The position numbers and the translations under genes are program-made. 64,000 nt of DNA from Ruegeria sp. R14_0 (GTDB lineage Bacteria; Pseudomonadota; Alphaproteobacteria; Rhodobacterales; Rhodobacteraceae), in contig NZ_JAGHRC010000001.1 in the NCBI RefSeq assembly GCF_017743975.1, positions 1 to 64,000 of the forward strand, written 5' to 3'. Below the pieces are notes generated by a model that had not been told where the DNA came from, made no database searches, and was given only the letters and a program-made list of their open reading frames with translations. Below, one piece after another: positions 1 to 64,000 of this stretch (position 1 is its first letter; every line of letters begins with the position of its first letter).

Positions 1-71
1 GCCTGCGTTTCGCCATCCGCGAAGGCGGCCGCACCGTCGGCGCCGGCGTTGTGTCGAAGATTATTGAATAA
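1..71 (+). CDS. tuf: Elongation factor Tu, C-terminal fragment (cut by window edge)
   Basis: The first 23 codons in frame 3 read LRFAIREGGRTVGAGVVSKIIE and stop at TAA (69-71). This is the highly conserved C-terminus of bacterial EF-Tu, the GTPase that delivers aminoacyl-tRNA to the ribosome. The rest of the gene lies before the window. A strong rho-independent terminator follows 25 nt downstream, so transcription from the tuf operon ends here. Confidence 0.95.
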   Translation, partial: LRFAIREGGRTVGAGVVSKIIE

Positions 72-95
72 TTCGCGCAAGCGAATGATCGAACG

Positions 96-124
96 AAAAG
101 GGCGTCCCTCGGGACGCCCTTTTT
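96..124 (+). terminator. Rho-independent terminator of tuf
   Basis: The arms AAAAGGGCGTCCC (96-108) and GGGACGCCCTTTT (111-123) are fully complementary around a TC centre, and the right arm runs into a T tract. It lies directly after the tuf stop codon. Confidence 0.9.
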
Positions 125-162
125 GTTTGAATTTAATAATCCCGAGAGGCCCAATAAAGACT

Positions 163-183
163 GTGTCGAAAATCATCGAGTAA
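163..183 (+). pseudogene. Candidate remnant of a second tuf 3' end
   Basis: Seven codons (163-183) read V-S-K-I-I-E-stop, identical to the last six residues and stop of the tuf copy that ends at 71. The two DNA stretches differ at four positions, all synonymous third bases. Upstream codons in this frame do not resemble EF-Tu. This is what would remain if most of a second, diverged tuf copy had been lost or converted. It could also be coincidence, although the match includes the stop codon and is followed by hairpins and a terminator, as at a real tuf end. Confidence 0.45.
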
Positions 184-240
184 GTCGGCTTTGCCGACTG
201 GTGGGCGGCAGTTGCTCTGACAGAGCAATGAGAGCCCACC
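183..240. repeat. Nested inverted repeats (REP-like element 1)
   Basis: AGTCGGC-TTT-GCCGACT (183-199) forms a perfect 7-bp hairpin. Next to it GGTGGGC (200-206) pairs with GCCCACC (234-240), enclosing a TTGCTC/GAGCAA hairpin (212-217 with 223-228). The CGGCTTTGCCG module recurs at about 10683-10693. It may act in RNA processing or be a mobile palindrome; no T tract follows, so it is not a classical terminator. Confidence 0.55.
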
Positions 241-254
241 CCGTTGAACTCAAG

Positions 255-285
255 AAGGCCGTCTCAATCTGGGGCGGCCTTTTTT
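255..285 (+). terminator. Rho-independent terminator
   Basis: AAGGCCGTC (255-263) pairs with GGCGGCCTT (273-281) with one wobble, followed by a T run to 285. It lies 71 nt after the tuf-like remnant, as if it once terminated a second tuf transcript. Confidence 0.75.
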
Positions 286-380
286 GTTACCTATAAATTC
301 ATGAATTACATTTCGTACTATCATCACGGCCGAGGCGCATGCATTATTCCTAAAGCAAGTTAGTGTTGAGGAGCTCCGTC

Positions 381-1622
381 ATGAAGGTAACCGCGATCAT
401 CTTGAGCCTCGTTTTGGCCAGCACAACTCCGGTATGGGCCAGCGAAGAAAGCAAGACGTGGGACGCGTCCGACGAGGCGAAGCAGTTTGTGAAGGACACG
501 ATCGTCCTTGGCATGTTGGCCAGCCCCTACGGTACCGGCTGGACTGAGTACGATCAGCTTCATGACTATTTTGAACTCGCTCGGGAAAACGGCATTACCG
601 GGCATGAGATGACCTTGGCTGCGGCGGACATGTCCTTTGAAACCCTGCTCGAGCAGCACTACCACTATCGCGCGGCTATGGCAGAGCAACCTGAGAACTT
701 TCTGATCGTAAACGAAACACGCGATATCGAAGCCGCCCATATTCAAGGCAAGACAGCTGTCATCTGGAACAGCCAAACGGCCACAATCCTGAACGGTGAT
801 CTCAAAAAGATGGCATTGCTCAAGGATATGGGGATCAAGAGTATGATCCTGGCCTATAACGACATTTTCCGTACCGGCTCGGGGCAGTTGGCGGCCTATA
901 ACGGGCGCGACATCGGTCTGACACCCTGGGGTGAGTCAGTGATCGATGAAATGGTACGGTTCGGCATCCTGTTGGACCTAAGCCACACGGGTTCCAAAAC
1001 GGCCAACGATGCCATGGACTATATGGATGAGAACTATCCAGGTGTGCCTTACGTGTATACACACTCGGTTCCTGCGGGGCTGTACGCGAACGAGCCCAAT
1101 GCGACGACAAAAGGGTGTTACCGGGCCATTCCCGACGATGAAGCGTTGCGGGCGGCCAAATCGGGTGGCTATGTCTCTCCGACATTCACGGAATGGATGA
1201 TGGACGGCGTTTGGCCAGAGGATATTTCGCCCAAACAAGCTGCTGACATGATTGATTACTATGTGCAGCTGGTTGGCGTGGACCATGTTGGCATAGCGAC
1301 GGATGACATGTTCTCGACCGAACTTGTCGTCCAATTCGCGACGGCAAATGCCAGCATGTATGACGACGGTGGTTACATGATTGATGCGTTCAACAAAGGG
1401 GCCACGGGCAACGGCGAGTTGGCCAAGATATTGGCTGCCGTAACGGATGACTTGTGGGCGCGTGGATACTCCAACGAAGATCTCGCCAAGATCTATGGCG
1501 GCAACAAAATGCGTGTTTTCGCTCAGGTCTGGGAAGGGAAACCTCCGCAGCAGTTTCTTGAAGAGTATCCGGAACGTTTGCGTATGCGAGAGGAGTTCAG
1601 AGAGCTTTTCCCGACCCGCTGA
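381..1622 (+). CDS. Secreted M19 (renal dipeptidase)-family protein with a degenerate metal site
   Basis: 413 aa. The ATG at 381 has a GAGGAG Shine-Dalgarno 7 nt upstream and opens a Sec signal peptide ([20 protein letters not shown]). The body follows the M19 membrane-dipeptidase fold: LLDLSHTG (His ~202), VYTHSVPAG (His ~228) and [10 protein letters not shown] (Asp ~308) match the second metal half-site and catalytic Asp region. However, the N-terminal HxD ligand pair of the family is not visible ([11 protein letters not shown] at that place), and the bridging Glu position reads WNSQ. Either it binds a single metal or it is not a standard dipeptidase. It precedes a secreted amidohydrolase on the same strand by 90 nt, suggesting a shared role in handling periplasmic peptide- or amide-like substrates. 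Confidence 0.75.
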
Positions 1623-1712
1623 ACCCCGGGTCGCAGTCGTGCATTCTCTGCAGGTTCGGAAAACTGGGTTAAAGTGAATTCATTGCATTTTAAGCAGGAA
1701 AGAGGTCGTAAA

Positions 1713-3554
1713 ATGAACATTTCATCGCTCTCAGTTCTGGTGACGGCTTGTGCGGCTATCTCTGCCGGTTCCGCCCTCGCTCAACAAACTGCGGACACGA
1801 TCTATTCTGGCGGGCCTATTCTGACGATCAATGATGATCAACCCACGGCTGAGGCCGTTGCCGTCAGGGACGGCCGTATTCTGGCCGTAGGCTCCCTTGA
1901 GGAGATCGCGGACCTGCGGGGCGATGACACGCGCGCCTTTGATTTGGCCGGGCGCGCCATGCTTCCGGGCTTTGTGGATAGTCACGGTCATGTGGTGATG
2001 GGTGGTCTTCAGGCTTTGTCCGCCAACCTGCTGGCACCACCTGATGGGGAAGTCACCGACATTGCCAGCTTGCAGGCCGCGCTGTCCGAGTGGGTCGCGG
2101 ATAACGCCGAGGTTGTAGACCAGGTGCAGATGATCATCGGGTTCGGCTATGATAACGCGCAACTGAAAGAGCTGCGCCATCCAACTCGCGATGAATTAGA
2201 CGCGGTTTCCGCCGACTTGCCCATCGTGATCGTTCATCAGTCCGGCCACCTCGGCGTGGCAAATTCGAAAGCTCTGGAAATCGCGGGTATCACGGAAAGC
2301 TCTGAGGCCCCTCCGGGTGGGGTCATCCAGCGGGATGAAAGCGGGCGGCTCAATGGGGTGCTTGAAGAATATGCCTTTTTCGCAGTTCTGGTACCGATGC
2401 TGAGCAATCTGGGCGAAGAGGGCATGATTGCCTTTGCGCGTGCCGGCAGCGACCTGTGGGCGAAATACGGGTACACAACCGGGCAAGAGGGGCGGTCTTC
2501 CGGTCAGATTGTTCAGGCCTTGCAGAAGGTAGGAGCCGAAGACGGTCTGCCCATTGATATCGTCGCCTTCCCGGATGTTCTGGAATCGCGTGATTTTATT
2601 GGCGCAAACGTGTCGCGCGACTATCAGGACCGGGTGCGGGTCGGCGGCTGCAAGCTGACCATTGATGGATCACCGCAGGGGTTCACGGCGCTTAGAGATC
2701 GCCCATATTATGATCCGGTCGGCGCGTATCCGGCGGGGTATGCTGGCTATGCAGCGATCACGATGGATCAGCTGCAGGATGCCGTGAACTGGTGTTACGA
2801 GAACAGCATCCAGATTCTGGTCCACTCGAACGGCGAGGGCGCGTCGGATATGCTCATCGCGGCGCTTGAGGTCGCCCAGATGAAGTATGGCGACCCAGGT
2901 AATCGACCCGTGTTGATCCACGGCCAGTTCCTGCGCGAGGATCAGGTGGCGAGTTTCAAACGTCTGGGTGTGTTTCCGTCGATATTCCCAATGCATACTT
3001 TCTATTGGGGAGATTGGCATCGCGACCACACGGTCGGTCCGGTGAACGCCGAAAACATCTCACCCGCGGGCTGGATTCGCGAAAGAGACATGATGTTTGG
3101 CACCCATCATGACGCGCCAGTCGCGCTGCCGGACAGTATGCGCGTGCTGGCCGCAACTGTTACGCGCAGAACCCGGTCGGGGGATATTCTGGGGCCACAT
3201 CAGCGCGTCGATGTCATGACAGCGCTCAAGGCGATGACGCTCTGGCCCGCGTGGCAGCATTTTGAGGAAGATGACAAGGGGTCGATCGAGGTCGGCAAGG
3301 TTGCCGATTTTGTCATCCTGTCCGACGACCCGACGGCGATAAACCCCGAAACACTTGCGCAGTTGAAGGTGCTGTCGACGATCAAGGAGGATGCTGTCGT
3401 ATATCAGGCTGAAGAAGGTGTCCGAGAGGGCAGGCTCAACCACTCGCCATTTTCGAATGACCCGGTTTTGGCGCATGTGTTTCTGCATGCGATTTATCAG
3501 GGAATGCAGGTGGAACAGCCTTGGTTGGCGATTGATCAAGGCAAGGTGCAGTGA
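1713..3554 (+). CDS. Secreted amidohydrolase, YtcJ/Amidohydro_3 type
   Basis: 613 aa. The start at 1713 is preceded by AGGAAAGAGG and gives a signal peptide ending ...SAGSALAQQ. The order is typical of YtcJ-like metal-dependent amidohydrolases: an N-terminal beta strand (DTIYSGGPILTIND), AVRDGRILAVG, the metal motif MLPGFVDSHGHV (HxH), LVHSNGEGASD and LIHGQFLREDQ in the barrel, the late FGTHHDAPV Asp/His region, and C-terminal GSIEVGKVADFVILSDDP. The substrate is unknown; relatives hydrolyse cyclic amides, N-acyl or N-formyl compounds. It may share a transcript with the M19-like gene upstream. Confidence 0.85.
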   Translation: MNISSLSVLVTACAAISAGSALAQQTADTIYSGGPILTINDDQPTAEAVAVRDGRILAVGSLEEIADLRGDDTRAFDLAGRAMLPGFVDSHGHVVMGGLQALSANLLAPPDGEVTDIASLQAALSEWVADNAEVVDQVQMIIGFGYDNAQLKELRHPTRDELDAVSADLPIVIVHQSGHLGVANSKALEIAGITESSEAPPGGVIQRDESGRLNGVLEEYAFFAVLVPMLSNLGEEGMIAFARAGSDLWAKYGYTTGQEGRSSGQIVQALQKVGAEDGLPIDIVAFPDVLESRDFIGANVSRDYQDRVRVGGCKLTIDGSPQGFTALRDRPYYDPVGAYPAGYAGYAAITMDQLQDAVNWCYENSIQILVHSNGEGASDMLIAALEVAQMKYGDPGNRPVLIHGQFLREDQVASFKRLGVFPSIFPMHTFYWGDWHRDHTVGPVNAENISPAGWIRERDMMFGTHHDAPVALPDSMRVLAATVTRRTRSGDILGPHQRVDVMTALKAMTLWPAWQHFEEDDKGSIEVGKVADFVILSDDPTAINPETLAQLKVLSTIKEDAVVYQAEEGVREGRLNHSPFSNDPVLAHVFLHAIYQGMQVEQPWLAIDQGKVQ

Positions 3555-3603
3555 CACCAGACCTATTCGACGCTTTATGAGTGTCGAGCTTGTCTAGTGT
3601 TTT

Positions 3604-3632
3604 AGGCCGCTTCGCGCCAAGCGGCCTTTTTA
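3604..3632 (+). terminator. Rho-independent terminator after the amidohydrolase gene
   Basis: AGGCCGCTT (3604-3612) and AAGCGGCCT (3619-3627) form a perfect 9-bp stem with a CGCGCC loop and a T5 tail. It separates the amidohydrolase transcript from the TPR gene and argues against starting the next protein before 3632. Confidence 0.9.
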
Positions 3633-3682
3633 TGATCACATTTGTCGGTATGTTCTTTGTGGAAACAAAGAAGCGCAGCAGC

Positions 3683-5020
3683 ATGATCAGATCGTTACCT
3701 AAATTCGCCCTTTCAGCAGTGTTTGGCCTGATCGCCAGCGCGGGAGTCGCGAAGCCGTTGCTGACAGATTCTCAGTCCACTTATGTGTCGGCCTGTCTGG
3801 AACAAAGCGACACGCCAGAGCGGATGATCGAGATCTGCCAGCACGGGCTGGGCGGCATAGGTGCGTCTGACCGACAGCGCATCGAAATGTTGGATAAGCT
3901 GGGCTGGGCTTACTACGATCTTGATGCCCTGGACAAAGCTGAGGAGGCGTTTGCCGAAATCCTGAACCTGGATCCGAATGCTGAGGTCGGGCTGCAGGGG
4001 CGGGCATGGGTTCTGTATAGCAAAGACGCTTTCCCAGAGGCGGCCAACCTGTTCCGGAAGGCGGCGTCGCGCAAGCCGAGCGCCGGCAACATGGCTGGGC
4101 TCGCGGCCAGCGCGCGACGGGCCGGGCAGGTGGATTTTGCGGAATTCGATCAGATGATGCAGACCGCGCTGGCGCTGAACCCCGAATACACTTGGGCGAT
4201 GCGTGAACTGGCCTGGAGGCTTGTGGATCAACATCGGTTGGACGAGGCGTTTGAGCTGTTTCAAAAGGCCAGCGATCTTGACCCCTATGACCCTTACGCT
4301 GCCTATGGCATGGCCTTTGTCCTGACCGAGCAGGATAAGTGGGAAGCCGCGTTTGATCCGATCAGCCGGACTTTGGACCTGAAGCCGGATTTTGTTTCTG
4401 CCCTGTCGCGGCGGTCCCTGATCTTGCTGATGCTGGATCGGCCTAAACAGGCGCTCAAGGATGCCGAAGCAGTGATCGCCGCCAAACCCAACGACGCGGA
4501 TGGCTATGTGCGCAAGGCGCGGGCGCTGTCCGATCTGGGGCAACGCGCGAAGGCGCACTTGGTTTTGGAAGAGGCTGAGAACCGGGCCGGACCGGGGTCT
4601 TATCTGCTGTACTGGCGGGCCAGTCTGTTCGCGGATGACCTCGATTATCCGGCCGCACTGTTTCACATCCGGCGCAGCGTGGCGCTCGAGGGCGCGGATC
4701 GCTTTGACCATCGCCTGCACGCAGATATTGCCTTGTGGTTAGAACACACCGAGGAGGCGCGCGCGGCCATTGAGCGCGCGTTAGATCTGTACCCCGGCGG
4801 CGAGTTTGAACAATACACAAACGCTTTGGTGATGGTCGCCGAGGGCAGGTTCGATGAAGCAGAGGCAGCTTTCGATGCAGCCAGCCAGGCAGGTTTGCCG
4901 GAGGATTACCTTGGCGACTTCCTCTCGGCGCTGGTGGCCGAGGGGCGATTTCTGCAGGCCATCATGATGCGCGCCCGGTATGGCAATGAGGGCCTGCGCG
5001 ACGTGCCGCGCTCGAACTAG
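3683..5020 (+). CDS. TPR-repeat protein, exported
   Basis: 445 aa from the ATG at 3683, chosen because it opens a clear signal peptide (MIRSLPKFALSAVFGLIASAGVAK) and lies after the terminator; an in-frame ATG at 3650 is possible. Most of the chain is helical repeats with TPR spacing, for example LGWAYYDLDALDKAEEAF, LAWRLVDQHRLDEAFELF and AYGMAFVLTEQDKWEAAF, each followed by a ...LDP or ...KP turn. Such proteins act as binding scaffolds in the periplasm; no enzyme domain is seen. The partner is unknown. Confidence 0.8.
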   Translation: MIRSLPKFALSAVFGLIASAGVAKPLLTDSQSTYVSACLEQSDTPERMIEICQHGLGGIGASDRQRIEMLDKLGWAYYDLDALDKAEEAFAEILNLDPNAEVGLQGRAWVLYSKDAFPEAANLFRKAASRKPSAGNMAGLAASARRAGQVDFAEFDQMMQTALALNPEYTWAMRELAWRLVDQHRLDEAFELFQKASDLDPYDPYAAYGMAFVLTEQDKWEAAFDPISRTLDLKPDFVSALSRRSLILLMLDRPKQALKDAEAVIAAKPNDADGYVRKARALSDLGQRAKAHLVLEEAENRAGPGSYLLYWRASLFADDLDYPAALFHIRRSVALEGADRFDHRLHADIALWLEHTEEARAAIERALDLYPGGEFEQYTNALVMVAEGRFDEAEAAFDAASQAGLPEDYLGDFLSALVAEGRFLQAIMMRARYGNEGLRDVPRSN

Positions 5021-5045
5021 CGCGCCACGTTACTGTCCGTGCGAC

Positions 5046-5735
5046 TTATCCCAGCGCTGATTCCGCTGCGTTGCGTACCGCTGTGATGTTCTGGCCATAG
5101 ACATCAGGGTTCTGGACCGAGCCGCCTTTGAACACCGCTGATCCGGCGACCAGCACGTCCGCACCCGCTGCGGCAACCAGCGGTGCGGTCTTGGGATCAA
5201 CGCCGCCATCAATTTCGATGTGAACGGGACGATCGCCGATCATCGCGCGCAGCTTGCGGACCTTGTCAGTCATGTCGATGAACTTCTGACCTCCAAAGCC
5301 GGGGTTCACGGTCATCACACAGACCAGATCGGTCAGGTCCAAAAGGTGCTCGACCGCCTCAGCTGGCGTGCCCGGGTTCAGCGCCACGCCGGCTTTCAGG
5401 CCAGCTGCGCGGATGGCCTGCATCGTGCGGTGCGTGTGTGGCCCAGCCTCGACATGGGCGGTCAGGATGTCCGCCCCGGCGTCGGCATAGGCCTGAATAT
5501 AGGGATCAACCGGTGTTATCATCAAATGCACGTCCATGACCGTTTTGACATGCGGGCGGAACGCCTTAACGGCCGGGGGGCCAAAGGTCAGGTTAGGCAC
5601 AAAATGGCCATCCATCACGTCGACATGGACCCAATCAGCCCCCTGCGCTTCGATGGCCTGAATCTCGGCTCCGAAATTGGCAAAATCGGCGGACAGGATC
5701 GACGGGGCGATCTTGATGCTGCGGTCAAAGCTCAT
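5046..5735 (-). CDS. rpe: Ribulose-phosphate 3-epimerase
   Basis: 229 aa. Interconverts ribulose-5-phosphate and xylulose-5-phosphate in the pentose phosphate and Calvin pathways. Family motifs are intact: IAPSILSADFANFG, HVDVMDGHFVPNLTFGP with the metal-binding His and catalytic Asp, VHLMI, VNPGFGGQKF, and EIDGGVD followed by GADVLVAGSAVF for phosphate binding. The start at 5735 has a GAGG ribosome site; an upstream extension is not family-like. Convergent with the TPR gene. Confidence 0.95.
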   Translation of the reverse strand: MSFDRSIKIAPSILSADFANFGAEIQAIEAQGADWVHVDVMDGHFVPNLTFGPPAVKAFRPHVKTVMDVHLMITPVDPYIQAYADAGADILTAHVEAGPHTHRTMQAIRAAGLKAGVALNPGTPAEAVEHLLDLTDLVCVMTVNPGFGGQKFIDMTDKVRKLRAMIGDRPVHIEIDGGVDPKTAPLVAAAGADVLVAGSAVFKGGSVQNPDVYGQNITAVRNAAESALG

Positions 5736-5819
5736 GGCTGGCCTCATGTAGATAGCGTGTTGGCACCGCATATAGCGGCGATATGCGGCGATGGGTAGGC
5801 CCATTGGGTCGCAGCGGCG

Positions 5820-5840
5820 TTTACAAAACTTTCACCCAAT
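5820..5840 (+). promoter_or_regulatory. Weak candidate PHO-box-like repeat before phnC
   Basis: TTTACAAAAC and TTTCACCCAA (5821-5840) are adjacent imperfect direct repeats upstream of phnC that loosely resemble PhoB half-sites (CTGTCAT/CTGTCAC), but the spacing is 10 rather than 11. Phosphate control is expected for phnCDE; this site is only suggestive. Confidence 0.2.
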
Positions 5841-5900
5841 CGACACACAACCGTTGAATCGCATCTGTAGCTGACCGCCAACACGAATTGGGGGTGGCAA

Positions 5901-6722
5901 GTGCTGCGCATTGAGAATCTGACGAAACGCTTCGGCGAGAATGTCGCCGTTGACGCAGCGACGCTGGATGTGGACAAGCCCTGTATGATAGGCATCATCG
6001 GTCGGTCCGGCGCGGGTAAGTCGACCCTGTTGCGGATGATCAATCGCCTGACCGATGCAAGCAACGGTGAGATTCTGTTCGAGGGCCGCGATGTTACCAA
6101 GCTGAAGGGCCGTGACAAACGCGCATGGCAGGCCGATTGCGCGATGATCTTTCAGCAGTTCAATCTTGTGCCCCGCATGGATGTGGTCTCGAACGTGCTG
6201 CATGGCACGCTGAACCGCCACTCGACGCTGGCGACCATGTTCAACCTGTTCCCGATGGAAGACATCCACCGCGCGATCGACATTCTTGATCGCCTTGGCA
6301 TCGCCGAGCACGCGCCCAAACGGGCCGAAGCCCTGTCGGGTGGTCAGCAACAGCGGGTCGCCATTGCACGCGCCCTGATGCAGGACCCCAGCATTATTCT
6401 GGCGGACGAACCCATCGCGTCGCTCGACCCGATGAACGCGCAGGTCGTGATGCAGGCACTGCGCCGCATCCACGAAGAGGACGGTCGCACCGTCATTGCC
6501 AACCTGCACACGCTGGACACCGCCCGGCGCTATTGTGACCGCGTGGTCGGCATGCGCGATGGACGTGTCGTGTTCGACGGCTTGCCCGAGCAGCTGACAA
6601 CCGGTGTGGCCCGCGAAATCTATGGGGCCGATGCCAGCTTCTCGGAAGAGGCGACCTCGACCGAGATCGATACGCTGGACGCGACCCAGAAGGCGCTGAT
6701 GGAAGCCGAGGCCACCATCTAA
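5901..6722 (+). CDS. phnC: Phosphonate ABC transporter ATP-binding protein PhnC
   Basis: 273 aa, GTG start with GGGGGTGG just upstream. ATPase of the PhnCDE importer, at the inner membrane. Walker [11 protein letters not shown]-loop MIFQQFNLV, signature [15 protein letters not shown], Walker B IILADEP and the switch His in ANLHTLDTA are all present, and the [15 protein letters not shown] segment is typical of PhnC. First gene of phnC-phnD-phnE1-phnE2-transferase. Confidence 0.93.
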
Positions 6723-6734
6723 GCCCCTTTCACC

Positions 6735-6760
6735 CCTTTCATCGACCGGCCGATGAAAGG
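6735..6760 (+). other. Intercistronic stem-loop between phnC and phnD
   Basis: CCTTTCATCG (6735-6744) and CGATGAAAGG (6751-6760) form a perfect 10-bp stem with loop ACCGGC. There is no T tract. It could protect the phnD mRNA from 3' decay and help raise binding-protein expression above that of the ATPase. Confidence 0.6.
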
Positions 6761-6789
6761 CCGGCACATCAACCCGGAGAGAGAGACAG

Positions 6790-7692
6790 ATGAAAAAACT
6801 GATTGCTGCCCTGGTGGCCACAACTGCACTGGCCGCACCGGCCATGGCTCAGGAAATCAACGAATTCCGCATCGGTATTCTGGGCGGCGAGAACGCTCAG
6901 GACCGTTTGAACAACAACGAATGCCTGCGCGAATACACCCAAGAGGCGCTGGGCGTCGAAACCAAGCTGTTCGCGCCTGCCGATTATGACGGTGTGATCC
7001 AGGGCCTGCTGGGCGGCACCATCGACATGGCGTGGCTGGGCGCATCGAGCTACGCAAAAACCTACCTGAGCGACGCCGAAGCGGTTGAGCCGGTACTGGT
7101 CAAGGTCAACACCGATGGCGGTTATGGCTATTACTCGATCGGATTTGCCCGCAAAGACAGCGGCATCACCTCGCTGGATGACATGAAGGGCAAGACCTTT
7201 GGCTTCGGCGATCCCAACTCGACTTCGGGCTACCTGATCCCGTCGATTGAAATTCCGCAGGCCACCGGCGCGACCATGGACTCGGGCGACTACTTTGGTG
7301 AAGTGAAATTCACCGGCGGTCACGAACAGACCATCGTTGCCGTGAACAACGGCGACGTTGATGGTGGCGTCACCTGGGCCGACGGTCTGGGCGACTGGGA
7401 AGATGGCTATCAGTCGGGTGCTCTGCGCCGTGCCGTGGATGCCGGTCTGGTCGACATGAACGACATGGTCGAGATTTGGAAATCCAAGCCGATCCCCGAA
7501 GGTCCCATCGTTCTGCGCAAAGCTCTGCCCGCAGACGTCAAAGAAAAGATGACGGCCCTGATGGCTGGTCTGGCTGACAAAGACCGTGATTGCTTCTACG
7601 GCGTTGCGGCGGGCGAGGCCCGTGCGTTCGAGCCGATCACGCATGACGCTTACGAAATCATCATCGAAGCGCGCAAGCTGAAGTCCAACTAA
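6790..7692 (+). CDS. phnD: Phosphonate ABC transporter substrate-binding protein PhnD
   Basis: 300 aa. Signal peptide MKKLIAALVATTALAAPAMA, strong ribosome site GGAGAGAGAGA. Periplasmic receptor for phosphonates. FRIGILGGENAQDRL near the N-terminus, GGTIDMAWLGASSYA, GFGDPNSTSGYLIPS and VNNGDVDGGVTWADG are typical PhnD segments; the GDPNSTSGYL stretch binds the phosphonate group in relatives. Flanked by hairpins on both sides, consistent with separate control of its mRNA level. Confidence 0.93.
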   Translation: MKKLIAALVATTALAAPAMAQEINEFRIGILGGENAQDRLNNNECLREYTQEALGVETKLFAPADYDGVIQGLLGGTIDMAWLGASSYAKTYLSDAEAVEPVLVKVNTDGGYGYYSIGFARKDSGITSLDDMKGKTFGFGDPNSTSGYLIPSIEIPQATGATMDSGDYFGEVKFTGGHEQTIVAVNNGDVDGGVTWADGLGDWEDGYQSGALRRAVDAGLVDMNDMVEIWKSKPIPEGPIVLRKALPADVKEKMTALMAGLADKDRDCFYGVAAGEARAFEPITHDAYEIIIEARKLKSN

Positions 7693-7710
7693 GCCTGCAT
7701 ATCCAATGAT

Positions 7711-7742
7711 CGGGGTCCGGTGGAAAACCGGGCCCCGTTTTT
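7711..7742 (+). terminator. Terminator-like attenuator between phnD and phnE1
   Basis: CGGGGTCCGGT (7711-7721) pairs with ACCGGGCCCCG (7727-7737) with one wobble, loop GGAAA, followed by T5. It has full intrinsic-terminator form yet lies inside the transporter operon, so it probably lets only part of the transcripts enter phnE, favouring PhnD. Confidence 0.8.
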
Positions 7743-7759
7743 CCACTCAGGAGCATTCC

Positions 7760-8641
7760 ATGACAGACCTGACCGCAGGGTCCCCCAGCGTCGACCAGAT
7801 CCGGTCCGACTATACCGAGATGACACGACGCAAGCGGGTCTATGGTGGTATCCTTCTGATCGTATTCGTGGCCCTGATGGCCGCCGGGTTCCGCACCGCC
7901 GACAGCCGCAACGCGGGCAGCTTTGCCGATGGCTGGCATCGGATCTTTGACTACCCGGCCGAGGTGTTATCCGAGGCGTGGGAAAAGATCGACTTGCTGC
8001 CCGCCAATCTGGTCAAGTTCTTTCCGGCGCTGGTCGAGACCATCAACATCGCTGCAGCCTCAACCCTGATCGGAACGATTGTCGGCACGTTTCTTGCGCT
8101 GATGTCGACCCGCGGCATGGCGCTGTGGCCGTCGCTGATCCCACTGTTCCGCCGCATCGCCGATATCTGCCGCGCGGTGCCTGAGATCGTGATCGCGCTG
8201 GTGTTGATCTTTGTTTTGGGCGGCGGCCCGGTTCCTGCGATGATCGCCATCGCTATCCATACCGCAGGTGCGCTGGGCAAACTATTTTCCGAGGTGAACG
8301 AGAACGCCTCGCTGAAACCGGTCGAGGGACTGCACTCGGTGGGTGCCAACTGGTCACAGCGGATGTATCTGGGTGTGATCCCTCAGGTTGGTCCGAACTA
8401 TGTCAGCTATGCGCTGTTGCGGTTCGAGATTAACATTCGCGCTTCAGCCATTCTGGGTTTCGTTGGTGCGGGTGGTCTGGGCTATGAGCTGCGGAACTCG
8501 ATGTCCTGGGGGCAGGGTCGCTATGACGAGGCCGCCGCGATCTTTCTTCTGCTGTTCGTCACAATCGTTGTCGTCGATCAAATCTCGGGTCTGCTGCGCG
8601 AGCGTTTGACCCACGGTTCCGAAAAAGGAGCGCGGGCATGA
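7760..8641 (+). CDS. phnE: Phosphonate ABC transporter permease PhnE (first copy)
   Basis: 293 aa. The ATG at 7760 follows CAGGAGCATTCC; earlier in-frame codons overlap the attenuator. Inner-membrane permease with a first membrane helix at about residues 17-37 and a C-terminal BPD_transp_1 domain (~95-285). The EAA-loop-like LFSEVNENASLKPVEGLHSVG and the SAILGFVGAGGLGYEL segment are typical of PhnE. Its stop overlaps the start of the second permease gene (ATGA), so the two are probably a heterodimer. Confidence 0.92.
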   Translation: MTDLTAGSPSVDQIRSDYTEMTRRKRVYGGILLIVFVALMAAGFRTADSRNAGSFADGWHRIFDYPAEVLSEAWEKIDLLPANLVKFFPALVETINIAAASTLIGTIVGTFLALMSTRGMALWPSLIPLFRRIADICRAVPEIVIALVLIFVLGGGPVPAMIAIAIHTAGALGKLFSEVNENASLKPVEGLHSVGANWSQRMYLGVIPQVGPNYVSYALLRFEINIRASAILGFVGAGGLGYELRNSMSWGQGRYDEAAAIFLLLFVTIVVVDQISGLLRERLTHGSEKGARA

Positions 8642-10005
8642 GCACCTTCGCCACCGACCTGTCCATTGACGAGCTGAAGGCCGAGGCTGATCGTCTGTTC
8701 AACCGCAAACGCCTGACCAACTTTGGCCTGCCCGCGCTGGTTCTGGCCTATCTGGTCTATGTGTTCTTCGCCTTCGATGTGCCCGGACTGGCCGAGCGCG
8801 CAAACTGGCAAAACGGGAAGACGTTGATTGCGGACAGCTACAGCTACAAAACCCATATCGAGCGCGATAACCGCACAGGCGAGGTTTCGGCGGCCGTCGA
8901 AGGCGAACGCAAAGGTCGCTACCCGGACGGGCAGGCCCCAGATTGGGTGAGCCTGGGCGAGACCACAGTGATCGACCTGGAAGACGGGCATGTCGTGCGC
9001 TTTGGCCCTGAGACCGTGGAATATGACATCCCTGGCTATGGCACTGTCCGCGCCACCCCAACCCGTTCCGCGGGTGTCCAGGCCGAACTGCCGGCGGGCG
9101 AAATCCCCGAATGGATCAATGTCTCGAAGAACCGGATGGCGATCACCACTGATGCTGGCCGCCTGACGGTGACCCGCAACAGGTCCGAGGTGTTTCGCTA
9201 TTTCAATGGCTGGGAGCTGTTCTGGTTCACACTCGACAGCCCGTATTACGGCAAGTCCTTCTCGGAATTGGCCGGCAAGGCGGCCCAAGGTGAGGCCGGA
9301 GAGATCTTCAACGATTTCTGGACCAACAAGATGTGGCGGCATCAGGACGTCGCTTGGGCGATTTTTGAAACCATCCTGATGGCGTTCCTTGGCACGTTTG
9401 GTGCAGCCATGGTGGCGTTGCCATTGGCCTTTATGGCGGCCCGCAACTTCAACCCGCTGAGATCGCTGAGGTTTGCTACACGCCGCATCTTTGATTTTGT
9501 GCGCGGCGTGGATGCACTGATCTGGACAGTTATTCTGGCGCGGGCATTCGGACCCGGACCATTGACCGGCGCGTTGGCCATGCTGGTGACGGATACGGGC
9601 ACTTTCGGCAAGATATTCTCGGAAGCGTTGGAAAACGTCGATCAGAAGCAGATCGAAGGGGTTCAGTCCACAGGCGCGAATGCACCGCAGCGTTATCGCT
9701 TTGGTGTGATCCCGCAAGTGACGCCAGTGTTGCTGAGCCAGCTGCTTTACTTCCTTGAGTCCAACACCCGCAGCGCCACGGTGATTGGTGCGATTACGGG
9801 CGGTGGTATTGGCCTGCTGCTGACGCAGGCAATCATCACGCAGAAGGATTGGGAAGAGGTCGCCTATTACATCGTCCTGATTATCCTGATGGTGATGCTG
9901 ATGGATTGGTTCTCGGGCTGGCTGCGTCGGCGGCTGATCCAGGGCGAGACCGGCAAAAAGCGGAAGGCTAAGGACCCTAAAGCGAAATCTTTCCCGCTGC
10001 CGTGA
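8638..10005 (+). CDS. Phosphonate ABC transporter permease PhnE2 with large periplasmic insert
   Basis: 455 aa, much longer than the usual ~260-300 aa PhnE. One membrane helix (~29-47) is followed by ~185 mostly polar residues (about 48-235) and then the permease domain with IFSEALENVDQKQIEGVQSTG (coupling loop) and SATVIGAITGGGIGLLL. The insert should lie in the periplasm and might contact PhnD. The tail is lysine-rich (GKKRKAKDPKAK). ATGA overlap with phnE1; GTGA overlap with the next gene. Confidence 0.9.
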   Translation: MSTFATDLSIDELKAEADRLFNRKRLTNFGLPALVLAYLVYVFFAFDVPGLAERANWQNGKTLIADSYSYKTHIERDNRTGEVSAAVEGERKGRYPDGQAPDWVSLGETTVIDLEDGHVVRFGPETVEYDIPGYGTVRATPTRSAGVQAELPAGEIPEWINVSKNRMAITTDAGRLTVTRNRSEVFRYFNGWELFWFTLDSPYYGKSFSELAGKAAQGEAGEIFNDFWTNKMWRHQDVAWAIFETILMAFLGTFGAAMVALPLAFMAARNFNPLRSLRFATRRIFDFVRGVDALIWTVILARAFGPGPLTGALAMLVTDTGTFGKIFSEALENVDQKQIEGVQSTGANAPQRYRFGVIPQVTPVLLSQLLYFLESNTRSATVIGAITGGGIGLLLTQAIITQKDWEEVAYYIVLIILMVMLMDWFSGWLRRRLIQGETGKKRKAKDPKAKSFPLP

Positions 10006-10643
10006 ACCAGGACATCAAGACCATGCCGCGACTGCGCTCCGATCAGCCGTTTGTTCATCCTGATTGCAGTATCACCAACAGCGCGTTTGGCGCGTTCGTA
10101 GAAATCGGCGCGGGAACACGTGTGGCGAATTCAGAGTTCGGGGATTATTCCTATTGCGACCGGACCTGTGACATCGCGAATGCGCGGATCGGTAAATTCG
10201 CAAACATAGCCAGCTTCTCGCGGATTGGTGCAACGGATCATCCGATGGAGAAAGCTTCGCTGCACCATTTCCTGTACCGCTCGGCGGATTATTGGGATGA
10301 CGCCGAGGACGACGCCGAGTGGTTCAAACATCGCGCAAGCCGCGTGACTGTGATCGGCCACGACACATGGATCGGACATGCAGCGATTATCAAGCCCGAA
10401 GTCACCATTAGCCACGGCGCGGTGATCGCTTCGGGGGCGATCGTCACCAAAGATGTTGCGCCCTATACCATTGTCGGCGGCGTAACCGCTGAACCCATTC
10501 GCGACCGATACTCACCGGGGGTAGCCGAGCGCATGATAGAATTGGCTTGGTGGGATTGGGACAACGACCGTCTGCGTGCCGCCCTGCCGGATTTTCGTGC
10601 GCTGAATGCCGAGGCATTTCTGGAAAAATACGAAACGGCGTGA
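10002..10643 (+). CDS. Left-handed beta-helix (hexapeptide) transferase of phosphonate loci
   Basis: 213 aa with a GTG start overlapping the phnE2 stop; an in-frame ATG at 10023 is an alternative. Repeated hexapeptide turns (IGAGTRVANSEFGDYSY, IGKFANIASFSRIGA, AIIKPEVTISHGAVIASG) predict a left-handed beta-helix acyltransferase, with IVGGVTAEPIRDRY at the end as in xenobiotic or chloramphenicol-type acetyltransferases. Homologues occur in many C-P lyase loci, where an N-acetyltransferase of aminoalkylphosphonates (like PhnO) would be useful; the substrate is inferred, not seen. Confidence 0.85.
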   Translation: MNQDIKTMPRLRSDQPFVHPDCSITNSAFGAFVEIGAGTRVANSEFGDYSYCDRTCDIANARIGKFANIASFSRIGATDHPMEKASLHHFLYRSADYWDDAEDDAEWFKHRASRVTVIGHDTWIGHAAIIKPEVTISHGAVIASGAIVTKDVAPYTIVGGVTAEPIRDRYSPGVAERMIELAWWDWDNDRLRAALPDFRALNAEAFLEKYETA

Positions 10644-10660
10644 GTGCCTATCAAACGAAA

Positions 10661-10790
10661 GCTCCCGCGCCCGCGTCTGCATCGGCTTTGCCGATACGGT
10701 CTGGCGGTCTTGGGCCCGGCGCCGCGCTGTGCGCGGCGCCGGGCCCAACGGGATGAGACCTCCGTCAGGAGGTCGAAGACGTGCGGGAGT
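10661..10790. repeat. Cloverleaf-like nested inverted repeat (REP-like element 2)
   Basis: A perfect 18-bp inverted repeat (10710-10727 with 10731-10748, loop TGT) forms the core. It is flanked by a hairpin on each side: ATCGGC-TTT-GCCGAT (10681-10695) and GACCTCC-GTCA-GGAGGTC (10757-10774). Outside these, CTCCCGC (near 10662) pairs with GCGGGAG (near 10783), enclosing the whole element. It sits between the convergent ends of the transferase gene and phnF, so it may also stop transcription in both directions, although T tracts are absent. Confidence 0.75.
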
Positions 10791-10801
10791 GCCGGCGAAA
10801 C

Positions 10802-11512
10802 TTAACCCTCGTTCAGGGTCAGTGTGACACGGTCTCCGGCGAACACGGTCCGACCATACTCGACGGGCAGTCCGTTCGGGTCAGCGTTTACGCCTACGGA
10901 AAACAGAACCGGCGCGCCTTCGGTCAGTCGCAAGTGTAGGGCCTGGGTTGCTGTTGCGGCACGCGCTGTCAGTCGCGTTGAAACACGTGTGTAGTCCTCG
11001 ACCCCGCATCTTTGCAAGGCTTTGGTGACTGACTGGGTTTCTGACAGTGCATCAAGGATGTCAGGCAGGCGATCCGCGGGAAAAACACTTTGGAACAAAC
11101 CGATGGGCTGCCCATCCGCCAAAGACAACCCGTCATAAACATGAACCTGATCGCCTGCATTGATCTGCAACGCCTCAGCCTCGGCCTCATCTGCCGCGCG
11201 GGTCGTCAGGGTCAGGATTCTCTTTCCCGGGATCTTGCCGCTGGCAGAGATACTTTTGTGATACCGCACGCGTTTGCCGATCGCGTAGTCCGTGGGTTGA
11301 GCCGCCACGAAAACGCCAGCCCCGCGGCGCGCATGGACCAAACCCTGCTCTGACAGATCAGACAGGGCGCGCCGCACCGTATGGCGATTAACCCCGTGTT
11401 TTGCCGCCAGTTGCGCCTCGGTCGGCAGGCGGTCACCGGTGTTGTAACGGCCTTCGGCGATGTCCGAGGTCAGGCTCAGGGCGATGCCTTTCCAGACGGG
11501 TGTTTTTCTCAT
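10802..11512 (-). CDS. phnF: PhnF, GntR/HutC-family regulator of phosphonate genes
   Basis: 236 aa. N-terminal winged helix-turn-helix (about 8-75: LTSDIAEGRYNTGDRLPTE, HGVNRHTVRRALSDL, GLVHARRGAGVFV) followed by a UTRA ligand domain (about 90-235: LTTRAADEAEAEALQI, DGLSLADGQPIGL). This domain order and the position divergent from phnG identify PhnF, a repressor that responds to phosphonate or phosphate status. It probably binds the inverted repeat at 11569-11597. Confidence 0.9.
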   Translation of the reverse strand: MRKTPVWKGIALSLTSDIAEGRYNTGDRLPTEAQLAAKHGVNRHTVRRALSDLSEQGLVHARRGAGVFVAAQPTDYAIGKRVRYHKSISASGKIPGKRILTLTTRAADEAEAEALQINAGDQVHVYDGLSLADGQPIGLFQSVFPADRLPDILDALSETQSVTKALQRCGVEDYTRVSTRLTARAATATQALHLRLTEGAPVLFSVGVNADPNGLPVEYGRTVFAGDRVTLTLNEG

Positions 11513-11528
11513 GTCATCAAAACTTCAC
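11511..11528 (+). promoter_or_regulatory. Candidate PHO box in the phnF-phnG intergenic region
   Basis: ATGTCATCAAAACTTCAC resembles the PhoB consensus CTGTCAT-N4-CTGTCAC: the first half matches at six of seven bases and the second half ends TTCAC. It overlaps the phnF start codon and lies about 90 nt before phnG, where PhoB could activate the C-P lyase operon. Confidence 0.35.
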
Positions 11529-11568
11529 AAGGTTACGGATTGCGAGTCACTGCGGTCGCAGGTAATAT

Positions 11569-11597
11569 TTGTCTAGTTGTATAGTTAAAATAGACAA
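11569..11597. promoter_or_regulatory. Probable PhnF operator upstream of phnG
   Basis: TTGTCTA (11569-11575) and TAGACAA (11591-11597) are a perfect inverted repeat; between them a second TTGTATAG half-site directly follows the first. GntR/HutC regulators bind such GT...AC dyads, and the published mycobacterial PhnF site is of the form TGGTATAGACCA. The site lies 19 nt before the phnG start, where a bound repressor would block transcription. Confidence 0.6.
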
Positions 11598-11615
11598 CCT
11601 GGCCAAGAGGCTTTG

Positions 11616-12074
11616 ATGGCAGATCAAACAGAAATTTCGAATGTGGCGCGGCAGGGCTGGATGGGTCTGATGGCGCGCGCGCCCGAAGGTGCATTGATGG
11701 CGCTATGGGAAGAATACAAAGCGCATCCCCGTTTTGAGTGGCTACGTCGTCCCGAAGTGGGCGGCGTGATGGTGCGCGGACGCGCCGGAGGTACGGGTGC
11801 TCCGTTCAATGTCGGCGAAATGACGGTTACGCGCTGTTCGTTGGTGCTCGAGGATGGAACGGTTGGGCACGCATATGTGCAGGGCCGGTCCAGGTCTAAG
11901 GCCGAGGCGGCGGCGCTGATCGACGCGTTGATGCAAACAGCTGCTGCGGACGAAGTGCGCGACCAGGTCATCACCCCACTCAAGGATCAGATGCAGGCCG
12001 TCAAATCCGACCGCGCGGCCAAAGCTGCCGCAACCAAGGTCGAGTTTTTCACCATGGTACGGGGAGAGGATTGA
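11616..12074 (+). CDS. phnG: C-P lyase core subunit PhnG
   Basis: 152 aa, ATG at 11616 with AAGAGG upstream. Part of the PhnGHIJ core complex that couples phosphonate to ATP and cleaves the C-P bond. ARQGWMGLMARAPEG at the N-terminus, PEVGGVMVRGRAGGTGAPFN and MTVTRCSLVLEDGTVGHAYVQGRS are characteristic. Overlaps phnH by one base (TGATG). Confidence 0.93.
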   Translation: MADQTEISNVARQGWMGLMARAPEGALMALWEEYKAHPRFEWLRRPEVGGVMVRGRAGGTGAPFNVGEMTVTRCSLVLEDGTVGHAYVQGRSRSKAEAAALIDALMQTAAADEVRDQVITPLKDQMQAVKSDRAAKAAATKVEFFTMVRGED

Positions 12075-12649
12075 TGTCCGTGCAAACTCAGTTTTCAGGC
12101 GGGTTTCAGAATGCTCCGGTCCAGGCCGCACATGCATTCCGCGCTGCAATGACCGTGATGGCCCGACCGGGTGAGATTCGTGAGTTGAACGGTGGTCAAC
12201 CACCAGAACCGCTGTCTGTCGCGGCGGGTACGTTGCTTTTGACGCTATGTGATCCGGACACCAAAGTTCATTTGGCCGGAGCGACCAATACGGACGCCGT
12301 GCGCGAGTGGCTGACATTCCACACCGGGGCGCATCTTGCGCAGGCGCCCGAGGCAGATTTTGCCGTTGGTACGTGGGCGGAACTGGGGTCGTTGAGAACT
12401 TACCGTATTGGTACGGCGGAATACCCGGACCGGTCGGCGACCCTGATTGTCGAATGCGACGACCTGCAGCAGACCGGTGCCGAACTGCGCGGGCCGGGGA
12501 TCAAGGGCACCGCAAGGCTGAACCTGCCGGATGTCCCGGCGCTACAGGCCAACGCGGCGTTGTACCCTTTGGGGCGTGACTTCTTTTTCACCTGCGGCGA
12601 CCAAGTGGCAGCCCTGCCGCGTAGCACGCAGATCAGTGCGGGGGCCTAA
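12074..12649 (+). CDS. phnH: C-P lyase core subunit PhnH
   Basis: 191 aa. PhnH family throughout: SGGFQNAPVQAAHAFRAAM, MARPGEIREL, LLLTLCDPDTKVHLAG, FAVGTWAELGSLRTYRIGTAEYPDRSATL and LRGPGIKGTARL. It resembles PLP-enzyme folds without cofactor and is a structural subunit of the PhnGHIJ core. Followed 3 nt later by phnI. Confidence 0.93.
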   Translation: MSVQTQFSGGFQNAPVQAAHAFRAAMTVMARPGEIRELNGGQPPEPLSVAAGTLLLTLCDPDTKVHLAGATNTDAVREWLTFHTGAHLAQAPEADFAVGTWAELGSLRTYRIGTAEYPDRSATLIVECDDLQQTGAELRGPGIKGTARLNLPDVPALQANAALYPLGRDFFFTCGDQVAALPRSTQISAGA

Positions 12650-12652
12650 GCA

Positions 12653-13744
12653 ATGTACGTAGCAGTCAAAGGTGGTGAAAAGGCTATCGAAAACGCGCAC
12701 GCCTGGTTGGCAGAAGAACGGCGCGGTCCAACGGATATTGCCGAGCTGAGCATCGCGCAAATCCGCGAACAGTTGAGCCTTGCAGTCAACCGCGTAATGG
12801 CCGAGGGGTCTCTGTATGACCCTGATCTTGCAGCGCTTGCGATCAAACAGGCGCGCGGCGATCTGATCGAGGCGATTTTTCTGATCCGGGCTTATCGCAC
12901 GACCCTGCCGCGATTTGGATATTCGAACCCGGTCGAAACCGGTGAGATGGCCTGTGATCGGCGCATCTCGGCGACGTTCAAGGATGCACCGGGTGGGCAG
13001 GTCCTAGGACCGACATTCGACTATACGCACCGCCTTTTGGACTTCAAACTGGCTGCAGAGGGCGAGGCTCCTGCCGCGCCAGCAGGGCAGCCTCGCACTG
13101 AGACCACGCCCCACATTACCGAATTCCTGAAAGGTGAGGACATCATTCAGGACGAACCCGCCAACGAAGATACGCCGGGCGATCTGACGCGCGAACCGAT
13201 GGAGTTTCCCTCGACCCGCCCCTTGCGCCTGCAGTCCCTGACCCGAGGGGATGAGGGGTTTGTGCTGGGCATGGCCTATTCGACCCAGCGCGGCTATGCC
13301 CGTAACCACGCTTTTGTGGGCGAGCTGCGGATCGGCAAGGTCGCGGTTGAGATGGACATCCCTGAGCTAGGGTTTGCCATCGACATCGGCGAGGTTGAGC
13401 TGACCGAATGCGAAACGGTTAACCAATTCAAAGGCTCGAAAACCGAGCCGCCGCAGTTCACGCGTGGGTACGGCCTGGTCTATGGTCAGTCTGAACGGAA
13501 ATCCATCGCCATGGCGCTGGTCGATCGCGCGTTGCGTTGGGAGGAATTGGGCGAGGACAATCTGGGCGCTCCGGCGCAGGACGAAGAGTTCGTCCTCAGC
13601 CATGCAGACAACATTCAGGCCACCGGGTTCCTAGAACATATCAAATTGCCCCACTACGTGGATTTCCAGTCCGAGCTGGAACTGGTCCGCAAACTGCGCC
13701 GCGAAGCGGAAGAGCGGATCACTCCGAAGGAGGCAGCAGAATGA
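12653..13744 (+). CDS. phnI: C-P lyase core subunit PhnI (nucleosidase-type)
   Basis: 363 aa, close to the usual PhnI length. With ATP and phosphonate it forms alpha-D-ribose 1-alkylphosphonate 5-triphosphate, releasing adenine, inside the core complex. Recognisable segments: MYVAVKGGEKAIENAHAWLA at the start, FLIRAYRTTLPRFGYS, MACDRRISATFKD, LGMAYSTQRGYARNHAFVGE and HVDFQSELELVRKLR-like C-terminal sequence (HYVDFQSELELVRKL). Overlaps the HAD gene by ATGA. Confidence 0.94.
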   Translation: MYVAVKGGEKAIENAHAWLAEERRGPTDIAELSIAQIREQLSLAVNRVMAEGSLYDPDLAALAIKQARGDLIEAIFLIRAYRTTLPRFGYSNPVETGEMACDRRISATFKDAPGGQVLGPTFDYTHRLLDFKLAAEGEAPAAPAGQPRTETTPHITEFLKGEDIIQDEPANEDTPGDLTREPMEFPSTRPLRLQSLTRGDEGFVLGMAYSTQRGYARNHAFVGELRIGKVAVEMDIPELGFAIDIGEVELTECETVNQFKGSKTEPPQFTRGYGLVYGQSERKSIAMALVDRALRWEELGEDNLGAPAQDEEFVLSHADNIQATGFLEHIKLPHYVDFQSELELVRKLRREAEERITPKEAAE

Positions 13745-14337
13745 AGGCTGTGGTCTTTGACATCGGAGGCGTGCTGATCGACTGGCAGCCTCATTTGGCC
13801 TGGGTCGAGGCGCTGGGGTCTGAGGATGCCGCACACGCGTTTATCGAACGCACCGGGTTTCGCGAACGCAATGCCCGCGGCGACAATGGCGAGCGCTTTG
13901 CCGACATGGCGAAAGAGCTGGACGATCCGCAGGATCAATCCCTGTTCGCAGCCTATGTCGAGCTTTATACCCGTACCGTTGAAACCCCGATCCACGGAAC
14001 TTGGGAAATTCTGGACCGGCTCAAGGCGCAGGGTACTCCGGTCCATGCGATCACAAACTGGTCGGCGGAAACCTGGCCCGAAGGGCTAAAGGTCCATCCC
14101 CGGTTGGGGGAGGTCTTCGGAACGCTAGTCGTGTCAGGGCGGGAAGGTGTCATGAAGCCTGACGCACGCATCTTCAAAATGCTCTGCGAACGGGCAGGGA
14201 TAGCTCCGCATGACTGTGTGTTCATCGACGACGGTTTGCACAACGTCCAAGGCGCGCAGGCAGTGGGCATGGATGGAATCCATTTCACCTCGCCGCAAGC
14301 GTTGGAGGCCGCACTGTCTGAGCGGGGATTCCTATGA
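13741..14337 (+). CDS. HAD-superfamily hydrolase embedded in the phn operon
   Basis: 198 aa, start overlapping the phnI stop (ATGA). HAD motifs: I FDIGGVLIDW (nucleophile Asp; the usual second Asp is Gly), II AITNWSA, III-IV KPDARIFKML and FIDDGLHNVQGAQAVG. This matches the YihX/2-haloacid-dehalogenase-like branch, often sugar-phosphate phosphatases. C-P lyase intermediates are phosphorylated riboses, so it may clear a ribosyl phosphate by-product; that is inference. It interrupts the usual phnI-phnJ adjacency. Confidence 0.82.
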   Translation: MKAVVFDIGGVLIDWQPHLAWVEALGSEDAAHAFIERTGFRERNARGDNGERFADMAKELDDPQDQSLFAAYVELYTRTVETPIHGTWEILDRLKAQGTPVHAITNWSAETWPEGLKVHPRLGEVFGTLVVSGREGVMKPDARIFKMLCERAGIAPHDCVFIDDGLHNVQGAQAVGMDGIHFTSPQALEAALSERGFL

Positions 14338-14597
14338 TCCGGAACACATGCCCAAGCGGGAAATCCCGGTGGATCACCCGACCGATCAACCCACGGGGTG
14401 TTGCAGACTTCACTCGCCCGGAGGGTCTACGCAGGATCCGACCGAGCTCCATTCGCCCTTCAGGTCCCGCTTTAGCGCGCGATGCCGCCGCTTCGAATGA
14501 CGAGAGTGCAAGAAAAGATAAAGCAAAAGCGCCAATAACAGCGCACCTAACCAAAATACGTCCACAAATACACCAAAAAACAAAGTGATACATCAAA
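14338..14597 (+). other. 260-nt gap inside the C-P lyase operon, with a doubtful small ORF
   Basis: The gap between the HAD gene and phnJ is unusual for a compact operon. Its last 90 nt are A-rich. A reading frame from an ATGA-overlapped start (14334) to 14588 would encode 84 residues that are strongly basic and serine/arginine-rich, with no recognised motif; it looks like chance despite the overlap. The opposite strand has a frame with one hydrophobic stretch. No terminator was found. Confidence 0.4.
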
Positions 14598-15458
14598 ATG
14601 AATGAGTATAACTTCGCATATTTGGACGAACAAACCAAGCGAATGATCCGCCGTGCTATTCTGAAAGGGCTGGCGGTGCCCGGATATCAGGTTCCTTTTG
14701 CCAGCCGAGAGATGCCGATGCCTTATGGTTGGGGCACAGGTGGCGTGCAGGTTTCAGCCGCAACACTGACGCCCGATGACACGTTTAAAGTGATCGACCA
14801 GGGTGCCGATGACACCACCAATGCGGTGTCGATCCGCAAGTTCTTTGAGAACACGGCAGGTGTTGAGACGACGGAGGAAACCGAGAAAGCTACGGTCATC
14901 CAGACGCGCCACCGTATCCCCGAGGCCAAGCTGCGCGAGGATCAGATCATCGTGTATCAGGTTCCGATCCCGGAACCACTGCGCTTTCTGGAACCACGCG
15001 AGACCGAGACCCGCAAGATGCACAGCCTCGAGGAATACGGGCTGATGCATGTGAAGCTGTACGAAGACATCAGCCAGCACGGGGCGATCTCGACCTCATA
15101 TGCCTATCCGGTGATGGTATCCGACCGCTACGTGATGGACCCGTCCCCGATTCCGAAATTCGACAACCCAAAGCTTGAGATGGACGCGATCCAGCTGTTT
15201 GGAGCGGGGCGGGAACAGCGTATTTACGCGGTGCCGCCGCACACCAAGGTCGTCAGCCTGGATTTCGAGGACTACCCGTTTGAGGCCACCAAAGCAGACC
15301 ATCCCTGTGACCTGTGTGGGGCCGAAGACAGCTATCTGGACGAAGTCATCATGGATGATGCAGGCAACCGGATGTTTGTCTGCTCGGACACCGATTACTG
15401 CCGGTCGCGCCGCGAGGCGGGCCACAAGGGCCGACTGGCCGAGGAGAACGCAGCATGA
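14598..15458 (+). CDS. phnJ: C-P lyase catalytic subunit PhnJ (radical SAM)
   Basis: 286 aa. Cleaves the C-P bond of ribose 1-phosphonate 5-phosphate, releasing the alkane and a 1,2-cyclic phosphate. Cys237, Cys240, Cys262 and Cys268 have the same spacing as the conserved set Cys241/244/266/272 of E. coli PhnJ, of which three bind the iron-sulfur cluster and one is the radical carrier. MPMPYGWGTGGVQV and GLMHVKLYEDISQHGAI are also typical. The ribosome site before 14598 is weak. ATGA overlap with phnK. Confidence 0.95.
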   Translation: MNEYNFAYLDEQTKRMIRRAILKGLAVPGYQVPFASREMPMPYGWGTGGVQVSAATLTPDDTFKVIDQGADDTTNAVSIRKFFENTAGVETTEETEKATVIQTRHRIPEAKLREDQIIVYQVPIPEPLRFLEPRETETRKMHSLEEYGLMHVKLYEDISQHGAISTSYAYPVMVSDRYVMDPSPIPKFDNPKLEMDAIQLFGAGREQRIYAVPPHTKVVSLDFEDYPFEATKADHPCDLCGAEDSYLDEVIMDDAGNRMFVCSDTDYCRSRREAGHKGRLAEENAA

Positions 15459-16225
15459 CCCCCCTGTTGCAGGTCAAAGGCATCGAAAAGCGCTATGGCG
15501 CGCGGATCGGTTGCATGGATGTGAGCTTCGATCTCTACCCCGGTGAGGTGATGGGGATTGTGGGCGAAAGTGGCTCTGGCAAGTCGACCCTGTTGAACTG
15601 CATGGCCGGTCATCTGGAACCGGATGCGGGGCAGGTCATTTTTGACACCCGCGCTGATGGGCCGGTCGATACGGTGACCATGTCTGAGCCTGAGCGTCGG
15701 ATGCTCAGCCGCACGGACTGGGCTTTTGTGCACCAGCATGCGCGCGATGGTTTGCGTATGTCGGTCAGTGCTGGCGGCAATATTGGCGAACGTCTGATGG
15801 CTGTGGGTGATCGCCACTATGGTGACATTCGGGACCGCGCCGTTGACTGGCTGGGTCGGGTCGAGATCGACGCATCTCGTGTCGATGATCGCCCGTCAGC
15901 GTTTTCCGGTGGGATGCAGCAGCGCCTGCAGATCGCGCGCAATCTGGTGACCGGGCCGAGGCTGGTGTTCATGGATGAGCCAACGGGCGGTCTGGATGTC
16001 TCGGTTCAGGCACGTTTGCTGGATCTGCTGCGGGGACTGGTGCGCGAGATGGGGCTGAGCGCGATTATCGTCACGCATGATCTGGCCGTTGTACGCCTTT
16101 TGGCGGATCGGCTGATGGTGATGAAGGACGGCCATGTGGTCGAGGCCGGGCTGACCGATCAGGTTCTGGACGACCCACAGCATGCCTACACGCAGTTGCT
16201 GGTTTCCAGCGTTCTGCAGGTTTGA
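15455..16225 (+). CDS. phnK: C-P lyase ATPase PhnK
   Basis: 256 aa ABC-type ATPase without a membrane partner in the operon; in E. coli it binds the PhnGHIJ core. Walker A GESGSGKST, DWAFVHQHARDGLRM at the Q-loop, signature FSGGMQQRLQIARNL, Walker B LVFMDEPTGGLDVS, switch HD in IIVTHDLAVV. The QHARDGLRM segment distinguishes PhnK from oligopeptide-transport ATPases, which it otherwise resembles. Confidence 0.93.
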   Translation: MTPLLQVKGIEKRYGARIGCMDVSFDLYPGEVMGIVGESGSGKSTLLNCMAGHLEPDAGQVIFDTRADGPVDTVTMSEPERRMLSRTDWAFVHQHARDGLRMSVSAGGNIGERLMAVGDRHYGDIRDRAVDWLGRVEIDASRVDDRPSAFSGGMQQRLQIARNLVTGPRLVFMDEPTGGLDVSVQARLLDLLRGLVREMGLSAIIVTHDLAVVRLLADRLMVMKDGHVVEAGLTDQVLDDPQHAYTQLLVSSVLQV

Positions 16226-16249
16226 GTATTTTTGAAAAGATGAAGTGTC

Positions 16250-16933
16250 ATGATTGAGCTTATCAACGTCAGCAAGAGCTTTACCCTGCATAATCAGGGT
16301 AGCACGGTCATTCCTGTGATGGAGGGCGCTTCGCTGAACGTCGTGCCCGGCGAGTGTGTTGCCCTGACCGGCGCGTCGGGCGCAGGGAAATCAACGCTGA
16401 TGCGTGTGATCTATGGCAACTATCTGGCGGCGTCCGGGCAGGTCTTGGTGGGCGATCTGGACGTTGCCAAGGCTGAACCACGCGAGATTTTGGCGCTGCG
16501 GCGTGAGACGCTGGGCTATGTCAGTCAGTTCCTGCGGGTGGTGCCCAGGGTGCCGACACTTGAAGTGGTGGCCGAACCGCTGCTGGCGGTTGGGTGCGGC
16601 AAGCAGGCAGCGCTGGACAAGGCGGCAGGTTTGCTGGCGCGGCTGAACATTCCCGAACGGTTGTGGACACTTAGCCCAACGACCTTTTCTGGTGGCGAAC
16701 AACAGCGCGTTAATATCGCGCGTGGATTTGCACATGAGTATCCCGCGATGCTGTTGGATGAACCGACCGCGTCGCTAGATGCGCAGAATCGCGAAACGGT
16801 GTTGTCGCTGATCGAAGAAGCCAAATCGCGCGGTGCGGCCATCGTCGGCATTTTCCACGATGTCGAGGCGCGCGCTCGGGTCTGTGATCGAGAGATTGAC
16901 GTATCCGCATTCACCCCGGGACTGGCCGCATGA
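16250..16933 (+). CDS. phnL: C-P lyase ATPase-like subunit PhnL
   Basis: 227 aa, 24 nt after phnK. ABC-type nucleotide-binding protein that joins PhnK on the core complex in E. coli. Walker A GASGAGKST, signature FSGGEQQRVNIARGF, Walker B MLLDEPTASLD, GIFHDVEAR at the switch region. SKSFTLHNQGSTVIPV at the N-terminus is typical of PhnL. ATGA overlap with phnN. Confidence 0.93.
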   Translation: MIELINVSKSFTLHNQGSTVIPVMEGASLNVVPGECVALTGASGAGKSTLMRVIYGNYLAASGQVLVGDLDVAKAEPREILALRRETLGYVSQFLRVVPRVPTLEVVAEPLLAVGCGKQAALDKAAGLLARLNIPERLWTLSPTTFSGGEQQRVNIARGFAHEYPAMLLDEPTASLDAQNRETVLSLIEEAKSRGAAIVGIFHDVEARARVCDREIDVSAFTPGLAA

Positions 16934-17478
16934 GCCTAGCGCCGGTCATAGCGGTTGTCGGTCCGTCTGGTGTCGGCAAGGACAGCGTGATGGAGGCGCT
17001 TGTCGCCCGGGTGCCCGGTATCCATCGGGTGCGCCGTGTGATTACCCGGCCTGAGGGGGAAGAGGGTGAGGATTTCGAGCGGGTATCTGTTGAAACTTTC
17101 GAGCAGATGGCGCTGGACGGCGCCTTCGCGCTGCATTGGACGGCGCATGGGCTGCACTACGGCGTGCCGGTGGACATTGATGAGCTGCGACACACGGCTG
17201 ATGGTGTGCTGGTCAACCTGTCCCGCTCGGTATTGCGGCAGGCGCAGGACGTCTTTGGCGATCTGATCGTGATCTCTCTGACCGCGGACGCGAAGGTTCT
17301 GGCGCAACGGTTGTCAGCGCGCGGGCGTGAAAGCGCCAACGAGCAGGCACGGCGTCTTGGGCGGGCCAGCCTGCCGCTGTCGGACGGGTTGAACCGGGTG
17401 ATTGAGGTTGACAACTCCGGGGCTTTGGACGCCACGATTGACGCGATCCTCGCCGCGCTTCAACCGGAAAGGGCGTAA
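16930..17478 (+). CDS. phnN: Ribose 1,5-bisphosphate phosphokinase PhnN
   Basis: 182 aa. Converts ribose 1,5-bisphosphate to PRPP, closing the C-P lyase pathway. Guanylate-kinase-like P-loop GPSGVGKDS, RRVITRPEGEEGEDF, FALHWTAHGLHYGVP and VNLSRSVL are characteristic. Its 3' end overlaps the convergent DUF1045 gene by 19 nt, so the operon ends here. Confidence 0.93.
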   Translation: MSLAPVIAVVGPSGVGKDSVMEALVARVPGIHRVRRVITRPEGEEGEDFERVSVETFEQMALDGAFALHWTAHGLHYGVPVDIDELRHTADGVLVNLSRSVLRQAQDVFGDLIVISLTADAKVLAQRLSARGRESANEQARRLGRASLPLSDGLNRVIEVDNSGALDATIDAILAALQPERA

Positions 17479-18143
17479 CGTTGGATCAGGTGAAACCGCC
17501 CATCCCCGGCCTCGCCCATCAGCGCCAGATCATTGATGGCAAACGGGCTGGGCAGCAGCGGCACCAGCTGCGCGTCAAGGGCGACCTTAACCGTTGCCAA
17601 TGTGGGCTTTTCCAGCTTGCCACTGAGGGTGATGTGAAAGCGGAATGTGTCCAACACGTAGGGATAGCCCCAGCGGGTCAGATTGGCGTCCTGTTCCGGC
17701 GTCAGACCCGCAGCGCGGCGACGTTCCAGCTCGGCCGCAGGGGCAGGGGCGCGAAAGCTGTCCAACTCGCGCACGCAAGCCGCTGCAAGCGTGTTCAGCC
17801 CGCCCGTATCCCCCCGAGGCCGCAGCGCCAGAAACCGGCCCAGGCGCGCGATGTCCAAACCGTCGAGCGTAACGATGGGTTGCGTTGTAGCCAAACGTTC
17901 GCAAGCGGATTGCAGATCAGCCAGAGACTGGCCGTCATTCAGGCGAAACGGCGGCTTCATCGTTGCGTGAAGCCCGTACTTGCGCGGAACCTGCGTTACG
18001 GCAGCGACATCGATGCCCTCAATATCCGGGTGGGCAACCTCTGCCCCCGCTTCCATGTCCCAACCCAGCCATCGGGTCGCAAATTTCGTCCATTCGGCCT
18101 TGGCCGGTGGCGCAAAATAGATCGCGTATCGCGTGAATGTCAC
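17460..18143 (-). CDS. DUF1045 phosphonate-locus protein, 2H phosphoesterase-like
   Basis: 227 aa. Two HxT motifs, LHATMKPPF (~58-66) and FHITLSGKL (~173-181), mark the 2H phosphoesterase fold, whose members open 2',3'- or 1,2-cyclic phosphates. Homologues recur in C-P lyase loci that lack phnP. Here phnP was not seen, so this protein is a candidate for opening 5-phosphoribosyl 1,2-cyclic phosphate, PhnP's job. That assignment is inference. Transcribed divergently from phnM (52 nt apart) and convergent with phnN. Confidence 0.85.
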   Translation of the reverse strand: MTFTRYAIYFAPPAKAEWTKFATRWLGWDMEAGAEVAHPDIEGIDVAAVTQVPRKYGLHATMKPPFRLNDGQSLADLQSACERLATTQPIVTLDGLDIARLGRFLALRPRGDTGGLNTLAAACVRELDSFRAPAPAAELERRRAAGLTPEQDANLTRWGYPYVLDTFRFHITLSGKLEKPTLATVKVALDAQLVPLLPSPFAINDLALMGEAGDGRFHLIQRYALSG

Positions 18144-18195
18144 ATTGGCCTCCTATGCGTGGCCTTCCCAATAGCTCAGAGTTTGTGAAGTTCAG

Positions 18196-19335
18196 ATGAC
18201 AGAAGAAATGATACTTGCCAATGCCACACTTGTTCTTCCGGATGAGACGGTTACCGGCAGCGTTCACATCGTCGGAGAAACCATTGCCGAAGTCGCAACT
18301 GGCCCTGTCGTGCCAGCGGGCGCGGTAGACTGCGAAGGCGATTACGTTTGCCCCGGCCTGGTCGAACTTCACACAGATAATCTTGAGCGTCACATCCAAC
18401 CGCGGCCCAAGGTTGATTGGCCCCATTCTGCAGCCATTCTCGCACACGATGCGGAACTGGCCAGCACCGGGATCACAACCGTTTTTGATGCGATGCGCAT
18501 CGGCTCGATCCCATCGGGCAGCCGATACAAGAAATATGCGCGCGGCCTGTCGAAAGAGCTGTGGGACCTGCGCGAACAGGACGCCCTGAAGATCAGCCAC
18601 TTTCTGCACTTGCGCGCCGAGGTGTGCTCGGAAACGCTGGTGGACGAATTGGATGAGTTCGGTCCCGAAGATCGGGTGGGGCTTGTATCACTGATGGATC
18701 ATACGCCCGGACAGCGGCAGTTCCGCGATATGACGCAGCTGGAAGCCTATATGAAGGGCAAACACGGGATGAACGATGATGAGTTCCTGCAGCATGTTGC
18801 GACGCTCAAGGCGCTCCGGAACCGGTTCGGTGACAAGCATGAGGTTGAAACCGTCAAAGCCGCCAGCCGCTTTGGCGCAATGCTGGCCAGCCATGATGAT
18901 ACCACCGAAGGGCAGGTGCGAGTCTCTGCCGGTCATGGAATAACACTGGCCGAGTTTCCAACGACTGTTGAGGCGGCGCGGGCCTGCCATGATCATGGAA
19001 TCAAGGTGATGATGGGGGCGCCCAACGTGATCCGTGGTGGGTCGCATTCCGGCAACGTCGCTGCGCATGAACTGGCGGAATTGGGCCATCTCGACATCCT
19101 GTCGTCGGATTACGTCCCGTCAGCGCTGCTGTTGTCTGCCGCGCGGTTGGGAGAGATGTGGGGCGATTTCGCCCGTGGCCTGAAAACCGTGACAAAGACC
19201 CCGGCCGAGGTTGTCGGGCTGGATGACCGCGGCGAGCTGCGCGCAGGCGCGCGCGCGGATGTCATCCGGTTCCGTATGCGCGAAGGCGCACCCGCGCTGA
19301 ACGGTGTCTGGTCGCGCGGGCGTCGCGTCGCCTGA
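18196..19335 (+). CDS. phnM: Alpha-D-ribose 1-methylphosphonate 5-triphosphate diphosphatase PhnM
   Basis: 379 aa amidohydrolase-superfamily enzyme that removes pyrophosphate from the ribosyl-phosphonate triphosphate before PhnJ acts. Metal and substrate motifs: LVELHTDNLERHI near residue 56-68, VSLMDHTPGQRQF, LASHDDTTEGQV, MGAPNVIRGGSHSGNV and the late LSSDYVPSALL with the catalytic Asp. Separate from the main operon, divergent from DUF1045. Its stop is directly followed by the convergent methyltransferase gene. Confidence 0.94.
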   Translation: MTEEMILANATLVLPDETVTGSVHIVGETIAEVATGPVVPAGAVDCEGDYVCPGLVELHTDNLERHIQPRPKVDWPHSAAILAHDAELASTGITTVFDAMRIGSIPSGSRYKKYARGLSKELWDLREQDALKISHFLHLRAEVCSETLVDELDEFGPEDRVGLVSLMDHTPGQRQFRDMTQLEAYMKGKHGMNDDEFLQHVATLKALRNRFGDKHEVETVKAASRFGAMLASHDDTTEGQVRVSAGHGITLAEFPTTVEAARACHDHGIKVMMGAPNVIRGGSHSGNVAAHELAELGHLDILSSDYVPSALLLSAARLGEMWGDFARGLKTVTKTPAEVVGLDDRGELRAGARADVIRFRMREGAPALNGVWSRGRRVA

Positions 19336-19812
19336 TCAGGCCCTGTAGAACAAGTAACGGTCCGGCGCGATGGTGTCCGGGCCGTTGATTTGGTCAAACC
19401 CAACCAAGGGCTGACCCGAGATCAGCAGTCCACCGGGCAACATCACTTTCGCGATCAATGGGCTGAGCCGGGCGGCCTCGGCCACGTCCTCTTCCTTGAC
19501 GCCGCGCCCGAAATCATAATGCGCCAGCGCGATCTTCGGTCCGCCCTCGGCCAGCTTCTGCAGCATCGGTTCAGCCTCGCCCTGCAGAAAATCCTCTGCC
19601 GGAGGTGTGCTGGACGGATGGCATTGCAACACGCGGTCCATGACCCAGATTCTGCGATCCGGTAGGATTTCCCGAAGGTGGTCATAGGTGCGCCCGTTCC
19701 CAAGGCCCATGTCCAGCACATCGCCGGGCATGTCGGCGATCTGTTCGACCGACCAGTTCAGACCGTCGCGTTGGGCGGTCAGGCGGCGCAGCATGGAATC
19801 CAGTCGGCTCAT
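19336..19812 (-). CDS. Small class I SAM methyltransferase (Methyltransf_17-like), last gene of the glycan operon
   Basis: 158 aa. The SAM-binding glycine loop is VLDMGLGNGRTYDHL (~32-46) with VMDRVLQCHP as the acidic strand and AHYDFGRGVKEEDV downstream. No other domain. A clear paralogue lies at 36119-36616 (ELGLGNGRTYHHM, VFERAVASHPDSTPP). The family appears to be the SAM-methyltransferase family PF12692, of unknown substrate. It lies 14 nt after the deacetylase and ends the seven-gene operon, suggesting methylation of the same product. Confidence 0.75.
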   Translation of the reverse strand: MSRLDSMLRRLTAQRDGLNWSVEQIADMPGDVLDMGLGNGRTYDHLREILPDRRIWVMDRVLQCHPSSTPPAEDFLQGEAEPMLQKLAEGGPKIALAHYDFGRGVKEEDVAEAARLSPLIAKVMLPGGLLISGQPLVGFDQINGPDTIAPDRYLFYRA

Positions 19813-19826
19813 TCAGATCTCCGTTT

Positions 19827-20582
19827 TCATTCGGCTGTTGGGGCTGACCAGATAACGCTCGGCCCGTCCAGAAGTCTTAGCAGCAGGTCGTGGGTAAAGG
19901 TCCAGATGTCCTCATCATGGACCAGGTGATGGGTCAGAACGCCGAAGGGCTCGGCGTTGTCAGCGCGACCCTCACGGCGGTCTTTCAGTAGGTGCACGGT
20001 CTTGGCGATCAACGTGTCCGGGTTGGCCAATCCGCGTGACCCGCGCCAGTCAATCGGGTCCAGGTGGGTGTTGATCTGGTCCAACCCAGGTGCCGCCTGC
20101 GCGCTGGATCGCGGCGTCGCGGTCGACAGGATGCGATATCCTGCTTTCGGAAGCTCTGGCGCCACTTCGGGCGCAATACGATTCCATGGCGGCACGAACA
20201 TGGGGCACAACCGGTTCCCAAACAGCGCCTGCAGGCGCGACATGCCGGCTTGGGCGTCGCTCTGGATATCCGCCATGGGCCGATGCAGCCGAAACTCGGA
20301 TTTCTTCTCACCCTGTGGTGCGTGGTTCTGATGCGCCCAGCCATGCACAACCGGGATTAGGTGCGACCGCGCGTTGACATAGTCAGCCAGGCTGTCCTCG
20401 GCCTCGCGCGGAATGATGGCCAGATGAACCGGTACGCCAAGGTCCTCGGACATGGCCGACAGCCGCTCTAGCTGCGGTGTTTTTGAAACCGCATCGTCAT
20501 CGCGCCACCACAGCGGCAAGATCAGCCCTTGCTGCTGCCAAAGCGCCAGCTCATCCGTCAAGACGTTCCAATCGGCCATCAT
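19827..20582 (-). CDS. NodB-like polysaccharide deacetylase-family protein
   Basis: 251 aa. Deviant polysaccharide-deacetylase motifs: WWRDDDA (~25-31, Asp pair), HGWAHQNH (~80-87, metal HxxxH), MFVPPWNRI (~127-135) and GVLTHHLVHD near the C-terminus. No signal peptide, so it would act in the cytoplasm, on a sugar or lipid-linked precursor rather than a finished polymer. Start overlaps the previous gene by ATGA; a second ATG is three bases later. Confidence 0.75.
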   Translation of the reverse strand: MMADWNVLTDELALWQQQGLILPLWWRDDDAVSKTPQLERLSAMSEDLGVPVHLAIIPREAEDSLADYVNARSHLIPVVHGWAHQNHAPQGEKKSEFRLHRPMADIQSDAQAGMSRLQALFGNRLCPMFVPPWNRIAPEVAPELPKAGYRILSTATPRSSAQAAPGLDQINTHLDPIDWRGSRGLANPDTLIAKTVHLLKDRREGRADNAEPFGVLTHHLVHDEDIWTFTHDLLLRLLDGPSVIWSAPTAE

Positions 20583-21721
20583 TCTCGTTGCTCCAGAAGC
20601 GTTTTGGCGATCCGAACGGCTTGCGCCGCACCGTCGAAGCCTTGATCCGAAACCTCGCGCGGCCCTTCCGAGATGACCCGATCCACGGCCCGGGCTAGCA
20701 TATCGCCATTCAGGTCCTTGCTTGGGATCACATCGATGGCAGGCATTTCTGCCAGAGTGCGCGCACGCAGGCTCTGTTCAACTTCATTGCCGTCATCAAA
20801 GGGAATGAAAACTGAGGGTGTACCACTTTGCAAAAGGTCCAGTGCAGTGTTGTAACCGCACATGCTGACCGAGGCCGCTGCATGCGGCAGCATCTGCCGA
20901 AAATCGGGACGTACCGGTTCCAGCGTGACCGGAGCATCTGCCGCAAGCTGCCGAAGTTCTTCAATGCGCGCTTTGGCATCCTGTCCGCCAACCAACAGGC
21001 GCCAGCGCCTGTTGGGCATCTTTCGAGCGGCCTCGATGGCGGCCCGAAAGATCGGCTGCCCGACTGAACCGCCACCGGCGCTGACCAGGACCTCTTCTTT
21101 GCCGATTGCGTCTTTGTGCGGAACCGGAGCGGGCGGAGCCACAAAACCCGTATAGCAGAGGCGCTGTGCCAGTTGATCGGAAACGGGCCAACTGATGTTC
21201 AGCGGCACGACGTCCTGATCCGCATGAACCAGAATACCGTCATAGTAACCGACCACGATCTCTTCGGCCCGCGTTGCTTTTGAGGGTTTGGATGGCGGAG
21301 CCAGAATGTCCCGCACCGATCCCAGAACCACCGGGCGCGGGCTTAGGTCTTGGGCGGCGTCCAGTGCGGCCAAAAACTCTTCCGCCATGGATCGACGGCC
21401 GAACGGAAACAGTTCGGTGATCAGTATGTCGGGGGAAAAACTGCGTACAGCCTCGACCAGCGCGATCTTGCGAGCCGTCAGATAGGCCTCGTCCGCAACC
21501 GATCCGTCTTGTGTCAACAGACGCGTGAAATCGGTGCCATCGGAACGCAGCGGTGGCAGGCCCAACAACGTTATTCCGGTACTGTCCAGCTGCGGCGCCG
21601 GCATCCCACCTGAGACGACAAACGTCTCGTGACCATCCGCCACAAAGGCCCGCCCCAGCGTCAAAGCACGGCTGAGGTGGCCGGTGCCCAGCAAGTGGGT
21701 GACAACGATCATGACCTTCAT
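20579..21721 (-). CDS. MurG/UGT-like (GT-B) glycosyltransferase
   Basis: 380 aa from the ATG at 21721, which overlaps the histidine phosphatase stop (ATGA). MKVMIVVTHLLGTGHLSRAL is the acceptor-side glycine loop of GT28/UGT-type enzymes, and VLVSAGGGSVGQPIFRAAI plus SMCGYNTALDLLQSGTPSVF form the nucleotide-sugar side with its conserved GG and GYNT...P pattern. The protein at 24619-25833 has the same organisation (GHLRRSRAL, VCMGGYNTFCEVL). Probably cytoplasmic. Sugar unknown. Confidence 0.8.
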   Translation of the reverse strand: MKVMIVVTHLLGTGHLSRALTLGRAFVADGHETFVVSGGMPAPQLDSTGITLLGLPPLRSDGTDFTRLLTQDGSVADEAYLTARKIALVEAVRSFSPDILITELFPFGRRSMAEEFLAALDAAQDLSPRPVVLGSVRDILAPPSKPSKATRAEEIVVGYYDGILVHADQDVVPLNISWPVSDQLAQRLCYTGFVAPPAPVPHKDAIGKEEVLVSAGGGSVGQPIFRAAIEAARKMPNRRWRLLVGGQDAKARIEELRQLAADAPVTLEPVRPDFRQMLPHAAASVSMCGYNTALDLLQSGTPSVFIPFDDGNEVEQSLRARTLAEMPAIDVIPSKDLNGDMLARAVDRVISEGPREVSDQGFDGAAQAVRIAKTLLEQRE

Positions 21722-22302
21722 TCCGGGGTCTCCTGCCGGATCAGACGGATCGGCTCTGGTTGCGCGCGGAAGTTTTCCAGATCGATGACATACAGTCGGT
21801 TGCGTTTGATTTTGAATGGGGCCTCGCCCTCGAAATTCCATCCCCAGGCCCCCGCCAGTATGACGCGCATGATGCCGATGTGGCAGACGGCGACCGTGTC
21901 GCCTTGCAACGCACCCAGCCAGGGTTGTAACCGGGCCCGAACTTCGGCCGGGCTTTCTCCGTTCGGGGGCCGATAGTCCCAGCCCCAATCTTCGATATGG
22001 CGGTAACCGCTGCCCGTATCCGCGATTAGATCAACGCCGCGCAGACCTTCCCAGTCGCCCCAGTTCATTTCGATCAGGGCCTCGGCGACCCTGGGATCTT
22101 GCCCTGCGACCAACCGCGCTGTTTCGCTGGCGCGCTGCAAAGGGCTGGACCAAAGCGCTGCTTTGTCCCACGGCGCAGGCAGTTCATATCCGGCCAGTTC
22201 GGCGCGGGCGTCGTCGTCCAGGGGGATATCGCTGCGCCCCTGAATGCGGCCCGCGCGATTCCAGTGGGTATGACCGTGGCGCAAAAGGGCAAGTCGGCTC
22301 AT
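21718..22302 (-). CDS. Histidine phosphatase (phosphoglycerate mutase-like)
   Basis: 194 aa. Phospho-histidine motif LLRHGHTHWNRAGRIQG (LRHGxT) at the N-terminus, second active-site region SSPLQRASETA, Glu in EALIEMNWGDWEGL, and the late His in VAVCHIGIMR. Such enzymes remove phosphate from sugar phosphates or cofactors. Its position between four glycosyltransferases suggests a phosphorylated sugar or glycerate-type intermediate. Overlaps both neighbours by four bases. Confidence 0.85.
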   Translation of the reverse strand: MSRLALLRHGHTHWNRAGRIQGRSDIPLDDDARAELAGYELPAPWDKAALWSSPLQRASETARLVAGQDPRVAEALIEMNWGDWEGLRGVDLIADTGSGYRHIEDWGWDYRPPNGESPAEVRARLQPWLGALQGDTVAVCHIGIMRVILAGAWGWNFEGEAPFKIKRNRLYVIDLENFRAQPEPIRLIRQETPE

Positions 22303-23375
22303 TCGGTGCCTCCGATCAGGGGTCTTGCCGCCCGCCAGAACCTTTCGGTTGCAGCCGGCATGAGGTGGCGGTCCGCTACATAAGCGCGCGCCTTCGCTCC
22401 GATCGACCGGCGCAGCGCGGGGTCATCCAACAGCTTTTGCAACCGTGCGGCAAACCCTTTGGCTCCGCTGTCGACGGACGGATAGTCGGTCGGGACCAAT
22501 ACGTCGCACACACCCGGCCTGTCCTGCGCCACAACGGGTAGCCCGCATGCCTGCGCTTCCAGATAAACCATGCCGTAGGCTTCATTCACGCCGGGCCACG
22601 CCATAACGGACGCGTCAGCGTATGCGTCCTGCAAGGCGTCGCGGTCCATCTGTCCAAGAAACTGGACCCTCGCGCCAAACGGCGCCATCACTGCTTCGAC
22701 ATCGGCTCTCGCTGGTCCGTCGCCCGCGATGTTCAGGGTCCAGTCGCCGTTCAGGTGCGACAGGGCTTGCGCCAGCACGTGGTACGAGGCCAGCTTGTCG
22801 CCCTTCCGCATCATCCCCACCGTCAGCATCGGCCCGTTGACCGAAGAAGCGGGCGGCAGCGTTGTGATCGGCAGAAAGGGCGGCAACTCGACCAGATCCT
22901 GATTGCCATATCGCTCACGCTTCAGCGTGATCAGATCGTTGGCTGTGTGGTAGTAGATCACGGCTGCCGCATCACAGGCGTCATGCGCGGACCGAGCGAA
23001 CCCGGACCATGGCCCATTCAACCGACTGGTGGCTCGGGTGCTTTCCAGTTGGACATAGGGGATATTTCGGGCGGCACTGACTTTGGGCCCCAAAAGGTCC
23101 GGTGCCTTGTAGTAATTGTGGTATGTCACCCACAGATCTGTGTCCGCAGGCATATCCGCTATTAACCGCTGCGCTTCGGCCTCGGCCGCAGCTCGGAGGT
23201 TCTGCTGTATGTCAGAATCTCCGGTTTTATCGTAGATGCGCAGCTGCGAGATGAGATCGATCTGATCCCCTTGCGCCCCGATAGCTTGGATCAGATTGCG
23301 CGCCATTTCCCTGTCGCCCGACGGCACCAGGCTGTCCGGTGATTTCATCGGTGAGAAAAAGGCGACGCGGGCCAT
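22299..23375 (-). CDS. GT4-family glycosyltransferase
   Basis: 358 aa GT-B enzyme. FFSPMKSPDSLVPSGDREMARNLIQ at the N-terminal acceptor region, LTVGMMRKGDKLASYHVLAQAL at the start of the nucleotide-sugar domain, LNIAGDGPARADVEAV, and the retaining-enzyme E-x7-E motif in EAYGMVYLEAQACGLPVVA. Last Rossmann helix ends ARAYVADRH. Neighbour overlaps on both sides indicate translation coupling. Confidence 0.85.
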   Translation of the reverse strand: MARVAFFSPMKSPDSLVPSGDREMARNLIQAIGAQGDQIDLISQLRIYDKTGDSDIQQNLRAAAEAEAQRLIADMPADTDLWVTYHNYYKAPDLLGPKVSAARNIPYVQLESTRATSRLNGPWSGFARSAHDACDAAAVIYYHTANDLITLKRERYGNQDLVELPPFLPITTLPPASSVNGPMLTVGMMRKGDKLASYHVLAQALSHLNGDWTLNIAGDGPARADVEAVMAPFGARVQFLGQMDRDALQDAYADASVMAWPGVNEAYGMVYLEAQACGLPVVAQDRPGVCDVLVPTDYPSVDSGAKGFAARLQKLLDDPALRRSIGAKARAYVADRHLMPAATERFWRAARPLIGGTE

Positions 23376-24622
23376 CAGTCTTTGCTCGCGCCCAACGCGC
23401 TAAGCCGTTTGGACAGTAGGGCAATGCCGGGGTCCATGCGGAACTCGGCCAGCAGGCGAGTGCGGGCCGCGTTTGCCATGGCTGTCGTGCGGTCCGGGTT
23501 GGTGGCCATCTCGGTGATCGCCTCGGCCAGCGCGGCCGGATTGTCATCGGACAACAGCCCATGGGTGCCGGTGTCGATAAACTCGGGGATGGCCGACACA
23601 GGTGTCGACAAGATCGGCAACAGTTGAGATGCGGCCTCCATCAACACATTCGGCAGCCCGTCGCGGTCCCCGTCTTCCGCGATGCGGCTGGGCAGGACGA
23701 ACAGGTCCGATGCGCGCATGGCGGCGATCACCTCGGGCTGATCGCAGGCCCCGCGCCAGGTGATCCGATCCGCGATACCGGCCGCCTTGGCACGCTCGCT
23801 CAGCGCCTGGGACAGCGTGCCGCCGCCAATATGGGTCCAGTGCCAGTCCAAGGCGGTTGGCAGCATGGCAAAGGCATCAATCAGGCGATCGAAACCCTTT
23901 TTCTCGACCAAACGACCAACCGAGAGCATGTGAAACGGCCCGTCCGGGGCACGTGCTGCCCGGTTCGGCGGTTCAGGAAAGCGGTTCAGGTCCAGCCCGT
24001 GATAGATCAGGTCGACCCGCGCGGGATCGTCCGCCAGACCGCGCAGGTGTTCGGCCCCGATTGCGGTGCAGGTCGCTCCGAAGGCTGCCCCGTGAGTGCT
24101 GGCCTGCAGTTTCTCGGCCTTTTCCCAATCGGGTGACGTCCAGATGTCCTTGGCATGAGCCGAAAAACTCCACGGCAGGCCGCGCATGATGGCAGCATAG
24201 CGTGCGACCGAGGACGGAGTGTGCATGAAATGCGCGTACATCACGTGTGTTTCTGCAGGCAGCTCGGCGGCCAGAACGCATGCCTGCCCAAACCGCCGAA
24301 TGCGGTTATGCGTCGGGTCGCGACGCAGATCCGCGCGCCAGACCGTGTAGGCTTCGGCATAGCCGGGCAGGGATTTCGCAACGCCGCGCGCCGCCCAGAC
24401 GCGGTCAGGTTCCTCGTACAGATATTCCGGCAGGTAATGCACCTGGCCCTTGAAACGGTCGTGCAGCGGGTGGCGCTTGACGTCCGTTGGGTGTCTCAGG
24501 GACCAGATGTCGAACCGGTGGCCTGCATCCTGCAAGGCGACCAGTTCCTGTGCGATAAACGTCTCTGACAGGCGCGGCCAACCTTTGACCAGCACCGCGA
24601 GCTTGGGTTGTTTGGAAGTCAT
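23375..24622 (-). CDS. GT4-family glycosyltransferase
   Basis: 415 aa GT-B enzyme. LAVLVKGWPRLSETFIAQEL at the N-terminus is typical of GT4 enzymes for exopolysaccharide-like chains (SETFI motif). FSAHAKDIWTSPDWEK lies in the linker; MLSVGRLVEKKGFDRLIDAF and EDGDRDGLPNVLMEAASQL (E-x7-E) are the donor-binding half. Start overlaps the upstream glycosyltransferase by ATGA. Donor and acceptor unknown. Confidence 0.87.
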   Translation of the reverse strand: MTSKQPKLAVLVKGWPRLSETFIAQELVALQDAGHRFDIWSLRHPTDVKRHPLHDRFKGQVHYLPEYLYEEPDRVWAARGVAKSLPGYAEAYTVWRADLRRDPTHNRIRRFGQACVLAAELPAETHVMYAHFMHTPSSVARYAAIMRGLPWSFSAHAKDIWTSPDWEKAEKLQASTHGAAFGATCTAIGAEHLRGLADDPARVDLIYHGLDLNRFPEPPNRAARAPDGPFHMLSVGRLVEKKGFDRLIDAFAMLPTALDWHWTHIGGGTLSQALSERAKAAGIADRITWRGACDQPEVIAAMRASDLFVLPSRIAEDGDRDGLPNVLMEAASQLLPILSTPVSAIPEFIDTGTHGLLSDDNPAALAEAITEMATNPDRTTAMANAARTRLLAEFRMDPGIALLSKRLSALGASKD

Positions 24623-25833
24623 CCGGTGGCCCGTTCCCGTTCTCCACCAAGCAGCGCGTCGACGCGGCTTGTTACATAGTCCAGCCCATCCAGCAGGCCT
24701 TCCCGGATCGCCTGCGACGGCAGATCTTGATGCGGCAAATTGCGGATGGCCCCGATCATGGACTCGGTCGTCAGCGCGTCGCGATTATCGTCCAGCATCC
24801 GCACCAGGCCCAGGTTCTCGGCCCGAGAGGCGCGGATCCATTGCTCCAGGCGTGGGGTCGTGCGCGGAACGATGACGGCGCGTTTGTCAAAAGACAGCAC
24901 CTCGCAAAAAGTGTTGTAACCGCCCATGCAGACGACGCCGGCGGCCCCTGCAAACAGAGTTTCGATTTGCGATTCAAAACCTACTGCTGTGACGCGACCA
25001 TTCAGGGCTGCAACGCGCGCCTCGAATTCATCTCGCAGTTCACCTGCCAGGAAGGGGCCGTACACCAGAACGGCCCGGGGTGACAGGGTGGGGTCTTGCT
25101 CATAGGCGGAGAGAACCAGGTTCACCATGGCCTTGCCATCGCCGCCCCCGCCGGGCGTGATCAGGATGTAAGGCTGTTCCGGCGGTTCACCGAGGGGTCC
25201 CAGATCACGGCGCAGATAGCCCGTCCAGTGGATCCGCGACTGTGCGGCAGTGCTGAGGGGCAGGCCCTTGGTCGGGTCATAGACCGAACGCAGCCCGTAG
25301 ACCCAGATTTCGTCATAGAATTTCTCAGTCGCTTCGATGGCCTCTTTTCGCGCCCATTCGGCTGCCAGAACATCAGGCTCGTCGAGAACGTCGCGCAAAC
25401 CCAGAACGATCTTGGTGCGCCGGGTGCGCATCATGGTTTCCAGCGTCGGCACCAGTTCTCCGCGAAACCCTGTGGGTTCTTTGTCGACGATCAGGACGTC
25501 GGGATCGAATTGCTGAACGGACGTCTGGATGAGCCCAGCGCGCAACTCGGTAACCTCTTCGATCCCCATGCCAATCGTTTGCGAGGCATACGTTCCGTCG
25601 GCTCGTTTGGTCACACCGGGCAGGCGCACGTGGTCAACGCGGCGTGGAAATGTGAAGCGACCGGCAACGGGCGAGCCCGTCAGGATCAGAGCCGACGCAG
25701 AAGGGTCCGCCTGCGTTATTGCACTCGCCAATGCCCGGGACCGGCGCAAATGGCCCAAGCCGAACGTATCGTGGCTGTAGAGCAGAATGCGTGGCGCACG
25801 GCCGATTGTTTTTTCTTGTCTTTTCAGGCTCAT
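24619..25833 (-). CDS. MurG/UGT-like glycosyltransferase, first gene of the glycan operon
   Basis: 404 aa from ATG 25833 (ribosome site AGGCGAAGG); an in-frame ATG ten codons earlier is less likely. RILLYSHDTFGLGHLRRSR carries the GxGH loop; VDKEPTGFRGELVPTLE, VLGLRDVLDEPDVLAAEW, ILITPGGGGDGKAMV and GVVCMGGYNTFCEVLSFDK form the donor side. Strongly similar in outline to the 20579-21721 protein, but diverged. It leads the seven-gene operon and is preceded by a 7-bp dyad (25901-25916). Confidence 0.82.
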   Translation of the reverse strand: MSLKRQEKTIGRAPRILLYSHDTFGLGHLRRSRALASAITQADPSASALILTGSPVAGRFTFPRRVDHVRLPGVTKRADGTYASQTIGMGIEEVTELRAGLIQTSVQQFDPDVLIVDKEPTGFRGELVPTLETMMRTRRTKIVLGLRDVLDEPDVLAAEWARKEAIEATEKFYDEIWVYGLRSVYDPTKGLPLSTAAQSRIHWTGYLRRDLGPLGEPPEQPYILITPGGGGDGKAMVNLVLSAYEQDPTLSPRAVLVYGPFLAGELRDEFEARVAALNGRVTAVGFESQIETLFAGAAGVVCMGGYNTFCEVLSFDKRAVIVPRTTPRLEQWIRASRAENLGLVRMLDDNRDALTTESMIGAIRNLPHQDLPSQAIREGLLDGLDYVTSRVDALLGGERERATG

Positions 25834-26190
25834 GCCTTCGCCTATTTCACTGTCTTGGTGCAACTCCGCGCGCTTGCACCCGTAACGTATATATTTTTCC
25901 GGTTTTGAGCAAAACCAAGGATTTGAATCTGCCTGCTTCGGTTTGCGACGTATTTGACCGAAGATTTTACATTCGCGCCCTGTTCTACATCAAATTGTCA
26001 GCTTGCCCGCCATATTAACCGTCTTTGCCCGGTCATATTCCGTTTTTACAAGGTTGCAAACACTTCCTTTCCAAGCATGGTCCCAGGAACACGCCGTGAC
26101 ACGATGTTGCGACATACCGGGTTGTGTGTTTGAACCGGTCGAAAGGCTTCGATACTCTGCCTTGCGAAGAATGAATTGGAAAAAAACCGG
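25834..26190. other. Divergent promoter region between the glycan operon and mscS-like gene
   Basis: 357 nt without a convincing gene; short frames on the plus strand have no ribosome site or recognisable sequence. It is AT-richer than its surroundings, as expected for promoters in both directions. It contains a perfect dyad at 25901-25916. No other structure was recognised. Confidence 0.6.
25901..25916. promoter_or_regulatory. Inverted repeat upstream of the glycan operon
   Basis: GGTTTTG-AG-CAAAACC is a perfect 7-bp dyad 68 nt before the first glycosyltransferase start. It could be an operator or a small leader hairpin. No regulator gene adjoins it. Confidence 0.35.
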
Positions 26191-28575
26191 ATGAAACGTA
26201 CATTTCTGGTCGGATTAACGCTGATACTCTGGTCCCTTACGCTGGTGCTGGTGGGTGGGGCCGCGGCGCAGACCTCGCTAATTCCGGGTTACCCGACGGG
26301 TTCCAACAGCAGCAGCGCTGAACCCGCCAGTGACAGCGATCTGGCCACAGCAATCAAGTCCGCAACCGAATCCGGGGCCAGCGTCATCGTTATCGACAGC
26401 ACTGGGCAAATCGTGTCCACCGGAGGGCAGAGCGCGACGCCGGGGCCCGAAGGGCCGTCGGATCCGATGGCCGACGGATCGCAACTGATGAAAGCACAGG
26501 AGCGGTTCTCCAAGTTTCGCGAGTCGATGAATTCGCGGCTTGAGGCGCTGCCCTATTCGATCTTTGAAGTTCAGTACATTTTGCGTCAAACCAGCCCGGA
26601 TGGGCGCATTCAGACTTATGTCGAAGTTCTGTTCTGGAACGTCCTGTTCCTGTTGATTGGTCGCTGGTTGTCGATCGAGATTTACGGCAAGCGCATTGCC
26701 AAAGGGTTTGTGGTCGCCCGTTCCAAAGAGAACCCGCAAGGTTATCGCGATAAGATGCCTTTCCTGGTGTTCCGTTTCTTCATGGGGATCGGCGCCACCG
26801 TCTTTGCGATGCTTATGGCGTTGATTGTCGGGTTTTTGTTTTTTGGCGAGGCCGAAGACATCTCGATCCAGTTCACGGTCACGGCTATATTTACGGCGTT
26901 TTTCCTGTCTCGAACAGTATCCGATCTATGGCGGATGGTGCTGTCCCCGTATCTGAGCCAATACCGCCTGCCGCCTTTTTCGGACCGTGACGCAAAACGG
27001 CTGTACATCTGGGCATCCGCGCTGGCCACATATGACATTACCGTTGTGCTTTTTGCGACCTGGGTCGCGGATTTCGGGCTGAATTATAACGTCTACGCCA
27101 TGGTGTATGGCAGTCTGACAATGCTGGGCGCGTTGGGCAATGTCCTGATGATCCTGTTCAACGCACGCGCTATTTCCAACGCCATTCGTGGCGGGCGGAC
27201 ACCGGATCAGGTGTCGTGGATACTGCGCTTTATCTCATTCGCCTGGGCACCGGTATTGATTCTGTACATGGTGTTCAGCTGGTTCAAGCTGGCGGTCGAC
27301 CTTGTGCTGGAAAACCAGAACTCGATCCCGATTGTGGCAAGCAGCTATGCGATCTTCATGTCGGTCGTGGTTGCCTATGGTGCGATGAACTATCTGCTTG
27401 AGCGTTATTTCGATCGCAACCGGCAGATGGAAGAGTTGAATACGAGCTCGGACGACGTCGAAGACGACACCGAGGAAGAGGTGATTGAGACACCGCAGGC
27501 CGAGATGCGCAAGCATTCCATCGTGACCTACGAAGATCTGGCGCGACGGGTTGCGGGTATTCTGGCCTTTGTTGTTGGTCTCTATGCGTTGGTGGTCATC
27601 TGGAACCCTGACGCAAGCTGGAGCGAAGATCTGCCGATTGAACGTGCGCTGGACGTTATGGTGATCCTGTTTATCGGCTATGTCCTGTTCAACTTTTTCC
27701 GCATCTGGATCGACTCGAAAATCGCGCAGGAAATCGACGATGGCGGCGGTGAGGCCGAGTTGGGCGACGAAGGCGGGGAAGGCGGGCAGAGCCGGCTTGC
27801 GACCCTGTTGCCGCTGTTCCGCGGGGCCATTCTGGCGGTGGTCGTAGTTACGATTGCCCTGATCGCCCTGATGGAGATGGGCATCAATGTCAGTCCTCTG
27901 TTTGCGGGTGCTGGTGTTGTAGGTCTGGCGGTTGGCTTCGGCTCGCAGACTTTGGTGCGGGATATCTTCTCGGGTGCGTTTTTCCTGATGGATGACGCCT
28001 TCCGCAAGGGTGAGTACATCGACATCGGGGATGTGAAGGGAACAGTCGAAAAGATCTCGGTCCGGTCGTTCCAGTTGCGCCACCATCTGGGCGCTTTGAA
28101 CACCATTCCCTTTGGTGAAATCAAAGTGCTGACCAACTATTCCCGCGATTGGGTGATCATGAAACTGCCCTTGCGGGTGACCTACGACACGGATGTCGAA
28201 AAGGTGCGCAAGCTGATCAAGAAACTGGGGCAGCAATTGCTGAGTGATCCGGTGATTGGGGACAACTTCATCCAACCGCTGAAATCGCAGGGCGTGATCG
28301 AGATGCAGGATTCTGCGATGATTATCCGGGTCAAGTTCATGACCAAACCCGGCGATCAATGGCTGGTGCGCAAGAAGGTTTATCAGGAAATTCGTGAGCT
28401 GTTCGCGCGCGAAGGTATCAAATTCGCACACCGCGAGGTTACGGTGCGCCTTGCAGATGGCAAGGAAGCTGAGGATCTGACACCCAAACAGCGCGAGGCC
28501 GTGACTGGCGCAGTGCAGGCGGCGATTGACGAGGATTACCTGGACGATATCGGCCCGGGCGGCGACGACCGCTAG
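26191..28575 (+). CDS. Large MscS-family mechanosensitive channel
   Basis: 794 aa from ATG 26191. Signal peptide MKRTFLVGLTLILWSLTLVLVGGAAAQ, a low-complexity periplasmic stretch, then about ten predicted membrane helices. The MscS core is near the C-terminal third: the Gly/Ala-rich pore helix LFAGAGVVGLAVGFGSQTLV, then DIFSGAFFLMDDAFRKGEYI, RHHLGALNTIPFGEI and the mixed alpha/beta cytoplasmic domain. Two acidic cytoplasmic loops (DDVEDDTEEEVIE; GGGEAELGDEGGEGG) stand out. Releases solutes during osmotic downshock. Much larger than E. coli MscS, resembling MscK/MscM-type proteins. Confidence 0.9.
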   Translation: MKRTFLVGLTLILWSLTLVLVGGAAAQTSLIPGYPTGSNSSSAEPASDSDLATAIKSATESGASVIVIDSTGQIVSTGGQSATPGPEGPSDPMADGSQLMKAQERFSKFRESMNSRLEALPYSIFEVQYILRQTSPDGRIQTYVEVLFWNVLFLLIGRWLSIEIYGKRIAKGFVVARSKENPQGYRDKMPFLVFRFFMGIGATVFAMLMALIVGFLFFGEAEDISIQFTVTAIFTAFFLSRTVSDLWRMVLSPYLSQYRLPPFSDRDAKRLYIWASALATYDITVVLFATWVADFGLNYNVYAMVYGSLTMLGALGNVLMILFNARAISNAIRGGRTPDQVSWILRFISFAWAPVLILYMVFSWFKLAVDLVLENQNSIPIVASSYAIFMSVVVAYGAMNYLLERYFDRNRQMEELNTSSDDVEDDTEEEVIETPQAEMRKHSIVTYEDLARRVAGILAFVVGLYALVVIWNPDASWSEDLPIERALDVMVILFIGYVLFNFFRIWIDSKIAQEIDDGGGEAELGDEGGEGGQSRLATLLPLFRGAILAVVVVTIALIALMEMGINVSPLFAGAGVVGLAVGFGSQTLVRDIFSGAFFLMDDAFRKGEYIDIGDVKGTVEKISVRSFQLRHHLGALNTIPFGEIKVLTNYSRDWVIMKLPLRVTYDTDVEKVRKLIKKLGQQLLSDPVIGDNFIQPLKSQGVIEMQDSAMIIRVKFMTKPGDQWLVRKKVYQEIRELFAREGIKFAHREVTVRLADGKEAEDLTPKQREAVTGAVQAAIDEDYLDDIGPGGDDR

Positions 28576-28580
28576 GGGTG

Positions 28581-28655
28581 CTCCCGCCCCTTTGGGTCGT
28601 GTCTCTGACGAGACGAGACCCAAAGCGTTGGGCCGCGCCGCGCGTTCCGCGCGGC
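28581..28655. repeat. Inverted repeats after the mscS-like gene (REP-like element 3)
   Basis: TTTGGGTC (28591-28598) pairs perfectly with GACCCAAA (28617-28624) around an inner GTCTC-TGAC-GAGAC hairpin. A second hairpin, GCCGCGCG-TTC-CGCGCGGC (28637-28655), follows. The element begins with CTCCCGC and contains TTGGGCC then GCGCCGCGC, the same modules as in the 10661-10790 element. It lies between convergent genes and may also reduce read-through. Confidence 0.6.
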
Positions 28656-28674
28656 GGTCGTTTCAGGCGTTCAG

Positions 28675-30018
28675 CTAAGGCCAAGCAGGGGCCGAAGTCC
28701 CAAGCTTTGACGCGGGCCGGTCCCAAACCATCTTGGCCGCGCCCACGGTCAAGGCTGGTTTCAAGCGGCGCCCGGCCCCCCAGCCCGAAGCCTCGGGCCG
28801 GGTGTCGTAATCCTCAGGCGTCGCGTTGGAAATGGTCTCTTGCGTTTCGGACTTACTGAGAACGGCCAGCAGCTCGGCGGTGCGCGCCAAGGAAAGCTGG
28901 CCCATCATGGTGGCATTCCCTGACGCGGCCTCGACCATGGCGGAAAGGGTGGCTGCGGCCATCAGGTAGCCGGTCGCGTGATCCAACGCTTGCACAGGCA
29001 GGGGCGTAGGTTTGTCCGCCTTTGCCCAATCCCGGCCCGCATCGGCGATCCCGGCGCTCATCTGCACAAGGCTGTCGAACCCGCGTCGGCTGGCCCATGG
29101 GCCCTGCCAGCCATAGGCATCCAGCGTGACCTCGACCCGGTTCGGGGCAAGTTCATCGCGTTTGGCCTTGGTCAGCCCCAGCCCGTCCAGAGCACCGGGG
29201 CGATAGCCATGGATGAAGACGTCGGCTTGTGAAAGCAGGTCTTGCAGCTTTTCCAAACCAGCGGGTGATTTCAGATCAAGATAGGCGCAGGATTTACCCA
29301 GTGAGATGTCAGGAATAACGCCGGGTTCGTCCCAATCGGGGGGGTCAATACGTAGAACTTTGGCGCCGAACGCGGCCAACGTGCGGGTCGAGACGGGACC
29401 CGCCAGTACACGCGTCAGGTCGAGGACGCGCAACCCCGCCAGCGGACGCGCTGCCGAGGCCTCGGGCCGGTCGCGCAGGGTGATCTGGCGCGGGCTGTGC
29501 CATCCGATGAGTGGATCGCGGGATACGGCGCGGCCCTGGGGATGATCCAACCAGTCCGACCGGCTGCGCATGGCCGCAGCAACGCCCCCTTGCGCTACGA
29601 CCGCAGACTCCAATTCGCTGGCCGCCCATGTGCGGACCGCCTGCGCCACCGCTGTCTTGTCTGCCTTGACCTCTAGCACTTTCAACGCCGCGGCCCGGTG
29701 GCGCGGCAGGTTGGTGTGTAGCCGGATCCAGCCGTCGGCGGTCTGGTAATCGCCTGCGACCGCGTCCCAAAGGCTGGGCATTTCCCACCCGTCAGGTTTG
29801 AAGGAAAAGCCATACCAAAGCGAGGCCAACCTGTGATCTACAGTTGCCTCAGGCATGTCAGACGACAGGTTGAGGGCCGCTGTCAGCCGCGCCAGTTCCT
29901 GTCCGACAGCGCCGAAGGTAGCCGTTGCCAGTTCGGATACAGCGAACGCGCTGGATAGGGCACCTTTACCCGTCGTCCGATAACTGTCGGTTGAAGGCAG
30001 GGCGGACAACAGGCTCAT
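28675..30018 (-). CDS. CaiB/BaiF-type (family III) CoA-transferase
   Basis: 447 aa. The family core starts with LAGLRVLDLTRVLAGPVSTRTLAAFGAKVLRID and DLKSPAGLEKLQDLLSQADVFIHGYRPGALDGLGL, then FDSLVQMSAGIAD. The N-terminal ~190 residues are a less conserved extension, so the order is a variant (circularly arranged or two-domain) form of the family. It overlaps the ABC permease gene by ATGA as the last gene of a YejABEF-like operon. It may activate the imported acid to a CoA thioester; substrate unknown. Confidence 0.82.
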   Translation of the reverse strand: MSLLSALPSTDSYRTTGKGALSSAFAVSELATATFGAVGQELARLTAALNLSSDMPEATVDHRLASLWYGFSFKPDGWEMPSLWDAVAGDYQTADGWIRLHTNLPRHRAAALKVLEVKADKTAVAQAVRTWAASELESAVVAQGGVAAAMRSRSDWLDHPQGRAVSRDPLIGWHSPRQITLRDRPEASAARPLAGLRVLDLTRVLAGPVSTRTLAAFGAKVLRIDPPDWDEPGVIPDISLGKSCAYLDLKSPAGLEKLQDLLSQADVFIHGYRPGALDGLGLTKAKRDELAPNRVEVTLDAYGWQGPWASRRGFDSLVQMSAGIADAGRDWAKADKPTPLPVQALDHATGYLMAAATLSAMVEAASGNATMMGQLSLARTAELLAVLSKSETQETISNATPEDYDTRPEASGWGAGRRLKPALTVGAAKMVWDRPASKLGTSAPAWP

Positions 30019-31169
30019 TGCTGATACGGGTCAAGGCTGTCGCGCAACCCATCCCCCAGGAAGTTGAAGGCCAGCACTACAACGATGATCGGCAGCATCG
30101 GGATGGCTGTCCACGGATAGATCTCGATCGAGGCGAGGTTCTGCGCGTCATTCAGCATCACGCCCCAACTGACCGCCGGGGCCCGCAGGCCAAGTCCCAG
30201 AAAGCTGAGTGCGGTTTCCCCAAGGATCATAGCCGGGATCGACAAGGTGGCCGAGGCGATCAGGTGTGACATAAAGTTTGGCAGCAGGTGCTTGCGTATC
30301 ACCCGGCCCGAGCTTGCGCCCATCATCTCGGCGGCGCGGACGTATTCCTCTTCCCTTAGGGATAGGAATTTGGCGCGTACGGAACGGGCAAGGCCAGGCC
30401 AGTCGAGTATCCCAAGGATAATCGAGATGATGAAGAACACGGCGACCGGGCTCCAGTTCGATGGAACAGCGGCCGAAAGGGCCAGCCAAAGTGGCAATTC
30501 GGGCAGTGATCGCAGAATCTCGATCACCCGGTTGATGACCCAGTCGATCTTGCCGCCAAAGTAGCCAGCCATCGACCCGAACAGGATGCCCAGAAAGAAA
30601 GACACGGAAATGCCGATCAGGCCGACGGTCAGAGACAGCTGCGCGCCGTAAAGGATACGGCTGAACACGTCGCGTCCAAGGCGATCCGAGCCCCACAGGA
30701 ACAGGGTCGCCCCTTCGGGCGCGCAAAACAGGTGGGTGTCAGACTTGATCAACCCGGCCAGCCGGTATTCGGACCCCTCACAGAAAAAGCGAATAGGGCG
30801 GGGGTCTTCGGTGTCGGGTACGAATTTCCACTGGAACGTCTCAAGATCGGCCTCGGCGACGATCGGATAGACATAGGGGCCGATGAACTTGCCCTCGTGG
30901 AACCAGTTGACGTTTTGGGGCGGGGCATAAAGGTGTTCGCCATTCCGTTCATTCGGTCCATAGGGCGCGATGAAGCCCGCAAATGGCAACATCAGGTAGC
31001 ACAGCAGCAGGAATATCCCCGAGATCAGGCCCAGCTTGTGGGTTCTGAACTTGCGCCAGACCAACAGCCAGTTGGGCGCGTCGAGATCGGCGCGTTCAAC
31101 CTGTTGGAGCGAGGCATCGGGATCGAAAGGAGCATCGTCGACAAAGCGACCGTCTGGATGTTTGGTCAT
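30015..31169 (-). CDS. Peptide-type ABC transporter permease, YejE-like
   Basis: 384 aa. Membrane helix near residues 48-70 (GLISGIFLLLCYLMLPFAGFI), then a long periplasmic segment (WFHEGKFIGPYVYPIVAE..., ~80-165) typical of YejE, then the permease domain with YVRAAEMMGASSGRVIRKH (EAA loop) and FLGLGLRAPAVSWGVML. In E. coli YejABEF imports microcin C and other peptides. ATGA overlaps on both sides couple it to the YejB-like gene and the CoA-transferase. Confidence 0.9.
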   Translation of the reverse strand: MTKHPDGRFVDDAPFDPDASLQQVERADLDAPNWLLVWRKFRTHKLGLISGIFLLLCYLMLPFAGFIAPYGPNERNGEHLYAPPQNVNWFHEGKFIGPYVYPIVAEADLETFQWKFVPDTEDPRPIRFFCEGSEYRLAGLIKSDTHLFCAPEGATLFLWGSDRLGRDVFSRILYGAQLSLTVGLIGISVSFFLGILFGSMAGYFGGKIDWVINRVIEILRSLPELPLWLALSAAVPSNWSPVAVFFIISIILGILDWPGLARSVRAKFLSLREEEYVRAAEMMGASSGRVIRKHLLPNFMSHLIASATLSIPAMILGETALSFLGLGLRAPAVSWGVMLNDAQNLASIEIYPWTAIPMLPIIVVVLAFNFLGDGLRDSLDPYQQ

Positions 31170-32194
31170 GCTTCACGCCCCTCGTAGCGAATGCGCGGGT
31201 CCAGCATGACCAGCAGAATATCAGAGATCATGGTGCCGATCAGGGTCAGTAAGGCCACGAACATCAGGATGAACGCCGAAAGGAATTGATCCTGTGTCTT
31301 CAGCGCGGTCAGCAGGGTCGGACCAATGGTCTGCAGGCCCAGAACGACCGAAACCAGAACCGAGCCGGACACCATCGAGGGCAGCAAATTCCCGATATCA
31401 GCCACAAACGGGTTGAAGGCCACGCGCAACGGGTATTTCGTCAGCATCCGTGACGGGGCCATACCCTTCGCGATGGCGGTTTCAACGTATGGCTTGCCCA
31501 GCTCATCCAGCATGTTGGCGCGCAGGCGTTGCATCATGGCCGACGCGCCGGAAGTGCCGATGACAAATGTCGGAACGATCAGGTGCACGAGAATGGACTT
31601 CAGCTTTTCCCAGCTCATCGGCTGGCCTTCGAAAGAGGGGTCCATCAGGCCGCCAATGGGCAGGTCGAAATAGCGGTGGCCGTAGTAGAAAAGGATCAGC
31701 GCCAGCAGGAAGTTCGGTGTCGCAAGACCCAGATAACCCACAAAGGCCGAAGTATAGTCGATCCACGTGCGCGACCGGGCCGCCGCAATCACTCCCAAGG
31801 GCAAGGCGACTGCGTAGACGAACAGAATGGCAGCCAGATTCACGACGACTGTCAGCCACAGAGTGTCGCCGACGATTTCGGCCACGGGGCGGTCGAATTC
31901 AAAGGACCAACCGTAGTTGCCTTGCACCAGGCCCTCGAACCCGTGCGGGCCGGGCCAGAAGCCCATCCAGATTAGATATTGCTCCCAGATCGGGCGGTCC
32001 AATGCGTATTCGGTGCGCAAAAACTCGGCTTTGGCCACACCGGCAGACTGACCAGAAGCCTGAAGTTCTGCGATCTGGTTGCTCAGGTAATCGCCTGGGG
32101 GCAGGTTGATGATCACGAAGATCAGAACCGAGACCACCAGCAAAGTCAGCAGCATCGTGAAAAAGCGATACACCACATAGCGCAGCATGACCAT
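31166..32194 (-). CDS. Peptide-type ABC transporter permease, YejB-like
   Basis: 342 aa. N-terminal helix MLRYVVYRFFTMLLTLLVVSVLIF as in DppB/YejB, then INLPPGDYLS, and the permease domain with LRANMLDELGKPYVETAIAKGM (EAA loop region) and LDPRIRYEGREA at the C-terminus, the usual ending of this family. Start may be at 32194 or two codons later. 14 nt after the binding-protein gene. Confidence 0.9.
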   Translation of the reverse strand: MVMLRYVVYRFFTMLLTLLVVSVLIFVIINLPPGDYLSNQIAELQASGQSAGVAKAEFLRTEYALDRPIWEQYLIWMGFWPGPHGFEGLVQGNYGWSFEFDRPVAEIVGDTLWLTVVVNLAAILFVYAVALPLGVIAAARSRTWIDYTSAFVGYLGLATPNFLLALILFYYGHRYFDLPIGGLMDPSFEGQPMSWEKLKSILVHLIVPTFVIGTSGASAMMQRLRANMLDELGKPYVETAIAKGMAPSRMLTKYPLRVAFNPFVADIGNLLPSMVSGSVLVSVVLGLQTIGPTLLTALKTQDQFLSAFILMFVALLTLIGTMISDILLVMLDPRIRYEGREA

Positions 32195-32208
32195 TTAGCT
32201 GCTCCTGA

Positions 32209-34119
32209 TCAGTCGGCGAAAAAGAATTCGTCGGGGCGGTGGATGCCGAAATGCGCGCCGGGCTCCCATGCCCACATGCCTTGCTCGGGCACGTTGCGCA
32301 GGCGGTTGGACACGACGATGGGCTGCGGCGCGCCATTCAGAATACCGATGGCATAAAGCTGGTCAGCATGAATGCTCAGCATCTCGGTCCAAACGGCGGC
32401 GCGCTCTTCGTCGGTTGTGGCGATTTCCCAATCGTGGGCAAGCTCCATCAGACGCTCGGCCTCGGGCATGTCCGGGGCTTCGCCGACATCGCCGCCTGTC
32501 TGGTAATACTGCCCCCATTTGGGCCACGCCAGAAACACCTGATCGGTCGGGGCCAAATAGGCGGGCGAGGTGTGAGCTTGCGGAATACCGTCATCCCAGC
32601 CGAACCAGACCGAGGCCATCGTATTACCTGCAAAAACGCGGTTGCGCAGGATGTCCCGGTCCAGGGGGCGCATGACAAGGTCGACACCGATCTCACGCCA
32701 TGTATCGGTGACGATCTGCAGGGCGTTTTCCACCTCCTGCCGTTCACCGGCGGTTTCAATGATCAGTTCCATCGGGCGGCCATCGGGTAGCAGTCGGATG
32801 CCGTTCTTGTCGCGCTCAGCCAGACCCGCCTCGTCCAGAAGGGCGTTTGCCATTTCGACATCATATTGCGCCCAGGCCTTTGCGTTTTCCTCGTCATAGA
32901 ACGGAGAGGCCGGCAACACGGACATCGCGCCGGGATGAGCCAGCTTGAAATAGAGTGCCTGGTTGATCGTCTTGCGGTCGATGGCCAGCGACAGGGCGCG
33001 GCGCACCCGGACGTCGCGCAGCACCTCGCGCCAGGCCTCGTCGGCATAGTTCAGGTTCGGATAGATGGCGATCTGCGATGCCACGCCAGTCTTCCACAGC
33101 AGGGTTTTGTAATCACCGCCTGCTTCGCCCTTTTTCAGGATCGACGCATCGCGGAAAGCCAACCCGCGCCCTTGCAAATCAGTCTCGCCCGCGTTGGCCT
33201 TGGCCGCGACCAGACCGGGGGCCACAATCTCCATCTCGACCACGTCGATATAAGGCAGTTGCACGCCGTTGGAGTCGATCCGGTGGTAGTACGGGTTTCG
33301 AACAAAGTTGTGGCGGATTTTCTTACCAGAACTGGCGTTCAGCCAAGGCTGCAGCGTCGGCAATTCGTGGTTGTCGAACTTGTACAGGTTGTCCAGCTTG
33401 TTGTGCAGGGCGGCCCAGCTTTTGACACGTGCGTCCTCGACCAGAAAGGCGAGTTCTTCGGCGTCCGCAAATTTTTCATGATACTGTTTGAGGAAGGCGG
33501 CGGGACGATAAATAAATGGTGGCCGCGCTTGCGCCAGGGACTGCAAAAAGTCGGGGTTGGGATCTTCCCACTCGAACACGACGGTGGTTTCGTCCGGGAA
33601 AGAAACGGTTGGTGTTTTGCCTTCGACAATCAGGAAATCCGGCGGTCCGGAGGGGCTGAGAAGTTCGTTATTCGCCACGTCCTCCCACCAGTATCGGAAG
33701 TCTTCTGAGGTAAAGGGCGAGCCATCTGACCACTTGTGGCCATCCCGCAGTTTAAGGGTGAATTTGCGATTGTCTTCGTTTTCAAATGACTCCAACAAAT
33801 CCGGAACGATCTCGTAGTTCTCGTCGAAACCCACCAGTCTGGCATAGCCATATACCACCATCTGACGAATATCCTTGGAGCGGGTCACCATGGTGCGCAG
33901 CGTTCCGCCCGGCGCCCCAAACTCTCTGCCCTTGGCTGTCAGGTCCACCACCAAAGGCTCGACCGGCAAACGTTCGGCGACCGGTGGAAGGTTTCCGGCG
34001 TTCACTTCGGTGGCCCAAAAGGCGCTTTCCTGCGGAGTGGGCGTGCCTGCCGTGGCGGGCAGCATCCAGGTGGCGGCCAGTGCAGCGGCCAGAATGAGTG
34101 GGCGAGTGGTCTTAAACAT
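32209..34119 (-). CDS. Peptide-type ABC transporter substrate-binding protein, YejA-like
   Basis: 636 aa. Signal peptide MFKTTRPLILAAALAATWMLPATAG. SBP family 5 features: VYGYARLVGFDENYEIVPDLLESFE, FTLKLRDGHKWSDGSPFTSEDF, VRRALSLAIDRKTINQALY. Larger than DppA, as is usual for YejA-type receptors. Periplasmic. Overlaps the ATPase gene by 8 nt. The ligand is probably a peptide or an organic acid related to the CoA-transferase, not determinable here. Confidence 0.9.
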   Translation of the reverse strand: MFKTTRPLILAAALAATWMLPATAGTPTPQESAFWATEVNAGNLPPVAERLPVEPLVVDLTAKGREFGAPGGTLRTMVTRSKDIRQMVVYGYARLVGFDENYEIVPDLLESFENEDNRKFTLKLRDGHKWSDGSPFTSEDFRYWWEDVANNELLSPSGPPDFLIVEGKTPTVSFPDETTVVFEWEDPNPDFLQSLAQARPPFIYRPAAFLKQYHEKFADAEELAFLVEDARVKSWAALHNKLDNLYKFDNHELPTLQPWLNASSGKKIRHNFVRNPYYHRIDSNGVQLPYIDVVEMEIVAPGLVAAKANAGETDLQGRGLAFRDASILKKGEAGGDYKTLLWKTGVASQIAIYPNLNYADEAWREVLRDVRVRRALSLAIDRKTINQALYFKLAHPGAMSVLPASPFYDEENAKAWAQYDVEMANALLDEAGLAERDKNGIRLLPDGRPMELIIETAGERQEVENALQIVTDTWREIGVDLVMRPLDRDILRNRVFAGNTMASVWFGWDDGIPQAHTSPAYLAPTDQVFLAWPKWGQYYQTGGDVGEAPDMPEAERLMELAHDWEIATTDEERAAVWTEMLSIHADQLYAIGILNGAPQPIVVSNRLRNVPEQGMWAWEPGAHFGIHRPDEFFFAD

Positions 34120-35884
34120 GGCATCGTACCTTATGTCCGGGCTCCATCTCTACCAGTGAAGGTATCACGGAGTCGGTAAATCGGAAGGTGTCATCCCAAC
34201 TGTCTGGTGAACCTGCGCCCAAAGCAACCAGTTTCAGGTCGATGGGTCGGTTGATGTCGGGTTCCGGTTGAGCGGCGATCAGCGCCTTGGTGTAAGGGTG
34301 GCGCGGGTTGTAAAATAGTGTTTCTGGCGGGGCCTGTTCCACGACAAGCCCCCGGCGCATCACCGCGACTTCGTCGGCAATACGCGCCACGACCGCCAAG
34401 TCGTGCGAGATAAACAGGTAAGACAGGTTCAAGCGATCCTGCAGGTTTTCCAGCAAGGTGAGGATCTGTTCTTGAACCGATACGTCCAGCGCCGAGGTCG
34501 GCTCGTCACAGACGATCAGCTGCGGGTCCAGCATCATCGCCCGCGCAATAGACAGGCGCTGTCGCTGGCCGCCAGAAAACGCGTGCGGATAGCGTTTCAG
34601 CATATCGCCGTTAAGGCCGACGCGTTGCAGCATCTCGACCGCCTTGTCCCGCTGTTCGGCAGCGGACCCCATAGAGTGGATCTCAAGCGGTTCAGTCAGC
34701 GCGTCCTGAATGCGCATCCGCGGGCTGAGCGAGCTGTAGGGGTCCTGAAACACCATCTGCGCCTTGCGCTGGAACGCGGTGCGCTGTGCGCGCGTCATCT
34801 GATGCACGGGTATCGGGTCTTCGTCCGGCGCGGTGCGGAACAGAACCTCGCCGCCCGGATCGGGAAGCTCGGCGCCAAGGGCAATCCGCGCAGCCGTGGT
34901 TTTACCCGATCCGCTTTCGCCGACGATCGCCAACGTCTTGCCGCGGGCAAGGTTCAGGTCGACGCCGCGGCAGGCGTGGATCAGCTTGTCCTCTTGCCAC
35001 CCTTTGCTTGAGCGCATGGTATAGGTCTTGGACACGCCCTTCATCTGCAGGATGAGATTTTCATCCGGCATCGGCAAGCCAACGGATTCTTCATCAGGGA
35101 TGGCGGGCGCTGCGTTGAACAGTTGTTGCGTATAAGGGTGTGCTGGTGCGCTGAGGATTGGTGCGGCGGCACCAGCCTCCATCACGCGGCCTTTGTGCAT
35201 GACAACGACCTGCTCGGCCATGTTGGCCACAACGCCCAAGTCATGGGTCACAAGGATCAGGGCCATGCCCGTTTCGCGTTGCAATTCCTTGATCAGGCCC
35301 AGCACCTGCGCTTGTGTCGTGACGTCAAGTGCGGTCGTCGGCTCGTCCGCGATCAGCAATTCCGGCTTGGATACCATCGCCATCGCAATCATAGCGCGTT
35401 GGCGCATCCCGCCTGACAACTCAAACGGATAAGAATCATAGGCGCGTTGCGGGTCCGGAAAGCCTACGCGCTCGAACTGGGTCAGAACCTCTTTGCGGGC
35501 CTGCGCCTCGGACGCGTTGCGGTGCAACCACAGAACTTCGCTGACCTGATTGCCGATCTTGTGCAGCGGAGAAAGGGAGCGCATCGGCTCTTGAAAAATC
35601 ATCGAAACCCGGTTGCCGCGAATATCGCGCATCTGCCGTTCGCTGATCTGCGTCAGATCTTCGAAACCTTTCGAATCGTTCAGGGTAATCGTGCCGCTGC
35701 GAATCTGGGCTGCGCGCGGAAGGATCCGCAAAGCTGCCCGACATGAGATGGTTTTGCCCGATCCGGATTCACCGACCAATGCCAGTGTCTGCCCTGCCTC
35801 GACATCAAAACTGACGCCTTTGACAACGGCCTCACCCGCACCGAATCCGATGCTTAGATCCTTAACGGACAACAACGCGGTCAT
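34112..35884 (-). CDS. Double-domain peptide ABC transporter ATPase, YejF-like
   Basis: 590 aa with two complete nucleotide-binding domains: first GESGSGKTIS, LSGGMRQRAMIAMAM, LLIADEPTTALDV; second GESGSGKTTAARIAL, FSGGQRQRLSIARAM, LIVCDEPTSALDV. The fused arrangement is that of YejF. First gene of the operon ATPase-receptor-permease-permease-CoA-transferase, an order different from E. coli yejABEF. Upstream 234 nt (35885-36118) hold the divergent promoters; no operator was recognised there. Confidence 0.93.
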   Translation of the reverse strand: MTALLSVKDLSIGFGAGEAVVKGVSFDVEAGQTLALVGESGSGKTISCRAALRILPRAAQIRSGTITLNDSKGFEDLTQISERQMRDIRGNRVSMIFQEPMRSLSPLHKIGNQVSEVLWLHRNASEAQARKEVLTQFERVGFPDPQRAYDSYPFELSGGMRQRAMIAMAMVSKPELLIADEPTTALDVTTQAQVLGLIKELQRETGMALILVTHDLGVVANMAEQVVVMHKGRVMEAGAAAPILSAPAHPYTQQLFNAAPAIPDEESVGLPMPDENLILQMKGVSKTYTMRSSKGWQEDKLIHACRGVDLNLARGKTLAIVGESGSGKTTAARIALGAELPDPGGEVLFRTAPDEDPIPVHQMTRAQRTAFQRKAQMVFQDPYSSLSPRMRIQDALTEPLEIHSMGSAAEQRDKAVEMLQRVGLNGDMLKRYPHAFSGGQRQRLSIARAMMLDPQLIVCDEPTSALDVSVQEQILTLLENLQDRLNLSYLFISHDLAVVARIADEVAVMRRGLVVEQAPPETLFYNPRHPYTKALIAAQPEPDINRPIDLKLVALGAGSPDSWDDTFRFTDSVIPSLVEMEPGHKVRCHV

Positions 35885-36118
35885 GCGGGTTTACTACCCG
35901 TTTGTCCGAAGGTCGGCATCGGCGTTTTCAACTCCCTGTGTTTTTTGACGCAGTTTCGCGCGGTTGGGCCCGTGTAGTCAAACCCGTTCTTAGGCTGAAT
36001 CGTCGCGAAAATGTGAAACTTTTGCCAATCCGCCTACACAAAACCTTGAGGATTTGTCATCACATGCACTGTCAGCCGCAGATTATGAGCTGACCAAATA
36101 TCAAGGAGAGATTTCCCC

Positions 36119-36616
36119 GTGCCCGACAACCAAAGCCGCCTGGACCTGTTCATCGACCGCATGGTGTCACAACGGGCCTGTCTGGATTTCGCCATCGCAC
36201 AGACCAAAGGAATGCAGGGGCCAGTGTTCGAACTTGGGCTGGGGAACGGACGGACGTATCACCATATGGTGCAGTACATCGACGAACGCCCGGTGTATGT
36301 GTTCGAACGCGCGGTGGCCTCGCATCCGGATTCCACGCCGCCTGAGGATCGCGTGATTTTGGGCGATGTGCGGGAAACGTTGCCTGCGTCGCTGGATCGC
36401 TTTGGCGCGACTGCCAGCCTGATCCATGCAGACCTTGGCGGTCACAACCGCAAAAAGAACGACGACTTCGCCCGCTTTGTCTCTCCGCTGATCGAACCAC
36501 TATTGGCCGAAGGCGGTTTGATGGTGTCCAGCGATCGGATGTATTTCAACGCGTTGACCGAACTTCCGCTGCCCCAGGGTGCCGTGGAAGGTCGCTGTTT
36601 TATCTATCGCCGCTAA
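36119..36616 (+). CDS. Small class I SAM methyltransferase (paralogue of the 19.3-kb protein)
   Basis: 165 aa, GTG start with AAGGAGAG 8 nt upstream. SAM loop VFELGLGNGRTYHHM and the acidic-strand region YVFERAVASHPDSTPP align with the glycan-operon protein (MGLGNGRTYDHL; VMDRVLQCHPSSTPP). IHADLGGHNRKKNDDFARF follows at the position of AHYDFGRGVKEEDV. The family seems to be PF12692; substrate unknown. 17 nt before the GST gene, so probably co-transcribed with it. Confidence 0.75.
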   Translation: MPDNQSRLDLFIDRMVSQRACLDFAIAQTKGMQGPVFELGLGNGRTYHHMVQYIDERPVYVFERAVASHPDSTPPEDRVILGDVRETLPASLDRFGATASLIHADLGGHNRKKNDDFARFVSPLIEPLLAEGGLMVSSDRMYFNALTELPLPQGAVEGRCFIYRR

Positions 36617-36633
36617 TCTGCCCGGAGGGTCCG

Positions 36634-37263
36634 ATGCTGTTCTATGATTGCTCTACCGCCCCAAACCCGCGCCGCGCGCGTATGTTCATTGCTGAAAAGG
36701 GGCTGGAGATCGAGACTCGCAACATCTCGATTGCAAAGGGGGAACAGCTTGCAGACGACTTCCGCGCTGTGAACCCGAACGCGACAGTTCCGGTATTGGT
36801 GACGGATGAGGGCACTGCGCTTACCGAAAACCTCGGGATTGCGGCATATCTGGAAGCCCGTTTCCCCGAACCGCCCCTTATGGGACGCACGCCCGATGAA
36901 AAAGGGCAGGTTCTGATGTGGAACAGCATCGTTGAACAGCAAGGCGGCATGCCCATCGCCGAGACTTTGCGAAACACCCATCCCGCCTTTGCGGACCGGG
37001 CGATTCCGGGGCCGGTGAATCACGCCCAAATCCCTGAACTGGCGCAACGCGGATCTGCGCGTGTTGGACGTTTCTTCTCGATGCTCGAAGACAGACTCGC
37101 CGATAGCCCGTTTATTGCAGGTGCAGAATTCACCCTCGCAGACATTTCCACCTTCGTCTTCGTCGACTTCGCCCGTGTGATCAAGATGCGGATTCCAAAG
37201 GAAAATACTGCCACTCTGGCTTGGTTCGATAAGGTCGCATCTCGCCCAAGCGCGCAACTCTGA
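36634..37263 (+). CDS. Glutathione S-transferase family protein
   Basis: 209 aa, ribosome site CGGAGGG. N-terminal thioredoxin-like domain (MLFYDCSTAPNPRRARMFIA, NPNATVPVLVTDEGTALTE with the cis-Pro and the glutathione-binding T/S-E region) and C-terminal helical domain (ADSPFIAGAEFTLADISTF with the conserved N-capping box and hydrophobic staple). Cytoplasmic detoxification or redox role; specific substrate not evident. Confidence 0.9.
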   Translation: MLFYDCSTAPNPRRARMFIAEKGLEIETRNISIAKGEQLADDFRAVNPNATVPVLVTDEGTALTENLGIAAYLEARFPEPPLMGRTPDEKGQVLMWNSIVEQQGGMPIAETLRNTHPAFADRAIPGPVNHAQIPELAQRGSARVGRFFSMLEDRLADSPFIAGAEFTLADISTFVFVDFARVIKMRIPKENTATLAWFDKVASRPSAQL

Positions 37264-37302
37264 CCACTGCCTTTTCGAGGGTGGGCATTCAGCGCGCACA
37301 GA

Positions 37303-37336
37303 ACTGTACAGAAATGTCTAGACAGATGTGAACAGT
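37303..37336. promoter_or_regulatory. Dyad operator candidate before the methylated-amine operon
   Basis: A perfect palindrome TGTCTAGACA (37315-37324) sits at the exact centre of a wider dyad whose outer arms are ACTGT (37303-37307) and ACAGT (37332-37336); 13 of 17 positions pair overall. It lies ~40 nt before the first gene of an operon that encodes a TetR-type protein, whose operators have this size and symmetry. Confidence 0.6.
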
Positions 37337-37376
37337 GCTACTAGCGTCCTGCCCAAGCCATTCAGGGGAGGGCAGG

Positions 37377-39779
37377 ATGAAATCTCAGTATCGCGTAGTG
37401 GTCATCGGGGGCGGCGTCGTGGGCGCCTCGGTTCTTTATCACCTGGCCAAGTTCGGCTGGTCGGATGTTGTGATGCTAGAACGGCGGCGGCTGGCATCGG
37501 GGTCTTCGTGGCACGCGGCGGGCGGTATCCACGCGTTGAACGCCGACCCGAACATGGCGTCACTGCAGGCCTACACGATCGACCTGCTCAGCGAGATTGA
37601 GAAGGAATCCGGCCAGAACATCGGCCTGCACATGACTGGCGGTTTGACGCTGGCGGGCACGCCCGAGCGGTGGGAGTGGCTGCAAGCCAACTACCGTGTT
37701 TTCCAGTCCATTGGCATTGACGATTGCGAGTTGCTGACCCCGGAAGAGGCGCAGAAACGCTGTCCAATCATGTCCACCGATGGCGTGCTGGGCGCGATGT
37801 GGGCGGATCGCGAAGGCTATATCGACACGACCGGCACAGTGCAGGCTTATGCAACGGCCGCCAAAAAGCGCGGCGCCGAATACTATGAAGAGACCAAGGT
37901 CGAAAGCCTGACACAGACGGCCGATGGTTGGGAGGTTGTAACCGACAAAGGCACGATCACCTGTGAGCATGTGGTCAACGCCGCGGGCCTCTGGGCGAAA
38001 CAGGTCGGCCGCATGGCAGGGGTCGAACTGCCGGTTTCTCCGCTCAAGCACCACTATCTGATCACCGACGCGGTGCCCGAGGTTGCGGCGGCAGAGTTTG
38101 AGATGCCGATGACAGTGGACCTCGAAGGGTTCACCTATATGCGGCAGGATCAGAAGGGCGTTCTGGTCGGTATCTACGAGGTCGATCACGAACACTGGGC
38201 CATGGACGGCGCGCCGTGGAACTATGGTGAGGAGCTGTTTCAGGAACAGCTCGACCGGATCGAGAATGAATTGATGCTGGGCTTTGAACGCTACCCGTCG
38301 ATCCAGAACGTGGGCATCAAGACATGGGTAAACGGCGCGTTCACTTTCTCGCCCGATGGCAACCCACTGGTGGGTCCGGTGCCGGGCAAGCGCGGCTATT
38401 GGTCGGCCTGTGCCGTGATGGCCGGGTTCCTTCAAGGTGGGGGCGTCGGCAAAACGCTGGCCGAATGGATGATCCATGGTGAGCCCGAGGCCGACGCATG
38501 GCCGATGGACGTGGCGCGGTATGGCGATTTTGCTCAGAACAAGCGCTACATCCGCGAGACCACAGGGCAGTTCTATTCCCGCCGTTTCGTGATGACATAT
38601 CCGAACGAGCAATTGCCTGCGGGTCGTCCGTTGAAGATGGCCCCAGCGCATGATGCAATGACCGAGGCAGGCTGCAAATGGGGCGTCAGCTGGGATCTTG
38701 AAGTGCCGCTCTATTTCGCGCCGAAAGGGTTTGAAGAGACGTCAACGCTGAAACGCTCTAACGCGCATGACATCGTGGCTGAAGAATGCAAAGTGATCCG
38801 TGAAGGCGCAGGGTTGCTGGATATCTCGGGCTTTTCGCGGTTCGAGGTTTCGGGCCCGAATGCCGAAGTATGGCTCGACAAGGTCATGGCGTCGAAACTG
38901 CCCGCGCCGGGCCGGGCGAAGCTGGCTCCGATGCTGGGCGAGAACGGGCGTCTCAAAGGTGACCTGACCATTTTGAACTGGGGCGATGGCACCTGGTGGA
39001 TCATGGGCAGTTACTACCTGCGCGCCTGGCATATGCGCTGGTTCGACGATCACATGATCGACGGGGTCACTATTCGGGACTTGGGCGAGCAATACTGCGG
39101 CTTCGCTGTTGTTGGACCGAAATCGCAGGCTGTGGTCGAAAAACTGGCCGAGCAGGACATCTCGGGTCTCAAATTCATGGGCTGCGGCGATTTCGATATC
39201 GGGTTGGTCCGTGCACGTGTCGCCCGGGTGTCCGTCACGGGCGAGAAGGGGTACGAGATCAACTGCCGCTATGGCGATCATATCAAACTGCGTCGGATGC
39301 TGCTGGAGGCGGGTGCCGACGAAGGTATTCGTGAGTGCGGCTTCAACGCGATGCTCTCGACCCGATTGGAGAAGAGTTTTGGCATCTGGTCCGCCGAGTT
39401 CACGCAGCTTTATACGCCGGGAATGACCGGGATGGACCGCTGGATCGATTGGGACAAGGACTTTGTCGGCAAACAGGCCGCAGTCGCTGAACGCGATGGG
39501 AATGGCCCGGCACAGGTGCAAGTGACGCTTGAGGTGGACGCCGACGACGCCGACGCGAGCGGGTACGAACCCGTCTGGTCGGGCGAAGAACGTGTGGGGT
39601 TTGTGACCTCTGGCGGTTACGGCCACTATACCGGCAAATCTCTGGCTATGGCTCTGGTCAATCGCGACAAGGCCTCGCCGGGTACCGAGCTTTCGGTGCA
39701 TGTGGTCGGCGTTGAACGCCCCGCGCGGATCATCGCCCCATCGCCATATGACCCGCAGGGCAAAGCGATGAGGGGCTGA
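37377..39779 (+). CDS. Dimethylglycine/sarcosine dehydrogenase-like flavoprotein with GcvT domain
   Basis: 800 aa; ATG 37377 follows AGGGGAGGGCAGG. N-terminal FAD-binding DAO domain (VVVIGGGVVGASVLYHL) with SGSSWHAAGGIHAL, whose His is the usual covalent-FAD site of dimethylglycine and sarcosine dehydrogenases. The C-terminal half is an aminomethyltransferase (GcvT)-like folate-binding domain (ISGFSRFEVSGPNAEVWLDKV, GEKGYEINCRYGDH, FVGKQAAV). It would oxidise an N-methyl group and pass it to tetrahydrofolate. First gene of the operon with MttB, TetR and a second flavoprotein. Confidence 0.9.
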   Translation: MKSQYRVVVIGGGVVGASVLYHLAKFGWSDVVMLERRRLASGSSWHAAGGIHALNADPNMASLQAYTIDLLSEIEKESGQNIGLHMTGGLTLAGTPERWEWLQANYRVFQSIGIDDCELLTPEEAQKRCPIMSTDGVLGAMWADREGYIDTTGTVQAYATAAKKRGAEYYEETKVESLTQTADGWEVVTDKGTITCEHVVNAAGLWAKQVGRMAGVELPVSPLKHHYLITDAVPEVAAAEFEMPMTVDLEGFTYMRQDQKGVLVGIYEVDHEHWAMDGAPWNYGEELFQEQLDRIENELMLGFERYPSIQNVGIKTWVNGAFTFSPDGNPLVGPVPGKRGYWSACAVMAGFLQGGGVGKTLAEWMIHGEPEADAWPMDVARYGDFAQNKRYIRETTGQFYSRRFVMTYPNEQLPAGRPLKMAPAHDAMTEAGCKWGVSWDLEVPLYFAPKGFEETSTLKRSNAHDIVAEECKVIREGAGLLDISGFSRFEVSGPNAEVWLDKVMASKLPAPGRAKLAPMLGENGRLKGDLTILNWGDGTWWIMGSYYLRAWHMRWFDDHMIDGVTIRDLGEQYCGFAVVGPKSQAVVEKLAEQDISGLKFMGCGDFDIGLVRARVARVSVTGEKGYEINCRYGDHIKLRRMLLEAGADEGIRECGFNAMLSTRLEKSFGIWSAEFTQLYTPGMTGMDRWIDWDKDFVGKQAAVAERDGNGPAQVQVTLEVDADDADASGYEPVWSGEERVGFVTSGGYGHYTGKSLAMALVNRDKASPGTELSVHVVGVERPARIIAPSPYDPQGKAMRG

Positions 39780-39781
39780 AT

Positions 39782-41332
39782 ATGATTGGTCAAACATCCG
39801 AACGCGGACGGCGACGGCGCGGGCGAAGCGCCGAAGCCGCCCCGGCCCCCAGCCGGGACGTGAACTATCGTCAGTTAAAAAACCCTTTTCCCCAGATGGA
39901 GGTTTTCCCGGCGGATCAGATCGCCGACATGCACGAAACAGCGCTGCGCACCTTGCAGGAACTTGGGGTCAAATGCCTGCTGCCCGAGGCGCGGCGCGTC
40001 TTCGAAAAAGCGGGCGCGCGCGTGGATGAAGATGCCGAGATGGTTTTTCTCGGACGTGACATTGTTGAGGCGGCCATAGCTTCGGCCCCCAAATCGATTG
40101 CCTGTCATGCCGGGGCACGTCGCCGAGACTTTACCCTTGAACTGGGCAGCCTTGTCTTTCAGCCAGGGGCCGGTGCCCCGAACGCAACGGATTTGGAGCG
40201 GGGGCGCCGCCCCGCGACCGGACAGGACTATCTTGAGTTCCTGAAGCTCACCCATCACTTCGACGTCTTTCAGATGATCTCGCCCCAGGTCGAGCCGCAA
40301 GACGTTCCGACCCACCTGCGCCATTACTTCACGACGCAGGCGCAGATGGAGCTGACGGACAAGTTCCCGTTCTTCTTCTCGCGCGGCACCCCGCAGGTGA
40401 TGGATTGCTTTGAAATGCTCTCCATCGCGCGCGGCCTGTCGGATGATGAGTTCCGCTCGGGCGCGCATTGCTACACGATTATCAACACCAACAGCCCGCG
40501 CACGCTGGACATTCCGATGGCGCAGGGGCTGATTGATTTTGCGCGAAATGGTCAGATGTCGATCATCACACCGTTCACGTTGATGGGCGCAATGGCCCCG
40601 ATCACTGTGGCCGGGGCCATCACGCTGTCGCATGCCGAGGCGCTGGCGGCGCTGACGCTGACTCAGTTGGCCAAGCCGGGTGCGCCGGTTTGCTACGGTA
40701 CTTTCACCAGCAACGTGGATATGAAATCGGGCGCGCCAGCATTTGGCACGCCTTCGCATTTTCAGGCGTCGCTGGCGGCGGGGCAACTGGCGCGGCACTT
40801 GGGTTTGCCATGGCGGTCTGCCGCCGGATCGGCCTCGAACATCAACGATGTGCAGGCTGCCAACGAAAACCAGTTTGGCCTTTGGGGCTGTCTGATGGCC
40901 GGGGCCACGGTGATCATCCACTCGGCTGGTTGGCTCGAAGGTGGCCTGACCGTATCCTTCGAAAAGATGATCTGCGACGCTGAGGTTCTGAACATGGTAG
41001 CCGAGCTTTGCGCCGGGGCGCAGGCAGGCACCGCCGAGATTGGGTTCAACACAGCGCTAAGCGAGGTTGAACCCAGCGGACATTTCTTTGCGTCCAGCCA
41101 AACGATGGAGCGGTACAACACCGAGTTCTACCAGCCTCATGTGCACGACTATGCCAATTTCGGAACCTGGACCGAGCGCGGGTCGGTGGATGCCAGTCAT
41201 CGCGCGACGGGTGTTTGGAAAGGCATCCTGAGCGAGTTCAAAGCGCCGCCAAGTGACATCCGGCGCATCGGGGCCATGAAAGACTTTATCGCGCGCCGCA
41301 CTGCCGAAGGCGGTGCCCCGCCGGAGAGTTGA
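39782..41332 (+). CDS. Trimethylamine methyltransferase (MttB)-family protein, non-pyrrolysine
   Basis: 516 aa, 2 nt after the dehydrogenase gene. Basic N-terminal tail (GRRRRGRSAEAAP), then the MttB fold: MHETALRTLQELGVKCLLPEARRVFEKAG, SIACHAGARRRDFTLELG, PFTLMGAMAPITVAGAITLSHAEALAAL, SASNINDVQAANENQFGLWG. There is no in-frame amber codon, so it belongs to the large pyrrolysine-free branch, whose characterised members demethylate quaternary amines such as glycine betaine using a corrinoid protein. No corrinoid protein gene is present nearby. Confidence 0.88.
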   Translation: MIGQTSERGRRRRGRSAEAAPAPSRDVNYRQLKNPFPQMEVFPADQIADMHETALRTLQELGVKCLLPEARRVFEKAGARVDEDAEMVFLGRDIVEAAIASAPKSIACHAGARRRDFTLELGSLVFQPGAGAPNATDLERGRRPATGQDYLEFLKLTHHFDVFQMISPQVEPQDVPTHLRHYFTTQAQMELTDKFPFFFSRGTPQVMDCFEMLSIARGLSDDEFRSGAHCYTIINTNSPRTLDIPMAQGLIDFARNGQMSIITPFTLMGAMAPITVAGAITLSHAEALAALTLTQLAKPGAPVCYGTFTSNVDMKSGAPAFGTPSHFQASLAAGQLARHLGLPWRSAAGSASNINDVQAANENQFGLWGCLMAGATVIIHSAGWLEGGLTVSFEKMICDAEVLNMVAELCAGAQAGTAEIGFNTALSEVEPSGHFFASSQTMERYNTEFYQPHVHDYANFGTWTERGSVDASHRATGVWKGILSEFKAPPSDIRRIGAMKDFIARRTAEGGAPPES

Positions 41333-42007
41333 ATGAACACGAAGCCTATCCTCCACCGGGACGACCCGGAAGCCGAGCCTTTGGTCGGCAACATCAAGGT
41401 CACGCGCGATGATTGGCTGAACGTGGCGATGGACGTTCTGATCTCGGATGGCGTGGATCAGATCAAGGTGCTGAATCTGGCGGAACGGATGGCCGTATCG
41501 CGGTCGTCGTTCTATTGGTACTTCAAGTCGCGGCAAGAGCTTCTGGATGCTTTGCTGGCGCGTTGGCAGGCCACGAACACCGCCGCTTTGGTCGCGCAGG
41601 CCGAGGCCCCTGCGGAGACGATCACAGGCGCGGTCTGCAATGTGCATCGATGCGTGGTGAACGCCTCATTGTTCGACACAGCCCTTGACTTCGCCGTCCG
41701 CGACTGGGCGCGTAAGTCAGGCAAGGTACGGCGTGCGCTGGATCAGTCTGATGCGCGCAGGCTTGAGGCGCTGCATGCCATGTTCGCGCGGTACGGCTAT
41801 TCCGAGTACGAAGCCGAAACCCGCGCGCGCGTGCTGTACTACATGCAGATCGGCTACGATCTGGCGCAGTTGAATGAACCCATGGAGACGCGGATCGCCA
41901 TGGCTCCGCATTACCTTTACGTTTTCACCGGGGTTGAGCCGAAACCCGAAGAAGTCGAAGAATTCAGCGCCTATTCGATGCGCTATTGGAAAGGAGATCC
42001 CTCATGA
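41333..42007 (+). CDS. TetR-family regulator
   Basis: 224 aa, ATG directly abutting the MttB stop. DNA-binding helix-turn-helix at ~25-75 (LNVAMDVLISDGVDQIKVLNLAERMAVSRSSFYWYFKSRQELLDALL) is of TetR type; the C-terminal ligand domain is helical. It probably senses the methylated amine or its product and controls its own operon through the dyad at 37303-37336. Being inside the operon it implies autoregulation. Confidence 0.88.
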   Translation: MNTKPILHRDDPEAEPLVGNIKVTRDDWLNVAMDVLISDGVDQIKVLNLAERMAVSRSSFYWYFKSRQELLDALLARWQATNTAALVAQAEAPAETITGAVCNVHRCVVNASLFDTALDFAVRDWARKSGKVRRALDQSDARRLEALHAMFARYGYSEYEAETRARVLYYMQIGYDLAQLNEPMETRIAMAPHYLYVFTGVEPKPEEVEEFSAYSMRYWKGDPS

Positions 42008-43308
42008 GCCAACCTGACGCAATCATCATCGGAACCGGTGTGATCGGCGCGGCCATCGCCTTTGAAATGGCCAAGGCAGGCTGGAAAACCCTGTCTTTGG
42101 ACCGCAACAGCCAGGTCGGCCACGGCTCGACCGCGGGGTCCTGCGCGATCATTCGGATGCACTATTCAACCTTCGACGGAACCGCTTTTGCCTGGGAAGG
42201 CTATCACTATTGGCGCGATTGGGCCGAGTATCTGGGCCTGCCCGAAGACGCCAATCTGGCGCAGTTCCGCGAGACGGGTTGTCTGGTGATGAAGACCGAC
42301 GCGAACGGTATGCTTGAAAAGCACATGAAGAACAGTGCCGATCTGGACTGCCCGTTCGAAGAATGGTCGGTGGACAAGGTCAGTGAGCGTTTGCCGATCT
42401 ATTCCAAAGACAGTTTCGCACCTGCACGTCGTATGGACGACCCGGAGTTTGGCCAACCGAACGGACGCAAGATGCACGGCGGCGTGTTCTGGCCGCAGGC
42501 GGGCTATGTCACCGATCCGGCGCTGTCCGCGCAAAACCTGATGGATGCAGCCAAGCAGCACGGCGCGGAAGTGCGCACCGGGGCTGAGGTGGTCGAAATC
42601 CTGACCGATGGGGGCCGGGTCTCGGGCGTCAAATTGGCTTCGGGTGAGGAAATCCGCGCGAAAGTTGTCGTGAACGTCGCCGGGCCCGGCTCGGCCATCA
42701 TCAACAAAATGGCCGACGTTCTGGACGACATGACGATCGAGACACGCCCACTGCGCCAAGAGGTTGTGCACGTTCCCGCGCCTGAGGGGTTCGATTTTGA
42801 AAACGACGGCACGATTGTCTCGGACAGCGATATTGCCTGCTACTGCCGTCCAGAACACGGCAACCACATTCTGGTCGGTTCCGAGGACCCGGAATGCGAC
42901 CCGCATCAGTGGTGCGAGGATGACGTGCACTACAACCACGACTTCACCGACCAGTGGACCACGCAGGCCATGCGGTATGCGCAGCGCGTGCCCAGCCTTG
43001 GCATTCCGTCTAAAACGCGCGGCGTTGTCGACCTGTATGATGCGTCGACCGACTGGATTCCGATCTATGACAAATCCAGCCTTCCGGGGTTCTACATGGC
43101 CTGCGGGACCAGCGGGAATCAGTACAAGAACGCGCCTATCGCGGGCAAGATGATGACCGCCTTGATCGAATACTGCGAGGGCGGCGCGGATCATGATGCG
43201 CAACCGCTGCAATACGAACTGCCCTATATCGGGCGCTCGATTGATGTTGGGTTCTATTCCCGCAAGCGCCCGATCAACGAAGAAAGCAGTTTTTCTGTTC
43301 TGGGGTAG
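42004..43308 (+). CDS. FAD-dependent oxidoreductase, DAO/sarcosine oxidase beta-like
   Basis: 434 aa; start overlaps the TetR stop (ATGA) with GGAGATCCCTC upstream. IIIGTGVIGAAIAFEMAKAG is the FAD Rossmann motif, followed by STAGSCAIIRMHYS and a substrate domain with the late FYMACGTSGNQYKNAPIAGKM. Single DAO domain, no GcvT part. Likely oxidises a secondary or tertiary amine produced by the first enzymes of the operon. Confidence 0.87.
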   Translation: MSQPDAIIIGTGVIGAAIAFEMAKAGWKTLSLDRNSQVGHGSTAGSCAIIRMHYSTFDGTAFAWEGYHYWRDWAEYLGLPEDANLAQFRETGCLVMKTDANGMLEKHMKNSADLDCPFEEWSVDKVSERLPIYSKDSFAPARRMDDPEFGQPNGRKMHGGVFWPQAGYVTDPALSAQNLMDAAKQHGAEVRTGAEVVEILTDGGRVSGVKLASGEEIRAKVVVNVAGPGSAIINKMADVLDDMTIETRPLRQEVVHVPAPEGFDFENDGTIVSDSDIACYCRPEHGNHILVGSEDPECDPHQWCEDDVHYNHDFTDQWTTQAMRYAQRVPSLGIPSKTRGVVDLYDASTDWIPIYDKSSLPGFYMACGTSGNQYKNAPIAGKMMTALIEYCEGGADHDAQPLQYELPYIGRSIDVGFYSRKRPINEESSFSVLG

Positions 43309-43364
43309 TTAACTGAACAAAACGCTCTATCCTTCCTGGGAACTGAAAAAAGGCAGGACCCAGG

Positions 43365-44096
43365 ATGGCCGAGCCGAAAAACCGTGTTTTGATCCTCGGG
43401 AGCGCTCCGGCTGCGATGGCCGCGGGTGAATGGTCCCGAACCCCTTTCACCCATATCGTGGCGATCAACAATGCCTGGCGCATTCGCCCCGACTGGGATT
43501 TCTTGATCCATCCCGAGGATTTTCCGGAAGAGAACCGACCGGATGCCATGTCGGATGGCCAGCGCATCGTCGAGGCGCGCGACTATGTGCCGTTGCAAAA
43601 CCGGTTTGGCGGTTTTGTGTATGCCGGCGGCACGATGGCGTTCACCGCCGGATACTGGGCGCTGGCAGCGCTGAAACCGGCCGTTTTGGCCTATTTCGGC
43701 TGTGATATGATCTATCCGAACTCCGGCCAGACCCATTTCTACGGCACCGGTGCTGCCGATCCGTTGCGCGCGGATGTCACGCTGCGCTCGCTCGAGGCGA
43801 AGTCCGCGCGGTTGGGTCTGTTCGGTTCCGCGCAGGGCTGTCGGGTTGTTCGACTGTCGCAAGGAGACAGTCGACTGGTCTATCCGTCTGCCACACCCGA
43901 TACGCTCATGTCATCCGGATTGCCATCGACCCAGGGTATGCAGTCTGCCTTGCAGACCGAGGCGTCACTGAACTATTTTGTGCCATCCGGCCGCTATTGG
44001 GAGCAAGAGGGCCAGTTCGACACAGCGCGCATCGACCAGTTGGACCGGCAATGGCTACAGGCATATCGTCTGAGTGCTTTAGAGCACGTAGCGTGA
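43365..44096 (+). CDS. Unrecognised Rossmann-like protein
   Basis: 243 aa. NRVLILGSAPAAMAAGEWSR at the N-terminus is a glycine/serine-rich loop after a beta strand, followed by HIVAINNAWRIRPDWDFLIHPEDFP and, mid-protein, LAYFGCDMIYPNSGQTHFYG. This outline recalls DUF115/GT42-like glycosyltransferases, in which a small Rossmann domain reads a sugar nucleotide, but the similarity is only in pattern. 56 nt after the flavoprotein gene, so it may be the last gene of that operon or independent. Confidence 0.6.
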   Translation: MAEPKNRVLILGSAPAAMAAGEWSRTPFTHIVAINNAWRIRPDWDFLIHPEDFPEENRPDAMSDGQRIVEARDYVPLQNRFGGFVYAGGTMAFTAGYWALAALKPAVLAYFGCDMIYPNSGQTHFYGTGAADPLRADVTLRSLEAKSARLGLFGSAQGCRVVRLSQGDSRLVYPSATPDTLMSSGLPSTQGMQSALQTEASLNYFVPSGRYWEQEGQFDTARIDQLDRQWLQAYRLSALEHVA

Positions 44097-44097
44097 C

Positions 44098-44499
44098 TCA
44101 GCTTACGGGTACGGCGACGAATTCAACCCACGCCCATACCATCGCAATATAGGTCAGGTTGTGCATGAACTGATCCAGACCGGCTGCGCGCCAGAATGCG
44201 GCCTGCGTCGGGACCAATTGCTTTTTGTCCGAATAGCTGGCCTTGGCAAAATCGATATTGAAATGAACGATCCATTCCAGTGCAGCAATGATCAAAATAA
44301 AGGACCAAGGGGCGCCGAAAATCAAAAAAACAAGCACGGACCCGACCACATGCACGCCCGCATGCTGCGCACGTCCCAGGTGAAAATACTCACCGCGTCC
44401 TGCCAACATTTTCGGGGTCTGAAGGAAGAAGTCCGCAAACATATGTTTGATCTGCAATAAGCAGAGCATCAATAGCACTGCGCCTATACTGGCAGTCAA
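44098..44499 (-). CDS. DUF3307-family membrane protein
   Basis: 133 aa with a TTG start at 44499 and GGAGG 7 nt upstream. Sequence LLQIKHMFADFFLQTPKML (H..aDF.LQ signature of DUF3307), GRAQHAGVHVVGSVLVF and LEWIVHFNIDFAKASY (late HxxxD-type motif) with three to four membrane helices. The conserved His/Asp pattern suggests a membrane metal site. Function unknown. Convergent with the preceding gene. Confidence 0.75.
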   Translation of the reverse strand: MTASIGAVLLMLCLLQIKHMFADFFLQTPKMLAGRGEYFHLGRAQHAGVHVVGSVLVFLIFGAPWSFILIIAALEWIVHFNIDFAKASYSDKKQLVPTQAAFWRAAGLDQFMHNLTYIAMVWAWVEFVAVPVS

Positions 44500-44701
44500 A
44501 ATCGTCCTCCCGATATCGTCCCAATCCGGACTCTAGGCACTTATGGCAGCTTGCGCAAATGAACTTGTTCACATTCGGCAATTATCTGATCAAATTGGAA
44601 ACCGTTTGCGTCTTTTGGCTGGATTGCAGTAAATTTGTGGTGTTGGATTTGCGACAGTTTCGTCAAGATCGGATCGGTGATCCGCAACAGGGGCAGGTTC
44701 C

Positions 44702-47700
44702 ATAGAACGTTCAATTTTCCAGTTCATTTGGAAGTACTCGAAGCGCGACCAGCTGATCCTGCTGGCCGTGACCTCGACGCTGTTTCCGCTGTTGTACCTG
44801 ACGCTGGAGCTGCCCAAACGCATCATCAATGATGCGATCGGTGCAACCAGCCCGACTGTCGAGTTCTGGGGCTACAGCCTGCCGCAGACGACCTTTCTGA
44901 TCATTCTGTGTGTCGCGTTCCTGATGGCGGTTCTGGCGCATGGTTTGATGAAAATGCGCATCAACACGATGAAAGGTGTGTTGAGCGAGCGGATGCTGCG
45001 TCGGTTCCGCTATGTCCTGATCAGTCGCGCTCTGCGTTTCCCGCAGCCCTATTTCGAACGGGTCAGCCAGGGTGAGCTGGTGTCCATGGTCACCGCTGAA
45101 AGTGAACCGATGGGTGGGTTGATGGGCGACGCGATCAGCCAGCCTGTCTTGCAAGCCGGGCAGATGATCACCATCCTGTTCTTTCTGTTTCTGCAAAGCT
45201 TCTGGTTCGGACTGGCCGCGGTTGCGCTGATCCCGCTGCAGGCCTGGTTGATCCCGAAACTGCAGCGCCAGATCAACCTTCTGAACAAAAAACGCATTCA
45301 GGAGGTCCGGGTTCTGGCCGCACAGATTGGCGAGAACGCCGCGGGCGCGTCCACCCTGCGCACCAATGGCGGGTGGAGGTATCGCCGCGCGATGATTTCG
45401 GACCAGTTGGGCCGTCTGTTCGGCATCCGCTTCGAAATCTATCAGAAGAAGTTCTTTATGAAGTTCATAAACAACTTCATCTCGCAGCTGACGCCATTCA
45501 TGTTTTATCTGGTTGGTGGCCTTTTAGTGCTGCAGGGCTCGGTTTCGCTGGGGGCGCTGGTCGCTGCTCTGGCGGCATATAAAGACCTGAGCTCGCCGTG
45601 GAAGGAACTGCTGACCTATTACAACCAGACACAGGACATGGGCTTGCGCTGGGAAGTGGTGACCGAACGGTTTGCACCGGCGGGCATGCAGGACGAAAAG
45701 CTGTTCGAGGGCGAGCCCGAGACACGCCCCCGCCTGAGCGGCGATATCGTGCTGGATCATGTCTCGGTTCGTGACATGGACGGCAATCAGGTGCTGGACG
45801 ATCTGAACCTGACTTTCGCCAGCGGGCAAACGATCGGAATCTCGGCCCCCAGCGAAGAGGACCGGCGCGCTGTTGCCGAGCTCTTGACGCGGGAAATCCT
45901 GCCCAGTGCGGGCCGTGTGCGGATCGGCGATCTCAATCTGTCGGATCTGCACCAAGGCGTGGTGGCCGCGCGGATCGGCTATGCCTCATCCCGACCGGTG
46001 ATGTTCCAGGGCACGCTGGGCGATAATGTGATGATGCCCATGCGGTTTAAGCCGCAATCGAACGAAACAAACGATCCCGGTTTTGCCGAGACGCTGCGGG
46101 CCGGAAACAGCCCGGATCCGTTCAAGGCAGATTGGCTGGACCCGTCAACCGCCGGGTTGCAAAGTGCGGACGAGGTGCGCGACTGGTGGCTGAAACTGAT
46201 CGACGGGATGGGTTCTGGCGCGGCGTTGTTCTTGCGCGGGGCAGAACAGGGCTTTGATGCGGAGGAGCATCCTGAACTGGCGCGTAAACTGGTGGAATTG
46301 CGTCCGCTTGTGCAGCAGGCGGTAATGGACGCAGGGCTGGGACAGCAAGCTCTGATCTTCGACCGCAACTGCTACAACGCGGCATTGCCGGTGGCCGAGA
46401 ACCTGCTGTTTGCCACTCCGAAAGTGCCGGTCACCCAAGAGCTTTTGACCCAGCAAACGGTGTTCCTGCAGCAGCTGCGCGCTTTTGGTCTGGATGAAAT
46501 CCTGGTCAGCCTGACGCGGGATGTGATTGAGATGCTGCGCCAGATCTTTGGTTTGGATGGCACCGACCACCCGCTGTTCCGCAAGCTGGGGCTTGATGCA
46601 CAGACCTACGAGGCTGCCGTTGAACTGGTCGAAAAGACACGGAACGAAGGGGTCTCGGGGCTGGACGACGAACAGCTGGCCAATCTACTGGCCGTTCCTT
46701 TCGTGATTTCGGCAGAACAGATCGGCCCGGCCTTTACCGATGACCTGAAGGACCGCATTCTTGAGTTGCGGCACAGCCATTCCGAAAAGCTGCTGGAGCG
46801 GCTGCTAGACGTTTTCGTGCCGCTGGACAACACGGCATTTGCACCGGGTTTGACGGTTTTGGAAAACGCGCTGTTCGGCAAGGTCAGCCAGATTGGCGGC
46901 GCGCGTTCGGATGAGGCGCGCAAGCTGATCGTCGATGTGCTGAACGAAAACGGCGCGCGCCCGTTGGTGGTCGAACTGATCTATGATGTTCCGGTCGCTT
47001 TGGGCGGGCAGAACCTGCCTGCGGTCTTTGCAGAACCTTTGTCCTTTACGCGCGCGACGATCAAGAAACCCGACATCCTGATCCTTGAGGATGCGCTGGC
47101 CAGCTATGACATGGCCTCGAAGGTGGCGGTCTATAAAAACTTGCGGGCTTTGCTGCCGGATACGACCGTGATCTATCTGAATGACCAGTTCGAAAATCCC
47201 GGCGTATTCGACATGTATGTCGAAATACGGCAAGGTCGGGTGGTCTCGGATGAAGGACCCGCGGACGTGGAGGAAGACAGCGCCGCCTCGGCTGACCTTG
47301 CGCGCAAGCTTCGCGCGCTCGAGCAGACACCGCTGTTTTCCGGGCTGGACCGGAGACAGCTGCGCCTGCTGGCTTTTGGTGCGCGTTGGTTTGATGCCCA
47401 ACCCGGCGAGATTGTGTTCCTCAAGGATGATCAGCCGACTGATGGCGCCTATGTGGTTCTGGGCGGGGAAGCGGGGTTGTACCTGCCGCAGCCCGACGGA
47501 GTGGATCAGTTGATCGCCAAGGTTGGCCCTGGTGCTCTGGTCGGAGAATTGGGTCTGATCCGCAAGGAACCTCGGGCGCTGAGCATGATTGCCGAAACCG
47601 AGCTGTCCTGCCTGCGGATCGGTGAGGAAGAATTCCTGGCTGTTGTCGAAAACGATGCCGCGACAGCGTTCAAACTGTTGCAAGTGATCGCAGGTTACGT

Positions 47701-47710
47701 GTCCAACTAG
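44702..47710 (+). CDS. Large ABC protein with degenerate ATP site, long insertion and cNMP-binding-like C-terminus
   Basis: If read from 44702 the product has 1002 aa. Residues 1-320: ABC exporter-type membrane domain (LELPKRIINDAIG, ERVSQGELVSMVTAESEPM). Residues ~345-800: NBD in which Walker A reads GISAPSEEDRRA (no Gly-Lys-Ser/Thr), the signature is LGGQNL, and Walker B ILILEDALASYD is kept; about 320 extra residues separate the Q-loop region from the signature. Residues ~860-1000: cNMP/CRP-type sensor (PGEIVFLKDDQPTDGAYVVLGGEAGLY). No ATG/GTG/TTG precedes family-like sequence: codons from 44702 (ATA) on read IERSIFQFIWKYSKRDQL, with AGGGGCAGG just upstream; the first usual start (GTG 44768) would remove 22 conserved-looking residues. 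Confidence 0.75.
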   Translation: MERSIFQFIWKYSKRDQLILLAVTSTLFPLLYLTLELPKRIINDAIGATSPTVEFWGYSLPQTTFLIILCVAFLMAVLAHGLMKMRINTMKGVLSERMLRRFRYVLISRALRFPQPYFERVSQGELVSMVTAESEPMGGLMGDAISQPVLQAGQMITILFFLFLQSFWFGLAAVALIPLQAWLIPKLQRQINLLNKKRIQEVRVLAAQIGENAAGASTLRTNGGWRYRRAMISDQLGRLFGIRFEIYQKKFFMKFINNFISQLTPFMFYLVGGLLVLQGSVSLGALVAALAAYKDLSSPWKELLTYYNQTQDMGLRWEVVTERFAPAGMQDEKLFEGEPETRPRLSGDIVLDHVSVRDMDGNQVLDDLNLTFASGQTIGISAPSEEDRRAVAELLTREILPSAGRVRIGDLNLSDLHQGVVAARIGYASSRPVMFQGTLGDNVMMPMRFKPQSNETNDPGFAETLRAGNSPDPFKADWLDPSTAGLQSADEVRDWWLKLIDGMGSGAALFLRGAEQGFDAEEHPELARKLVELRPLVQQAVMDAGLGQQALIFDRNCYNAALPVAENLLFATPKVPVTQELLTQQTVFLQQLRAFGLDEILVSLTRDVIEMLRQIFGLDGTDHPLFRKLGLDAQTYEAAVELVEKTRNEGVSGLDDEQLANLLAVPFVISAEQIGPAFTDDLKDRILELRHSHSEKLLERLLDVFVPLDNTAFAPGLTVLENALFGKVSQIGGARSDEARKLIVDVLNENGARPLVVELIYDVPVALGGQNLPAVFAEPLSFTRATIKKPDILILEDALASYDMASKVAVYKNLRALLPDTTVIYLNDQFENPGVFDMYVEIRQGRVVSDEGPADVEEDSAASADLARKLRALEQTPLFSGLDRRQLRLLAFGARWFDAQPGEIVFLKDDQPTDGAYVVLGGEAGLYLPQPDGVDQLIAKVGPGALVGELGLIRKEPRALSMIAETELSCLRIGEEEFLAVVENDAATAFKLLQVIAGYVSN

Positions 47711-47712
47711 GG

Positions 47713-48054
47713 TTATTCGCTATCCGGACCGCAGAACATGTCGTAGAGAACGCCAATCACCTGCGCTGCGCCGTCATCTTGCAGAGAGTAGTAGATCAAC
47801 TTGCCCTCTCGGCGTGTCGCAACAAGGTTCTCGGCGCGCAGGCGGGCCAGCATCTGGCTGACCGCTGCCTGCCGAATGCGCAACAAATCCTCAAGCTCAC
47901 CCACGGACTTTTCGCCGTCGGCCAGATGACACAGAATCATTAAACGGCCCTCATGTGCGAGGGTTTTGAGAAAGGCGGACGCCCGAGCCGCGCTTTCTTT
48001 CATGTCGGATAGCGCAGAGTCTGATTGCCCGTTTTGGTCGTCTTTAAGTGTCAC
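47713..48054 (-). CDS. ArsR-family BigR/SqrR-type persulfide-sensing repressor
   Basis: 113 aa from the GTG at 48054. Winged helix: LKTLAHEGRLMILCHLADG, VGELEDLLRIRQAAVSQML (recognition helix), LVATRREGKLIYYSL. With this start the two cysteines fall at positions 42 and 108, the numbers of the redox pair in BigR, which forms a persulfide/tetrasulfide bridge on sulfide exposure. An ATG at 48105 (17 codons further) or 48003 is possible. Stop codon only 2 nt from the convergent ABC-protein stop. No sulfide-oxidation gene is adjacent, so targets are probably elsewhere. Confidence 0.8.
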   Translation of the reverse strand: MTLKDDQNGQSDSALSDMKESAARASAFLKTLAHEGRLMILCHLADGEKSVGELEDLLRIRQAAVSQMLARLRAENLVATRREGKLIYYSLQDDGAAQVIGVLYDMFCGPDSE

Positions 48055-48112
48055 GCGCGGCCTGTTTAACACCTTTTGGTTGGGCCAATGTGCCCTAAGA
48101 TGCATAGGTTTG

Positions 48113-49345
48113 TCACCCCTCGGTTGCTGGCGCACCCCCCTGAAAGGCATTTCCGTTGGCGTAATCGCAGGGATCTTCCTGCATTTGCAAATGCAGGCCG
48201 TCGCCAGTGTACGGGTGCGCACGGGCCAGTTCTTCGTGGACTTCGATCCCAAGACCGGGCGCGGTTGGGGCCGGGACAAACCCGTTTTCCACCCGCAGTG
48301 TTCCGTTGATCAGTTGGTCGTGAAACGGCGTTTCTATGGTCTCAAGTAGCAACAGGTTCGGGATTGAGGCGGCCAGGTGGATATTGGCGGCCCATTCCAC
48401 CGGACCGGCGTAAAGATGCGGGGCCATCTGGGCGTTGAACACTTCAGCGATGGCGGCGACCTTCTTCATCTCCCAAATGCCACCGGCGCGGCCCAGTGCG
48501 GGTTGGAGGATTTCCGCCGCTCCGGCACGTAAGACCGCAGCAAACTCGGCCTTGGTTGTCATGCGTTCGCCGGTTGCGACCGGGATGCGGACACTTTGCG
48601 CGACACGGGCCATGTCGTCGATCATGTCGGGTGGTGTCGGCTCCTCGAACCAGAGCGGCGAATAGGGCTCTAGCGCCTGTCCCAGTCGGATTGCGCCAGC
48701 CGTATTGAATTGGCCATGTGTGCCGAATAGCAGGTCTGCCTTATCGCCCACCGCCTCGCGTATCGCTTTGCAGAACGCCACGGACATTGAGATGTCGGAC
48801 ATCGCAGGCATATGCCCACCGCGCATGGTGTAAGGTCCGGCCGGGTCGAATTTGACAGCCGTAAACCCACGTTGAACCATTTCAGCGGCGCATTCCCCGG
48901 CTTGTTCCGGGGATGTCCAGAAATCGGTCAGATTGTGCTGGGGCAGGGGATACAGATAGGTGTAGGCCCGGATACGGTCGTTCATCAGCCCGCCCAAAAG
49001 GGCATAAACCGGGCGGTCGCGATCCTTGCCCAGAATGTCCCAACACGCGATCTCCAGCCCTGAAAAAGCGCCCATGACGGTTAGATCCGGGCGCTGTGTG
49101 AACCCGCTGGAATAGGCGCGGCGGAACATCAGCTCGATATTCTCGGGGTTTTCACCCTGCATGTGCCGTTCGAACACGTCCTGGATGACATGACGCATCG
49201 CCTCGGGGCCAACCGACGACGCATAGCACTCGCCCCATCCTGTGATTCCGGTATCGGTCGTGACTTTGACCAAAATCCAATATCGCCCGCCCCATCCCGG
49301 CGCGGGCGGCGCGGTGACGATGATGTCGAGGTCCTGCAGTTTCAT
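48113..49345 (-). CDS. Enolase-superfamily enzyme (mandelate racemase/muconate lactonizing type)
   Basis: 410 aa, ribosome site GGAGGG. N-terminal capping domain (WGGRYWILVKVTTDTGITGWGE) and barrel with FTAVKFDPAGPY, LFGTHGQFNTAGAIRL, LWFEEPTPPDMID (metal Glu), IPVATGERMTTKAEF (metal Glu) and QMAPHLYAGPVEWAA. Such motifs suit an acid-sugar dehydratase or cycloisomerase; the exact sugar acid is not predictable. Same strand as the alcohol dehydrogenase upstream (24 nt), probably one transcript. Confidence 0.85.
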   Translation of the reverse strand: MKLQDLDIIVTAPPAPGWGGRYWILVKVTTDTGITGWGECYASSVGPEAMRHVIQDVFERHMQGENPENIELMFRRAYSSGFTQRPDLTVMGAFSGLEIACWDILGKDRDRPVYALLGGLMNDRIRAYTYLYPLPQHNLTDFWTSPEQAGECAAEMVQRGFTAVKFDPAGPYTMRGGHMPAMSDISMSVAFCKAIREAVGDKADLLFGTHGQFNTAGAIRLGQALEPYSPLWFEEPTPPDMIDDMARVAQSVRIPVATGERMTTKAEFAAVLRAGAAEILQPALGRAGGIWEMKKVAAIAEVFNAQMAPHLYAGPVEWAANIHLAASIPNLLLLETIETPFHDQLINGTLRVENGFVPAPTAPGLGIEVHEELARAHPYTGDGLHLQMQEDPCDYANGNAFQGGAPATEG

Positions 49346-49369
49346 CTGATGCCCTCCGGCCCTGTTGGG

Positions 49370-50464
49370 TTAGTTGCGATCGAAAACGATGACGTTGCGT
49401 TTGGCGGAACCGGACTTTGTATCCTCAATCGCATCATTGATTTGCGACAGGCTCCACCGGCCCGAGATCAGTTCGTCCAGTTTCAGACGCCCTTGTTCAT
49501 ACAGGTCGATCATCCAGGGGATATCGCGTTGAATGACCACGTCGCCCATTTTCGAACCGATCAGACCCTGGCCCAACGCGGCCAGCACCACGGGTTCATA
49601 GCTGGCCATATCACCGGAGTGAGGCATTCCGATCATGATCGCCTTGCCGCCGCGCCCCAGATAGCGCGGGGCCTGGTCATAGGCAGGAATCGCACCAACA
49701 GTGATCAGGACCGCATCCGCACCACGACCGCCGAGCGCCTTGTAGGCGGCTTTCCAAGGGGCTTTCTGGTCGGCGAGCACGCCATGTGTGGCGCCGAACT
49801 CTTTGGCGATGGCCAGCTTCTCTTCGGTCATGTCCACGGCCACAATACGGCGCGCACCCGCAATACGAGCCCCTTGGATCGCGTTCAGCCCGACACCGCC
49901 TGCGCCGATCACAACTGCGTCCTGTCCAGGGCGCAACCCGGCGGCGTTCACTGCTGCGCCGACCCCGGTGATCACGCCGCATGACAACAGGCTGGCAAGG
50001 TCTTTGGGCAGCGTATCGGGGATTTTCACGATCTGCCGGTGGCTGACGACGACCTTTTCTGCGAAGGCCCCACAGGCCATAGCCTGTTCCAGCGGCCCGC
50101 CATCTGCCGTGCGCAGGGGACCGTTCACTGTGTCATAAGGCGTTTCGCAGATCGTTGGCTTGCCCCCGGCGCATGAGGGGCACGAGCCGCAGGCCCGGAT
50201 CAGGGTAACCACGACCGGATCACCCACCTTGAACTCTCCGGCCGCATCTCCGGTAGCGGTGATGACACCCGCGGCCTCATGTCCGTAGACGGCCGGAAGG
50301 TGACCGCCCCACGCGCCGCTGGCGAATGAAATGTCCGAATGGCAGATCGCCACGGCATCCAATGTCACCTCGACTTCGCCCGTTTTGGGCGGCGCGATCT
50401 GAACGTCTTCGATAACCAGAGGTTCACCGAACGCCCGGCACACTGCGGCTTTGATGGTTTGCAT
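49370..50464 (-). CDS. Zinc-dependent alcohol dehydrogenase (medium-chain)
   Basis: 364 aa; ATG 50464 with GGGAGCGAGGG before it. Catalytic zinc motif ICHSDISFASG and GHEAAGVI, structural-zinc cysteines CGSCPSCAGGKPTIC, NAD(P) Rossmann segment QDAVVIGAGGVGLNAIQGA. Class III-like MDR oxidoreductase; it may oxidise an alcohol or hydroxy acid upstream of the enolase-superfamily enzyme. Confidence 0.9.
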   Translation of the reverse strand: MQTIKAAVCRAFGEPLVIEDVQIAPPKTGEVEVTLDAVAICHSDISFASGAWGGHLPAVYGHEAAGVITATGDAAGEFKVGDPVVVTLIRACGSCPSCAGGKPTICETPYDTVNGPLRTADGGPLEQAMACGAFAEKVVVSHRQIVKIPDTLPKDLASLLSCGVITGVGAAVNAAGLRPGQDAVVIGAGGVGLNAIQGARIAGARRIVAVDMTEEKLAIAKEFGATHGVLADQKAPWKAAYKALGGRGADAVLITVGAIPAYDQAPRYLGRGGKAIMIGMPHSGDMASYEPVVLAALGQGLIGSKMGDVVIQRDIPWMIDLYEQGRLKLDELISGRWSLSQINDAIEDTKSGSAKRNVIVFDRN

Positions 50465-50475
50465 GCTGTCCCTCG

Positions 50476-50531
50476 CTCCCTTTGCGCCACGGTGGCGCGC
50501 TAAGGGAAGCACTGCAAGGCGGAATCCGCCA
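50476..50531. repeat. Hairpins between adh and the MFS gene (REP-like element 4)
   Basis: GCGCCAC-G-GTGGCGC (50484-50498) is enclosed by CTCCCTT/AAGGGAAG arms, and GGCGGAATCCGCC (50519-50531) is a second short palindrome. Structure is similar in kind, though not identical in sequence, to the elements at 10.7 and 28.6 kb. Confidence 0.5.
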
Positions 50532-50545
50532 AAGCGATGTCGTTG

Positions 50546-51745
50546 TTACGCCATGACCTTACGTGAGCGGACAAAAACAAACAGTCCAACCATCATCAAC
50601 ACCAATGCCAGCAGGAACGGCGCGCCCGGCAGATAGATCGCTGCCCCGGGTTTGATGAACTGCGCGAAAACGCTGGTCATGACCAGCGGGGCTATGACCA
50701 TCGACAACGCGTGTAAAGACGTCAGAACGCCCTGCAGCTCTCCTTGCTGCGAGTCAGGTGTGGCGCGTGACATCAGGGCTTGCAGGGCGGGGGTCACAAC
50801 CGCTCCGATGGCGGTGACGGGGATCAGCATCAGGGCGATGATGCCATTGGTCAGAAAAGCCAGAAGGAGAAAGCTGAAAAGCTCGAATAACATCCCATAA
50901 ATGATTGTGACCCGTTCACCCAGATACTTGGTCGCGGGTCGGATCAGGCCGCCTTGAACTGCGGCCATGCCGATCCCGTAGACCCCAAGAGAAAGCCCGA
51001 TCATTTGCGGTGACCAGCCAAACCGTTCCGTTGTGAAATACGCCCAGATGGCGGGATAGACGTAGATTGAAACGGAATACAGAAAATAGACCCAGAGCAT
51101 GGGCTGGATGCCGGGCAACGATGCGATTGCACGCAATGAATTCACCGGATTGGCACGGCGCAGACTGAACACACGACGGGTTTTGTCTGTCACGGTCTCG
51201 GGCATGACAAACACGCCGATGGCAAAGGTCAGGGCGGACAGGCCTGCTGCGGCCCAGAACGGCGCTCGCGTTCCGTATTCACTTAGCAATCCACCCAAGA
51301 CCGGCCCAAATACGAATCCGACCCCAAACGCCGCGCCCAGCAAGCCAAAGTTGGCCGCCTTTTCGTGTGGCTTGGACACATCTGCCATGAACGCGGCAGC
51401 CGTTGCATGTGTGGCCGCTGTTATGCCTCCGACGATGCGCCCGGCCAAAAGCAGCCAGATGCTGCCGGCAAGCGCCATAACCACATAGTCCAAGGACATG
51501 ACAAATAACGAGACCAACAGAACGGTCCGCCGGCCGTAGGCGTCTGACAGGTTACCCAGTATGGGTCCGAAAACGAACTGCATCGCGGCAAACGCAGTGC
51601 TGAGGATACCGCCCCAGATCGCAGCCGTCGCCAACGACCCGCCCTGAACCTCGACGATCAACTCGGGCATGATTGGCAACACAAGGCCAATGCCCATGGC
51701 GTCGATCATGACCGTGAGAAGGACAAAGAAGAAGGGCAGGCGCAT
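50546..51745 (-). CDS. MFS transporter, TetA/multidrug-type
   Basis: 399 aa from ATG 51745 (AAGGTTCC upstream). Twelve predicted helices; MRLPFFFVLLTVMIDAMGIGLVLPIMPEL at the N-terminus and LSDAYGRRTVLLVSLF (motif A GxxxD..GRR) are typical of TetA-like drug/H+ antiporters. Last gene of the hydrolase operon, 67 nt after the esterase-like gene; may export a product or confer resistance. Confidence 0.88.
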   Translation of the reverse strand: MRLPFFFVLLTVMIDAMGIGLVLPIMPELIVEVQGGSLATAAIWGGILSTAFAAMQFVFGPILGNLSDAYGRRTVLLVSLFVMSLDYVVMALAGSIWLLLAGRIVGGITAATHATAAAFMADVSKPHEKAANFGLLGAAFGVGFVFGPVLGGLLSEYGTRAPFWAAAGLSALTFAIGVFVMPETVTDKTRRVFSLRRANPVNSLRAIASLPGIQPMLWVYFLYSVSIYVYPAIWAYFTTERFGWSPQMIGLSLGVYGIGMAAVQGGLIRPATKYLGERVTIIYGMLFELFSFLLLAFLTNGIIALMLIPVTAIGAVVTPALQALMSRATPDSQQGELQGVLTSLHALSMVIAPLVMTSVFAQFIKPGAAIYLPGAPFLLALVLMMVGLFVFVRSRKVMA

Positions 51746-51812
51746 TGGAACCTTAAGGATGACAATTTGGGCGGACCTTACCTGCAGCAGATGCAGGTTG
51801 AAAGGGACGCGC

Positions 51813-52541
51813 TCAGACTTGTGATCCGGCCAGACCCTTATCGATTTTGTCCAATATTTCTGCCAGTTTATTAGGTTGGGAAAAGAACGGGGAATGCGAG
51901 CTGTCGATGGTATGGCGCATTGTTTTGGGGGCATTCAGGCTCATTTGCGCCTGATACTCGGTCGGGATCGTATGATCGTCTGTGGCGCGGACATAGGCCT
52001 TTGGCACCTCGGCGAACCTGTCGCTGGTGGGCAGGGGGGTGTCTTGTGGCGCGATGGCCTGCGGGCATAATCGCGCAAAGGCATAGGGGAGCACGTCGGG
52101 CGGGCAGTCATGGTAGAAAAGGTCCCGCACCATATCGGGTTTGACGGTATAGGACAGCCCGTCGGCGGATTTCTCGACGGCGTCGTGGATCGTCTGGCGA
52201 GGCGACAGCTTGCGCATCTCGACCATCGACAGGCCGTCCCGCGGAACGTAGGCTGCCACGTAGACCAAAGCGCGCATGGCGTCCGGCGCAGCCTCGGCCG
52301 CGGCGCTGATCGGGTAACCACCCCAAGAATGCCCGACGATGATCGTCTGCGATTTGCTTGCCGAAAGTACCGCATCGCGGCAGCTGTCCAGCGTAACATG
52401 GGCAATCGGTGTCGGGTCGGCGCCATGGCTGGGCAGGTCAATTGCGCGCGCGTTGTGTCCCAGAGCCTCGACGGCAGGGATCAGATCGCGCCAGCACCAA
52501 GCGCCATGACAGGATCCGTGGACGAACAGAAAATCAGCCAT
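51813..52541 (-). CDS. Alpha/beta hydrolase (esterase-like)
   Basis: 242 aa. FLFVHGSCHGAWCWRDLIP (oxyanion region), nucleophile elbow IIVGHSWGGYP (Ser), acid/His region VRATDDHTIPTEYQ and DSSHSPFFSQPNKL (catalytic His). Resembles small methyl-ester or hydroxynitrile-lyase-type hydrolases (EstC-like). Ends 67 nt before the MFS gene and follows the PcaD-like gene by 12 nt. Confidence 0.87.
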   Translation of the reverse strand: MADFLFVHGSCHGAWCWRDLIPAVEALGHNARAIDLPSHGADPTPIAHVTLDSCRDAVLSASKSQTIIVGHSWGGYPISAAAEAAPDAMRALVYVAAYVPRDGLSMVEMRKLSPRQTIHDAVEKSADGLSYTVKPDMVRDLFYHDCPPDVLPYAFARLCPQAIAPQDTPLPTSDRFAEVPKAYVRATDDHTIPTEYQAQMSLNAPKTMRHTIDSSHSPFFSQPNKLAEILDKIDKGLAGSQV

Positions 52542-52553
52542 TCCTGTGCTCCT

Positions 52554-53342
52554 TCAGATATGCCCGATTTCAGTCATGAAATCCCGCAGCAATGCCGCGT
52601 ATTCTGCCGGTTGCTCGACACATGGCAAGTGCCCGGCGCGGCGCATCAGCTCGAACCGTGCGCCGGGGATCAGCTCGACCGTTTCACGTACAAGATCGGG
52701 CGGGGTCGATCCGTCTTCGCTTCCGGCAATCCCCAGGGTAGGCAGGCGAAGGCCGCTGGTCGGGGTGTAGAAATCGGTGCCCGAAATGGCAGCGCAGCAG
52801 CCCAGATACCCCTCGACCGGCTGACGCACCATCATGTTGCGCCACAACAGATGTTCAGGCGTGGCGCGATACGCTTTTGAGAACCAGCGTTCCATTGTGG
52901 CGTCAGCTAGGGCCTCAATCCCGCCCGTTCGCACTGCATCCATGCGCTCTTGCCAGACCGACGGGATGCCAATCTTGGCTGCCGTATTCGACAGCACAAG
53001 CGCGCGGACCTGATCCAGACGTTTGACCGCCAGCCCTTGTCCGATCAGCCCGCCGATAGACAGACCGACAAACAGGCAATCGCGCACCTCAAGCAAGTCA
53101 AGCAGGCCTTCCACATCGCGCACCAGCGCGCCCATCGAGTAAGGGGCAGGCGGTTGCGACGATAATCCGTGACCGCGTTTGTCAAAGCGTATGATGCGCA
53201 GCCCTTGGGGAAGGTGCGGCAGCATATCGTCCCAAAGCCGCATGTCCGTTCCCAGCGAATTTGCGAACACTATGGGTGCACCGTTTGGATCACCATCTAT
53301 CCGATAGTGAATTTGCACGCCTCCAAGGTCTGCGATTTGCAA
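52554..53342 (-). CDS. 3-oxoadipate enol-lactonase-like hydrolase
   Basis: 262 aa from a TTG at 53342 with GGGGATAAAG upstream; the longer frame lacks family sequence. LQIADLGGVQIHYRIDGDP, NSLGTDMRLWD, RFDKRGHGLSSQP, nucleophile FVGLSIGGLIGQGLA, and the late MRRAGHLPCVEQP are close to PcaD of the beta-ketoadipate pathway. No other pca genes adjoin it, so the true substrate may be another lactone or ester. Confidence 0.8.
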   Translation of the reverse strand: MQIADLGGVQIHYRIDGDPNGAPIVFANSLGTDMRLWDDMLPHLPQGLRIIRFDKRGHGLSSQPPAPYSMGALVRDVEGLLDLLEVRDCLFVGLSIGGLIGQGLAVKRLDQVRALVLSNTAAKIGIPSVWQERMDAVRTGGIEALADATMERWFSKAYRATPEHLLWRNMMVRQPVEGYLGCCAAISGTDFYTPTSGLRLPTLGIAGSEDGSTPPDLVRETVELIPGARFELMRRAGHLPCVEQPAEYAALLRDFMTEIGHI

Positions 53343-53401
53343 GACTTTATCCCCGTCGTCATATGCCCAAAATGTCAACTTGCCCCAGCCCGAACCGCTT
53401 G

Positions 53402-54376
53402 TCAGGTCAGGTATTCCAGCGCTTTTCCAAAGGCTTCGGGGTCTGCGTTCCCCCCCGAAGCCACAACGATCACGGTTTCGCCCTGGACCTCCTCCGCGCG
53501 ATACAGTGCCGCTGCCAGCGACACCGCCCCGCCCGGTTCTAGAACGATCTTGAGGCGCAGGAATGCCTGCGCCATAGCGCTGAGCGCCTCCTGCTCGGAA
53601 ACCGACAGGCCCGGACCGCACAACCGGTTCAGGATCGGAAATGTGATCTGACCGGGCTGCGGTGTCAGGATTGCGTCGCAGATATTGCCCGACGTCGCGG
53701 TGTTGCTTTGGACCTTGCCGGCGGCCAAGGATCGTTTGACGTCATCGAACCCCTCAGGCTCACAGGGTCGGGCGCGCAGACCGGGCGCGTGGCCTTCCAA
53801 CGCCAGAGCGATGCCCGAGGTCAAACCGCCCCCGCCGCAGCACACCAGAACATCGGCCGTGTCGACTCCCAGATCAGCAACCTGACGCGCCAGCTCCAGC
53901 CCGACGGTGCCTTGACCAGCGATGACCTGCGGTTCGTCATAGGGGCGGATCAGGGTCAGGCCGCGGTCCGAAGCCAGTGCCTCGCCAATCTCTTCCCGGC
54001 TTTCGTTTGCGCGGTCGTACAAAACGACCTCACCGCCCAGTGCGCGGGTATTGTCTATCTTTAGCTGCGGCGCATCGGACGGCATTATGATCACTGATGA
54101 AATGCCGTGCCGGGCGGCCGCATATGCCACACCCTGCGCGTGATTGCCCGAGGAATAGGCGATCACACCGCGCTGCCGGTCAGCCTCGCCAAGCGCCGAG
54201 ATCGCCGACCAGGCACCGCGGAACTTGAAGCTGCCCGTATGTTGCAGGCATTCCGGCTTTACCAGCACACGGCGGCCCGCGATTTCGTCCAGAAAAGGCG
54301 ATGACAGAATTGGTGTTTCCCGCACATGCCCCTTGAGCCGCCGTGCGGCAGCTTCGATCATTTCCAAACTGCTCAT
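53402..54376 (-). CDS. Serine/threonine dehydratase-family PLP enzyme
   Basis: 324 aa. Fold-type II PLP enzyme: GSFKFRGAWSA contains the Schiff-base Lys, SSGNHAQGVAYAA binds the substrate, CCGGGGLTSGIALAL is the phosphate-binding glycine loop and VASGGNAD closes the site. No ACT domain, so it is of the catabolic, short type. ATGA overlap with the next hydrolase gene. Confidence 0.88.
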   Translation of the reverse strand: MSSLEMIEAAARRLKGHVRETPILSSPFLDEIAGRRVLVKPECLQHTGSFKFRGAWSAISALGEADRQRGVIAYSSGNHAQGVAYAAARHGISSVIIMPSDAPQLKIDNTRALGGEVVLYDRANESREEIGEALASDRGLTLIRPYDEPQVIAGQGTVGLELARQVADLGVDTADVLVCCGGGGLTSGIALALEGHAPGLRARPCEPEGFDDVKRSLAAGKVQSNTATSGNICDAILTPQPGQITFPILNRLCGPGLSVSEQEALSAMAQAFLRLKIVLEPGGAVSLAAALYRAEEVQGETVIVVASGGNADPEAFGKALEYLT

Positions 54377-55200
54377 GCGTCCACCAGAATTTTGCGGATA
54401 AGCTCCAGCGCTTGTGGTTCGTCCAGAAAAGGGACGTGACCCCGGCCCGGAATCTCGACCGACAGGAGGCCAGGATGGCGATTGTGCATCTCGGTCAAAG
54501 TCCCCTTGCCCAGAACGTCCGAGTTCTCGCCGCGAATAACGCCGGTGGGAATGTCTCTGAGCGCTTCAAAGAACATCCATAGATCCGGGGCCGCGCCGAC
54601 GGCGGCCTGTTCCAGAATTGCGGTGCGCAAAGCCGGATCATATGCCAAGCCAAGCCCATCCGCCGTCTTTTCAAATTGAATTTCCGCAACCTGCTGCCAG
54701 CGTTCCAGCGGCACGTCCGGAAACTGCGGGGCCATAACAAACTGCAGTGCATTCGCTGCCATTTCATAGGTTTTCGAGACGGGTGGTTTGCCAACATATT
54801 CCATGATCTTGGCAATGCCCGCAGGTTCCAGAACCGGGCCAACATCATTGAGAACCACGCTGAGCAACCGTTCGGGATGGCTGGCCGCAAGGGCCATTGC
54901 GATCAGGCCCCCGCGTGAGGTTCCGATGACGTTCACACGGTCGAGGCCGAGATGGTCCAGCAACTCGAGTGCATCGTGCGATTCGCGAAAGATATTGTAA
55001 TTCATGTAGTCGGGATCACGGTCTGAACGACCGCGTCCGCGATAGTCCATGGCGATCATGCGCATATCGCTCAGATGCGGGGCAAGGAAGGAAAAATCTT
55101 TGCAAGTGCGTGTCAAACCGGCGAGGCAGAGCACCGGTGTTCCTGTGCCATGATCTTCAAAGTAAATCTGCCTGTCATCAGATGTTGTGAAAAACGCCAT
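54373..55200 (-). CDS. Alpha/beta hydrolase
   Basis: 275 aa from ATG 55200, which overlaps the dehalogenase stop by one base (TAATG). LCLAGLTRTCKDFSFLAPHL, AMDYRGRGRSDRDP, nucleophile VIGTSRGGLIAMALA (Ser), and the late IPGRGHVPFLDEP (His). Related in pattern to epoxide/haloalkane or meta-cleavage hydrolases; substrate unknown. Confidence 0.85.
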   Translation of the reverse strand: MAFFTTSDDRQIYFEDHGTGTPVLCLAGLTRTCKDFSFLAPHLSDMRMIAMDYRGRGRSDRDPDYMNYNIFRESHDALELLDHLGLDRVNVIGTSRGGLIAMALAASHPERLLSVVLNDVGPVLEPAGIAKIMEYVGKPPVSKTYEMAANALQFVMAPQFPDVPLERWQQVAEIQFEKTADGLGLAYDPALRTAILEQAAVGAAPDLWMFFEALRDIPTGVIRGENSDVLGKGTLTEMHNRHPGLLSVEIPGRGHVPFLDEPQALELIRKILVDA

Positions 55201-55886
55201 TAAAGCCCAGCCAGTCGCGGAATCGTGGTTAGGTCGGACAGTACATGCGCAGGGCGCCATGGCAAGCGGTCTACTGGCTCGCCAGCGCGGTTGACCCACG
55301 CGGTGACAAAGCCATAGCCGCTGGCACCGGCGGCGTCCCAGCCGTTTGAGCTGACAAACAGAACTTCGTCGCGTTCGCACCGGAACCTGTTTTGCACCAG
55401 ATCATAGACCCGCGAATCCGGCTTGAAGACACCAACGCTTTCTACCGACAAAACGTCGTCCAGAGCATCCCCGATCGCGGCGGACTTGACGGCACCATCC
55501 AGCATTGGCAGCGACCCGTTCGACAGGATTGCCGTTTGCAGTCCGCCTTCTTTCAGCGTCTGTAGCATCTGGGGAACTTCGGGATAGGCCTGCAACTCCC
55601 AATACAGATCCAGCAAGCGCTGGCGCATCGTGTCGTCGCCGTCCAATCCCGTGGCCTCAAGGGCCCAGTCCAGACCGTCCTGGGTCACATCCCAAAAGTC
55701 GGCATGGGCATCCGTGATCGCCCGTAACCAGGTGTATTGCAGTTGTTTCAGGCGCCAGTGATTGGCCAGTTCGGGCCATTTCTTCTGTAGCGCTTCAAAC
55801 CCGGGTTCCTCGGCGGCTTGCCGGGCTGCAGCAGCCACGTCGAACAGAGTTCCATAGGCGTCGAATATGCAGGTTGTAATCGGCAT
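55200..55886 (-). CDS. (S)-2-haloacid dehalogenase (type II)
   Basis: 228 aa; ATG 55886 with GGAGGGGGG upstream. CIFDAYGTLFDVAAAAR (nucleophile Asp), ILSNGSLPMLDGAV, VGVFKPDSRVYDLV and VSSNGWDAAGASGYGF are the signature segments of L-2-haloacid dehalogenases, which turn 2-haloacids into 2-hydroxyacids. First gene of the catabolic operon; divergent from the FKBP gene. Confidence 0.88.
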   Translation of the reverse strand: MPITTCIFDAYGTLFDVAAAARQAAEEPGFEALQKKWPELANHWRLKQLQYTWLRAITDAHADFWDVTQDGLDWALEATGLDGDDTMRQRLLDLYWELQAYPEVPQMLQTLKEGGLQTAILSNGSLPMLDGAVKSAAIGDALDDVLSVESVGVFKPDSRVYDLVQNRFRCERDEVLFVSSNGWDAAGASGYGFVTAWVNRAGEPVDRLPWRPAHVLSDLTTIPRLAGL

Positions 55887-56014
55887 TTGGCCCCCCTCCG
55901 GTGCGTCCGCGGCAGGTTTGCATAACAAAGATGGGTATGAAAGAGGGCGGGGTTTACAATGTCGTGTCAGCCCCTAGGCTTGGCCGCTCAACCCTATACA
56001 GGCCGGAGGCCATC

Positions 56015-56443
56015 ATGACCGAAATCAAACAAGGCGACACGGTTCGCATCCACTATACAGGAACGCTGTTGGACGGGAACGTTTTCGACAGTTCCGAAGG
56101 ACGCGATCCGCTGGAATTCGTCGTCGGCTCGGGCCAGATCATTCCGGGGTTGGATTCGGCCATGCCGGGGCTGGCTGTGGGGGACAAGAAACGGGTCGAG
56201 ATTGCCTGTGTCGATGCCTATGGTCCGATCAATCCGGCCGCGCGTCAGCAGATCCCGCGCGAAGGTATCCCTGATGACATCCCGCTGGACCCCGGCACCC
56301 AATTGCAAATGCAAACTCCGGACGGTCAGGCCGTGCCCGTTACCGTTGTCGAGGCCGACGAGGCGACCGTGACGCTGGATGCAAACCACCCGTTGGCGGG
56401 GCAGGATTTGATTTTTGATATCGAGGTCGTGTCGGTCAATTAG
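56015..56443 (+). CDS. FKBP-type peptidyl-prolyl isomerase, SlyD-like
   Basis: 142 aa, GGCCGGAGG upstream of ATG 56015. KQGDTVRIHYTGTLLDGNVFDSSEG and GSGQIIPGLDSAMPGLAVGDKKRVEI are the FKBP strands; the inserted flap ACVDAYGPINPAARQQI matches the SlyD chaperone domain. No His-rich metal tail. Assists protein folding in the cytoplasm. Confidence 0.9.
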   Translation: MTEIKQGDTVRIHYTGTLLDGNVFDSSEGRDPLEFVVGSGQIIPGLDSAMPGLAVGDKKRVEIACVDAYGPINPAARQQIPREGIPDDIPLDPGTQLQMQTPDGQAVPVTVVEADEATVTLDANHPLAGQDLIFDIEVVSVN

Positions 56444-56461
56444 ACCAACCCGCAAGGAATT

Positions 56462-56487
56462 GGGTCAGCCTCAGAAAAGGCTGATCC
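56462..56487. terminator. Hairpin between convergent FKBP and small-protein genes
   Basis: GGGTCAGCCT (56462-56471) pairs with AGGCTGATCC (56478-56487) with one wobble. T tracts are weak, so any terminator role is modest; it overlaps the small gene's stop codon. Confidence 0.4.
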
Positions 56488-56647
56488 ATCCATCAATCGT
56501 AGCACGTACCTGCGGTTGCGTGAAAAACACAAACAGCATCAACAACGTGGTCAGCGCCAGCAGCGCAATGCGTCCGCGTTTGCCCAGAAACCCAGACCGG
56601 CTGCGTGATCGGGCATTGCTTGAGATTATGTGATCGGTCTTGCTCAT
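56471..56647 (-). CDS. 58-residue single-pass membrane peptide
   Basis: Too short for usual length cut-offs. ATG at 56647 is preceded by GGCAGGGATAGCGGC. The product has a basic N-terminus (SNARSRSRSGFLGKRGR), one hydrophobic helix (IALLALTTLLMLFVFFTQP) and ends DGWISLF. The positive-inside rule places the N-terminus in the cytoplasm. It lies 59 nt downstream of fabI on the same strand, so it may belong to the fab transcript. No homologue recognised. Confidence 0.6.
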   Translation of the reverse strand: MSKTDHIISSNARSRSRSGFLGKRGRIALLALTTLLMLFVFFTQPQVRATIDGWISLF

Positions 56648-56706
56648 GCCGCTATCCCTGCCTGCGAAAGATGGTCAAATCTTGGCACGGGCAGGGAAAG
56701 ATCGGG

Positions 56707-57501
56707 TCACATGTGATCGGGTTGCGGCATTCCCAGAATGTGGAAACCACCGTCTACACGGATGATCTCACCCGACGTGCAGGCACCAGCGTCAGATGCA
56801 AGGTAAACTGCGGTACCGCCCACGGCTTCAAGGGTCGCATTCGAGCGCATCGGCGCGTTCTGATCGCAGAACTTGTAGGTCTTGCGCGCACCGCCGATTG
56901 CCGCACCGGCCAGTGTTTTCATCGGGCCGGGCGAGATCGCGTTAACGCGGATGCCTTCGGGGCCCAGATCGTTGGCCAGATAGCGGGTCGCTGATTCCAG
57001 TGCTGCCTTGGCGACACCCATCACGTTGTAGTTCGGAACAACCTTGTTCGAGCCCTGATAAGTCAGGGTCAGCAGCGTGCCGCCATTGTCCTTCATCAGC
57101 GGGTAGGCGCGGCGCGCAACCTCGATAAAGGAGTAGGCCGAAACGTCCAACGAGTGCTTGAAGTTGGCGCGCGTGGTGTTCAGGAACCGGCCCGTCAGTT
57201 CGGACTTGTCCGAATAGGCGATTGCGTGGACGACGAAGTCAATCGTTGGCCAGCGTGCACCCAGCTCTTCGAACGCGCGATCCAGAGAGGCGTCGTCCGT
57301 GACGTCCGCATCAACCATGAAATCGCTGCCAAGGCTTTGTGCCAGCGGTTCCAGCCGTTTGCCAAAAGCTTCGCCCTGATAGGTGAATGCCAGTTCGGCG
57401 CCAGCCTCGTGCATCGCTTTGGCGATGCCCCATGCGATCGAGCGGTCGTTCGCCACGCCCATAATTAGGCCGCGTTTGCCCTTAAGAAGATCCGACATCA
57501 T
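56707..57501 (-). CDS. fabI: Enoyl-[acyl-carrier-protein] reductase (NADH) FabI
   Basis: 264 aa from ATG 57501 (ATG 57498 or GTG 57507 also possible). Last step of the type II fatty-acid elongation cycle. GLIMGVANDRSIAWGIAKA (NAD loop), VHAIAYSDKSELTGRFLNT, the catalytic Tyr-x6-Lys pair in PNYNVMGVAKAALE, and SPGPMKTLAGAAIG are as in FabI. Downstream of fabB with almost no gap. Confidence 0.93.
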   Translation of the reverse strand: MMSDLLKGKRGLIMGVANDRSIAWGIAKAMHEAGAELAFTYQGEAFGKRLEPLAQSLGSDFMVDADVTDDASLDRAFEELGARWPTIDFVVHAIAYSDKSELTGRFLNTTRANFKHSLDVSAYSFIEVARRAYPLMKDNGGTLLTLTYQGSNKVVPNYNVMGVAKAALESATRYLANDLGPEGIRVNAISPGPMKTLAGAAIGGARKTYKFCDQNAPMRSNATLEAVGGTAVYLASDAGACTSGEIIRVDGGFHILGMPQPDHM

Positions 57502-57503
57502 AC

Positions 57504-58733
57504 TCACCCGTTATACTTCGACAGAACCATGGACCCGTTCGTGCCACCAAAGCCGAAGCTGTTGGTCATGACACTGTCCAATCCTGCGTTTTCAACAACT
57601 TGCGTTGCAATTTCACCGGGCTGGATGCCTTCGGCAAGAGTGTCGACGTTAATCGACGGCGTAATGAAATCATTGTCTAGCATGAGCAGACAGAAAATCG
57701 CCTCGAGCGCACCGGCCGCGCCTTGTGCATGCCCCGTCATCGACTTGGTCGAGGAAATAGGCGGCACATTGCCTTCGCCAAAGATGCGGCGGACGGCTTC
57801 CACTTCGCCGACATCTCCGACCGGGGTCGAGGTGCCGTGGGCGTTGATGTAACCGACCTTGCGGCCTTCGGGCACGGTCGACAGGGCCAGACGCATCGCG
57901 CGCTCGCCGCCTTCACCCGACGGGGCCACCATGTCGTGGCCGTCCGATGTGGCCGCGTAGCCTGTCACTTCGGCATAGATTTTTGCGCCGCGCGCGAGTG
58001 CATGTTCAAGGTCTTCAAGCACCACGATTCCGCCGCCGCCCGAGATGACAAACCCGTCGCGGTCCTGATCGAATGCGCGTGAGGCCTTTTCTGGCGTGTC
58101 GTTAAACTTCGACGACATCGCGCCCATGGCATCGAACAGGCAGGACAGCGTCCAGTCCAGCTCTTCGCCGCCACCTGCGAACATGACGTCCTGCTTGCCC
58201 AGCATGATCTGTTCGGCCGCGTTGCCGATGCAGTGCAGCGACGTCGAGCAGGCCGAAGTGATCGAGTAGTTGATGCCCTTGATTTTGAACGCGGTCGCCA
58301 AATTGGCCGAGATCGTCGAGCACATGCATTTCGGAACCGCAAACGGCCCGATGCGTTTGGTTGCCCCGGTCTTGAGAACCGTTTGGTGTGCGGTCAGCAT
58401 CGCGCTGGTCGACGGACCGCCCGAACCCGCAACCAGGCCGGTACGAGGATTGACGACCTGATCTTCGCTCAAACCCGCATCGGCGATCGCCTGGGTCATC
58501 GCGATATGCGCATAGGCGGCACCGGGGCCCATGAAGCGCAGGGTGCGCTTGTCTACATGCTCGGCAACATCGATCTTGAGCGAACCGGCAATCTGACTGC
58601 GAAAGCCGTGTTCGACCATCTGTTCATTGGCCTCGATACCGGATTTTCCGGCCTTGAGAGAGGCCAGCACCTCTTCGGCATTGTTCCCGATGGAGGAGAC
58701 AATCCCCAAACCGGTGACAACTACTCGACGCAT
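57504..58733 (-). CDS. fabB: 3-oxoacyl-[acyl-carrier-protein] synthase I FabB
   Basis: 409 aa ketosynthase. Active-site Cys in [14 protein letters not shown], the two His in [13 protein letters not shown] and [15 protein letters not shown], and the C-terminal [11 protein letters not shown]. Together with FabA it makes unsaturated fatty acids; the fabA-fabB-fabI order on one strand is the usual alphaproteobacterial arrangement. Confidence 0.94.
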
Positions 58734-58765
58734 ATGCGTGCTCCTTACTTTCAGGCCGGTCAGGC

Positions 58766-59275
58766 TCAGGCTTCGGACAGAACGACTTTCATGTCTTTAA
58801 CGTCGTAAATCATTTCACCGTCCGCTTCGACGATTCCATCCGCCACGCCCATAGTCAGGCGGCGCGTTTGGATCGCCTTTTTGAAATCGATTTTATAGGT
58901 CAGCATCTTGCGGTCAGGGCGTACCATGCCGGTCAGTTTGACCTCGCCCACACCGACGGCCATCCCGCGCCCCTGCCAGCCGCGCCAGCCCAAGTTGAAA
59001 CCGGTGAGCTGCCACAGGCCATCCAGGCCCAGACAGCCCGGCATGATCGGGTTGCCGGGGAAATGGCAATCAAAGAACCACAGGTCTGGGGTGATATCAA
59101 ATTCGGCCAGTATATGGCCCTTGCCATGTGCGCCACCGTCGGCCGAGATGTCTGTGATCCGGTCCATCATCAGCATCGGCGGAGCAGGCAACTGCGCATT
59201 GCCGGGGCCGAATAATTCGCCACGGGCGCATTTCAGCAGATCGTCCTTGTCAAAGCTGCTCGGGAATTGGGCCAT
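58766..59275 (-). CDS. fabA: 3-hydroxydecanoyl-[acyl-carrier-protein] dehydratase/isomerase FabA
   Basis: 169 aa; ATG 59275 with GGAGAGGCGGC upstream. [20 protein letters not shown] carries the active His and Asp region; [10 protein letters not shown] at the N-terminus and [18 protein letters not shown] are typical. It introduces the cis double bond of unsaturated fatty acids. Divergent from irr. Confidence 0.95.
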
Positions 59276-59396
59276 TCTGCCGCCTCTCCTGCCAGGGGTC
59301 CGTTCGTTATATCTGGCCTCGTCTAGCACCCGTATGCAAGGTCCTGCAAGACCACCAGGTCACATCCTCTTCTTCAGATGGTATTCTTTGCGAATG

Positions 59397-59412
59397 AATT
59401 TCATTTGAAATT
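59397..59412. promoter_or_regulatory. Palindrome in the irr-fabA intergenic region
   Basis: AATTTCA-TT-TGAAATT is a perfect 7-bp dyad ending 50 nt before the irr start, in an AT-rich stretch. It is in the right place to be an Irr autoregulatory site or to overlap the irr promoter. Confidence 0.45.
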
Positions 59413-59462
59413 ACCCAAACACCGCACTTATATATGGACCAGCAACAATTAGGTTTCGTAAA

Positions 59463-59879
59463 ATGACACCTCAAAGCCAAAACAGAGCCACGGAATGGTT
59501 GGTGGACGCAGGTTTACGCCCGACACGCCAGCGTGTCGCGCTGGCCGAGCTTCTGGTTGGCGATGGCCTGCACCGGCACGTCACGGCTGAAAGCCTGTTT
59601 GAGGCCGCAAAGAAGAACGGCGATGCGGTGTCATTGGCGACAGTCTACAACACGCTGCGTGCGTTTTGTGACGCTGGCGTTTTGCAGGAAATCACGGTCG
59701 ACGGGTCAAAAAGCTATTTTGACACCAACACGCATGATCACCCGCATTTCTACTGGGAAGACGAAAGCCGCCTGAGCGATGCGCCTTCTGATCAGTTGGT
59801 GATTCAGCGCCTGCCTGAAGCCCCCGAAGGGGTCGAGATCGCCTCGGTCGACGTGGTGATCCGCCTTCGGAAAAAGTAA
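59463..59879 (+). CDS. irr: Fur-family iron-response regulator Irr
   Basis: 138 aa. Winged helix (LRPTRQRVALAELLVGDGLHRHVTAESL, VSLATVYNTLRAFCDAGVL) and a short dimer domain with NTHDHPHFYWEDESRL, whose HDHPHFY matches the heme/iron-responsive His region of Irr rather than Fur. C-terminus lacks the CxxC zinc pairs of Fur. Controls iron and heme genes in alphaproteobacteria. Ends 1 nt before the convergent LysR gene stop. Confidence 0.88.
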   Translation: MTPQSQNRATEWLVDAGLRPTRQRVALAELLVGDGLHRHVTAESLFEAAKKNGDAVSLATVYNTLRAFCDAGVLQEITVDGSKSYFDTNTHDHPHFYWEDESRLSDAPSDQLVIQRLPEAPEGVEIASVDVVIRLRKK

Positions 59880-59880
59880 C

Positions 59881-60771
59881 CTAGGAAAATAGCTTCATCA
59901 GAGTCTGTTCCGCTTGTGCTGTGTCCGGGTCAGTCGGGCCTGTGCCGTGGCGCGCTACAACAACCGGCTCTGCGGCGATGTCGTCCCGGACTGGACAACT
60001 GTTAAGGGGCATCCCGTCATAGCTGTGAGCTGAGGGCGGGTTGGCATAGCTTACGGCCACACCTTCGTGATGAGCGGCCAGGCTCCGCTGAATTTCAAGT
60101 GACGCTGCCCGATGGGCAACGGTGGGGTTTAATCCAAGCTGGCGAAAAAGCCCCAGCACGTGTTGCGCCGACAGGCCTTCGTTGGACAGGATCAGCGGGT
60201 AGGCGGCCAGTTCACTCAGCGAAACAGAGCTGTTCCGCACCAAGGGGTGGTCCGGGGACATGATGGCGTTGGGGCGACTGGGAAAAAGTATTTGTTGTTG
60301 GAACCCGGCATCCATGCTGAGGCCATAGGTCAAAGCCAGATCGACACGTCCATCGACCAGATCCGAGATAAGCCCTTCGAAACCGTCCACTTTGTATATG
60401 ATCGTCAGATCCGGCAGCGCAGCGCGCAAGTGACGCAGAGCCTTAGCCAAGATGAACGGAGCGAGGTCAACGAAACACCCCAGTCGCAACTGGGTCTTGT
60501 TCGCGCTGATCTGATCGGCCCCTTCAAGGCGAGCGGCGTTTGCCAGAAGAATCTCAGCATCCTCTATGAACCTGCGACCTTGCGGTGTCAGTGCCATTGC
60601 CGCTCCGCGTTTGCGCGAAAAAAGCGGGTAACCCAGGTGCGATTCGACACGGGTCAGGGCCGTGGACAGGGCTGGTTGCGAAACGTTCAACTGCTGTGCA
60701 GCCGCAGACAGGCTGCCAGAACGCCCAATTGCGCACACATATTCGTACTGGCGAAGCGAAATATATAACAT
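59881..60771 (-). CDS. LysR-family transcriptional regulator
   Basis: 296 aa. N-terminal HTH (YISLRQYEYVCAIGRSGSLS, AAQQLNVSQPALSTALTRVE) then a type 2 periplasmic-binding-protein-like effector domain (QLRLGCFVDLAPFILAKALRHLR). Divergent from the PhyH-type dioxygenase gene with 86 nt between, so it most likely regulates that gene. Confidence 0.88.
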   Translation of the reverse strand: MLYISLRQYEYVCAIGRSGSLSAAAQQLNVSQPALSTALTRVESHLGYPLFSRKRGAAMALTPQGRRFIEDAEILLANAARLEGADQISANKTQLRLGCFVDLAPFILAKALRHLRAALPDLTIIYKVDGFEGLISDLVDGRVDLALTYGLSMDAGFQQQILFPSRPNAIMSPDHPLVRNSSVSLSELAAYPLILSNEGLSAQHVLGLFRQLGLNPTVAHRAASLEIQRSLAAHHEGVAVSYANPPSAHSYDGMPLNSCPVRDDIAAEPVVVARHGTGPTDPDTAQAEQTLMKLFS

Positions 60772-60857
60772 GAAATTAAACCTAACTTAGAAAGATATTA
60801 TTTGAACAGAGGGGTTATCCATGCACAGATCGGCAAACCACCGGCACGGAGATACAG

Positions 60858-61655
60858 ATGACGCATCCTCTGGTTACGCAAGAGATGATCGACACTTATC
60901 AGCAGGACGGCGTGGTCCTGATCAAGCGGCTTTTCGCTGATCATGTCGAGGCCCTGCGGGATGGGATCGCCGCGAACATGGCAGAGCCCGGCCCCTACGC
61001 CTCAGAGAACAAGAAAGAAGGCGAAACCGGGCGTTTTTTCGACGATTATTGCAACTGGTCGCGGATTGAGCAATTTCAGACGGTCATTCAGAGCTCTCCA
61101 GCAGCCGAAGTTGCAGCGGATTTGATGCAGTCTGACACCGTCCAGATGTTCCACGACCACGTATTGGTCAAAGAGCCCGGAACCTCGATGGCGACGCCAT
61201 GGCATCAGGACGGGCCGTATTACTTTGTCGAAGGGCAGCAAACGATCAGTTTCTGGTCGCCACTTGATCCGGTCACGCAGGCGACGTTGCGATGCGTCGC
61301 TGGCTCGCACCGGTGGGAAAAAGAGGTGCTGCCAACGCGCTGGGTTTCGGAAGAAGGATTCTTCCCTGACGAAGGCCAGTACATCCCCGTGCCGGACCCG
61401 GACGCCGAAGGAATGAGGGTGGTCGAGTTCGCGATGGAGCCGGGCGACGCCGTCGCCTTCAATTACCGTACGCTGCACGGCGCGCGGGGAAATCAATCAG
61501 ATAGCCGTCGTCGCGCCTTTTCATTGCGTCTGGTCGGGGACGATGCACGCTATGTGGAACGCCCCGGGCGCACCTCGCCACCGTTTCCGGGGCACGACAT
61601 GATGCCCGGTCAGCGCCTGCGTGAGGATTGGTTCCCGGTTTTGCTGCGGCGGTGA
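60858..61655 (+). CDS. Phytanoyl-CoA dioxygenase-family (PhyH) protein
   Basis: 265 aa, ribosome site CACGGAGATACAG. 2-oxoglutarate/Fe(II) oxygenase: TPWHQDGPYYF supplies the HxD, FNYRTLHGARGNQS the distal His, and SRRRAFSLRLVGDD the 2-oxoglutarate Arg. The substrate is unknown; relatives hydroxylate acyl-CoAs or small metabolites such as ectoine. Divergent LysR regulator. Confidence 0.87.
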   Translation: MTHPLVTQEMIDTYQQDGVVLIKRLFADHVEALRDGIAANMAEPGPYASENKKEGETGRFFDDYCNWSRIEQFQTVIQSSPAAEVAADLMQSDTVQMFHDHVLVKEPGTSMATPWHQDGPYYFVEGQQTISFWSPLDPVTQATLRCVAGSHRWEKEVLPTRWVSEEGFFPDEGQYIPVPDPDAEGMRVVEFAMEPGDAVAFNYRTLHGARGNQSDSRRRAFSLRLVGDDARYVERPGRTSPPFPGHDMMPGQRLREDWFPVLLRR

Positions 61656-61684
61656 TCTGGGACAGCTTGCGCCCTATCGGCGGG

Positions 61685-62548
61685 TCAGAACCACTGGCCC
61701 GTTTCGATCAACCCCAATCCAAGCAACTGGCTGGATGACCATTCGAATGGAATCGAGTGGTGCCACCGGAAGGTCGGAATGTCGAAGGTCGAGCCGGAAT
61801 TCGTCTTCAGGGCCTTGGCCGCCCGGAACGAACAGACCGCAGCCGTCAGGTTGTGGTGCCATGGGCAGGAATAGGTATTGTATTCCTCGTCGCTGAAGGT
61901 GTGATCAGGCCGCAGAGCCAATCCCTCTTTGGATTTGAACAGGGCGATGCGATCGATCCGCCGGCTTTGGACGGGCACGTGTTCTTCGAACCGCCACCGT
62001 AGACCGCCGGACATATCCAACTGGCGCTCTTTGGGATGTTTTTGTGCGTCCAGCCGTGCCTGGGCAAAATAGCCGGTGCGATCCAGCATCGCGTGTTCAG
62101 AGGCAACCGCGTTCGGGAAAGCGTCGAGATCGTCGGCATATAGGTCGACCACATGGGTCAGCATCGCGTCCCGTCGCTCTTCGGTGTGGAACGCCAGCAT
62201 TTCGCCAACTGTGCGCGTCTCGCAGAACGGGAAAAACAGGTACTCCGCGTTGTAGCAGTAGTACATCCAAAGACCCGGGGCCGCGTCGATGATTCGGTTG
62301 ATCGCTTCAAAAACGACGGTGCGGGGGACGCAACTGAGCTGTACACGGTGGATGCGGTCAGAAAGCTCGGGGTTCAGTCCAAAGGCCTGCGGCATGAATA
62401 CGATCAGCGATTTGAAGCCAAGGTTCAGATGATGTCGGATCGTGCTGTCAATTTCGACCTCATCCTCGACAAATACCAGTGCAACGGGCCCTTTGGCCAA
62501 CGCCGCCTTGCCTGTTTGCAGGAAACTGTCGAGGGAATCGTATTGCAT
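61685..62548 (-). CDS. Glycosyltransferase family 2-like protein
   Basis: 287 aa from ATG 62548 (GGACAGGCA upstream); a start at 62608 is possible. KGPVALVFVEDEVEIDSTIRHHLNLGFKSLIVF recalls the N-terminal strand-helix of GT2_4/GT92-type enzymes (E-D-E near the UDP-sugar site), and LWMYYCYNAEYLFFPFCE the acceptor strand. DDLDAFPNAVASEHAMLDRTG and the C-terminal HHNLTAAVCSFRAAKAL are conserved-looking but unplaced. Function uncertain. Confidence 0.55.
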   Translation of the reverse strand: MQYDSLDSFLQTGKAALAKGPVALVFVEDEVEIDSTIRHHLNLGFKSLIVFMPQAFGLNPELSDRIHRVQLSCVPRTVVFEAINRIIDAAPGLWMYYCYNAEYLFFPFCETRTVGEMLAFHTEERRDAMLTHVVDLYADDLDAFPNAVASEHAMLDRTGYFAQARLDAQKHPKERQLDMSGGLRWRFEEHVPVQSRRIDRIALFKSKEGLALRPDHTFSDEEYNTYSCPWHHNLTAAVCSFRAAKALKTNSGSTFDIPTFRWHHSIPFEWSSSQLLGLGLIETGQWF

Positions 62549-62668
62549 TGCCTGTCCGCTGCTGCCTTGCTGGAGTTTCGGGCCAAAATCGGGTAATCGC
62601 GTCGCCATTGCAAGCGGCGTTCGTTGGGTATAGACGACGCCGGTCCCGCGAATGCAAAGGCCGTTTTC

Positions 62669-63988
62669 ATGTCAGAACCCAAAAAGCTGTACATCAAGAC
62701 CTATGGTTGCCAGATGAACGTCTACGACAGTGAGCGTATGGCGGAAACTTTGGGCGGGCAGGGCTATGTGGAAACAAAAACGCCCGATGACGCGGATATG
62801 ATCCTGCTTAACACCTGCCACATTCGGGAAAAAGCGGCCGAGAAAATCTATTCCGAGCTTGGACGTTTCAAGGGGCTAAAAAGCGAAAAACCCGACCTTA
62901 AGATCGGCGTCGCGGGTTGTGTGGCCCAGGCCGAAGGCGAAGAGATCATGCGTCGTCAGCCGATGGTGGATCTGGTTGTCGGTCCGCAAAGTTATCACCG
63001 CCTGCCTGAGATGGAGGCGAAGACCCGCACCGGGGCCAAGGCGCTGGACACGGATTTCCCTGAAGAGGACAAGTTCGAAAAGCTCAAAGGCCGTCCCAAG
63101 GCCAAGCGTGGTCCGACCGCGTTTTTGACCGTGCAGGAAGGTTGCGACAAGTTCTGTGCGTTCTGCGTGGTGCCCTACACGCGCGGGGCCGAGGTCAGCC
63201 GTCCCGCCGATCGTATTCTGCGCGAAGCGCAGGATCTGGTCGAACGCGGCGTGCGCGAGATCACTCTGCTAGGGCAGAACGTCAACGCCTATCACGGGGC
63301 TGGGCCAAACGGTGACATGACCTTGGCCGGTCTGATCTGGGAATTGAATAAGGTCGACGGGCTGGAACGCATCCGCTTTACCACGTCACATCCCAACGAT
63401 ATGGCCGATGATTTGATCGAGGCGCACGGGACCTGCGAAAAGCTGATGCCGTACCTGCACCTGCCGGTTCAGTCTGGCTCGGACCGTATTCTCAAGCGAA
63501 TGAACCGCAGCCACACCGCCGAAAGCTATCTGCGCCTGATCGAACGTATCCGCGCCGCGCGGCCGGATATCGTGATGTCCGGCGACTTTATTGTGGGCTT
63601 CCCGGAAGAGACCGAAGAGGATTTTCAGGCCACCATGGATTTGGTGGAAGAGGTCAAATACGGGTATGCATATTCGTTCAAATACTCGACCCGGCCCGGA
63701 ACACCGGCTGCCGAGCGGTCTCAAGTTGATCCTGAGGTGGCGGATGACCGCCTGCAGCGCCTTCAAGCCCTGATCACCCGCCATCAGCGCGAGATTCAGG
63801 ACGCCATGGTTGGGCGAAACGTGAAAGTTCTGTTCGAAAAAGCGGGCCGCTTGCCGGGGCAGATGGTCGGAAAATCCGAGTATCTTCATTCGGTTCACGT
63901 GTCCGACGCCGATGTGACCATTGGGGAGCTCAGAGACGTACAGATCACCTCGTCCGGTGCCAATTCACTTGGCGGTGCGTTGTTGTAG
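62669..63988 (+). CDS. miaB: tRNA-2-methylthio-N6-dimethylallyladenosine synthase MiaB
   Basis: 439 aa from ATG 62669. Adds the 2-methylthio group to i6A37 of tRNAs. N-terminal UPF0004 cysteines ([33 protein letters not shown]), the radical-SAM triad [18 protein letters not shown], and a C-terminal TRAM domain ([20 protein letters not shown]). Complete at 63988, leaving only 12 nt to the window end. Confidence 0.95.
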
Positions 63989-64000
63989 CCCTGGATTTAT

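Follow-up and report, generated by a model that had tools for sequence, protein, structure and literature searches.

A pseudo-ABC exporter with a fused cyclic-nucleotide-binding domain, a likely AUA start codon, and a linked glycosyltransferase operon in Alphaproteobacteria

Results

The ABC-TM Gene and Its Neighborhood

The window, by which we mean the whole 64,000-nucleotide stretch of Ruegeria sp. R14_0 DNA analyzed here, contains an uninterrupted reading frame of 1002 codons followed by TAG, placed correctly at 44702–47710 in a preliminary description of the DNA. Its product belongs to a large alphaproteobacterial family whose usual automatic label is "ABC transporter transmembrane domain-containing protein" and which we call ABC-TM. 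The gene and the neighbors considered below are as follows.

44702–47710, plus strand: ABC-TM gene, encoding a pseudo-ABC exporter with a fused cyclic-nucleotide-binding (CNB) domain, 1002 amino acids from ATA (open frame, Pfam, relatives)
44098–44499, minus strand: DUF3307 membrane protein, the divergent neighbor (PF11750)
30015–35884, minus strand: peptide-type importer consisting of a dual ATPase, SBP5, and two permeases (Pfam)
24619–25863, minus strand: GT28_C/MJ1255-like glycosyltransferase (GT), the marker for co-occurrence of the module (domain and genome searches)
23375–24622, minus strand: GT4 glycosyltransferase (domain search)
22299–23375, minus strand: GT4 glycosyltransferase (domain search)
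20579–21988, minus strand: GT28_C-type glycosyltransferase (domain search)
19827–20582, minus strand: polysaccharide-deacetylase-like protein (40% identity to a Sinorhizobium meliloti protein assigned to the polysaccharide deacetylase family in its annotation; no Pfam family over its cut-off)

Of 385 alphaproteobacterial genomes sampled, 129 carried the ABC-TM gene, and all 80 loci retained from 336 relatives matched the window protein over residues 1–982 or beyond. Inner stops were absent from 79 of these 80 fetched relatives, and pN/pS was 0.18 in codons 100–200. Thus, ABC-TM is a maintained protein and not one in decay; a pseudogene or a sequencing error is ruled out by the stop-free relatives and by purifying selection. 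The sole fetched relative with an inner stop, L055, is a MAG. Members of a paralogous clade (clade B) are found mostly at other locations, beside accD at five of the seven loci whose context is known.

The DUF3307 gene had an orthologue at 77 of the 80 fetched loci. The closest and most constant partner that we found was the divergent GT gene. The GT marker, present in 127 of the 385 genomes, accompanied ABC-TM in 123 of 129; six genomes had ABC-TM without the marker and four the marker without ABC-TM. When both lay on one contig (100 genomes), they were divergent and within 2 kb of each other in 85. A sample of the window's own family gave co-occurrence in 60 of 60, at E-value cut-offs that differed between the ABC-TM and GT searches (1e-100 and 1e-40). 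The Fisher test of co-occurrence ignores phylogeny; counted by genus, ABC-TM and the marker were each present in 86 of 277. The GT operon is also inside the window, where the marker lies 18.8 kb from ABC-TM and is not head to head with it. We found no paper on the ABC-TM family, judged by title, in open-licence PMC text, and this glycan module, widespread in the Alphaproteobacteria, is apparently uncharacterized.

Features within and just upstream of the ABC-TM gene are listed next.

44689–44693, plus strand: AGGGG, a Shine–Dalgarno-like run ending 8 bases before ATA (sequence)
44702–44704, plus strand: likely non-canonical ATA start codon (orthologue codons, pN/pS)
44702–45680, plus strand: ABC exporter-type transmembrane domain (TMD), about residues 1–326 (PF00664, model helices)
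45836–45871, plus strand: degenerate P-loop GISAPSEEDRRA, residues 379–390 (motif alignment)
45971–46006, plus strand: Q-loop region 1, RIGYASSRPVMF, residues 424–435 (motif alignment)
46037–46807, plus strand: insert in the helical subdomain, about residues 446–702, predicted helical (alignment)
46271–46525, plus strand: first copy of a duplicated unit, containing IFDRNCYNAALPVAENLLFATP (hhalign)
46739–46990, plus strand: second copy of the unit, containing VPLDNTAFAPGLTVLENALFGK (hhalign)
46985–47035, plus strand: former signature region LGGQNLPAVFAE, residues 762–778 (motif alignment)
47069–47110, plus strand: former Walker B/D-loop, PDILILEDALASYD (motif alignment)
47399–47656, plus strand: CNB domain, residues 900–985 by Pfam (PF00027), with the pocket stretch GALVGELGLIRKEPRALS at 47531–47584

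A Likely AUA Start Codon

Translation of ABC-TM likely begins at the ATA triplet at 44702, as judged by codon conservation. Across the orthologue clade (111 rows, deduplicated, with a TMD identity of at least 66% and a length of at least 900), the codon at this position was ATA in 77, ATC in 31, and ATG in 3, and AUU, GUG, or UUG in none; a start codon without a 3′ G (AUA or AUC) was therefore conserved in 108 of the 111. The tree used for the start codons was built with FastTree and carries a long-branch warning for L221 and L223. The codons directly upstream appear neutral (pN/pS of 1.12 for codons −7 to −1, as against 0.14 for codons 2–17). A sister paralogue clade has ATG at the exact position of the ATA, and 62 of 109 relatives have no ATG, GTG, or TTG anywhere from the upstream stop to codon 17. 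Because of these last three observations we reject a start at the downstream GTG at 44768, which is where the mechanical ORF call places it. As for in-frame canonical codons upstream of the start, 44 of the 109 relatives have some and 65 have none. Nor is the ATA an ordinary internal isoleucine codon: internal isoleucine positions are 75% ATC, 22% ATT, and only 3% ATA, and two internal isoleucine codons have evolved quite unlike the codon at the start position. The public gene model for the TM1040 orthologue begins 17 codons downstream of the inferred start.

A G-rich run at a spacing of 7 or 8, scored with a loose motif list and without a shuffled control, precedes the start in 90 of 109 relatives. 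A similar arrangement is seen at infC, the gene for IF3: all 19 genomes of the window's genus have ATA at the inferred infC start with an AAAGGA-like run before it (31 genomes were searched and 30 loci fetched, and the pattern was resolved for these 19 and not for the other 11). The likeness between the two genes lies in the non-canonical ATA; their products are unrelated, and ABC-TM differs in having AUC in place of AUA in a minority of orthologues, with no AUU among those compared. The conservation of ATA at infC suggests that initiation at ABC-TM is likewise weak and sensitive to IF3. PMC4611024 places triplets without a 3′ G under IF3 discrimination, and PMC10158994 concerns IF3 and codon–anticodon strength in a reconstituted system; the open-licence PMC literature on non-AUG starts contained, by title, nothing on the ABC-TM gene. 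With AUA or AUC kept almost throughout the orthologues, ABC-TM would be a clean natural case in which to ask why a weak, IF3-sensitive start is retained.

An Exporter Fold That Has Lost Its ATP Site

The membrane domain, described earlier as preserved, is indeed recognizable: PF00664 (ABC_membrane) matched residues 40–290 with 57.5 bits against a cut-off of 28. Meanwhile, PF00005 (ABC_tran) had no match in the window protein up to E = 1. The nearest solved sequences are ABC exporters, and the nearest structures to a structure model of the protein (mean pLDDT 75) are PCAT1, TM287/288, and TAP. Model residues 333–855 superimposed on the nucleotide-binding domain (NBD) of TAP1 with a Z score of 23.1 (3.2 Å, 234 residues aligned), and thus, in the model, the NBD fold is kept.

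The motifs on which ATP binding depends are another matter. The preliminary description had held Walker A to be lost, and GISAPSEEDRRA does not conform to GxxxxGK[S/T]. This degeneracy is shared by homologues: in a thinned alignment of 144 rows (143 of 186 plus the window protein; 84 close relatives and 60 distant homologues), the canonical GK[S/T] appeared in one. The P-loop lysine was found in 0 of 84 close relatives and 31 of 60 distant homologues, the catalytic glutamate after Walker B in 0 of 84 and 28 of 60, and the H-loop histidine in 0 of 84 and 16 of 60. LSGGQ was exact in none of the 144 rows, and the looser pattern [S/T/N]..Q was present in 48 of the 60 distant homologues and in no close relative (0 of 84). 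The window's Walker B region, which reads LILEDALASYD with the order of Asp and Glu swapped, had been described as preserved; only its beta strand is, the catalytic glutamate having gone. As judged from sequence comparison, purifying selection maintains the exporter TMD and NBD fold, whereas the residues needed for binding and hydrolyzing ATP have been lost.

About 330 residues separate the Q-loop region from the former signature region, close to the earlier estimate of about 320. Profile comparison traces part of the long insert to the tandem duplication of a unit that resembles a Q-loop (FD..YN..ENLLFG): hhalign aligned the first copy with the second over 84 columns with a probability of 98.7% (E = 3.3e-16), matches between the overlapping ends of cut segments being disregarded. 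A Foldseek search found no PDB match for the insert at E ≤ 0.001, which does not imply a new fold.

The CNB Domain and Adjoining Cyclases

A CRP-like sensor had been proposed for the C-terminus, and PF00027 matched there with 58.5 bits (cut-off 27.5; E = 6.5e-16). The glutamate and arginine of a phosphate-binding cassette are both in place, and we take their roles to be those of their counterparts in CAP; across 53 sequences the arginine was present in all 53, and the acidic position was Glu in 46 and Asp in 7. Homologues share the sensor at 52 of 55 full-length loci: 15 carry it as a fusion, and the other 37 have it in a gene of its own on the same strand, −145 to +140 bp downstream of ABC-TM. 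No CNB was found beside the remaining three (L160, L176, and L184).

Class III cyclases adjoin some members, in several lineages. A same-strand cyclase lay within about 1.3 kb at 6 of 46 distant genome loci, as against 0.33 expected for random placement of 10.8 cyclases per 4.3-Mb genome; the search profile was made from five cyclases, three of them drawn from the loci counted. A cyclase was located upstream of ABC-TM at 13 of 92 Roseobacteraceae loci, and two rhizobia had one in the ABC-TM cluster, 10–12 kb away. The 10 cyclases scanned, out of 21, all matched PF00211, and six had CHASE2, Fer2, or HAMP parts. At 79 of 92 Roseobacteraceae and 36 of 46 distant loci the searched stretch had no cyclase, or one on the opposite strand 3–6 kb away (L169 and L178). 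BLAST with two rhizobial cyclases found none near ABC-TM in the window, and the window's own genome matched a relative's neighboring cyclase at only 31–39%, in the C-terminal part. L032 and L034, the two loci with an ATG start among the 80 fetched, belong to the minority with an adjoining cyclase.

We also considered whether ABC-TM acts in anti-phage defense, for example as a Pycsar-type effector responding to a cyclic nucleotide (cNMP). We rejected this, as none of the families in the PADLOC library of 2023 matched at E up to 0.01.

Discussion

We infer the function, substrate, and ligand of ABC-TM from sequence comparisons. Our preferred reading, to which we assign a probability of roughly 0.4, is that ABC-TM is a pseudo-ATPase derived from an ABC exporter that serves as a cNMP-run membrane gate or flippase in the surface-glycan pathway of the GT operon, its dose being limited by AUA and IF3. 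Binding of cAMP or cGMP at the CNB domain would open, close, or assemble a homodimer, in place of ATP hydrolysis, and the homodimer would provide the gate or flippase step for the glycan. Since translation begins at AUA (AUC in some relatives), the amount of protein would be held low and coupled to IF3, as for infC. The preliminary description had likewise imagined a signal-gated, ATP-independent protein derived from an ABC exporter; the loss of the ATP site in 84 of 84 close relatives, the conserved cNMP pocket, and the adjoining cyclases agree with this. Neither the GT module nor the non-AUG start featured in that description. However, because about half of the distant homologues keep the P-loop lysine or the catalytic glutamate, ATP binding may persist in some of them, and ATP independence may not hold across the whole family.

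ABC-TM shares its TMD family and NBD fold with type IV exporters of the MsbA/PCAT1/TmrAB kind but differs in missing the P-loop lysine, the signature, the catalytic glutamate, and the H-loop histidine and in having some 250–270 added residues in the helical subdomain as well as the CNB tail. SUR and CFTR are precedents for an ABC architecture serving as a gate or regulator; both retain at least one ATP site, whereas close relatives of ABC-TM retain none of the catalytic residues and have a CNB as their ligand domain. An exporter-type TMD and linked GT genes recall PglK/MsbA-type flippases of lipid-linked glycans, which are ATPases, whereas ABC-TM carries a cNMP sensor. Finally, the C-terminal CNB with its conserved GE...PR pocket resembles that of prokaryotic channels such as MloK1, in which, however, the membrane part is an ion-channel pore and not an ABC exporter TMD.

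A strong rival, and a possible one, is that the dead half-transporter transports nothing and is a cNMP-sensing regulator or scaffold for the GTs or the importer, much as SUR regulates a channel. The death of every catalytic motif in close relatives and the tight linkage to the GT operon fit this idea, and the conserved helical insert would be a plausible docking surface. Invariant columns are nonetheless spread over the whole membrane domain, and relatives consisting of the TMD only are present in the window's own genome, which together suggest that the TMD itself is probably functional.

We think it improbable that ABC-TM is an ATP-driven exporter after all, either through an odd P-loop that binds ATP or through a partner half-transporter with an intact NBD. 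Degenerate ATP sites are common among heterodimeric exporters, the NBD fold is intact in the model, and, besides the distant homologues with a lysine, all five distant relatives scanned had ABC_tran above its cut-off. Against this, close relatives lack the catalytic motifs altogether, and an exporter-like ABC gene with an intact P-loop was no constant companion, being found at just 2 of 40 distant loci (within about 8 kb) and 1 of 80 close loci (within 10 kb). Importer-type ABC ATPases with an intact P-loop did lie nearby at 25 of 40 distant and 44 of 80 close loci; counting any intact ABC neighbor besides ABC-TM itself gave 26 of 40 distant loci.

Least probable is regulation of the linked peptide-type importer and not of a glycan pathway: an importer-type ATPase lay, by best label, within about 8 kb at 26 of 40 distant loci (SBP5 at 5 of 40; the window's importer ATPase has YejF as its best NCBIfam match, under the cut-off with 545 of 834 bits), and rhizobial and Azospirillum ABC-TM clusters contain the whole importer, but many loci have no importer in the searched stretch, and the GT gene is the steadier partner.

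Returning to the cNMP-run gate or flippase, a broader claim, which we regard as rather unlikely, is that ABC-TM represents a class of transporter in which a second messenger stands in for ATP, a cNMP-gated glycan gate or flippase whose dose is set by AUA or AUC, IF3, and the state of translation. If the preferred reading is true, an ABC exporter can lose its motor and be run by a signal. In the transporter fold that has been studied best, gating would then be separable from ATP hydrolysis, and a widespread alphaproteobacterial glycan module would have its membrane step identified.

A Family of Exporter-Like Proteins

The subject of this analysis is an open frame of 1002 residues, closed by TAG:

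44702-47710, plus strand: pseudo-exporter gene, ABC exporter-derived, with a C-terminal cyclic-nucleotide-binding domain (CNB)

Its product matches the Pfam models ABC_membrane (residues 40-290) and cNMP_binding (residues 900-985), and a scan with ABC_tran gave no match. The nearest solved sequences are those of ABC exporters, to which it aligns over the transmembrane domain (TMD) and the beginning of the nucleotide-binding domain (NBD). A contig scan of genomes returned 336 relatives, of which the best 80 were retained; these 80 match query residues 1-982 or more at 67-99% identity, nearly all are titled Roseobacteraceae or Rhodobacteraceae, and the 99% match is that of Ruegeria arenilitoris (L001). 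The gene was matched in 129 of 385 genomes drawn from the class (E <= 1e-40) and in 60 of 295 from the window's family (E <= 1e-100). When a distant member served as query against 299 genomes from the phylum, 22 matched; 21 of them belong to the class, and the remaining one matched over the length of the TMD only. The window protein is thus a member of a family, not an oddity; on plasmid records such products are named "ABC transporter transmembrane domain-containing protein" or similar.

The window's own genome also holds a second full-length paralogue (L192, C21:499525-502530), 52% identical, which starts with ATG and adjoins a CAAX protease gene and accD, as well as two TMD-only relatives on contigs C1 and C11 (L193 and L194), whose open frames of 411 and 330 residues lack an NBD or CNB. 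A typical Roseobacteraceae copy (L071, 69% identity) stands in a record titled Nocardioides marinus, which is probably mislabelled, and one metagenome-assembled copy (L055) has one in-frame stop.

Decay of the ATP Site

The P-loop string on which the preliminary description based a lost Walker A was located at 45836-45871; of the Walker B that it called preserved, the strand is present and the catalytic Glu is absent. We tallied motifs over 144 rows of a thinned alignment, of which 84 are close (TMD identity of at least 66%) and 60 distant. The P-loop Lys occurs in none of the close and 31 of the distant rows, GK[S/T] in none and one, the catalytic Glu in none and 28, the H-loop His in none and 16, and the Walker B Asp in 63 and five. 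The signature LSGGQ is found in none of the 144 rows, and the looser pattern [S/T/N]..Q in none of the close and 48 of the distant rows; the residue after the P-loop GK position is Asp or Glu in 51 of the 60 distant rows. ABC_tran scored above cut-off in all five distant members scanned. Judged by sequence, the NBD is dead in the close relatives, and the tallies together with the ABC_tran scores indicate that the ATP site decayed stepwise, furthest in the window's branch. The NBD fold is still predicted: residues 333-855 of a full-length model with a mean pLDDT of 75 match the NBD of TAP1 (Z 23.1; 234 residues at 3.2 A), the alignment running around an insert. The ATP site has decayed while fold and selection were maintained.

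The insert lies in the helical subdomain. Q-loop and signature are usually some 60 residues apart, and in the window protein about 330. The parts of the insert that hold FDRNCYNAALPVAENLLFATP and LDNTAFAPGLTVLENALFGK arose by duplication of a single unit within the helical subdomain (hhalign profile comparison, 98.7%, E 3.3e-16, 84 columns). To these copies the first Q-loop segment gave weak hhalign matches (83.5% over 21 columns, 58% over 63); three Q-loop-like stretches, identified by eye, are all present in 29 of 29 aligned homologues. Folded alone, the insert is predicted to be helical (pLDDT 83), and its model had no PDB match at E <= 0.001.

The CNB and Neighboring Cyclases

Among 55 full-length loci in 60 neighborhoods (L152-L211), a CNB is present at 52, fused to the exporter in 15 and encoded by a separate same-strand gene at -145 to +140 bp in 37; the three loci where the search found none are L160, L176, and L184. 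Fusion and strict adjacency make it very likely that CNB and pseudo-exporter work as partners. The cNMP pocket is conserved: all 53 proteins compared, the window's among them, keep its Arg as well as a Glu or Asp.

Of 80 genomes that carry the gene, all encode at least one class III cyclase, and cyclase genes recur beside it. Six of 46 distant genome loci (L155, L157, L162, L176, L200, and L210) have one on the same strand within about 1.3 kb, versus 0.33 expected from random placement, the distance at L162 being uncertain because open frames overlap; at L169 and L178 the cyclase is on the other strand, 3.1 and 6.4 kb away. In Roseobacteraceae, 13 of 92 loci have an upstream same-strand cyclase at 402-939 bp, and in all 13 a DUF3307 gene sits in between. 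In S. meliloti and R. leguminosarum the cyclase is in the same cluster, 10-12 kb off. Ten cyclases were scanned for domains: those of the six distant loci, that of S. meliloti, and three from the Roseobacteraceae set of 13. PF00211 was above cut-off in all ten; one also has CHASE2, two have 2Fe-2S, three have HAMP, and four show no other recognised domain. That cyclases of different build have come to lie beside the gene repeatedly is the best evidence for cAMP or cGMP as the ligand. The two 2Fe-2S (Fer2) cyclases, which adjoin the pseudo-exporter at L200:5761-7515 and L210:5026-6837, possibly provide redox-controlled cNMP synthesis. The window itself lacks such a neighbor, no frame in it matching either of two rhizobial cyclases. 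The window's own genome gave 14 cyclase matches in all; those to the cyclase of L031, a relative's locus, were of 31-39% only and to the C-terminal part.

A Conserved AUA or AUC Start

The preliminary description did not mention the likely start codon, which is ATA (44702-44704). Among 80 fetched orthologues it is ATA in 61, ATC in 17, and ATG in two (L032 and L034); both exceptions adjoin a cyclase gene, which may be chance. When 130 deduplicated rows were placed in a tree, the clade of 111 orthologues (L001-L080, L118-L145, and others) had ATA in 77, ATC in 31, ATG in three, and ATT in none, so that 108 of 111 have ATA or ATC; in the sister clade, of paralogues, all 15 have ATG. ATA and ATC interchanged 18 times at the start, with three changes to or from ATG and none to ATT. 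Two invariant Ile codons inside the gene behaved otherwise: codon 9 switched between ATC and ATT 14 times and codon 41 did so 20 times, each gaining ATA about twice. Over 109 rows, pN/pS is 0.14 in codons 2-17 versus 1.12 in the seven codons preceding ATA. In 90 of the 109, a G-rich run resembling a Shine-Dalgarno sequence lies with its end 7 or 8 bases ahead of the start (by a loose motif list with no shuffled control), and in 62 the frame from the preceding stop through codon 17 contains no ATG, GTG, or TTG. Of ten neighboring genes with enough orthologues, eight have a canonical codon within the first 64 codons of the frame common to at least 85%, and one to 84%; for the remaining one, an ArsR gene, a conserved canonical start was not resolved. 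In the pseudo-exporter gene the first such codon comes at position 85 and encodes an internal Met. The public gene model of TM1040 (L146) begins 17 codons past the conserved ATA, its N-terminus probably being misannotated.

A parallel is found in infC. In the 19 genomes of the window's genus that were resolved (L232-L234, L236-L251; 11 more distant fetched loci were not), and with the IF3 N-terminus assigned by eye, ATA stands at the expected position in 19 of 19, at a similar spacing from an AAAGGA run. According to PMC4611024, IF3 discrimination acts on triplets that do not end in G, AUA and AUC included. On these observations, the gene is probably initiated weakly and under IF3 control, and we infer that selection keeps it so.

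A Glycan Module and a Possible Mechanism

The gene is genetically linked to glycosyltransferases as well as cyclases. As marker we used one gene of the window:

24619-25863, minus strand: GT28_C/MJ1255-like glycosyltransferase gene

In the 385 genomes, 123 have both genes, six only the pseudo-exporter, four only the marker, and 252 neither; where the two share a contig (100 genomes), 85 pairs lie within 2 kb of each other in divergent orientation. Among genomes of the window's family, the marker is present in 60 of 60 with the gene, and 15 have the marker alone. Outside Roseobacter the gene is usually head to head with a glycosyltransferase operon, at least two of the glycosyltransferases lying within about 8 kb at 28 of 40 loci. 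Of the other genes often nearby, a peptide-type importer ATPase is seen at 26 of these 40 loci, a polysaccharide-deacetylase-like gene and a SAM methyltransferase at 19 each, and a histidine phosphatase at 18. In the window, operon and importer occupy 19.8-35.9 kb, the importer 8.8 kb and the marker 18.8 kb from the gene. An MscS-type channel gene is beside the glycosyltransferase cluster in the window (26176-28575), in Sulfitobacter, and in S. meliloti (fetched loci L150 and L274).

No match to a Wzx or Wzy model was found among 20 window proteins scanned, so the pseudo-exporter could serve as the membrane step of the glycan module. Our tentative reading, at a probability of roughly 0.42, is that it is a cNMP-gated gate or flippase. 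A non-transporting, cNMP-responsive regulator is a serious contender, only somewhat less probable. An exporter driven by ATP through a partner or cryptic site, for which the Lys kept in distant rows might speak and against which the bare close rows do, seems unlikely. That it regulates the importer, a frequent neighbor outside Roseobacter and 8.8 kb distant here, is most improbable. As a gate or flippase, the pseudo-exporter would be gated by cNMP independently of ATP, would move or control a glycan, and would be made from a start sensitive to IF3.
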